Part shown: positions 1 to 24,713 of the stretch, in pieces | Position numbering within the stretch: position 1 is the stretch's first letter | Layout of the letters: every line of letters starts with the position of its first letter | Source: a virus | Direction: 5' to 3' (one strand) | Length of the DNA stretch: 24,713 nt | Virus record (IMG/VR): IMGVR_UViG_3300032285_003084 | Coordinates: 1 to 24,713 of that record | The notes under the pieces: generated by a model | What the model was told of the DNA's origin: nothing | The model's input: the letters and a program-made list of their open reading frames with translations, nothing else | The model's database searches: none | Made by a program: the position numbers and the translations under genes

Positions 1-1173
1 ACAATTGCATTACAAACTGCAGATTCATTAGCCAATGTTGCTACAACACAAGTAAATGAAGCCGTAACTGCAATGACAAATGCTGCTCAAGTTACAACAA
101 ATTATTATGCAGAGCAACAAAGAATTGCTGCAGAAAATGCTCGTATTGCTGCAGAATTAGCAGCACAACAAGCAGCACAAGAAGCTGCAGCAGCAGAAGC
201 AAGAGCAGCAAAAGCAGCGGAATTAGCAGCACAAGCAGAAGCAAATAGAATTGCTGCAGAAAAGGCTATAGCAGATGCAAAGGCTGCACAAGAAAAAGCA
301 GCAGCGGAAGCAAAGGCTGCTGAAGATGCAAGAATTAAAGCAGAACAAGATGCAAAAGAAGCACAAGCAGCAGCAGATAAAGCAAAAGCAGATGCAGAAA
401 TACAAGCAGCAAAAGATGCTCAATCTAAAGCAGATGCTGCGAAAGCAGAGGCGGAAAAAGCTGCAGCAGAATTAGCAGCTAAAGAAAAAGCAGCAGCAGA
501 TGCTGCATTGGCTGAACAAAAAGCTAAAGATGAAGCTGCAAAAGCAGAGCAAGAAGTTGCAAATGCAAAAGCTGAAGCGGATAAAAAAGCAGCAGCAGAA
601 GCTGCAGTAAAAGCGGAGCAGGAAGCTAAAGCTGCAGAACAAGCAGCTAAAGATAAAGCAATAGAAGATGCTAAAAAAGCAACAGAATCTGGAAAAGAAT
701 TAAGTAAAGAAGAAAAGGTTGCAGTTGTAGCAGCATTAGTTGAAAACCTAAAACCAGGGGAATCAATTTCTGCAGCAGATATTAAATCTTCTGGCGTTGA
801 GTTTAAAGATTTGCCACCATCTACACCAGTTGAAATGAGAACTTCAGAAAACGGAGAAGTATTAGTAATAACAGCAGCGGTTGCTGCAAATGTAGCGTTG
901 GTTCAAGATCCAACAGCTTTAGCAACAGCTTTATTTACAGACCCTGGAGCAGCATTAGCAGCTTTAGGAAGTATAGGTGCTGATATGACTCCAGGAGAAA
1001 GAAAAGAAGCTACACATATGGTGGTAGCAACAGTAGTAGCAACGGGTGCAGCATTAAATGCTGTAGGACTTGCAACGGGAGGCGGAGCCCCAGCGGGAGG
1101 CGGAACAGGCGGAACAGGAAGTTCATCTGGAGGAACAAATTCAGGTGGCACAAGGAGGAATGAAAGATGGTAA
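1..1173 (+). CDS. Ala/Lys/Glu-rich coiled-coil protein, 5'-truncated by window edge
   Basis: The frame is open from base 1, so the gene begins upstream; the first ATG at 73 is internal and not a convincing start. About 230 residues are almost pure Ala/Lys/Glu/Gln with heptad character, predicting a very long coiled coil. A folded-looking region of about 140 residues follows (rich in VENLKPGE- and TALFTDPG-like stretches, with Ala/Val-rich helices). The protein ends in a Gly/Thr/Ser tail and a basic RRNERW end. The DNA is a degenerate GCA/GCT/AAA repeat. The next gene overlaps its stop by 7 bases, so the two are probably coupled. A tail fibre, tail-associated or surface-adhesion role is inferred from position beside the small membrane proteins; no enzymatic motif is visible. 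Confidence 0.75.
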   Translation, partial: TIALQTADSLANVATTQVNEAVTAMTNAAQVTTNYYAEQQRIAAENARIAAELAAQQAAQEAAAAEARAAKAAELAAQAEANRIAAEKAIADAKAAQEKAAAEAKAAEDARIKAEQDAKEAQAAADKAKADAEIQAAKDAQSKADAAKAEAEKAAAELAAKEKAAADAALAEQKAKDEAAKAEQEVANAKAEADKKAAAEAAVKAEQEAKAAEQAAKDKAIEDAKKATESGKELSKEEKVAVVAALVENLKPGESISAADIKSSGVEFKDLPPSTPVEMRTSENGEVLVITAAVAANVALVQDPTALATALFTDPGAALAALGSIGADMTPGERKEATHMVVATVVATGAALNAVGLATGGGAPAGGGTGGTGSSSGGTNSGGTRRNERW

Positions 1174-1349
1174 GACTAATTAAAAATGTAATAAATGATC
1201 TAATTGATCAGGCATGGACCCTTCTTGGTATGTTTATTGCCTGGGTAGTTTTAGATGGTAGCGCAAAAGTTGTTGTTGGATATGGAATTATAGCCACAAC
1301 AATTATTTGGATACTTACTAGCCCAATTAGACATAGAAAAGAGGAATAG
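1167..1349 (+). CDS. Small two-helix membrane protein (holin-like candidate)
   Basis: This 60-residue protein has two hydrophobic segments, about residues 15-29 and 34-51, with a short polar turn and a basic/acidic end (RHRKEE). Its ATG overlaps the stop of the upstream gene by 7 bases, a coupled arrangement typical of phage operons. Size, topology and position after a tail-like gene fit a holin or holin-accessory protein, but no lysin is visible nearby, so that is only inference. Confidence 0.7.
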   Translation: MVRLIKNVINDLIDQAWTLLGMFIAWVVLDGSAKVVVGYGIIATTIIWILTSPIRHRKEE

Positions 1350-1351
1350 TG

Positions 1352-1714
1352 ATGAAATCATTGAATAACGTCTTGATGCGTATGGTTGCAGTATTTGCTG
1401 CTTCTGGACTTTCAGTAATTGGAGCTGGAGCAGTGGCTGGAATTTCTGTTGTAAAGGCAGTATTTGTTGCTGGACTTACAGCAGTTGCAGCAGTTGTTGA
1501 AAAGCTTGCTCGTGCATTTATGGACGATGGAAAGCTGACACTAGATGAAATTAACGCAGCATTTTCAACAGTTGATAAAGGTGCAAAGACAGAAGCTGAT
1601 CTTAAAGTTGAAGCACGTCAAGCAGCTGAAGCCCTAGAGAAGGCAGCTATCGCTGCGTTGCCACAGGTAATCGCAACGGTGGAAGATAAAACTCTAGACC
1701 CAGATTACAATTAA
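1352..1714 (+). CDS. Small membrane protein with acidic EF-hand-like segment
   Basis: About 120 residues. The first 55 are strongly hydrophobic (Ala/Val/Gly-rich, likely two membrane helices). A segment MDDGKLTLDEINAAF then resembles the second half of an EF-hand loop, and an Ala/Glu helix and an acidic end follow. ATG 1352 is preferred over GTG 1349 because GAGGAA at 1341-1346 is then 5 bases upstream. It directly follows the other small membrane protein, so the pair may form a holin-type lysis unit. Function is not established by sequence alone. Confidence 0.7.
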   Translation: MKSLNNVLMRMVAVFAASGLSVIGAGAVAGISVVKAVFVAGLTAVAAVVEKLARAFMDDGKLTLDEINAAFSTVDKGAKTEADLKVEARQAAEALEKAAIAALPQVIATVEDKTLDPDYN

Positions 1715-1721
1715 ATGATAT

Positions 1722-1730
1722 ACTAATGTT
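1722..1730 (+). promoter_or_regulatory. -10 box for leaderless gene at 1731
   Basis: A TATACT-like -10 box ends 6 bases before ATG 1731. No good -35 is visible. The same geometry recurs at 3555, 4127, 4699, 9466, 13456 and 17370. Confidence 0.5.
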
Positions 1731-1874
1731 ATGAATAAATATCGCATTAAATTAAATATAGAAGTAGAAGTTGAAGCTTTTAATTTAGAAGATGCAACTG
1801 AATATATTCAGGATATATTTAATATAGATGACGAAATCAAAAAAGTTGATATCGTTAAAATAATAGCTAAATAG
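1731..1874 (+). CDS. Small acidic protein, unknown function
   Basis: A 47-residue ORF with alternating Glu/Val near the N-terminus and an Asp/Glu/Ile-rich helix. A TATACT box lies exactly 6 bases before the ATG, so the message would start at or next to the ATG. There is no ribosome binding site. The family is not recognised. Confidence 0.6.
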   Translation: MNKYRIKLNIEVEVEAFNLEDATEYIQDIFNIDDEIKKVDIVKIIAK

Positions 1875-1876
1875 CG

Positions 1877-1906
1877 TTGACAAGACCGTCGTTTTACATG
1901 TATAAT
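1877..1906 (+). promoter_or_regulatory. Strong promoter of the tRNA-Asn/tRNA-Leu pair
   Basis: A perfect TTGACA at 1877-1882, an 18-base spacer and a perfect TATAAT at 1901-1906. Transcription would start near 1912, about 20 bases before the tRNA. The -10 forms the apex of a long dyad (1885-1922). Confidence 0.8.
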
Positions 1907-1926
1907 TATGTAGTACGGCGGTTTTG
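1885..1926 (+). terminator. Terminator-like hairpin enclosing the tRNA promoter -10
   Basis: Bases 1885-1900 pair with 1907-1922: 16 positions with one T-T mismatch and three G-U pairs, loop = TATAAT, followed by TTT. As RNA from upstream transcription it resembles an intrinsic terminator, while transcripts starting inside carry only the right arm. The T-tract is short (the right arm's final T plus three more), so termination is likely but unproven. Confidence 0.55.
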
Positions 1927-1931
1927 TGCAT

Positions 1932-2004
1932 TGGTCCATAGCTCAGTTGGTAGAGCGTCGCACTGTTAATGCGAATGTCCCAGGATCGAGACCTGGTGGA
2001 CCAG
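1932..2004 (+). tRNA. tRNA-Asn (GTT)
   Basis: Complete cloverleaf: acceptor TGGTCCA/TGGACCA (7 bp), D stem GCTC/GAGC, anticodon stem TCGCA/TGCGA with loop CTGTTAA (anticodon GTT at 1965-1967), T stem CCAGG/CCTGG, discriminator G. No encoded CCA. The T loop reads ATCGAGA, with A instead of the usual T at position 54. Confidence 0.95.
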
Positions 2005-2009
2005 CGTAT

Positions 2010-2091
2010 GCCCGAATGGTGGAATCGGTATACACGGCAGACTTAAAATTTGCTGCTTCACGGCATGTCGGTTCAAGTCCGACTTCGGGTA
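2010..2091 (+). tRNA. tRNA-Leu (TAA)
   Basis: Class II tRNA with a long variable arm. Acceptor GCCCGAA/TTCGGGT, anticodon stem GCAGA/TTTGC with loop CTTAAAA (anticodon TAA at 2044-2046), T stem GTCGG/CCGAC, discriminator A. It lies 5 bases after tRNA-Asn, so they are co-transcribed. Confidence 0.95.
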
Positions 2092-2106
2092 CTAGGAAAG
2101 AGTAAA

Positions 2107-2340
2107 ATGTTACACCTCACGGAGAAAGGCGTCGATATCTTTATTAAAAGATCTCGAACTAAAACACAAGATTCATTTTGGAATAATTACGATCTTGTAA
2201 TATGGAAAAAAGATGATGGCGGGTATACATCTATTAATGGAATGTATAGAAAAGATGCTTGGGGTAAGTCAGAAAAAATTTCTGTCGACCATAGGGGAAT
2301 CTGGAAGCTGCCAAAAAAATATGTCAAATATTTTAAATAG
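2107..2340 (+). CDS. Small basic protein, unknown function
   Basis: 77 residues beginning at ATG 2107. The frame stays open upstream into tRNA-Leu, so the upstream extension is not a real start; AGGAAAG at 2094-2100 supplies a ribosome binding site 6 bases upstream. It is rich in Lys, Trp and aromatic residues and ends in a basic LPKKYVKYFK segment. It overlaps the WhiB gene by 20 bases. Not recognised. Confidence 0.65.
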   Translation: MLHLTEKGVDIFIKRSRTKTQDSFWNNYDLVIWKKDDGGYTSINGMYRKDAWGKSEKISVDHRGIWKLPKKYVKYFK

Positions 2341-2632
2341 TTTAAATATAGAAGAAGATGAAGTTCAATGGTATAAGTTAGCTTTATGCTTAGGAATGGA
2401 TACAAATTTATTTTTTGATAAATATGAAGTTGATATCAATATAGCAAAAAATATTGATGAAGCATGTCTATCTTGTCCAGTCATTAAAATATGCTATGAT
2501 AATGGAGTAGAAAATAATGATTATGGTGTGTGGGGCGGAGTTTATTTGAATTCTGGATCACATGATAAAATAAAGAATGCACATAAAACTAAAGATGTAT
2601 GGAAAAGGATTAAAGAAAAACATGTTTATTGA
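2321..2632 (+). CDS. whiB: WhiB-family iron-sulfur transcription factor
   Basis: 103 residues. Four cysteines (C23, C49, C52, C58) follow the Wbl pattern C-Xn-C-X2-C-X5-C that binds a [4Fe-4S] cluster, followed by GVWGG (69-73), the turn characteristic of WhiB proteins. The basic C-terminal tail (KTKDVWKRIKEKH) fits DNA contact. Wbl proteins generally work by binding the primary sigma factor region 4, so this one is a candidate regulator of phage or host promoters. Start chosen at MSNIL, which begins the conserved length. Wbl genes are essentially confined to actinobacteria and their phages, which is the best host clue here. Confidence 0.9.
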   Translation: MSNILNSLNIEEDEVQWYKLALCLGMDTNLFFDKYEVDINIAKNIDEACLSCPVIKICYDNGVENNDYGVWGGVYLNSGSHDKIKNAHKTKDVWKRIKEKHVY

Positions 2633-2954
2633 TAAAAGCTCTGAAAAACAAGCAGAACATTTTAAATATGGAATCAATCAATGGACTGGTGAGCCAAACA
2701 AACCAACTTTTTATACAAAAGAAATGGCTAAAAAAGTAAGAGAACTAAAATCACCAGCAAGGGATCTACAGATGGATATTGTTAAATATCCAGAATTTTT
2801 AGCAATTAGGTTATATGAAGATAATTTTGCACAATATGACGGCTCACTTCGAGTTAAAGTCATTGAATACGTAGAAATGGTTAAAAATATCTTGGAGTCA
2901 TACGGAGTAAGAGTTGAGCTTGAAGGTAAGCCAGGAGGAAAAGTAAATGGATAA
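2622..2954 (+). CDS. Conserved-looking phage protein, unknown function
   Basis: 110 residues from ATG 2622, overlapping the end of whiB by 11 bases. It has a Lys-rich N-terminal half (TFYTKEMAKKVREL) and a helical C-terminal half ending in EGKPGGKVNG. No transmembrane segment or metal motif. Its stop overlaps the next start. Family not recognised; the later in-frame ATG was preferred over 2577 because that would bury the start deep inside whiB. Confidence 0.65.
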   Translation: MFIDKSSEKQAEHFKYGINQWTGEPNKPTFYTKEMAKKVRELKSPARDLQMDIVKYPEFLAIRLYEDNFAQYDGSLRVKVIEYVEMVKNILESYGVRVELEGKPGGKVNG

Positions 2955-3183
2955 AGTCCTATGCTATTCATGTAATAAAAGCAAAAATCAGTTAACTGCA
3001 AAAAAATCAGGTTTACTTGCTGTTAATTTATTGTTATGCCAATCATGTACAGATAATAAAATGGAGCCACGCTGGATTGTTATTTTGGCTGGAAGACAGT
3101 ATGGTGCTGATCATGTCAAAGAAATCATAGCAAAAAAGAAATATATTGGTCCAGATATAACAGCATCTGAATTATTAATTTAA
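2947..3183 (+). CDS. Small zinc-ribbon protein
   Basis: 78 residues with CYSC (6-9) and CQSC (31-34), two CxxC knuckles about 22 residues apart, as in treble-clef or ribbon zinc-binding proteins. The C-terminal half (GRQYGADHVKEIIAKKKY) is helical and basic. GGAGG lies 7 bases before ATG 2947. Zinc binding is inferred from the cysteines; nucleic-acid or protein binding cannot be told apart. Confidence 0.7.
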   Translation: MDKVLCYSCNKSKNQLTAKKSGLLAVNLLLCQSCTDNKMEPRWIVILAGRQYGADHVKEIIAKKKYIGPDITASELLI

Positions 3184-3197
3184 TATACATATTAGGG

Positions 3198-3203
3198 TAT
3201 AAT
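3198..3203 (+). promoter_or_regulatory. -10 box upstream of 3214 gene
   Basis: TATAAT lies 10 bases before ATG 3214, giving a leader of only about 3-5 bases and no ribosome binding site. No convincing -35. Confidence 0.5.
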
Positions 3204-3213
3204 TGTATTTATA

Positions 3214-3522
3214 ATGAATACAACGAATTATCAGATATTAATAACTTTAATTGCCTCTGCAATTAGCGGAATAACTACTGCTCAATATGGGTATAGAAAA
3301 AATAAAAAAGATAAAGCTGCTATGCAGGCAGATAAAGCTCATGATTTATTATTAATTGAAGTAAAAGATCTTCAAATTAAGCTATATAAATTAGAAAAAG
3401 ATTTAACTGAATGGAAAGAAAAGTATTTTGAAGCCCTTCAGGAATTAATTAAAGTTAAGGCTGAATTAGAAGGAACTATGGTTAAATTAAGTCATGTGGA
3501 AATACACAATAATGAGGACTAG
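3214..3522 (+). CDS. Membrane-anchored coiled-coil protein
   Basis: 102 residues. The N-terminus has one hydrophobic segment (about residues 7-24), then a basic stretch YRKNKKDK, suggesting N-out/C-in anchoring. Residues 35-95 form a continuous Leu/Lys/Glu coiled coil. The architecture resembles small phage membrane/coiled-coil proteins such as spanin-like or holin-accessory factors, but nothing diagnostic is present. Confidence 0.7.
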   Translation: MNTTNYQILITLIASAISGITTAQYGYRKNKKDKAAMQADKAHDLLLIEVKDLQIKLYKLEKDLTEWKEKYFEALQELIKVKAELEGTMVKLSHVEIHNNED

Positions 3523-3542
3523 CACTTCGAATTTATAAATAG

Positions 3543-3548
3543 TATACT
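3543..3548 (+). promoter_or_regulatory. -10 box for leaderless peptidase gene
   Basis: TAGTATACTG contains TATACT at 3543-3548, exactly 6 bases before ATG 3555. No ribosome binding site precedes the gene. Confidence 0.6.
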
Positions 3549-3554
3549 GTTAGT

Positions 3555-4112
3555 ATGACATGTATAGTAGCTATAGCGCAAAATGGTATTGTTTATATGG
3601 GATCAGACCATGCCGCATCAGACGATAAGTCTGGCTGGATCTTATCACGAAAAGAACCAAAGTGTTTTAAAGTTGGTCAATATGGAATTGCTTTTACAGA
3701 TAGTTTTAGAATGGGTCAGATACTTCAGTACTCATGGGTTCCACCAAAGTATACTCCTACAAAAACTAATTCTGGATTAGATAAATTTATGAGAACAAAA
3801 TTTGTAGATTCAGTTAAACAAGCATTTAAAGATAATGGATACGGATCTATAGGTTCACCATCTGATGAAGATACTGGCGGAATTTTTATTGTAGGTGTAG
3901 AAGGAAGAATATTTACAATCGATGAAGACTTTCATGTAGGAGAAAATGTTGTAAACTATATGGCTGAAGGAAGTGGCGGTCAAATAGCACTTGGAGCTTT
4001 GTATGCAACAAAGAATCAAAAAAATCCGAGGTTGCGTATTAAAACAGCATTAGAGGCAGCTACTGAATTTAATATGAGCGTGGCTGCACCCTATACTTAC
4101 ATTCAAGTTTAG
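3555..4112 (+). CDS. Proteasome beta/HslV-like Ntn-hydrolase
   Basis: 185 residues opening MTCIVAIAQNG..YMGSD. If Met is removed, Thr becomes residue 1 and Asp falls at position 17, the same spacing as Thr1 and Asp17 of proteasome beta and HslV peptidases; a Lys in the following RKEPKCFK segment could supply the Lys33 role. The GTG-like 'EGSGGQIALGALYA' stretch matches the substrate-pocket side of this fold, where GSG precedes a long helix. Length is near HslV (about 175). It has its own leaderless promoter and no partner ATPase nearby, so it may act on phage or host proteins alone or with a host unfoldase. Family assignment is good; substrate unknown. Confidence 0.82.
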   Translation: MTCIVAIAQNGIVYMGSDHAASDDKSGWILSRKEPKCFKVGQYGIAFTDSFRMGQILQYSWVPPKYTPTKTNSGLDKFMRTKFVDSVKQAFKDNGYGSIGSPSDEDTGGIFIVGVEGRIFTIDEDFHVGENVVNYMAEGSGGQIALGALYATKNQKNPRLRIKTALEAATEFNMSVAAPYTYIQV

Positions 4113-4114
4113 TG

Positions 4115-4120
4115 TATAAT
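4115..4120 (+). promoter_or_regulatory. -10 box for leaderless gene at 4127
   Basis: Perfect TATAAT exactly 6 bases before ATG 4127; no ribosome binding site. Confidence 0.6.
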
Positions 4121-4126
4121 TAGTAT

Positions 4127-4483
4127 ATGAAAACTGCTTTAGAAATACTTGCTACTGCACTTCTAGTCTATGTTTTTATATGGCTAAAGAGCAGATATTC
4201 TTTTGGAATTTACTATGTGGATAAAGTCGAAGAAGCAAAAGCAGTTATTCAAGAAGCATTAAGACCTAAAACAATTAATGATCTTAAACCAGAAAATTAC
4301 AATCATGCTATGGATATAAGAGGAACACCAACTCATTTGTGTCCTTGCGGATGCAATATATGGAATATAAAGGTAATGTTTGAAGATTTTGAAATAGCAA
4401 CTTACTTTTTAGATATGGAATGTGCAAACTGTGGCACTAGAGCAACAGCACCAACACTACTAGATAGAGAGAAAATGGAATGA
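4127..4483 (+). CDS. Membrane-anchored zinc-ribbon protein
   Basis: 118 residues. An N-terminal hydrophobic helix (about residues 5-20) is followed by a helical linker, then CPCGC (72-76) and CANC (99-102), which look like the two knuckles of a zinc ribbon. The gene overlaps the next by ATGA. Function unknown; tethering of a zinc ribbon to the membrane is what the sequence suggests. Confidence 0.7.
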   Translation: MKTALEILATALLVYVFIWLKSRYSFGIYYVDKVEEAKAVIQEALRPKTINDLKPENYNHAMDIRGTPTHLCPCGCNIWNIKVMFEDFEIATYFLDMECANCGTRATAPTLLDREKME

Positions 4484-4668
4484 GAAAGTCAGAAAGAATA
4501 AGGCAACTTGAATTTGCAGTAATAAGATTAGAAATGACAGTAGAGCTTTTAGGACTAAGTATTTCTAATTTGCTAGAGTCTCAGGGCATGGAAAAAGATG
4601 TATCTTTAGATGAAATTAACTCTTTAGATAACGGTAAATGGTACAAAAAGCCTAACGAAACCCCTTGA
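4480..4668 (+). CDS. Small helical protein, unknown function
   Basis: 62 residues with heptad-like Leu/Ile spacing over residues 5-35 (likely a short coiled coil) and a polar C-terminus. Start overlaps the upstream stop (ATGA), so translation is coupled. Not recognised. Confidence 0.6.
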   Translation: MRKSERIRQLEFAVIRLEMTVELLGLSISNLLESQGMEKDVSLDEINSLDNGKWYKKPNETP

Positions 4669-4692
4669 CATTTTGCTTTTATTTAGTAGAAT
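4665..4692 (+). promoter_or_regulatory. Promoter of the leaderless subtilase gene
   Basis: TTGACA at 4665-4670, 16-base spacer, TAGAAT at 4687-4692, then 6 bases to ATG 4699. The adjacent AAAGG is too close to the ATG to act as a ribosome binding site. Confidence 0.75.
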
Positions 4693-4698
4693 AAAGGC

Positions 4699-5808
4699 AT
4701 GAATAAAAAACTAATAAGTGCGTTAATCGCAATCACACTAGCAATACCAACAACCGCACATGCTGCGGGAATAAAGAATCAAACAGATTCAACACCCTCT
4801 GTGGCAATCCTAGATACTGGAATTGACACTTCTTTACCTGCATTTAAGGGTAAGATTATTCAAGAAGTTTGTATTCTAGAATGGTCTAGTTGTCCAAATG
4901 GTACTTCTTTTCAAGAAGGTCCAGGGTCTGCATCTATGTCTCCAAATATTATTAATCTAAATGGATTTGATCATGGAACAATGATGGCATCTGTTTTTCT
5001 GGCAACAAATCCAAATGTTAATATTGTTTTTATTAAAATCATTGGAAATACGCCAATAGGTGTACGTCAACCTGCTGGTGAAGCAAGTGTATCAAATGCA
5101 TTAAAGTGGGTTAAAGCAAATGCATCTAAGTATAATATTCAAGCAGTCACAATGTCTCAAGGAACGCATAGTGTAGGTGCAGCAGGTACAGATTATTGTC
5201 CTAAAACACCAGTTACTCAACAACTTATAAAGGATCTTATTTCGGTTGGAATTCCAAGTTTTTTCCCATCAGGAAATGGACGTGATTACACACGCATTGA
5301 TTGGCCAGCATGCTTAGATGAATCTATTTCAGTTGGATATGTTGATCAACAAAATGAAATTTCAATATCTAGCAATAATGATGATGCTAAATTAGATTTC
5401 TTTGATCAAGGATTTTTTTCAATTGCTGGTCCAGGAAATGTACTTAAAAATATTTCAGGTTCATCTGCTGCAATTCAAGTTGCAGGAGCAAAATGGCTTA
5501 AGCTAAAGTCTGTAAAAACTGGTTATTCGTATGATCAGATTCTTTCAACTCTTCGTGCAACAGCCAAACCTACAGTTGGTCGTCAAGGAACATTTAATAA
5601 ATTGATTGACATTAATGCTGCTTTAGCATATACTGTAAAAACATCAGGTCCAACTCCAGCAGAACTTGCAGCACAAAAAGCTGCTCTACAAGCTGAAGTA
5701 AATAAGTTAATCGCTGATGCAGAAACACAATATCAATTAGAAATTAAAGCAGCAGCAGACAAGCTTGCTGCATACAAAACAGCACAATTGGCTAGGTTAA
5801 ATGGATAA
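4699..5808 (+). CDS. Secreted subtilisin-like serine protease (S8) with Ala-rich coiled-coil tail
   Basis: 369 residues. A classic signal peptide (basic MNKK, hydrophobic core, AHA cleavage near residue 22) shows export. The catalytic triad is in order: D39 in AILDTGID, H92 in DHGTMMAS, and S256 in SGSSAA..VAG; N193 in PSGNG is the oxyanion residue. There is no long propeptide between signal and catalytic Asp, unusual for subtilases. Residues about 315-369 are an Ala/Lys/Glu/Gln coiled coil resembling the tail of the surface protein at 6525. A phage carrying an exported protease could use it on the host surface, on virion proteins or on the co-encoded surface protein; that is inference. Confidence 0.9.
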   Translation: MNKKLISALIAITLAIPTTAHAAGIKNQTDSTPSVAILDTGIDTSLPAFKGKIIQEVCILEWSSCPNGTSFQEGPGSASMSPNIINLNGFDHGTMMASVFLATNPNVNIVFIKIIGNTPIGVRQPAGEASVSNALKWVKANASKYNIQAVTMSQGTHSVGAAGTDYCPKTPVTQQLIKDLISVGIPSFFPSGNGRDYTRIDWPACLDESISVGYVDQQNEISISSNNDDAKLDFFDQGFFSIAGPGNVLKNISGSSAAIQVAGAKWLKLKSVKTGYSYDQILSTLRATAKPTVGRQGTFNKLIDINAALAYTVKTSGPTPAELAAQKAALQAEVNKLIADAETQYQLEIKAAADKLAAYKTAQLARLNG

Positions 5809-6013
5809 CAAAAAATTAACTGTATTAGAAGAAATAATTAAAGAAATCGGTGAAGAGCTATATCAAAAATGGTATAACGCACTTGCTATTGAAGATAGAA
5901 CAGAAGAATCTTCAAAAGCGATGTCTGTTAATGCAGGAGAGACTGCAGTTTGGGTTATTCAAACATTTATGAATAAATTTAACAGTGCAGCAGATGAATT
6001 AAAGGATTCTTAA
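5801..6013 (+). CDS. Small helical protein, unknown function
   Basis: 70 residues, acidic and helical with no cysteines. It overlaps the subtilase stop by 8 bases and shares its stop codon bases with the thioredoxin start, so it belongs to the same coupled operon. Not recognised. Confidence 0.65.
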   Translation: MDNKKLTVLEEIIKEIGEELYQKWYNALAIEDRTEESSKAMSVNAGETAVWVIQTFMNKFNSAADELKDS

Positions 6014-6318
6014 TGATTCATATTGATGATGCTAATTTTGTTGAAACCATAAATCAGCATGACTTGATCTTAGTTGATTTCTGGGCAGAATGGTGTGGTC
6101 CTTGCAAAAGAATGTTGCCAATTCTAGAAGAAATAGATTTAGAAGAAAATATAGTGGTTTCAAAGTTAAATGTTGATGAGAATCCAATAAAATCAGCAGA
6201 ATACTCTATTATTTCTATACCAACTATGGTACTATTTAAGTCTGGAATTCCAGTACACACAATTACTGGGGCAAAGCCCAAGCATGCTCTTTTAAAGGAG
6301 CTTTCTGAATGGATCTAA
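6013..6318 (+). CDS. trxA: Thioredoxin
   Basis: 101 residues with the whole thioredoxin fold pattern: VDFWAEWCGPCK (active-site WCGPC), the NVDENP turn, and the cis-Pro motif SIPTMVLFKSG. Length is normal for thioredoxin. It reduces disulfides using host thioredoxin reductase. In phages it can serve as a DNA-polymerase processivity factor or feed reducing power to enzymes; the glutathione peroxidase and oxygenases in this window are possible clients. No signal peptide, so cytoplasmic. Start overlaps the previous stop (TAATG). Confidence 0.95.
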   Translation: MIHIDDANFVETINQHDLILVDFWAEWCGPCKRMLPILEEIDLEENIVVSKLNVDENPIKSAEYSIISIPTMVLFKSGIPVHTITGAKPKHALLKELSEWI

Positions 6319-6479
6319 ATTTTGATCAATGGATGAAATATGGGTTCGATAAGGGTTGGATTTCTGATGTATTTTGCGATACACATGAAGGTCCTCCATT
6401 AACAGATGAAGAACAGCAAGAATGGGATGAAGGCGGAGATCCGTGTTCGTTTCATGTAAAAGTAATAGAACTAGATTAA
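6309..6479 (+). CDS. Small acidic protein, unknown function
   Basis: 56 residues, starting inside the end of trxA (10-base overlap). Acidic, with WMKYGFDKGWISD and a HEGPP turn, one Cys in each half (C23, C46) and a conserved-looking GGDPCSFHVKV end. The family is not named by me, though proteins of this look recur in actinophage genomes. Confidence 0.65.
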   Translation: MDLNFDQWMKYGFDKGWISDVFCDTHEGPPLTDEEQQEWDEGGDPCSFHVKVIELD

Positions 6480-6482
6480 ATT

Positions 6483-6502
6483 TCTGATTCAAAAGAATCA
6501 GA
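6483..6502 (+). promoter_or_regulatory. 5'-leader hairpin before surface-protein gene
   Basis: Perfect 8-bp stem TCTGATTC/GAATCAGA with AAAA loop, located 8 bases before the AGGAG ribosome binding site (6510-6514). No T-run follows, so it is more likely an mRNA-stabilising or processing hairpin than a terminator. Confidence 0.5.
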
Positions 6503-6524
6503 GGAAATAAGGAGAATAAATTAA

Positions 6525-7505
6525 ATGAAGTCATTTAAGAAAATCGCAGTAGGCGTGGTTGCAGCTATGTCAATTGCAACAATCGTCGCTACACCTGCAA
6601 GTGCAGCAACAACAACTCTAACAGTAGGCGGATCATCAGTTTCAACTGGTCTTACGGCTGCAAATCCAGTTGTTTTGCCAGTACCAGCAGATAACTCTGT
6701 TGATTCAGCAGATGCTCTAAAGATTGCCCTAACAGGACTAGATACTGGAACAGTTGTTTCAGCAGTTGCATCAAATGCATCAATCGTACCAGCACTTGCA
6801 ACAGTATCAACACCAGTAACTGCATCAGCAGGTACAACATCTCTTTCAATTAACACAGGAACTGGCACTAGTGCTGATTTTTATGTGTTTACAAAGACAG
6901 TAACCCCAGGGACAGTAGTTGTTACAATTGGCGGAAATACAACAACATATTATGTTAAAGGATCAGCTGGAGCAGCATACAATCTTTCAGTTGTAGCAGC
7001 AGATACAGCAAATGTATCATCAATTAACAAGGTATATGTAAAGACAACAGATGCCTTTGGTAATCCAGTTGTTACATCAACACCAGCAGTTACCGTAATT
7101 GGAGCAACAGCGGGTTCAGTTTCTGTATCAGATACAGCAACAGGAACATTTGTATTTGACCTAACAGCACCAGCAACAACAGGAAATGCAGCGTTTACTG
7201 CAGCAATTACAGCAACAGATGTTACTGGTTTTGCAGCAGCAGCAAAGTCTGCAACTAAGTTTGTTGCAATTACAAGTGTAGCAGATGCACTAGCATTAGC
7301 TAATGCACAAATTGCTTCATTGACTGCACAACTTGCAGCTGAGAAGACAGCTCGTGCAGCAGACAAGGCAGCAGCAGACTCTGCAACAGCAGCAGCAAAG
7401 GCTGCAACAGATCTTGCAGCAGCAGCATATAAGGCGGAGTACAATGCTCTTGCTACAAAGTGGAATAAGGCTCATCCAAAGGCCAAGGTTGCACTTAAGA
7501 AGTAA
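6525..7505 (+). CDS. Secreted Ala/Thr/Val-rich surface protein
   Basis: 326 residues. A signal peptide (MKSFKK, hydrophobic core, PASAA cleavage about residue 28) is followed by two or three beta-rich Thr/Val/Ala domains that look Ig-like or S-layer-like, and then an Ala/Lys coiled coil (about 255-305) ending in a basic KAHPKAKVALKK tail. No LPXTG or membrane anchor. AAGGAG supplies a strong ribosome binding site. Codon choice is more host-like and less AT-rich than neighbours, and the gene is closed by the best terminator in the window; both suggest high expression. It may be a virion surface or host-surface-modifying protein; homologues in aquatic actinobacterial genomes would be informative. 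Confidence 0.85.
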   Translation: MKSFKKIAVGVVAAMSIATIVATPASAATTTLTVGGSSVSTGLTAANPVVLPVPADNSVDSADALKIALTGLDTGTVVSAVASNASIVPALATVSTPVTASAGTTSLSINTGTGTSADFYVFTKTVTPGTVVVTIGGNTTTYYVKGSAGAAYNLSVVAADTANVSSINKVYVKTTDAFGNPVVTSTPAVTVIGATAGSVSVSDTATGTFVFDLTAPATTGNAAFTAAITATDVTGFAAAAKSATKFVAITSVADALALANAQIASLTAQLAAEKTARAADKAAADSATAAAKAATDLAAAAYKAEYNALATKWNKAHPKAKVALKK

Positions 7506-7514
7506 ATAACTTCA

Positions 7515-7550
7515 ATTAAAGGGGCAGGACTTAGGTCTTGCCCCTTTAAT
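7515..7550 (+). terminator. Strong intrinsic terminator
   Basis: A 16-bp stem (7515-7530 with 7535-7550, one G-U) around GGGGCAGGAC/GTCTTGCCCC with a TTAG loop and T-rich tail. AT flanks make it work on both strands. Confidence 0.93.
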
Positions 7551-7566
7551 ATTTAAATGATAAAAT
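7538..7566 (+). promoter_or_regulatory. Probable promoter overlapping terminator arm
   Basis: TTGCCC at 7538-7543, 17-base spacer, TAAAAT at 7561-7566; transcription would start about 7573 and the monooxygenase gene has a good ribosome binding site (AAAGGAT). The -35 lies in the terminator's right arm. Match to -35 consensus is modest. Confidence 0.45.
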
Positions 7567-7588
7567 TATTAATGAACAAAGGATATAA

Positions 7589-8380
7589 ATGAGATTTCAT
7601 TGGATGAATAGAGGCGGAGTATCTTCAATAAAAGATATTGAATCGCTATCAAAAGTGGTAGATTATTATGGATATCATTCAATGCTACTTGTCTATCATT
7701 CAAAAATATCAGATAATTTAGTAAAAGTAGCAAGAGCAATGTCCAAAGACCAAAAGATTAAATATATGATTGCTATAAGAACTTATGCTATAAGTCCAGA
7801 ATATATGGCTATGATATGTCAGTCATTTAATGAAATGATTCCTAATAAATTAATGTTAAATATAGTATCTGGTGATATACATAATGAAGAAACAAGTTTA
7901 GACGATTTAATTATGATTAGTGATTTAGTTGATACTCCAGAAAAAAGATTAGAATATACAGATCAATGGATTAATAAATTTATTAAAATGAAAATTCTTG
8001 AATCTGTCCCAGAAATTGTAATGGGTGGACATTCTAAAAAAACTAGAGAGATGGCAAATAAATATAATGCTACTCATTTAGGAATGGTAAATTCTCATGT
8101 GGATTACATGGAATCAAACCCAGAAGTAATAAATTCAAAGCAAATGGTAAGCATTTCATTTGTAGTTAGAGATACACAAGAAGAAGCAGATTTATTTGCT
8201 TTAGAAAATTTAGACAATAGTCAAAAACATTGGACATTTTGTGGCACTAAAGACAAAATTTTAAAAACTATTGCAGAATTAAAGGAAATTGGAGTAACTG
8301 ATTTGATAATAAGTGGTCACTCAAAAGATGATCATTTGTCATTAGTTCATGATATAATTAGAGAGTTAGTGGAGGTTTAA
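7589..8380 (+). CDS. Luciferase-like (SsuD-type) flavin monooxygenase
   Basis: 263 residues with the TIM-barrel pattern of the bacterial-luciferase-like group: MRFHWMNRGG start, DYYGYHSMLLVYHS, the signature IAIRTYAISPEYMAMIC, NIVSGDIHN, then GGHSKKTREMA and LIISGHSKDDHL at the C-terminus. These resemble alkanesulfonate monooxygenases (SsuD), which use FMNH2 and O2 to release sulfite from sulfonates, but SsuD is about 380 residues, so this is a compact form. Specific substrate cannot be assigned. It precedes a DUF2061 gene by one base gap and a second LLM/DUF2061 pair occurs at 11222-12359. No flavin reductase is encoded nearby; a host one would be needed. Confidence 0.85.
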   Translation: MRFHWMNRGGVSSIKDIESLSKVVDYYGYHSMLLVYHSKISDNLVKVARAMSKDQKIKYMIAIRTYAISPEYMAMICQSFNEMIPNKLMLNIVSGDIHNEETSLDDLIMISDLVDTPEKRLEYTDQWINKFIKMKILESVPEIVMGGHSKKTREMANKYNATHLGMVNSHVDYMESNPEVINSKQMVSISFVVRDTQEEADLFALENLDNSQKHWTFCGTKDKILKTIAELKEIGVTDLIISGHSKDDHLSLVHDIIRELVEV

Positions 8381-8381
8381 A

Positions 8382-8582
8382 ATGGACTCAAAGAAAAAAA
8401 GTATATTTAAAACTGTTACTTGGTATGCAGCTCATTTAGTTGTGGCTGGAACAGTAGCTTTAGCAGTAACTCATAGCGTTAGAATGTCAGCAATACTTGC
8501 TTCTGCAGAAATTGTTTGGGAAGCATTCCTCTTTTATGGTCATGAAAGAGTTTGGGCAAAGTTTGGACATAAGGTTAATTAA
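8382..8582 (+). CDS. DUF2061 membrane protein
   Basis: 66 residues. SIFKTVTWYAAHLVVAGTVAL, a second hydrophobic helix, and the family's closing motif YGHERVWAKFG (usual form YYHERVW) identify DUF2061, a two-helix membrane family of unknown activity. GGAGG sits 8 bases before the ATG, within the end of the monooxygenase gene. A longer paralogue is encoded at 11222 beside the second monooxygenase, so the linkage is repeated. From memory, DUF2061 members are often found near sulfate-activation genes; this should be checked. Confidence 0.85.
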   Translation: MDSKKKSIFKTVTWYAAHLVVAGTVALAVTHSVRMSAILASAEIVWEAFLFYGHERVWAKFGHKVN

Positions 8583-8725
8583 TGGGAAAACATCATAATA
8601 AAATTGCAAAAGCTTTAGAAATTAGAATTGCAAATATGCCTAAAGGTGCTGGATTTAAAAAACCAGGATCTATGAATAAAAAGAAAACTGGCTATAGAGG
8701 CGTGAAAGCAAATAACGCAAAATAA
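8582..8725 (+). CDS. Small basic protein, unknown function
   Basis: 47 residues, 12 of them Lys or Arg, with MPKGAGFKKPGS and MNKKKTGYRG. Start overlaps the DUF2061 stop (TAATG) and the stop overlaps the next start. Nucleic-acid binding is plausible from composition only. Confidence 0.6.
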   Translation: MGKHHNKIAKALEIRIANMPKGAGFKKPGSMNKKKTGYRGVKANNAK

Positions 8726-8847
8726 TGTTTGGCGATAAATGTGAAGTAAGTAATTGTGGTAAACCAGCAAAACATATAGGTGCACTACCAGAATCTGGCA
8801 TTATAGACATGTGTGCAGATTGTTATAATAGATTATATAAGAGATAA
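8725..8847 (+). CDS. Tiny zinc-finger-like protein
   Basis: 40 residues with C6, C11, and CADC (30-33), a four-cysteine set compatible with one zinc knuckle. Coupled on both sides by TAATG overlaps. Not recognised. Confidence 0.6.
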   Translation: MFGDKCEVSNCGKPAKHIGALPESGIIDMCADCYNRLYKR

Positions 8848-9440
8848 TGAAAAAAAATATTACAAATATATCAGATGAGATATATTTAATTAATAATTTT
8901 ATATCTAATGAATCTGCTAAATATATGTCTGAAGTTTTTAATAAACATTTAATAGAGACAGATAGAGAAAATGTTTTAGGAGGACCATCTTCAGATGGGT
9001 TTACTCCATTAGAATGGATAGGCGAATATAAAGATAATGATGAATTTAATGTAGCAATAGACCTTTTAAATGGAATTACATCAGCCATGGCTGGTGTCCT
9101 ATCAGAAAAATATAAAATGCAATTAAGGTGTAAACAATCATTTTTTGGAGCTATGATGGTGGGATCCAACAATGATCTACACATGGATAATTATAGAATT
9201 AAAAAGGATGGGTCTATAGTACCCAGAGAAAATAACGAAAAAGATGTATCTGGAATACTTTATTTAAGTGATTCCTATACTGGCGGAATGCTTGAGTTCC
9301 CAAATCAAAATATTTCAATTAAACCCGACCCTGGATCATTTATTTTTTTTGTGGGGGATACAGATAAGCCGCATAGGGTTACAGAGGTAGAATCTGGCAT
9401 TAGAAATGTATATATTACTTTTTTTGAACCAGTCAACTAG
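8847..9440 (+). CDS. 2OG-Fe(II) oxygenase, prolyl-4-hydroxylase type (copy 1)
   Basis: 197 residues. The Fe(II) triad is H112-x-D114 (LHMDN) and H176 (KPHRV), with R186 (SGIRNVYI) for 2OG; the GGMLEFPNQN..IKPDPGSFIFF strand block is the P4H-family signature. Such enzymes hydroxylate using O2, 2OG and Fe(II), releasing CO2 and succinate. It closes the first monooxygenase/DUF2061 operon. Substrate could be protein, nucleobase or small molecule; sequence does not say. Confidence 0.9.
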   Translation: MKKNITNISDEIYLINNFISNESAKYMSEVFNKHLIETDRENVLGGPSSDGFTPLEWIGEYKDNDEFNVAIDLLNGITSAMAGVLSEKYKMQLRCKQSFFGAMMVGSNNDLHMDNYRIKKDGSIVPRENNEKDVSGILYLSDSYTGGMLEFPNQNISIKPDPGSFIFFVGDTDKPHRVTEVESGIRNVYITFFEPVN

Positions 9441-9459
9441 ATTTAAAAAGTGATATAAT
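9432..9459 (+). promoter_or_regulatory. Promoter of the tiny-gene cluster
   Basis: GTCAAC at 9432-9437, 16-base spacer, perfect TATAAT at 9454-9459, then 6 bases to ATG 9466. Expected start is at or beside 9466. Confidence 0.65.
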
Positions 9460-9465
9460 AGTCTT

Positions 9466-9495
9466 ATGAGCGGATTACTAGTCCCGCTTAAATAA
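9466..9495 (+). promoter_or_regulatory. 5'-terminal hairpin / possible 9-residue leader peptide
   Basis: The predicted transcript start coincides with an ATG opening MSGLLVPLK followed by TAA. The same bases fold: 9467-9473 pair with 9484-9490 (7 bp, one G-U, 10-base loop). A stem at the very 5' end typically protects mRNA; a leaderless leader peptide is the alternative. Confidence 0.45.
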
Positions 9496-9515
9496 ACACC
9501 TATAGGAGAAATAAA

Positions 9516-9731
9516 ATGACAGACGGTATCAATTTGGACGGTTTCACAGCAAATCGTTCATCAAGAGTACAACATAATATTAACGCACATTACTCAGACA
9601 ACACAGGATCAGCATTTGCTGCTTCTGATGTTTCTGCACAAGGTAATGCAGGATTAAATCAAGAAGGATCATCTGCACAACTTCCATTGTCAGGTCCAGA
9701 TTTTTCAGATAGCATTGTAGGTAATATCTAA
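9516..9731 (+). CDS. Small polar protein, first gene of tiny-gene cluster
   Basis: 71 residues rich in Ser, Asn, Gly and Ala, without hydrophobic segments or Cys. A strong AGGAGA ribosome binding site lies 7 bases before the ATG and a dedicated promoter precedes it, implying abundant expression. A virion-decoration or DNA-packaged protein is possible; not recognised. Confidence 0.7.
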   Translation: MTDGINLDGFTANRSSRVQHNINAHYSDNTGSAFAASDVSAQGNAGLNQEGSSAQLPLSGPDFSDSIVGNI

Positions 9732-9874
9732 TGACAACACCTACAACACCTACACCAGTAACACCTACAACCCCAGCACCTACAACTCCAGCTCCAGTAA
9801 CACCTCCAGCAGCACCTGCTGAAGTATCTAGAGCAGACTTTTGGGCAGCTCATTGGGAAAATAGAGGCGTCTAA
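9731..9874 (+). CDS. Pro/Thr-repeat micro-protein
   Basis: 47 residues: about 28 residues of TPTTP/TPAP-type repeats, then a short conserved-looking helix EVSRADFWAAHWENRGV. The start overlaps the preceding stop (TAATG). The Pro/Thr part is a typical extended linker; the aromatic end may be a docking peptide. Could act as a partner of the adjacent tiny proteins. Confidence 0.65.
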   Translation: MTTPTTPTPVTPTTPAPTTPAPVTPPAAPAEVSRADFWAAHWENRGV

Positions 9875-10077
9875 TGTGCACGATGTGCGGATGTGGAATG
9901 TCTGGAAATTCTGGAGATATGAAATCACCAGATATGCCAATGATGACAGTTTCAGATATTTTTAATACATCTATGATGAACAATCAAGTGATGACAAATT
10001 CAATTAATATAACTCCAGAAGTTTCAAATAGAACAGGAATGGAATCTGTTAATTCAAATGGTGCTATTAGAAGCTAA
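9874..10077 (+). CDS. Met/Cys-rich small protein
   Basis: 67 residues beginning MCTMCGCGMSG, with three Cys in six residues and 10 further Met; the rest is Asn/Ser-rich. The cluster could bind a metal (copper-like M/C composition) but no family is recognised. Start overlaps the previous stop. Confidence 0.6.
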   Translation: MCTMCGCGMSGNSGDMKSPDMPMMTVSDIFNTSMMNNQVMTNSINITPEVSNRTGMESVNSNGAIRS

Positions 10078-10078
10078 T

Positions 10079-10234
10079 ATGTTTAATAATATTTTAGATA
10101 ATCAACAACCAATGATTGTAATAACAGATATGTTCGGGGCAGATCTTGACTCTGCAACAGAAAGCGGATTAACCGATAGAGACGCAACGTCTACATTCGT
10201 ATCAACTGGAGATGTAAAAAACGATAATGACTGA
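10079..10234 (+). CDS. Small acidic protein, unknown function
   Basis: 51 residues, acidic (many Asp), no Cys, N-terminus MFNNILDNQQPM. Starts 1 base after the preceding stop and overlaps the next gene by 8 bases. Not recognised. Confidence 0.55.
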   Translation: MFNNILDNQQPMIVITDMFGADLDSATESGLTDRDATSTFVSTGDVKNDND

Positions 10235-10433
10235 TAGCTTTAAAAAAGATGATGGTACTGGCATGACTCCACCGCCAAATAGTGGTGCGGCAGCGGGTGC
10301 TGTTACAAGTAGAGAAGCAACAAGAAAAAATCCCAGACAGGGATTAAAAATTGATCGAAATAAACATGGAATTAGACGAGAAACAAGTACAGTTCCAAGA
10401 CCGCCTAAAAAAACAGGTAGAAAAAAAGTATAA
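10227..10433 (+). CDS. Small basic Pro/Lys/Arg-rich protein
   Basis: 68 residues, disordered N-terminal half (PPPNSGAAAGAV) and a strongly basic C-terminal half ending KKTGRKKV. Composition suggests DNA or RNA binding. Last gene before the terminator at 10447. Confidence 0.6.
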   Translation: MTDSFKKDDGTGMTPPPNSGAAAGAVTSREATRKNPRQGLKIDRNKHGIRRETSTVPRPPKKTGRKKV

Positions 10434-10440
10434 ATATCTA

Positions 10441-10469
10441 TTGCTAATATGTCCCTTATATAGTATACT
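10441..10469 (+). promoter_or_regulatory. Promoter nested in terminator, APS-kinase operon
   Basis: TTGCTA at 10441-10446, 17-base spacer, TATACT at 10464-10469, within the 12-mer TATAGTATACTA also found at 13439 and 17353. Start near 10476 gives a leader of about 37 bases that carries GAGAG before the ATG. Confidence 0.7.
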
Positions 10470-10492
10470 ACTATGTAGGGGATATATTTTTT
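10447..10492 (+). terminator. Terminator hairpin that contains a promoter
   Basis: Bases 10447-10465 pair with 10469-10487 (19 bp including four G-U pairs), loop TAC, followed by five T (10488-10492). It ends the tiny-gene cluster. The -10 of the next promoter forms part of the stem. Confidence 0.75.
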
Positions 10493-10512
10493 AACGAGTA
10501 GAGAGAAATGAA

Positions 10513-11268
10513 ATGATTATTCAAGTAATTGGACTTCCAGGTGCTGGAAAAACAACATATGCCAAAGAATTGGCGGATAGAATTAATGCTATACATTTAA
10601 ATGCAGATGAAGTTAGAGCTGAATTAAATAGTGATCTAGGATTTACAAATGAAGATAGGATTGAGCAAGCACGTAGAATGGGAGCTCTTTCTAGACTTCT
10701 TGCAAAACAAGGGCATCATGTTGTTGTAGATTTTATTAATCCAACAAGTGAAACAAGAGCAGCTTTTGGAAAGCCAGATAAGATTGTTTGGATGAACAGA
10801 AAGCCAGTACGTGATTTTCCAAATACGACAGCAATTTGGGAAAATCCAAAAGAGTTTGATTTAGTTTTTGATGATTTAATTGAATATGAAACAGCAGCAA
10901 GGGTATCCTGTATAGATTTTGGACTGCATGACTGGCGTAAACCAACTACATTAATGCTAGGAAGATATCAGCCTTGGCATGAAGGGCATCATGCTCTTTA
11001 TGAAGAGGCGCAGAATAGAACTGATCAAGTAATGCTTGGTGTAAGAAATACAAAGGGGACAAGTTCAAAAGACCCATTAACATTTGATGAAGTAAAAGGA
11101 TATATATCTCAAGATCCATATATGGATAAAGCTATGGTAATTAAAATGCCTAACATAACTAATATAGTTTATGGTCGTGATGTAGGATATAAGATTGAAC
11201 AAATTAAGTTAGGAGAAGAAATTGAAGCTATTAGTGCTACTGAAAAACGCAAGCAAATGGGTATTTAA
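10513..11268 (+). CDS. APS-kinase-like domain fused to HxGH nucleotidyltransferase
   Basis: 251 residues, two domains. Residues 1-135: P-loop kinase with Walker A GLPGAGKT (7-14) and a VVDFINPTSETR segment resembling adenylylsulfate kinase (CysC). Residues 145-251: cytidylyltransferase-fold domain with LGRYQPWHEGHHALY, whose H156-x-G-H159 binds nucleotide triphosphate, and a closing ISATEKR (240-246) like the ISxTxxR motif of this superfamily. CysC makes PAPS from APS; the second domain could be an ATP-sulfurylase-like or NMN/other adenylyltransferase. Combined sulfate activation is attractive but unproven, since NadM-type fusions exist. The next gene starts inside it on TTG. Confidence 0.82.
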   Translation: MIIQVIGLPGAGKTTYAKELADRINAIHLNADEVRAELNSDLGFTNEDRIEQARRMGALSRLLAKQGHHVVVDFINPTSETRAAFGKPDKIVWMNRKPVRDFPNTTAIWENPKEFDLVFDDLIEYETAARVSCIDFGLHDWRKPTTLMLGRYQPWHEGHHALYEEAQNRTDQVMLGVRNTKGTSSKDPLTFDEVKGYISQDPYMDKAMVIKMPNITNIVYGRDVGYKIEQIKLGEEIEAISATEKRKQMGI

Positions 11269-11563
11269 TCAGTTTGAAAAATCTGGTAAAGCAATTTCTG
11301 ATGCAGAAGAAAGACTTTATTTTGATGAAACTCCAGCAACAGAAATTAACTGGGCGTCTCACGCCAGATCTTTAGCAAAAGCTGTAAGTTGGAGGTTTTT
11401 TGGAAACTTAATTTCTTTTATTATAATTTTTGAATTAACACATGATGGCAAACTTGCTTTGGCTGCTTCTGGTATAGAATTAGTTGTTAAAATAATTTTA
11501 TACTATTATCATGAAAGAGTTTGGAATAAAATTAAATGGGGCAGAAAAGATGATGGAGTTTAA
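11222..11563 (+). CDS. DUF2061 membrane protein, long form
   Basis: 113 residues. The C-terminal 65 are DUF2061: ARSLAKAVSWRFFGN, two hydrophobic helices and YYYHERVWNKIKWG. The N-terminal 48 residues are an extra polar extension. TTG 11222 is supported by AGGAG at 11211-11215, 6 bases upstream, giving a 47-base overlap with the kinase gene. The shared operon of kinase, DUF2061 and monooxygenase repeats the pairing seen at 7589-8582. Confidence 0.85.
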   Translation: MKLLVLLKNASKWVFNQFEKSGKAISDAEERLYFDETPATEINWASHARSLAKAVSWRFFGNLISFIIIFELTHDGKLALAASGIELVVKIILYYYHERVWNKIKWGRKDDGV

Positions 11564-12359
11564 TTGGATATTAAATTCTGGATTATCAGTATCCGATAGG
11601 TCTATACTCATAAAAGATTTAGAAAGATTTGGCTATAACTCAGTTATGCTTGCCTTTAATCAAGGCAACGTAGATCCATTTATTAATGCAACAAATTTAA
11701 TGCAGTATTCAAAGAAATTAAATTTTATAATAGCATTAAGAACATATGCTTTGACAGCTACTTATTGTGCAATGCAATGTAGAGCATTTGAAGAAATAGA
11801 TGGAAGACAACCAATTTTAAATTTGATTAATGGTACAGCTGATCAAGATCAAGAGCTTTTTAATTTAAAAACTAAAAGCATTCAAGAAAGAAGACTCCAT
11901 ACAAGAAAGTTTGCAGAAGACCTAAAATCTCAATGCAATGCAATAATTGGTTTTGGTGGAAGTTCTGATCAGACCATAAAAAATGTTATTGATTTAGGAG
12001 AAATAAGTTTTAATTTATCTTCTGATATTAATAATGAAATTATTGATAATTTAAATAAAAATAATAAAAAGCTTATAGTTAGATATTTTGTTACTGTTAC
12101 AGATGAACTTGTAGATCAAAAAATTATACATGCAAAATTAACCGCAGATACAGTAGGAGATGATGGCCCATATAAAATTGAAGATAGATTAAATAATAAT
12201 TCTATATACGGTACAGAAAAAGAAATTGCAAACTTTTTTATTAATCAATATAAAAAGGGAATCAAAAGTTTTATTATATCGGCGCATGATCAAAACAATA
12301 TTAATGAGATAAGGAAAGTTCATAGTGTCATTTCATTAATAAGAAAGATGGGGTACTAA
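11550..12359 (+). CDS. Luciferase-like monooxygenase, second copy
   Basis: 269 residues. Paralogue of the protein at 7589: shared FGYNSVML, IALRTYALTATYCAMQC, LNLINGT and FIISAHDQNN segments in the same order. ATG 11550 (or 11553) follows GGGG at 11538-11541 and overlaps the DUF2061 gene by 14 bases. Sequence identity between copies looks low, so divergence is old or independent acquisition is likely. The end overlaps the next start. Chemistry as for the first copy (FMNH2 plus O2); substrate unknown. Confidence 0.8.
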   Translation: MMEFNWILNSGLSVSDRSILIKDLERFGYNSVMLAFNQGNVDPFINATNLMQYSKKLNFIIALRTYALTATYCAMQCRAFEEIDGRQPILNLINGTADQDQELFNLKTKSIQERRLHTRKFAEDLKSQCNAIIGFGGSSDQTIKNVIDLGEISFNLSSDINNEIIDNLNKNNKKLIVRYFVTVTDELVDQKIIHAKLTADTVGDDGPYKIEDRLNNNSIYGTEKEIANFFINQYKKGIKSFIISAHDQNNINEIRKVHSVISLIRKMGY

Positions 12360-12934
12360 TGTTTAAACAATTTACATTACAACAACATGAATCTTATAAT
12401 GTATCTGAGATATTTGATATTGTTTCAAAATTTAAATCTGAGTGGCTAGAAGACACATCTAGACAGGAGGGCACCATACATCATTGGAGAACTTACTCTT
12501 ATCACCTGACATGGTACCCGCTTTCCTGGGTTCCAGGAGAAGAATATGTGCCGTCTTATCTGTGTAATAATAAAAAGTTATGGGATCTTATTGATGTAAT
12601 TATAAAAGATTTAGAAATTAAAAATGATGGAAGAGTAGGTAGAGCAACATTAGTTAATTTACCAGCTAATCAGCTTGTCACACCGCATTATGATAAAGCA
12701 TTATATACGCATGTTATAAAAAGATTTCACATTCCAATTATTACTAATGATAGAACTTTATTTAGTGTAGATGATCAGCATGTAAATATGAAAACTGGAG
12801 AATGCTGGAGAGTAAATAATAAATTATTGCACGGTGTTTATAATTTTGGAGATACAGACAGAGTGCATTTAATGATAGATATTATTCCAAATGAGTTGAT
12901 AGGCGATAAAAAATATACTGGAGATCCATATTAA
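12359..12934 (+). CDS. Aspartyl/asparaginyl beta-hydroxylase-like 2OG oxygenase
   Basis: 191 residues. The order LVNLPANQLVTPHYDK (H110-x-D112), RFHIPIITND (R122), MKTGECWRVNN and LLHGVYNFGDTDRVHLMID (H158, R168) is that of the Asp/Asn hydroxylase family rather than the P4H family. Members hydroxylate Asp, Asn or Arg-like side chains or peptides. TAATG coupling to the monooxygenase gene places it in the same operon. This makes the third oxygen-using enzyme type in one transcript. Confidence 0.85.
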   Translation: MFKQFTLQQHESYNVSEIFDIVSKFKSEWLEDTSRQEGTIHHWRTYSYHLTWYPLSWVPGEEYVPSYLCNNKKLWDLIDVIIKDLEIKNDGRVGRATLVNLPANQLVTPHYDKALYTHVIKRFHIPIITNDRTLFSVDDQHVNMKTGECWRVNNKLLHGVYNFGDTDRVHLMIDIIPNELIGDKKYTGDPY

Positions 12935-13023
12935 TGTGCAAACAATGTGGTTCCTGCTCTAAGGAACATGGGTTTAGCATAGATGATGCCGTTGATGAAG
13001 TGGATGGTATGATAGTAATATGA
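12934..13023 (+). CDS. 29-residue Cys-rich micro-protein
   Basis: MCKQCGSCSKEHGF then an acidic end; three Cys within seven residues plus His suggest a metal-binding knuckle. Coupled by overlap on both sides (TAATG at start, ATGA at end), which supports translation of such a short frame. Confidence 0.5.
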   Translation: MCKQCGSCSKEHGFSIDDAVDEVDGMIVI

Positions 13024-13235
13024 GACGTCTTTTAAACAATGTATATACCTTTTTGCCCAAAATGTATCAAGGGGCAGAAGTAAAAGAATTTGATAAAGCA
13101 ATTGATTTAACAATACATACTAAAGCACCAGGAAAATGGCTACTGATCGATTTAGAGACGGGTCAAGAATATATAGGTGATGAAACTCCAAATCAGTATG
13201 GCAGATGGAAAAGATTAAAAGATAAATATGAATGA
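13020..13235 (+). CDS. Small phage-like protein, unknown function
   Basis: 71 residues, basic N-terminus, then GKWLLIDLETGQEYIGDETPN, which has the look of a small beta-sheet domain. ATGA overlap with the gene before, 8-base overlap with the one after. Not recognised. Confidence 0.65.
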   Translation: MRRLLNNVYTFLPKMYQGAEVKEFDKAIDLTIHTKAPGKWLLIDLETGQEYIGDETPNQYGRWKRLKDKYE

Positions 13236-13431
13236 ACCAGTCTGGTGGATCAAATTAAAAAATAGGGCAAAATGGTTTGATAACCATACAGGAACGTTAG
13301 AGTATATTCAAATAATGAATGATTTTGATGTTACTGTAAATTTATCTGCAACATCTGAATACGTATGTGGGGTTTGTGCTGCAAAGATCAAGGCAGGTAG
13401 AATATATGAGCATATTAACCTACACAAATGA
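13228..13431 (+). CDS. Small protein with one CxxC knuckle
   Basis: 67 residues, Trp-rich N-terminus (VWWIKLKNRAKW) and a C-terminal CGVCAAKIKAGRIYEHINLHK with a CxxC and His residues that could complete a zinc site. Last gene of the operon before the promoter at 13444. Not recognised. Confidence 0.65.
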   Translation: MNEPVWWIKLKNRAKWFDNHTGTLEYIQIMNDFDVTVNLSATSEYVCGVCAAKIKAGRIYEHINLHK

Positions 13432-13438
13432 GATAAAA

Positions 13439-13455
13439 TATAGTATACTATACAT
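13439..13455 (+). promoter_or_regulatory. TATAGTATACTA promoter, leaderless
   Basis: The 12-mer TATAGTATACTA (with perfectly palindromic core ATAGTATACTAT at 13440-13451) holds TATACT at 13444-13449, 6 bases before ATG 13456. No clear -35. Confidence 0.6.
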
Positions 13456-13602
13456 ATGATAATCAATTTAATTAAATCTATTAAATGCAAATTTGTAGGG
13501 CACAGCTTAAAGCTTGCTGGCTCATGTCCGTTTACGGGATCAACATATGATTACTGTGAAAAATGTAATGCAATGGTTCCTAGAGAGGTAGCAAATGATT
13601 AA
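13456..13602 (+). CDS. DUF1660-like phage zinc-ribbon protein
   Basis: 48 residues: IKCKFVGHSLK..CPFTGSTYDYCEKCNAMVP. The C-x-F-GH, CPFTG and YxxCxxC arrangement matches my memory of the DUF1660 phage family. Cysteines C11, C24, C34 and C37 plus H16 could bind zinc. Leaderless; overlaps the next gene by 8 bases. Confidence 0.65.
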   Translation: MIINLIKSIKCKFVGHSLKLAGSCPFTGSTYDYCEKCNAMVPREVAND

Positions 13603-14173
13603 TGTAATTAAAAGAGATAACGGAATCTGGGAATACAATAATGTGATAGAAAGCCCAGAAATAATTTTATCAGACTTATTAGCTAATTCATGGTGGTCAG
13701 ATTATACAAATACTGGCGGAGGCGAAACAGTAAAAGGAAGACATACATCTATAGGTGAGGATAGCCCAACATATTCCGTAATCCTAGAAGCATTTGAAAA
13801 AAATATTCAACAATATATATCTGAAAATAATGTAGATATATCAATTAATAATATGGGCAAGGGGTATTGGGGAGTAAGAGAATATCAACCAGAGACATAC
13901 ATGACACCTCATGCTGATATCTATGGTTTTGTAAAAGAAAATGGAAATCCTTCAATTCCAGTTATAACAGCTTTGCTATATTTAAACGATGAATATGAAG
14001 GTGGACAGCTCTCTTTTCCAGACGATAAGCTTATGATTAAGCCAGCAAAAGGATCTATGATCATTTTCCCAAGTAGGTTAGTTCATGGCGTAGAATTGAT
14101 TTCTGGTGGTAATAGATACCTTACAGCAACATATGTTTACGATAAAGATTTTTCAGTTTACGATAAAGATTAA
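13595..14173 (+). CDS. 2OG-Fe(II) oxygenase, P4H type (copy 2)
   Basis: 192 residues. Fe(II) ligands H106-x-D108 (TPHADIY) and H164 (LVHGVE), 2OG Arg R174 (GGNRYLTATYV), and core block YEGGQLSFPDDKLMIKPAKGSMIIFP. The C-terminus repeats VYDKD twice 7 residues apart, with matching DNA repeat, as if recently duplicated. First of five related oxygenase genes in this operon. Confidence 0.9.
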   Translation: MINVIKRDNGIWEYNNVIESPEIILSDLLANSWWSDYTNTGGGETVKGRHTSIGEDSPTYSVILEAFEKNIQQYISENNVDISINNMGKGYWGVREYQPETYMTPHADIYGFVKENGNPSIPVITALLYLNDEYEGGQLSFPDDKLMIKPAKGSMIIFPSRLVHGVELISGGNRYLTATYVYDKDFSVYDKD

Positions 14174-14176
14174 ATT

Positions 14177-14353
14177 ATGACTATTACACTTGATGCTTTT
14201 TGTGTTATTTGTAATAAAAATGTATTAGGAAAACTAACAGAAATGATAGTTTTAGATTCAGGAAAATGGCTATATAAGGGTGAGTGCCCTAATTGCTTTT
14301 ATGAAATTAAAAGAATTATGCCTAAAGTAAAGGAAAATGATGTCAATATATAA
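14177..14353 (+). CDS. Small zinc-ribbon protein
   Basis: 58 residues with CVIC (9-12) and CPNC (37-40), 24 residues apart, the spacing of a two-knuckle ribbon. Overlaps the glutathione peroxidase start. Function unknown. Confidence 0.65.
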   Translation: MTITLDAFCVICNKNVLGKLTEMIVLDSGKWLYKGECPNCFYEIKRIMPKVKENDVNI

Positions 14354-14819
14354 CTACAGTTTTACAGATAATAACAATAACGAGGTATCTTTATCTCAAT
14401 TTAAAGATAAGGTAATCCTTATTGTAAATGTAGCAAGTAAATGTGGATTTACTTCACACTATAGCGGTCTTCAAAAGCTTTATGATAATTATGGAGACAA
14501 AGGGCTTGTTGTTATTGGATTCCCATCCAATCAATTTGGGCAACAAGAGCCAGGAACTGACGAAGAAATTAGAGAGTTCTGTTCAACTAATTACAATGTC
14601 ACATTCCCTATGTCTAAAAAGATTGATGTAATAGGTGATAACGCCCACCCGATATTTAAATATTTAGAACAAGTTACTGGACACCCAGTTCCTTGGAACT
14701 TTACTAAGTTTATTATTAATAAAGAAGAAGCAAATGAGTCAATTGTTGATAATTCTCCAGAAACACATCCAGAATCTCTTGAAATATCATTAAGATATAT
14801 GCTTGGATTAGATAAGTAA
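14340..14819 (+). CDS. Glutathione peroxidase/thiol peroxidase
   Basis: 159 residues. Peroxidatic Cys C35 in NVASKCGFTS, Gln Q65 in FPSNQFGQQEPG and Trp W119 in PWNFTKF are the catalytic triad of the GPx family; a second Cys (C81, EFCSTNYNVTFP) is placed like the resolving Cys of thioredoxin-dependent members. No selenocysteine codon is needed. It reduces H2O2 or lipid peroxides, probably with thioredoxin such as the one encoded at 6013. ATG 14340 is chosen because AGGA ends 5 bases upstream; 14337 is possible. Its setting among oxygenases suggests protection from oxidative by-products. Confidence 0.93.
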   Translation: MSIYNYSFTDNNNNEVSLSQFKDKVILIVNVASKCGFTSHYSGLQKLYDNYGDKGLVVIGFPSNQFGQQEPGTDEEIREFCSTNYNVTFPMSKKIDVIGDNAHPIFKYLEQVTGHPVPWNFTKFIINKEEANESIVDNSPETHPESLEISLRYMLGLDK

Positions 14820-14820
14820 A

Positions 14821-15411
14821 ATGATGAGGCCTGTTCATGACATTGGATCAATAGGAATTTATATTGAAGATTGCTTTGATCAGGATATTATTGATAAATT
14901 AATTTCATTAAGTAATGAAGCTAAAGATAAAAAGTTTGTTAGACATGCATCTAAAGTTTTAATTGATTCAAAAGATCAAAGAGATTTAATTAAAAAAGTA
15001 GATGAAACTGTAATTAATGCAATTCAATTATTTTTTGATAAAACTAATAGAAATATATCTGATTACATAAGGTATCATAATATAGAAATAGAAATTCTTA
15101 CGTGGAAACCAAATGTAAATATTGGGCTGCATGTAGATACAGTACTATACGATGATCTTGAAGTTGTTAGTCCTAGACCAGATATGACAATTTTATTTTA
15201 TTTATCTTCAGACTACGAGGGTGGCGAGATAGAATTTCCAGATCATTCTTTAAAAATAAAACCCCAAGCTGGCAGCATAATCATATTTAAAGCAGATACT
15301 CCTCATCTAGTTAATGCTGTATCAAGTGGGCGAAGAATGACATCTATGGCAAATCTTTATCTTAAATCAAGAAAAGATATTGTTCAATTAGATGAGAATA
15401 GAATTAATTAA
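14821..15411 (+). CDS. 2OG-Fe(II) oxygenase, P4H type (copy 3)
   Basis: 196 residues. H104-x-D106 (GLHVDT), H162 (TPHLVN), R172 (SGRRMTSM), and YEGGEIEFPDHSLKIKPQAG. It shares an N-terminal block (GSIGIYIEDCFDQ) and FFDKTNRNISDY with copy 5, so those two are close paralogues. One base separates it from the peroxidase stop, and its stop overlaps the next start. Confidence 0.9.
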   Translation: MMRPVHDIGSIGIYIEDCFDQDIIDKLISLSNEAKDKKFVRHASKVLIDSKDQRDLIKKVDETVINAIQLFFDKTNRNISDYIRYHNIEIEILTWKPNVNIGLHVDTVLYDDLEVVSPRPDMTILFYLSSDYEGGEIEFPDHSLKIKPQAGSIIIFKADTPHLVNAVSSGRRMTSMANLYLKSRKDIVQLDENRIN

Positions 15412-16094
15412 TGAATAAAGTTTATCAAGTTAAAAATTTTATATCTCAAGAACAAATTGAGACAATTATCAGTGGGTTTAAAGCATTAAAGATAGAAACT
15501 AATGATCCATATGTGAAAACATTTAATGGTTCATTTATATCTTTACCGCAATCTTTTTTAGATCAATCTTTAATAGTGAGAAGCAGTCAAGAGCTATCTT
15601 TATCTGATGAAGATTATGTAAAATATTTAAATGCTAATAAAGTTTTAAATAAAATTTTAACTAAACAATTAGAATTAATTAAAGATACATATCAAAATAA
15701 CATTAGGCAAAGATTTTTAAATTACGTAGTTACTGAAACAGGCGGCGGGTATGATGGATATCATACAGACTCTGCATCTGATTCAGGAGAACCTAGAATG
15801 CCTCAAGGCATGGATCCAGCTATATGGGATAAGATAGATGGCAGATGGAACGATTCAGGCAGATATTGGTATTCGGCAATACTTTATTTGAATAGTGATT
15901 ATAATGGTGGAGAAATTGAATTTTTAGACTATATTAAAATAAAACCAGAGGCTGGGGAATTAGTTTATTTTATAGGAGATAAAGATACTCAACATGGCGT
16001 AAGAAAAGTTTTGTCTGGAGAAAGACATGCATTGATATCATTCTATTGGGATGATATGTCGTATAATATGTATAAAGATTTATTGGAGGAATAA
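15411..16094 (+). CDS. 2OG-Fe(II) oxygenase, P4H type (copy 4)
   Basis: 227 residues, longer than its neighbours because of an insert (SDSGEPRMPQGMDPAIWD) after the HxD motif. H118-x-D120 (GYHTDS), H195 (TQHGVRK), R205 (SGERHALISFYW), NGGEIEFLDYIKIKPEAG. Its FL in place of FP in the GGEIEF block is unusual. TAATG coupling on both sides. Confidence 0.9.
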   Translation: MNKVYQVKNFISQEQIETIISGFKALKIETNDPYVKTFNGSFISLPQSFLDQSLIVRSSQELSLSDEDYVKYLNANKVLNKILTKQLELIKDTYQNNIRQRFLNYVVTETGGGYDGYHTDSASDSGEPRMPQGMDPAIWDKIDGRWNDSGRYWYSAILYLNSDYNGGEIEFLDYIKIKPEAGELVYFIGDKDTQHGVRKVLSGERHALISFYWDDMSYNMYKDLLEE

Positions 16095-16666
16095 TGGAAA
16101 AGTTTTCACCAGTTCAGGAATTGGGAACAGTAGGCATTTTAGTAAGCAATTGCTTACAAGATAATGAATCTTTAATTAAAGGATTAAATCATAAAGAATG
16201 GCTAAGAGAAGTAAGGTCTAACAGCGAAGAGATAGGATCCAAGGCTTATGTTTATGACCTTGAAGATAAAGAAATATATGATACATTACACTATGCCATG
16301 ACATATGCTGCTAAAATGTTTTTAGATAAAACAAATAGAAGCATTCTTGATTATGAAAAAAGATATGATAATTATAAGATATTTAAATGGTCAACTCCAA
16401 TGGATGGGATGGGGGCACATCCCGACAGATGGATGGAAGACGGTGGGGAAGTAGTTCCAGATATTACTTTAGTAATGTATTTAACGGGAGATTTTGAAGG
16501 TGGAGAGTTATTATTTCCTGAATTAAATCAAAACATTAAACCAAAAGCTGGGGATATTGTTGTTTTTGATTCTTCAACAATGCATGGAGTTGCATCAGTT
16601 TTAAATGGAAGAAGAATTACAACACAATTATTTTTATTTAAAAAATCATTAACGGGAGTAAAATAA
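16094..16666 (+). CDS. 2OG-Fe(II) oxygenase, P4H type (copy 5)
   Basis: 190 residues. H109-x-D111 (GAHPDRW), H164 (TMHGVAS), R174 (NGRRITTQLF), FEGGELLFPELNQNIKPKAG. Paralogue of copy 3 (shared VQELGTVGILVSNC and FLDKTNRSILDY blocks). GGAGG lies 5 bases before the ATG. Coupled to both neighbours. Confidence 0.9.
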   Translation: MEKFSPVQELGTVGILVSNCLQDNESLIKGLNHKEWLREVRSNSEEIGSKAYVYDLEDKEIYDTLHYAMTYAAKMFLDKTNRSILDYEKRYDNYKIFKWSTPMDGMGAHPDRWMEDGGEVVPDITLVMYLTGDFEGGELLFPELNQNIKPKAGDIVVFDSSTMHGVASVLNGRRITTQLFLFKKSLTGVK

Positions 16667-17331
16667 TGAAATCTACTAAATTAGCTGATGAAGTATGGTA
16701 TTTTGAAGATGCAATTGATGATGCTGATGAGTTCTTAGAATCTTTGAAAGAGTGGGAACCTAATCCAAATCAAGAATACATGGTGTCCTCAATCATATCA
16801 ACCAAAGAATATCTTAATCTAACAGATGAATCAATCTTTAAATGTTTAGATATATGGTATAAAAACCATGAAACAATGGATCCAACTAAATATAAAGTAT
16901 GCAAAAGAACTCATATATATAAAAGAGGTGCAGGTAAAGGGTATGGACCGCACACTGATTTTAATCGAATGCCAGACGGTACATATGAACAGGTGACAGC
17001 AACGATATTAGCGTATCTTTGTGATCCAGAAGGATACGAGGGCGGAGAGATATACTTCCCAGATTATGATGTTACAATTAAACCAAAGCTAGGTAGTGTA
17101 GTTATATTTGGTAATAAGGTAAAGCATGGAGTCAATGATGTGTTGTCTGGCACAAGAGCAATTGCAAGCGTTTTTCTTGTAAAGAATCGTATATTTTATC
17201 AAGAGATGGGTGCAGATGATCCCAAAAATCCTACTGAAGAAGAAAAAAATAAATTCCATATGTGGGTTCCACAATATGAAGAAAAAAATGCTAATGTCGA
17301 CTTTTCTAAACTAATTAAAGATACAGAATAA
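16666..17331 (+). CDS. 2OG-Fe(II) oxygenase, P4H type (copy 6)
   Basis: 221 residues. H96-x-D98 (GPHTDF), H154 (VKHGVND), R164 (SGTRAIASVF), YEGGEIYFPDYDVTIKPKLG, with a C-terminal extension of about 45 residues rich in Asp/Lys that the other copies lack. Last gene of the oxygenase operon, followed by a new promoter. Confidence 0.9.
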   Translation: MKSTKLADEVWYFEDAIDDADEFLESLKEWEPNPNQEYMVSSIISTKEYLNLTDESIFKCLDIWYKNHETMDPTKYKVCKRTHIYKRGAGKGYGPHTDFNRMPDGTYEQVTATILAYLCDPEGYEGGEIYFPDYDVTIKPKLGSVVIFGNKVKHGVNDVLSGTRAIASVFLVKNRIFYQEMGADDPKNPTEEEKNKFHMWVPQYEEKNANVDFSKLIKDTE

Positions 17332-17334
17332 TCA

Positions 17335-17369
17335 TTGACTAGATTTTAGCATTATAGTATACTAACTAT
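17335..17369 (+). promoter_or_regulatory. TTGACT/TATACT promoter with TATAGTATACTA, leaderless
   Basis: TTGACT at 17335-17340, 17-base spacer, TATACT at 17358-17363, then 6 bases to ATG 17370. The 12-mer TATAGTATACTA covers 17353-17364. Confidence 0.75.
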
Positions 17370-17474
17370 ATGAGTGAGCCAAAGATTATGCGTATGGACT
17401 GGCGGTCATTAGGTTATTGGCCAGTATATAAAGATGGCAGATTAGAGTGGGAAAATGATTCAGATAATGAATGA
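17370..17474 (+). CDS. 34-residue micro-protein
   Basis: MSEPKIMRMDWRSLGYW then an acidic end. The leaderless geometry of its start and the 8-base overlap with the next frame support it; not recognised. Confidence 0.5.
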   Translation: MSEPKIMRMDWRSLGYWPVYKDGRLEWENDSDNE

Positions 17475-17589
17475 TATTAAAACTCAAGCGGGAAAAGATA
17501 TGTTTAAGTATTTTAACGATAACTATGGCTCTTCAGTATGGGGCAAAGTATTAGAGGGAATTAGGGCTATTGAAAAGGAATTCGAGTAA
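17467..17589 (+). CDS. 40-residue micro-protein
   Basis: Charged helical protein (MNDIKTQAGKDMFKYF..IRAIEKEFE), overlapping both neighbours (8 bases before, TAATG after). This frame was preferred over another ATG at 17471 because its product is regular and its stop meets the next start. Confidence 0.5.
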   Translation: MNDIKTQAGKDMFKYFNDNYGSSVWGKVLEGIRAIEKEFE

Positions 17590-17810
17590 TGCCAATTCAT
17601 GTACCAATTTATATCAACAACAAGTTAATTAAAACTTATCATATTGGGAGGGTAGAGGGAGATGCTGATCCAGATTCTATCAATAAATATTTAATTGTTG
17701 AAGATGACCAACTTTGGCAGGTAGGTAAAGAATTTACCCATAGGTATGGAGATGGCGTAGAAGTATGTATAGCAAAAGGGTTTCAGGCGATTGAGAAGGA
17801 GTTGCAATGA
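17589..17810 (+). CDS. Small protein, unknown function
   Basis: 73 residues with a beta-rich N-terminus (HVPIYINNKLIKTYHIGRVEG) and a helical C-terminus. No Cys knuckles or membrane segments. Coupled by overlap with both neighbours. Not recognised. Confidence 0.65.
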   Translation: MPIHVPIYINNKLIKTYHIGRVEGDADPDSINKYLIVEDDQLWQVGKEFTHRYGDGVEVCIAKGFQAIEKELQ

Positions 17811-18085
17811 TTGATTGGTTAGTTAAACGTATATTTAGTTATAAACCATTATATGAAGCGGTTATGAATGAAGCAGAGCTATATAAAGAAATAAATAGAA
17901 GGCTTAAAGATGATACACCTGGCTCAGCATATTGGAACGATGTAGATGGCTGGCGATCATGGACATACAGCAAAGAACGAAATAAGTATTACTTTAATGA
18001 CATCCCAGAAGAATATCTGGGAGATGCAATTAATTATACATTCGAGTCAATAGGGCCTGAATTTGATATAGATGAGGTATGGTAA
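17807..18085 (+). CDS. Small acidic protein, unknown function
   Basis: 92 residues, hydrophobic/basic N-terminus (IDWLVKRIFSYK), then Trp/Asp/Glu-rich (WNDVDGWRSWTYSK). Ends with a stop overlapping the GroES start. Not recognised. Confidence 0.65.
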   Translation: MIDWLVKRIFSYKPLYEAVMNEAELYKEINRRLKDDTPGSAYWNDVDGWRSWTYSKERNKYYFNDIPEEYLGDAINYTFESIGPEFDIDEVW

Positions 18086-18381
18086 TGATCAAACCTATTG
18101 GAGCTATGCTCCTTATTAAAAAGATTGAAACAGGGGAAAAAACCACGGCTACTGGATTAGTTATATCTGCAGCATTTTCAGATCAAGGTCCCAGTAGAGG
18201 CATAGTGGTTGATATGGGTGATGGAGAATATAACTATAAGGGTGATCTAATTCCTATTAATGGAATTGATATTGATGATACAGTGTTTTTTCCAGAGCAT
18301 TCGGGTACTGAAATTGAAGATGATGATGGCACTAAATATCTGTTGCTTAATGCTAAGAATGTGTTAGCTCTTAAAAAATAA
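18085..18381 (+). CDS. groES: GroES-like co-chaperonin (Cpn10)
   Basis: 98 residues. IKPIGAMLLIKKIETGEKTTATGLVI is the Cpn10 N-terminal strand with its mobile loop; G-[IV]-V...D.G.GEY..., IDDTVFFPEHSGTEIEDDDGTKYLLLN..NVLAL ends the domain as in GroES. ATG 18085 is favoured because GAGG ends 7 bases upstream. Phage GroES homologues replace host GroES so host GroEL can fold the phage capsid protein; no GroEL is encoded here. It precedes the tRNA array. Confidence 0.9.
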   Translation: MIKPIGAMLLIKKIETGEKTTATGLVISAAFSDQGPSRGIVVDMGDGEYNYKGDLIPINGIDIDDTVFFPEHSGTEIEDDDGTKYLLLNAKNVLALKK

Positions 18382-18390
18382 ATAATAACT

Positions 18391-18461
18391 GCGTGTGTTG
18401 CATAATGGTAGTGCTCCTTCCTTCCAAGTAGGTGGCGCAGGTTCGATTCCTGTCACACGCT
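18391..18461 (+). tRNA. tRNA-Gly (TCC)
   Basis: Acceptor GCGTGTG/CACACGC, anticodon loop CTTCCAA (TCC at 18423-18425), T stem GCAGG/CCTGT, discriminator T. The anticodon stem CCTTC/GTAGG has one T-T mismatch. It sits 9 bases after groES. Confidence 0.9.
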
Positions 18462-18613
18462 CTCGAAGTATAGATCTGAACAATTTGTACAAAGATAGTG
18501 ATTACTGATAAAATGTTCTACCTGCATCATACGAAGTGGTTCAGCACGATGGAGATTGCTCTGCGGAAGTAGATAGGTAATTACAGTCAGCGGGAATTCC
18601 CACGGCTGACATT
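18462..18613 (+). other. 152-base structured spacer between tRNAs
   Basis: No ORF or tRNA recognised. It contains a stem GTCAGC/GCTGAC (18586-18591 with 18605-18610) around the perfect palindrome GGGAATTCCC (18592-18601). Probably a processing or non-coding structure. Confidence 0.4.
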
Positions 18614-18687
18614 GCGTCAATAGCCCAACTGGTAGAGGCGTTAGTCTTAGGAACTAATGGTTGTAGGTTCGAGTCCTACTTGATGCA
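18614..18687 (+). tRNA. tRNA with TAG anticodon (Leu), short variable loop
   Basis: Acceptor GCGTCAA/TTGATGC, anticodon stem TTAGT/ACTAA with loop CTTAGGA (TAG at 18648-18650), T stem GTAGG/CCTAC, discriminator A. The variable region is only 5 bases, whereas bacterial tRNA-Leu has a long arm. Decodes CUA by anticodon; which amino acid is loaded is uncertain. Confidence 0.85.
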
Positions 18688-18816
18688 CGATATTAAGGTT
18701 GCGTTGCAGGTGAATAGACTGACTCCCGACGGGGACAACTGGAGGTCAACGAGCTTATGTAAAGCCTCATATATCAGATTAGTAAGTTAGTCTGCTCGTA
18801 GACTTATTAATCACTT
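18688..18816 (+). other. 129-base structured spacer between tRNAs
   Basis: No ORF or tRNA recognised. A hairpin AGTCT/AGACT with flanking TAAG/TTA pairing (near 18782-18808) is visible, and several G/C-rich dyads such as CCCGACGGGG. Confidence 0.35.
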
Positions 18817-18887
18817 AGGGTCTAAGTGTTACGGAAGCACTACCGTCTCCAAAGCGGTAAGCCTAGGTTCGACTCCTAGAGACTCTG
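18817..18887 (+). tRNA. tRNA-Trp (CCA)
   Basis: Acceptor AGGGTCT/AGACTCT, D stem GTG/CAC, anticodon stem ACCGT/GCGGT with loop CTCCAAA (CCA at 18849-18851), T stem CTAGG/CCTAG, discriminator G. Confidence 0.93.
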
Positions 18888-19028
18888 CGAGGAACATTTG
18901 TATGGATGCTCGTTGGTTAGCAAGCCCAGCAAATATGTAGCGGAACCTGCAGGACGGCTACACGGTGTTGTCAGAGCACTCGGTTACTAGACCTTACAGT
19001 GTGGTGAAAGATAAACTGATCTGACTAT
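18888..19028 (+). other. 141-base structured spacer between tRNAs
   Basis: No ORF or tRNA recognised. ACATTTG and CAAAT(A)TGT can pair across about 28 bases, and further small dyads are present. Confidence 0.35.
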
Positions 19029-19099
19029 TCTCCTCTCGTCTAACGGTAGGACTCCAGGTTTTGGTCCTGGCTATTGAGGTTCGAATCCTTGGGGGAGAG
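19029..19099 (+). tRNA. tRNA-Gln (TTG)
   Basis: Acceptor TCTCCTC/GGGGAGA (one T-G pair), anticodon stem CCAGG/CCTGG with loop TTTTGGT (TTG at 19061-19063), T stem TGAGG/CCTTG (two G-U), discriminator G. Confidence 0.9.
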
Positions 19100-19116
19100 C
19101 TATTTAGTTATTAATA

Positions 19117-19122
19117 TATAAT
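19117..19122 (+). promoter_or_regulatory. -10 box for 19193 gene
   Basis: TATAAT with a weak -35; leader would be about 65 bases and carries GAGAGG just before ATG 19193. Confidence 0.4.
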
Positions 19123-19192
19123 GCAATTTATGCAATATAGATCGCAATTAGTGAACGCAAAAAGTGAAAAAGTGCGGCGGTAGAGAGGATAT

Positions 19193-19315
19193 ATGAATTC
19201 AGACCATTTTGATAGAGAATTCGATCTGGAGCAGATAATTCATCGAATTAGTCAAGAAGATAGACAATTACTAGATAGATTAGCAAATGAGGCGGGAACG
19301 CCAGAAGGTGTATAA
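19193..19315 (+). CDS. 40-residue acidic micro-protein
   Basis: Charged helix (DLEQIIHRISQEDRQLLDRLANEAG). GAGAGG lies 4 bases before the ATG, a proper ribosome binding site. Not recognised. Confidence 0.55.
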   Translation: MNSDHFDREFDLEQIIHRISQEDRQLLDRLANEAGTPEGV

Positions 19316-19323
19316 TTATCCTA

Positions 19324-19343
19324 TAAGGCATTATAATACCTTA
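19324..19343 (+). promoter_or_regulatory. Palindrome centred on TATAAT
   Basis: TAAGG..CCTTA arms (nine of ten positions paired) enclose TATAAT at 19332-19337. A transcript would start about 19343 and reach ATG 19366. A TAGAAT box at 19351-19356 is an alternative -10. Confidence 0.45.
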
Positions 19344-19365
19344 ACTTGATTAGAATAGAGTCAAT

Positions 19366-19557
19366 ATGACCAAGATGTGTGATGGATGTTCAATCCAGAA
19401 GAATAGAGATGAATGGGCTAAATACCCAGATATGCTGGATCTATGCAAACTGTGCCAATCTTTCCAGAAATCGATAGAACATACCATAGAAGAAGCTCAG
19501 AAGATGCTGGATAAAACTGCACAGATGAGCAAGAAATTAGATCCAAACAAGAGCTAA
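19366..19557 (+). CDS. Small zinc-knuckle helical protein
   Basis: 63 residues. CDGC (5-8) and CKLC (27-30) form a plausible zinc site, followed by a coiled-coil helix (residues 33-58). Last + strand gene of the window. No strong ribosome binding site. Not recognised. Confidence 0.65.
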   Translation: MTKMCDGCSIQKNRDEWAKYPDMLDLCKLCQSFQKSIEHTIEEAQKMLDKTAQMSKKLDPNKS

Positions 19558-19614
19558 CTCCTATATCCCCCTCCCATTTATCTCCTCTCTAAGAGCCCTT
19601 AGAAGGCTTATAAT

Positions 19615-19640
19615 GTGGAGTAAAGTGGAGCATAGTGGAG
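19615..19640 (+). repeat. Three GTGGAG repeats with 10-bp period
   Basis: GTGGAG at 19615, 19625 and 19635, separated by TAAA and CATA, exactly one helical turn apart, directly after a TATAAT at 19609-19614. Confidence 0.75.
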
Positions 19641-19874
19641 AATTTATACTCTAGATTATATTCCATTTACTATAGTTATATCTATTTAATTATATCTATG
19701 TAATTGAGCATGGCATAAGATGGCCGTAATGTCAATAGCCCAAATTTGCAGCATATTGATCCATATTTGTCAATAGATTTCATAGAAAATTTTGATCTAT
19801 TTTGCCATATTCTCTACAGATTTGTCGACATTTATAATGTATATTAGATTATTCTGACATATTCTGTAGCAAAT

Positions 19875-19903
19875 TTCAGGGATTTTGTCAAGCCTTCGTA
19901 AAT
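19875..19903 (+). repeat. 29-bp bipartite repeat, copy A
   Basis: TTCAGGG, 15 bases, CGTAAAT; followed by AAATTTGCCCA. Forty-eight bases before copy B. Confidence 0.8.
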
Positions 19904-19922
19904 GCAAAAATTTGCCCACAAC

Positions 19923-19951
19923 TTCAGGGATTTTGATCATGTATCGTAAAT
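19923..19951 (+). repeat. 29-bp bipartite repeat, copy B
   Basis: TTCAGGG, 15 bases, CGTAAAT; followed by GAAATTTGGCCCA. Shares TTCAGGGATTTTG with copy A. Confidence 0.8.
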
Positions 19952-19985
19952 AGGAAATTTGGCCCATATGCCCACACATACAAAA

Positions 19986-20018
19986 ATATCCACAGGCTGT
20001 GGATAAACCTGTGGATAT
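19986..20018 (+). promoter_or_regulatory. DnaA-box cluster
   Basis: One perfect DnaA box in inverse orientation (TGTGGATAA, 19998-20006) flanked by ATATCCACA (19986-19994) and TGTGGATAT (20010-20018), each one base off TTATCCACA. Three boxes in 33 bases. Confidence 0.65.
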
Positions 20019-20075
20019 CTTGGGCTATATATGTTTATCTATATAACCAGGCATTCGTCTCTCATTGTATATGCC

Positions 20076-20435
20076 TTAATTGAATGGATCTTTATCTTCC
20101 CGCCATCCAAATGTATGTTGTCTTACTTCTTCCCGCTTTGGAACTATATAAGTTCTGGAGGGAAGCTTTAGATTATTTAATTGTACATTCTCTTGGTATG
20201 CTTTAATGCATTCATTTAATTCATTAGCCAACATTATTCCTTCAGATGTATAACCATGAACTCCATGTTTCTTAGATTGTTCAGATATGATAGATACAAC
20301 CATTTCCATGATTCGGTCAATTGTGTACATTGGCTGTTCCGCCAAATATCGACCAAAGATTGTTGGATTAAACCAATGTGACTCTGTTAGATTAACTAAT
20401 GATTCTGCTACCTTGATTTCAGGTGTCTTACTCAT
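20076..20435 (-). CDS. Unknown helical protein
   Basis: 119 residues, largely helical, no Cys, no membrane segment. Starts at MSKTPEIK; the reverse strand has GGAGGCGGAT immediately upstream as a strong ribosome binding site. Last gene of the - strand block, facing the convergent gap. Not recognised. Confidence 0.7.
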   Translation of the reverse strand: MSKTPEIKVAESLVNLTESHWFNPTIFGRYLAEQPMYTIDRIMEMVVSIISEQSKKHGVHGYTSEGIMLANELNECIKAYQENVQLNNLKLPSRTYIVPKREEVRQHTFGWREDKDPFN

Positions 20436-20469
20436 ATCCGCCTCCGCCTCTAGAACCTGCTATTGTATC

Positions 20470-20514
20470 AAAAAAGAAAGGGGAGGTCAAGGACCAACGA
20501 TTCCCTGACCCCCC
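20470..20514 (-). terminator. Intrinsic terminator after Lsr2-like gene
   Basis: On the - strand GGTCAGGG pairs with CCTTGACC (one mismatch) plus flanking G/C runs, followed by a T-rich tract (six T at 20475-20470). Confidence 0.85.
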
Positions 20515-20520
20515 AGGAAC

Positions 20521-20670
20521 TTACTTAGCCTTTGCTGCTGGTACTTCCTTGGTGAAGGTCACGCCTGCCTTCTCAGCTTCCTGGAGAGCTACCTTAGCTG
20601 CACCTGAGAAACGACCACGAGCTCCAACTGTAATGCCCTTTGACTTAAGATATTCACGCTTTGTTGCCAT
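20521..20670 (-). CDS. Lsr2-like small DNA-binding protein
   Basis: 49 residues. REYLKSKGITVGARGRFSGAAKVALQEAEKAG resembles the C-terminal half of Lsr2 (helix, RGR DNA-contact loop, helix), which binds AT-rich DNA in the minor groove; the N-terminal dimerisation domain is absent. GAAAGGGG gives a strong ribosome binding site. It has the strongest promoter of the - strand block and its own terminator, so it may be abundant. It could bind the AT-rich phage DNA or antagonise host Lsr2; function is inferred. Confidence 0.65.
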   Translation of the reverse strand: MATKREYLKSKGITVGARGRFSGAAKVALQEAEKAGVTFTKEVPAAKAK

Positions 20671-20708
20671 TTGATAATCCCCTTTCAAGAGATAGTTATT
20701 GTTTATTT

Positions 20709-20737
20709 ATTATATCAACTATTCACAATTTTGTAAA
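20709..20737 (-). promoter_or_regulatory. Promoter of Lsr2-like gene
   Basis: On the - strand: TTTACA (20737-20732), 17-base spacer, perfect TATAAT (20714-20709). Repeat copy D ends 5 bases upstream. Confidence 0.85.
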
Positions 20738-20742
20738 TAGTT

Positions 20743-20771
20743 TTCAGGCTATTTTACTACTTACCGTAAGG
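20743..20771 (+). repeat. 29-bp bipartite repeat, copy D
   Basis: TTCAGGC, 15 bases, CGTAAGG, then AAAAATTTTGGCCCC. Directly upstream of the Lsr2-like promoter. Confidence 0.65.
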
Positions 20772-20785
20772 AAAAATTTTGGCCC

Positions 20786-20929
20786 CTACTGATCGATACT
20801 TCCCATTCGATCCTTAATTAATTTAGCAATCATATTATGTGCTTCGATATTTTCAGTTTCGCTGCCACCCCACAAAAGTTTTTGAGCATCAGATAAAACC
20901 TTATTTACATATGCATCTGTTGTTGTCAT
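20786..20929 (-). CDS. 47-residue protein, unknown function
   Basis: MTTTDAYVNKVLSDAQKLLWGG followed by a short helical region. Start overlaps the end of the 20926 gene by 4 bases, so translation is coupled. Not recognised. Confidence 0.6.
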   Translation of the reverse strand: MTTTDAYVNKVLSDAQKLLWGGSETENIEAHNMIAKLIKDRMGSIDQ

Positions 20930-21258
20930 TCTTCTTCCTCCTCTTCATATTCCTCAATGATTGATTGATCAATCATCCAGTCACGTACAGCCTCATATAG
21001 ATCCTCTGTTCCATACTCTAGCGAAAAGCCATTCTTGTCAGCCTGCGTCCAAAATAGTTCCCACATTTCTTCTATGTCCATAGTCAAGCAATAGTCAGGT
21101 TCTCCGCCTCCTTGCATGTCCTCATGAATCTGTTTGGCAACATCCCACACCCACACCCATACCAGGGGTTGGCCCACAGGAAGTTCTCCAATACTATCAA
21201 TGATTGCTGTGATGTCTCTATATACATCCTTCATACGTGTTTTCTCTAATAGATCCAT
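20926..21258 (-). CDS. Acidic protein with poly-Glu tail
   Basis: 110 residues, Trp-rich middle (VWVWVWDVAKQI), very acidic end (EEYEEEEEE). DNA-mimic-like acidity is possible but not diagnostic. Start overlaps the preceding stop. Not recognised. Confidence 0.65.
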   Translation of the reverse strand: MDLLEKTRMKDVYRDITAIIDSIGELPVGQPLVWVWVWDVAKQIHEDMQGGGEPDYCLTMDIEEMWELFWTQADKNGFSLEYGTEDLYEAVRDWMIDQSIIEEYEEEEEE

Positions 21259-21530
21259 TATTCTTTTTCTCCAATCGCAAATGATAGGTCATATGTTAAC
21301 TTGTATAGAGAGGTCAGAGTATCTAGTACTCCCTCCGCCCTTGTGCGGTCCATAGAAAGCATTGCGTCAGAGTAGTCGCCTTCCTCTTCCTCAGTTGCAA
21401 TCTCTGTCAACTCTTGCTCAGCAATGAGCATTAGATTCTTTAGTTCTCCGTGCATGATGTCAAGGCCTGATACTCCTGCATTGACCATGCGTTGCAAATG
21501 GGGCGGAAGCCCAATGTCTTCTGAGTTCAT
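21258..21530 (-). CDS. Helical protein, unknown function
   Basis: 90 residues, acidic and Leu-rich. GAAAGGA is placed 8 bases before the ATG, and a TTGTCAGTGG-type promoter lies 27 bases upstream, inside the previous gene. Not recognised. Confidence 0.65.
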   Translation of the reverse strand: MNSEDIGLPPHLQRMVNAGVSGLDIMHGELKNLMLIAEQELTEIATEEEEGDYSDAMLSMDRTRAEGVLDTLTSLYKLTYDLSFAIGEKE

Positions 21531-21531
21531 A

Positions 21532-21756
21532 TTATTTCCTTTCGTTTGAAGACGTTAGTATATCACGAGCCACTGACAATAAGTGGCGGGTAGCAATGAG
21601 TTCTCCTGTATTATTCATATCAGTTATCTCTAATTCCTCATACTCATCAGAATCATAATCACCATCAAATGAATCCATCATATCTTGAAGCTTTTCAGCA
21701 TCTTGTAATAGACTAATCTCATGTAGTTCCATATAAACGATCATTTGATTTAACAT
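21532..21756 (-). CDS. Acidic helical protein, unknown function
   Basis: 74 residues from ATG 21756 (GGGGA upstream), rich in Asp/Glu (SFDGDYDSDEYEELE). The upstream TTG 21768 is less likely. Coupled to the preceding gene by overlap; its 3' end contains promoter P1. Not recognised. Confidence 0.65.
   Translation of the reverse strand: MLNQMIVYMELHEISLLQDAEKLQDMMDSFDGDYDSDEYEELEITDMNNTGELIATRHLLSVARDILTSSNERK
21557..21579 (-). promoter_or_regulatory. TTGTCAGTGG-type promoter P1
   Basis: TTGTCAGTGG (21579-21570), 7 bases, TATACT (21562-21557); 26 bases then ATG 21530, with AACGAAAG in the leader. Lies within the end of the upstream gene. Confidence 0.7.
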
Positions 21757-21917
21757 TACTGTCCCCAATACTCTTGAATTAAATTCATAGCCATATGGAT
21801 ATTACAATCACAATCTCCACCATTCATATTTTCCATGAATTCAATATGTGAATAGTTATCCTCATATATTGCTGTAACTAATTCATCTATTGTGTATGGT
21901 TTATAATCTGTTTCCAT
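21756..21917 (-). CDS. Small acidic protein, unknown function
   Basis: 53 residues from METDYKPYTI, with a C-terminal segment containing GGDCDCNIHM (CxC and His). GGCGGAGG ends about 6 bases before the ATG. The longer upstream start is rejected for lack of a ribosome binding site. Confidence 0.6.
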   Translation of the reverse strand: METDYKPYTIDELVTAIYEDNYSHIEFMENMNGGDCDCNIHMAMNLIQEYWGQ

Positions 21918-22645
21918 TATGCCTCCGCCTTTACTAAATGTCCGTGAATTGAGCATTCTGCTAATGAATCCATGTCGGCTTCACCTGTGTAATTACAATC
22001 AGAGCATAGTTGATTTTCGCATTCTTCGCAATACTCTAGAGTGTCTATTGAATCACAGTCTTTACATTTAGTTTCATATTCATTTTGGCTAATCATTTGA
22101 CCACGCAAGAATTCAATTTCTCCACCCCAACCTGTTTCTTCTTCATAAGATAAAGTCATAAGTAGATTAGGATATTGTGCAGAAAGTTTTTCAATTGCAG
22201 GAAGAGGTGGAGCCCATGCAGTATTAAAGTTATAATAAACTACTTTGTTATCTCCATTGTCTACAGGACCTTCCATATATGTCTCAGGATATTTTTCATC
22301 CTCTGCTACGGCTACATCCCATTTGGTTCCCCATTCACGATTATTAAATGAATACCAAGACATATCGGTCTCTGCTTGCTTCATTGTGTCTGCCCACCAA
22401 TTAGGGTCGTTGACATCAAGTTCAGAACGCTTAGGCTGTGCCTTGTATGCTTCAAGGTCGGTGGGAGCAATAATGTTGCGGAAACTAAAGATAGGATTAA
22501 CATACTTACGTTGTTTAATACCAAAAGCCAAATCACCATTAGATTCAATATAATCTACAAATGGCTTATTCATTTGTTCAACCAATTTTTCTACTTGGTC
22601 AGGGTTACCTTCAATTGTTAATCCGTTATAACACCAATTTGGCAT
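21917..22645 (-). CDS. Api92-like ferredoxin-fold protein with C-terminal zinc ribbon
   Basis: 242 residues. MPNWCYNGLTIEG is the typical opening of the Api92-like/DUF1281-type phage family, with the NFNTAWAPPLPAIEKLS block; its function is unknown. Unusually it continues with a cysteine cluster (CKDCDSID..CEECENQLCSDC) that should bind one or two zincs, followed by an Ala/His tail. ATG 22645 has GAAAGGAT upstream and lies 27 bases after promoter P2. Confidence 0.8.
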   Translation of the reverse strand: MPNWCYNGLTIEGNPDQVEKLVEQMNKPFVDYIESNGDLAFGIKQRKYVNPIFSFRNIIAPTDLEAYKAQPKRSELDVNDPNWWADTMKQAETDMSWYSFNNREWGTKWDVAVAEDEKYPETYMEGPVDNGDNKVVYYNFNTAWAPPLPAIEKLSAQYPNLLMTLSYEEETGWGGEIEFLRGQMISQNEYETKCKDCDSIDTLEYCEECENQLCSDCNYTGEADMDSLAECSIHGHLVKAEA

Positions 22646-22672
22646 TTTATATCCTTTCGTTGATATAAGAGA

Positions 22673-22695
22673 ATTATACATTGGACCACTGACAA
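22673..22695 (-). promoter_or_regulatory. TTGTCAGTGG-type promoter P2
   Basis: TTGTCAGTGG (22695-22686), 7 bases, TATAAT (22678-22673), 27 bases then ATG 22645, leader with AACGAAAG. Confidence 0.75.
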
Positions 22696-22758
22696 ATAGA
22701 ATAGGAAATGCCTGTGATGCTCACCACATTGATCGATTCCGATCTCATATTGTGAAAT

Positions 22759-22787
22759 TTCAGGGTTTTATACTTGACATCGTAAAT
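22759..22787 (+). repeat. 29-bp bipartite repeat, copy C
   Basis: TTCAGGG, 15 bases, CGTAAAT, then AAAATTTATTACCC. In the gap upstream of P2. Confidence 0.8.
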
Positions 22788-22827
22788 AAAATTTATTACC
22801 CTTATTCTTTTGCGGGCAAAATAAAAC

Positions 22828-22849
22828 CCCCCCAGGATCAGCTGGGGGG
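22828..22849 (-). terminator. Intrinsic terminator after 22976 gene
   Basis: CCCCCCAG/CTGGGGGG stem (8 bp) with 6-base loop; on the - strand it runs into GTTTTATTTT. Confidence 0.85.
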
Positions 22850-22901
22850 TTATGAATATGGCTGCTAGATTTCCAACGAAAGAAATAAACCGCTTTACTT
22901 A

Positions 22902-22929
22902 GCACCTGGCCCGTAGACTAATTAGGTGC
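22902..22929 (-). other. Stem-loop in gap between gene and terminator
   Basis: GCACCT (22902-22907) pairs with AGGTGC (22924-22929) across 16 bases. It would form part of the 3' region of the 22976 transcript, or a small RNA. Confidence 0.35.
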
Positions 22930-22975
22930 ACCATTTCATTTCTCATTAAAACCAAGACCATAGGTCCTGAATTAA

Positions 22976-23350
22976 TTATACCATAGCAGGCTCTTCTAGT
23001 TGACTGTATTTATTTACAAATACATCCAAGGATGTTTTAAATACTTCGGTCTCCATGTCTTCCTCAAACAATGTAAATGTTTGTTCGGTCCAATTAATAA
23101 CAGGCACCTTGTGCTCGTTGTCTGCAATTGTATTTACATAAATACCCCAACCTGTTTGGCTAGGCCATTCATCATTAATCAATTGACTAATAGCAATACG
23201 TGTTGCATAACCTTCGTCGGTCCAGCGAGGACGTGCTGCCTCTACAGCATTTGCTAAATTTTCTAGCATTCTGTGTCCAGCCCAGTGTCCATACAGATAG
23301 ACGGTGTCACCCTTGCTATCTTTAAAACCAAAGTTTGCTCTATCTCCCAT
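22976..23350 (-). CDS. Conserved phage protein MGDRANF family, unknown function
   Basis: 124 residues: MGDRANFGFKDSKGDTVYLYGHWAGHRMLENLANAV, then EGYATRIAISQLIND, TGWGIYVNTIADNEHKVPVINW. Proteins of this type recur in actinophages as I recall, with no known role. Start has a GGCGGA upstream. Confidence 0.75.
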   Translation of the reverse strand: MGDRANFGFKDSKGDTVYLYGHWAGHRMLENLANAVEAARPRWTDEGYATRIAISQLINDEWPSQTGWGIYVNTIADNEHKVPVINWTEQTFTLFEEDMETEVFKTSLDVFVNKYSQLEEPAMV

Positions 23351-23351
23351 T

Positions 23352-23528
23352 TTATTCCGCCATTTCTTTTTCGTAGTTGAGTAATTGTATCATCTCGTGG
23401 GCCCAGTCGACAAGTACTTCGCCCTGTGCATTTTTATGATGTCCACAAAAATAAAGAGACATGCTGTCTTTTTTTGCTTCCCACATAGCTTGTGCTGCAC
23501 ATTGATCACACTTAAGCCATTCAGTCAT
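23352..23528 (-). CDS. DUF7455-like zinc-finger protein
   Basis: 58 residues. LKCDQCAAQAMWEAKK..LYFCGHHKNAQ has the CDxCxAxA..FCGHH pattern of the DUF7455 family, common in actinobacteria and their phages; Cys/His should bind zinc. Start overlaps the stop of the next - strand gene (TAATG). Confidence 0.75.
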   Translation of the reverse strand: MTEWLKCDQCAAQAMWEAKKDSMSLYFCGHHKNAQGEVLVDWAHEMIQLLNYEKEMAE

Positions 23529-23674
23529 TAGAGTTGATTCCCTTCAATCATTTCCGAAAGTCTATCTAAAATCCAAGAATCAATATCTGCGATATCAATC
23601 TCTGATAGCTTCTCCATAATTTCTTCACGAGCAAATTTATACCCGTCTTGAAATCCATCTCTATAGTCTGACAT
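23528..23674 (-). CDS. 48-residue acidic protein
   Basis: MSDYRDGFQDGYKFAREE followed by Ile/Asp/Glu-rich helices. GGAGA lies upstream near 23683. Similar 'DGYxxAREE' micro-proteins occur in actinophages; function unknown. Confidence 0.6.
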   Translation of the reverse strand: MSDYRDGFQDGYKFAREEIMEKLSEIDIADIDSWILDRLSEMIEGNQL

Positions 23675-23682
23675 GTTATCTC

Positions 23683-23886
23683 CTAATATCCTGTCGCTTC
23701 TTTTTCTGACCAGTAAGATTCTGTTAAACCATACTTATCACGAATGCGACTTACTTTCTCAATGCTACCAGTTCCGATGTTGAATGTCAATGGTCCACAT
23801 TGCTCTGGGTCTAATCCAATTAACTCCGCATCCCAGATAGCCCTCGCAAAGGCTACCTGAGATGGAGCGGTAAGTTCAAAGTACAT
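23683..23886 (-). CDS. Small protein, unknown function
   Basis: 67 residues, MYFELTAPSQVAFARAIWDAEL with GPLTFNIGTGSIEKV. Start overlaps the preceding stop (TAATG). Not recognised. Confidence 0.65.
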   Translation of the reverse strand: MYFELTAPSQVAFARAIWDAELIGLDPEQCGPLTFNIGTGSIEKVSRIRDKYGLTESYWSEKEATGY

Positions 23887-24491
23887 TAGTAGGCACCCTC
23901 TTCAACACGGTCAATCTCAAAATTATTGACTGCCATCTCTGATGCATATGAATCAACAGTTAGATTAGAAGAAACAAAGTCTTCGATACCATCAAAGTCA
24001 CCTGTTAAATCAACTTCAACAGTTGCATCAACACGAACCCAAACAGTAATTTCGATTTCCTTAGTTAGTGGAACATCGAACATCTCTGCAATTTCAGCCA
24101 ATGATTCTTGGTCTGATGAATCAGCATAGTTCTCTTCAAGAAATGTACGAAGTTGTGATTCTTTTTTGTACCATTCATTTTGCTTGTTTGTTAAATTCTT
24201 GTTCTGCCAAACCATATGACGAATATCTGATTCAGTATATGTCTTTGTAGTTACGACGTCGTTCTCGACCCAATCAAGAGTCATGACCTGTGGTGTTGTT
24301 TCCATTTGTTCCTCTTTCGTTGTTGTTGGTTGTATTGTAGCATCATCCACTGACAATAATGTGGTATTTGAACCACAGACGCATGTGAAACTGGTCACAT
24401 CATTAAATGTATAACCAGCCTGCAATGTATATTCAATTAAAGCATCGCATTCGCTATTGCATACGAATGTATACTTGGTCCATTTTGTCAT
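23886..24491 (-). CDS. Zinc-ribbon plus acidic domain protein
   Basis: 201 residues from ATG 24491 (MTKWTKYTF). Residues 1-45 carry C11, C15, C37 and C39 (CNSEC, FTCVCG), a zinc-ribbon pattern; an internal ATG at 24305 opens METTPQVM with AGAGG upstream and its own TTGTCAGTGG promoter, so a second product of 139 residues is likely. The rest is acidic and beta-rich (VWVRVDATVEVDLTGDFDG). The first start is leaderless downstream of promoter P4. Confidence 0.7.
   Translation of the reverse strand: MTKWTKYTFVCNSECDALIEYTLQAGYTFNDVTSFTCVCGSNTTLLSVDDATIQPTTTKEEQMETTPQVMTLDWVENDVVTTKTYTESDIRHMVWQNKNLTNKQNEWYKKESQLRTFLEENYADSSDQESLAEIAEMFDVPLTKEIEITVWVRVDATVEVDLTGDFDGIEDFVSSNLTVDSYASEMAVNNFEIDRVEEGAY
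24334..24356 (-). promoter_or_regulatory. TTGTCAGTGG-type promoter P3 (internal)
   Basis: TTGTCAGTGG (24356-24347), 7 bases, TACAAT (24339-24334), 28 bases then ATG 24305; leader has AACGAAAG and AGAGG. It is inside the 24491 gene. Confidence 0.7.
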
Positions 24492-24498
24492 AGGCGAT

Positions 24499-24521
24499 AT
24501 TGTACACCAGCCCACTGACAT
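24499..24521 (-). promoter_or_regulatory. ATGTCAGTGG-type promoter P4, leaderless
   Basis: ATGTCAGTGG (24521-24512), 7 bases, TACAAT (24504-24499), 7 bases then ATG 24491. No ribosome binding site. Confidence 0.6.
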
Positions 24522-24533
24522 TTACAAGGATCT

Positions 24534-24562
24534 TCCAGGGGTTTTTATTACGTGTCGTATGA
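24534..24562 (+). repeat. 29-bp bipartite repeat, copy E (degenerate)
   Basis: TCCAGGG, 15 bases, CGTATGA. Same spacing as the other copies; directly upstream of P4. Confidence 0.5.
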
Positions 24563-24622
24563 GATACATCACACCCCTACATATGGGGGCATCGATCAAG
24601 CTTTGTCAACTCGACACGCTGG

Positions 24623-24696
24623 CGATTCCGACGGGACTTGAACCCGCAACCTCTACCGTGACAGGGTAGCGATCTAACCAATTGATCTACGGAATC
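24623..24696 (-). tRNA. tRNA-Asp (GTC)
   Basis: On the - strand: acceptor GATTCCG/CGGAATC, anticodon stem CTACC/GGTAG with loop CTGTCAC (GTC; + strand 24660-24662), T stem GCGGG/CCCGT, discriminator G. Confidence 0.93.
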
Positions 24697-24713
24697 TCGA
24701 AGAGTAGCGGGGC

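Follow-up and report, generated by a model that had tools for sequence, protein, structure and literature searches.

A fixed-distance promoter box and a conserved structured RNA in the small-gene block of uncultured actinobacterial viruses

What reads a short, strictly phased box that precedes the -10 elements of many small genes in a group of uncultured viruses, and do the genes behind it share a further layer of control? The question is raised by positions 1 to 24,713 of IMG/VR virus record IMGVR_UViG_3300032285_003084 (here termed the ‘window’, the whole stretch of 24,713 nucleotides that was analysed), which carry four such promoters on the minus strand. Gene control in uncultured actinobacterial phages is almost unstudied.

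The promoter cassette and its relation to canonical promoters

A preliminary description of this DNA reported four minus-strand copies of TGTCAGTGG, each exactly 7 nucleotides before a -10 of the form TAYAMT, and all four were recovered at those positions. At site 1 the box (21570..21578, with the core TGTCAG at 21573-21578) is followed by the -10 TATACT (21557..21562), which is extended by a TGA directly before it, by a leader containing AAACGAAAGG (21531..21556) and by a gene for a 90-residue protein of unknown function (MNSEDIGLPPHL..., 21258..21530). At site 2 the box (22686..22694), the -10 TATAAT (22673..22678) and a leader containing CAACGAAAGG (22646..22672) precede a gene for an Api92-like/DUF1281_C protein (MPNWCYN..., 21917..22645), which in related phages has a canonical TTGACA promoter. 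Site 3 (box at 24347..24355, -10 TACAAT at 24334..24339, leader with CAACGAAAGAGG at 24306..24333) lies within the open reading frame driven by site 4 (box at 24512..24520, -10 TACAAT at 24499..24504). The cassette is real and far above chance: the four copies of TGTCAGTGG on the minus strand compare with 0.04 expected under a first-order Markov model, and the background rate for a -10 match is low (TANNNT at 3.0% of positions).

The leader length originally given for three of the sites holds at sites 1 to 3 (26, 27 and 28 nucleotides from -10 to ATG), but at site 4 the -10 stands only 7 nucleotides ahead of the ATG (6 or 7 in 84 of 84 relatives), so that a leaderless mRNA is predicted there. 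Because site 3 lies in frame within the site 4 reading frame, again in 84 of 84 relatives, two isoforms are predicted: a long form expected from site 4 (MTKWTKYTFVCNSEC..., 201 residues with an N-terminal cysteine motif, minus strand, 23886..24491), and a short form expected from site 3 (METTPQV..., 139 residues, minus strand, 23886..24305).

A wider motif search across 48 relatives found TANNNT exactly 7 nucleotides after TGTCAGTGG in 265 of 265 cases; a -10 accompanies each of the 155 unique exact boxes, and none is scattered between genes without a promoter. The 10-mer first described is real but covers only part of the class, as its last three bases vary (TGG, ACC, TGC, TCC or CCC after the core): the TGTCAG core is invariant, while differences in the tail are tolerated. 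The full element reads WWWTGTCAGWSS-N7-TAYAAT, with TAYAAT the favoured -10, TG at -15/-14 and the invariant core at -28 to -23. Across 41 promoter groups (in which the core and the TA...T of the -10 were fixed by the selection of sites, whereas the tail, the TG and the WWW were not) the conserved box spans -31 to -20, nothing above -35 is conserved except a weak A at -41, and no -35 consensus accompanies the fixed box and -10.

The pattern TGTCAG-N10-TANNNT occurs 5-19 times per genome on the block strand of 15 long genomes, as against 0-2 times per strand for a reversed control pattern in the same genomes, and most genomes of ~115 kb carry 13-19 boxes, all on one strand and in a single block of small genes. 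The core-to--10 spacing is N10 in 683 of 873 unique TGTCAG occurrences (the runner-up spacing accounts for 137), and of all hexamer-by-spacing signals on the block strand, TGTCAG-N10 ranks first in two whole genomes. A ribosome binding site and start codon follow within at most 75 nucleotides at 80% of 762 unique box sites, compared with 8% of TGTCAG occurrences outside the box class; the box is thus not equally frequent away from gene starts, an outcome that had been named as fatal to the promoter interpretation. The core is common to 12 further divergent contigs, and recurs in phage lineages that otherwise share little. Ten bacterial MAGs scanned for the box, most of which are not known hosts, gave no signal; searches intended to identify the host ended with a host-like surface protein that matched nothing and a thioredoxin with only distant matches. 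No description of TGTCAG phage promoters was found in the literature searched.

A -35 match of at least 4 of 6 positions is kept in about a third of box promoters (about 10% in controls), and given these retained matches the replacement of the -35 is partial. In related lineages the DUF1281 and DUF932 genes stand behind TTGACA-N17/18 promoters, and in the window clade they have the box; the composite promoters of L310/L311, with a -35 plus a box, resemble an intermediate state. In related phages the orthologues are driven by ordinary TTGACA-N17 promoters, so the box was superimposed on sigma-A promoters whose -35 then often decayed. From sequence alone, a replacement of viral promoter specificity can be followed from the canonical promoters of Karimac and other relatives, through the composites of L310/L311, to the boxes of the window clade. 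As the downstream genes stay the same at each stage, the rewiring of a whole set of phage promoters to a new activator becomes directly testable, a question that is rarely accessible.

Candidate readers of the box

The best explanation, and a reasonably probable one, is that host sigma-A acts together with a dedicated activator that replaces the -35 contact, with control by an RNA as a plausible second layer. The promoter class would be phage-specific: the sigma-A RNA polymerase of the host would recognise the -10 plus its TG extension, and a DNA-binding activator would bind WWWTGTCAGWSS at about -31 to -20, serving in place of the -35 contact and coordinating, within a single block, about 15 small-gene transcription units. 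The activator-type logic suggested at the outset, akin to that of phage middle promoters, is supported by a box between -35 and -10, a fixed spacing, the replacement of TTGACA-N17 and the missing -35 consensus, but the reader then suggested, WhiB, is not; and against any activator stands the point that a sigma-A promoter can work with a TG extension and no activator. At the level of sequence, the element exists, with exact geometry, confinement to a block, association with gene starts and replacement of canonical promoters; that its reader is a protein activator, that this is encoded by the phage, and when it acts, we infer. The block has the look of an early region made up of small genes.

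The WhiB-family gene (plus strand, 2213..2632), proposed to read the box through sigma region 4, was found in each of the 13 long box genomes examined, and a Wbl protein, WhiB7, is known to bind the primary sigma factor (PMC3905903). However, an orthologue occurs in phage Karimac, whose promoters have canonical -35s and in which no box was found, and the gene is also found in phages with a TCTAAAG box; its architecture is the same in box and box-less relatives, with no AT-hook-like tail visible by eye in the box lineages; and the known DNA contacts of WhiB7 lie upstream of the -35, not downstream (PMC3905903). As the presence of the gene does not follow that of the box, WhiB is rejected as the reader, and its chance of filling that role is considered very slight.

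The box might instead be the operator of a phage repressor, placed in the spacer of sigma-A promoters and serving to shut the block off in the course of infection or to exclude superinfection, as in cluster A phages. The spacer is a classic site of repression, the box resembles L5-type sites in its asymmetry and in pointing the way of transcription (PMC9283540), some box promoters retain a fair -35, and the extended -10s could drive the promoters unaided. Yet most promoter groups lack a -35 and the phasing to the -10 is strict, neither of which is expected of an operator, and the exact boxes sit at promoters rather than scattered between genes. Integrase and resolvase domains (PF00589 and PF00239) are absent from 13 of 13 genomes, hence there is no lysogeny to maintain; on this ground a stoperator-like immunity system was ruled out, and an operator in general is judged unlikely. 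A reading that dispenses with any phage factor, in which the host polymerase or a host cofactor (sigma domain 3, the beta-prime zipper, CarD, RbpA or a host activator) recognises the box in a promoter style peculiar to the host, would explain through a shared host why the core recurs in otherwise unlike phages, and no obvious phage regulator was found. It is quite improbable all the same: the ten MAGs, mostly not from known hosts, show no enrichment of the box, the box phages G019, G020, G027 and G030 also have TTGACA-N17/18 without a box at other promoters, and DSL-LC01-type phages have a different box.

Within the preferred reading, an activator acting with sigma-A, a phage-encoded reader is favoured by the lack of a sigma-70 region 2 gene in 13 of 13 genomes, together with the lack of the box in the ten MAGs. 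A phage-encoded sigma factor was set aside on the absence of PF04542 from all 13 box genomes, a search in which positive controls worked but which divergent sigma factors could escape. Two protein families, A (138 residues, G004 67218-67634) and B (55-60 residues, G004 66872-67051), occur in 12 of 15 box contigs and 0 of 5 non-box contigs, and are absent from 50,697 named phages. Neither AlphaFold model matched a DNA-binding fold: that of family A had no hit below E 0.001, and that of family B resembles a small SH3/KOW-like barrel (a weak match). Both families count as leads and no more, because every gene of the box block would show such co-occurrence. A gene with an Lsr2-like DNA-binding domain (window positions 20521-20688) was dismissed, as its product should bind AT-rich DNA generally and not the box.

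A structured RNA and the shared leader

Between sites 2 and 3 lies a conserved structured RNA, a putative trans-acting sRNA (minus strand, 22818..22968, both ends approximate). An extended -10 (TGGTATAAT, 22975..22983) stands just upstream, overlapping the stop codon of the preceding gene and present in 56 of 59 unique sequences, and an intrinsic terminator (22828..22849, followed by a T-run in 84 of 87) ends the RNA and parts it from site 2. The RNA is present in 14 of 15 long genomes, with 95.4% of cells paired and a covariation of 0.270, compared with 0.133 after shuffling and at most 0.082 after sliding. Its apical loop carries an invariant 10-mer, CUUUCGUUGG (22873..22882), found in 14 of 14 RNA sequences collected by position. 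Outside the window clade no firm homologs were found, the one doubtful match (in G027, E 0.09) lying outside that genome's box block, and G025 has nine copies of AACGAAAG and no RNA that could be found; both observations speak against the RNA layer. An AGTCAA-N10 upstream of the RNA -10 in some relatives was considered as a variant box and rejected; its spacing is 19 in the window, which points to coding conservation.

The loop 10-mer is the exact complement of the leader sequence CCAACGAAAG, and exact complementarity to AACGAAAG/CCAACGAAAG leaders extends over 8-10 nucleotides. On the block strand, AACGAAAG adjoins box promoters in 9 of 9, 9 of 9 and 10 of 14 cases, and it is largely specific to box genes (65% of their leaders, 9% of control leaders), the AAC ahead of GAAAG being the mark of a box gene. 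The predicted loop-leader duplex (-13.4 to -15.2 kcal/mol) is stronger than that of the leader with the anti-Shine-Dalgarno sequence (-8.7 to -9.8 kcal/mol); the exposure of the loop rests on the drawn structure, and a single-sequence fold leaves it open only in part. With an extended -10 upstream and a terminator, this conserved, covarying RNA is probably a trans-acting sRNA. The ~150-nucleotide RNA may bind the ribosome binding sites of box genes through its apical loop, and its build-up would most simply stop their translation (the direction of the effect is inferred). The AACGAAAG leader may be more than a ribosome binding site; its match to the RNA loop was overlooked in the preliminary description.

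A simpler account, which would fit every interpretation of the box and is given close to an even chance, holds that AACGAAAG is just an extended Shine-Dalgarno sequence in an A/C-rich leader, with the loop match coincidental or the RNA serving another role. GAAAGG pairs with the actinobacterial anti-Shine-Dalgarno sequence, phage DSL-LC01, whose leader (ACGACGAAAGG) is similar and just as conserved, lacks a matching sense-strand RNA, and the loop match was noticed after the fact. The AAC that marks box genes, the rarity of AACGAAAG in control leaders, and a loop that stays invariant while its stems covary all argue against it. Tentatively, and with the odds against it, one cassette may define the virus regulon twice, through a spacer activator box that took the place of the -35 at one promoter after another across phage lineages and through the single loop of a dedicated phage sRNA that reads the shared leader and switches translation jointly. 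If true, the RNA layer would silence the translation of a whole regulon with one RNA.

Comparison with known systems

The sequences suggest two-layer control in a family of uncultured actinobacterial viruses that would run about 15 small genes from fixed-distance box promoters. No earlier description of such control by box and RNA was found in the literature searched, and a compact promoter box with a leader-specific RNA would serve actinobacterial genetics as tools. Phage-encoded trans-acting sRNAs likewise combine a structured RNA, their own promoter-like -10, a terminator and an exposed loop complementary to several ribosome binding site regions; the RNA described here matches no Rfam family and differs in that the leaders matched by its one loop are, by prediction, those of an entire regulon defined by its promoters.

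Among promoters, those of WhiB7 and other Wbl proteins share the actinobacterial sigma-A context and the presence of a phage-encoded Wbl protein, but the WhiB7 site is AT-rich and lies upstream of the -35 hexamer (PMC3905903), whereas the box lies downstream of the -35 position. The operators and stoperators of cluster A mycobacteriophages are also short, asymmetric, much repeated and in one orientation to transcription (PMC9283540); in contrast, the box is tied at a fixed phase to a -10 and to gene starts, in phages with no detected integrase. Streptomyces phage Karimac (Stanwilliamsviridae) shares the genome backbone, but has TTGACA-N17 promoters and no box. In phage DSL-LC01, too, small genes are preceded by a similar leader and by a spacer box beside an extended -10, although its element (GATTCTAAAG-N4-TATAAT) is unrelated.

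The MotA-dependent middle promoters of T4 offer a further parallel, in that a phage box with an AT-rich start (WWWTG...) stands upstream of a sigma -10 and many genes are coordinated. The -35 is dispensable in T4 middle promoters, about half of which have a TGn (PMC2988021), and a good sigma -10 with a dispensable -35 is shared by the box promoters. The MotA box (consensus WWWTGCTTtA) lies 12 +/-1 bp from the -10 and is centred at -30 (PMC2988021). Here, by comparison, the phage is actinobacterial; the sequence is WWWTGTCAGWSS, with the core TGTCAG in all box lineages, and departs from that consensus; the box ends at -20 or -23, 7 bp from the -10 when counted from TGTCAGTGG or 10 bp from TGTCAG, with no variation; and neither MotA nor AsiA appears among the Pfam/PHROG matches of selected proteins. 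The box class works like the T4 MotA promoters, without being a member of that class.

Relatives of the window

The window, a complete virus record of 24.7 kb, represents a piece of a tailed phage genome, and its relatives were gathered with the protein encoded at 22976-23350 (48 by the single protein and 80 by alignment), a gene of the same one-strand block of small genes that carries the box promoters. Long members of the clade are about 115 kb in size, and for the backbone genes (among others DNA polymerase III alpha and portal) the closest matches are in Stanwilliamsviridae that infect Streptomyces, Karimac among them, with a portal identity of about 57%. A WhiB gene was found in 13/13 long members searched, and a sigma-70 region 2 match, and an integrase or resolvase, in 0/13; the long members are taken as virulent actinobacteriophages. 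DSL-LC01, which encodes a homologue of the 22976-23350 protein (45% identity), comes from Dishui Lake, and the remaining contigs are presumably also of freshwater habitat. Two further features of the window lie on its plus strand: several successive 2OG-Fe(II)-oxygenase-like genes at 8847-17331 (Pfam confirms one, 13595-14173, the others being assigned by eye), with many in relatives too, and a surface-layer-like secreted protein of host type at 6525-7505, for which a short-peptide pattern search of the genome collection returned no relatives.

Geometry and derivation of the box promoters

The preliminary description placed four boxes on the minus strand exactly 7 bases before a -10, and all four (21570-21578, 22686-22694, 24347-24355 and 24512-24520) are confirmed by sequence analysis, the source of all results given here: TGTCAGTGG occurs in 4 copies, all on that strand, where 0.04 are expected (first-order), followed exactly 7 nt later by TATACT, TATAAT, TACAAT and TACAAT. 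A wider motif search of the relatives found TANNNT, a pattern present at 3% of background positions, in this phase after 265/265 copies, although such counts draw on related contigs and are not independent events, so that a better gauge is given by the 41 promoter groups plus 12 additional contigs. Among one-mismatch variants bases 1-6 are nearly untouchable; TGTCAGTGC is also a promoter (46/46), as are a few others.

The core pattern TGTCAG-N10-TANNNT has 13-19 block-strand sites in 14/15 long genomes, nearly all within the single block (the 15th has 5, its block being cut by contig ends), against 0-2 matches per strand for a reversed control. An unbiased hexamer-by-spacing scan of two whole genomes ranks TGTCAG-N10 first on the block strand, with no comparable signal on the opposite strand. 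Spacing is 10 in 683/873 unique TGTCAG of the clade, and a ribosome binding site (RBS) and start lie within 75 nt downstream of 80% of 762 unique box sites, versus 8% of other TGTCAG. When sites were grouped by downstream N-terminus into 41 equally weighted families, the consensus was WWW-TGTCAG-W-S-S-N4-x-T(68%)G(83%)-N-TAYAAT, with WWW at -31 to -29 and the core at -28 to -23. No -35 consensus exists across these families; a residual -35 (at least 4/6) is seen at 34% of box sites versus ~10% at control distances.

In the small-gene region of Karimac the promoters are of the canonical TTGACA-N17 type, of which the coding strand has 31 across the whole genome, and the box is absent from this phage altogether. 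Two relatives, G017 (whose contig stops before most of the block) and G018, have canonical promoters as well, and two others, G019 and G020, have canonical and box promoters together with composites, for example TTGAAA-A-TGTCAG-N10-TAGGAT, where a single base separates the -35 hexamer from the box and the full spacer measures 17. The DUF1281 gene (21917-22645, minus strand) and DUF932 have TTGACA-N17/18 in relatives and the box in the window clade, where DUF932 keeps TAGACA alongside it. Judging from these cases, the box appears to have been inserted between the -35 and -10 of sigma-A promoters of the ordinary kind, whose -35 would then have been free to decay in many; we infer this direction because the canonical form is widely spread. 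The core recurs in more distant contigs, whose resemblance can be limited to DUF932 or a tail-fibre domain, and a number of them carry it in the form AATGTCAGTGGT-N6-TATAAT, without a -35. In DSL-LC01 and another contig, G016, an unrelated spacer box, AGATTCTAAAG-N4-TATAAT (26 and 33 sites, respectively), occurs in a one-strand block with the leader ACGACGAAAGGACAA and without a -35, and would fill the same role there as TGTCAG elsewhere.

Leaders, nested promoters and a predicted leader-matching RNA

The shared leader next to the RBS that had been described for three window sites is borne out, AACGAAAG being common to all three. Its GAAAGG would serve as Shine-Dalgarno, and the preceding AAC marks box genes: AACGAAAG occurs in 65% of box leaders versus 9% of control leaders, and in three relatives (G001, G004 and G012) 9/9, 9/9 and 10/14 block-strand copies have a box no more than 75 nt away. 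At 23886-24521 (minus strand) two promoters are nested in one ORF, an arrangement conserved in 84/84 relatives. Transcripts from the upstream promoter are predicted to be leaderless, since its ATG lies 7 nt past the -10 in the window and at 6 or 7 nt in every relative. The inner promoter has its own RBS and in-frame ATG in 84/84 cases, and the gene should yield two products, of 201 and 139 aa, only the longer of which would carry an N-terminal cysteine motif. Elsewhere, a leaderless start is suggested at a gp88-like gene (contig L206, 4069, and relatives), where a second box promoter lies ~7 nt from the ATG in 23 unique sequences.

Between gene 22976-23350 and the DUF1281 promoter lies a conserved, covarying putative RNA (22818-22983, minus strand) that ends in an intrinsic terminator and whose apical loop is complementary to box-gene leaders. 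Its CTTTCGTTGG, the exact reverse complement of CCAACGAAAG, occurs once per sense strand in each of three genomes examined; 51 unique versions were collected with this 10-mer itself, and it is present in 14/14 sequences collected by position. The hand-drawn structure comprises a closing stem, a stem 2 with GC/AU/CG swaps and a stem 3 whose apical loop UUUCGUUG sits on an invariant C-G pair; it is 95.4% paired over 22 sequences, with a covariation score of 0.270 versus 0.133 shuffled and no more than 0.082 when the structure was slid. TGGTATAAT lies upstream in 56/59 unique sequences. An RNA model search was positive in 14/15 long genomes and gave no convincing match outside them; no Rfam family matches, and the RNA is a candidate new family.

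Its simplest reading is a trans-acting sRNA, the loop of which would pair with the common leader and block the shared RBS; the predicted pairing energies of the three window leaders are -13.4 to -15.2 kcal/mol with the loop and -8.7 to -9.8 with a generic anti-Shine-Dalgarno tail. Three observations speak against this reading: DSL-LC01 has a comparable leader but no RNA to match it, the loop is only partly open in a single-sequence fold, and the complementarity was spotted post hoc.

The presumed reader of the box

The best explanation for the box is an activator site, since the box holds an invariant phase to the -10 and is conserved where the -35 is not; a protein bound there would substitute for the sigma region 4 contact. 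An operator for a repressor would instead predict retained -35s and free phase. An activator contacting the box in the manner of phage middle promoters had been proposed at the outset, and the fixed phase and lost -35 consensus support it. The accompanying candidate, WhiB (2213-2632, plus strand), is not favoured as reader: it occurs in Karimac, where the box does not, its architecture is the same with or without the box, and WhiB7-activated promoters as described have their binding site upstream of the -35 (PMC3905903).

The lack of box enrichment in the ten bacterial MAGs scanned, mostly not known hosts, would favour a phage-encoded reader. Two protein families (66872-67051 and 67218-67634 in G004) occur in 12/15 box contigs and 0/5 non-box contigs, are absent from named phages and are each preceded by their own box promoter; no DNA-binding fold was recognised in either. 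Separately, where the box block ends, a short gene (20521-20688, minus strand) resembles the DNA-binding domain of Lsr2 (PHROG 6269, E 6e-8).

The nearest model for such an activator site is the T4 middle promoter, in which a MotA box replaces the -35 (PMC2988021). The likeness lies in a box in place of the -35, whereas sequence, spacing and factors differ; by analogy, the box promoter would work like a MotA promoter, but is not one.
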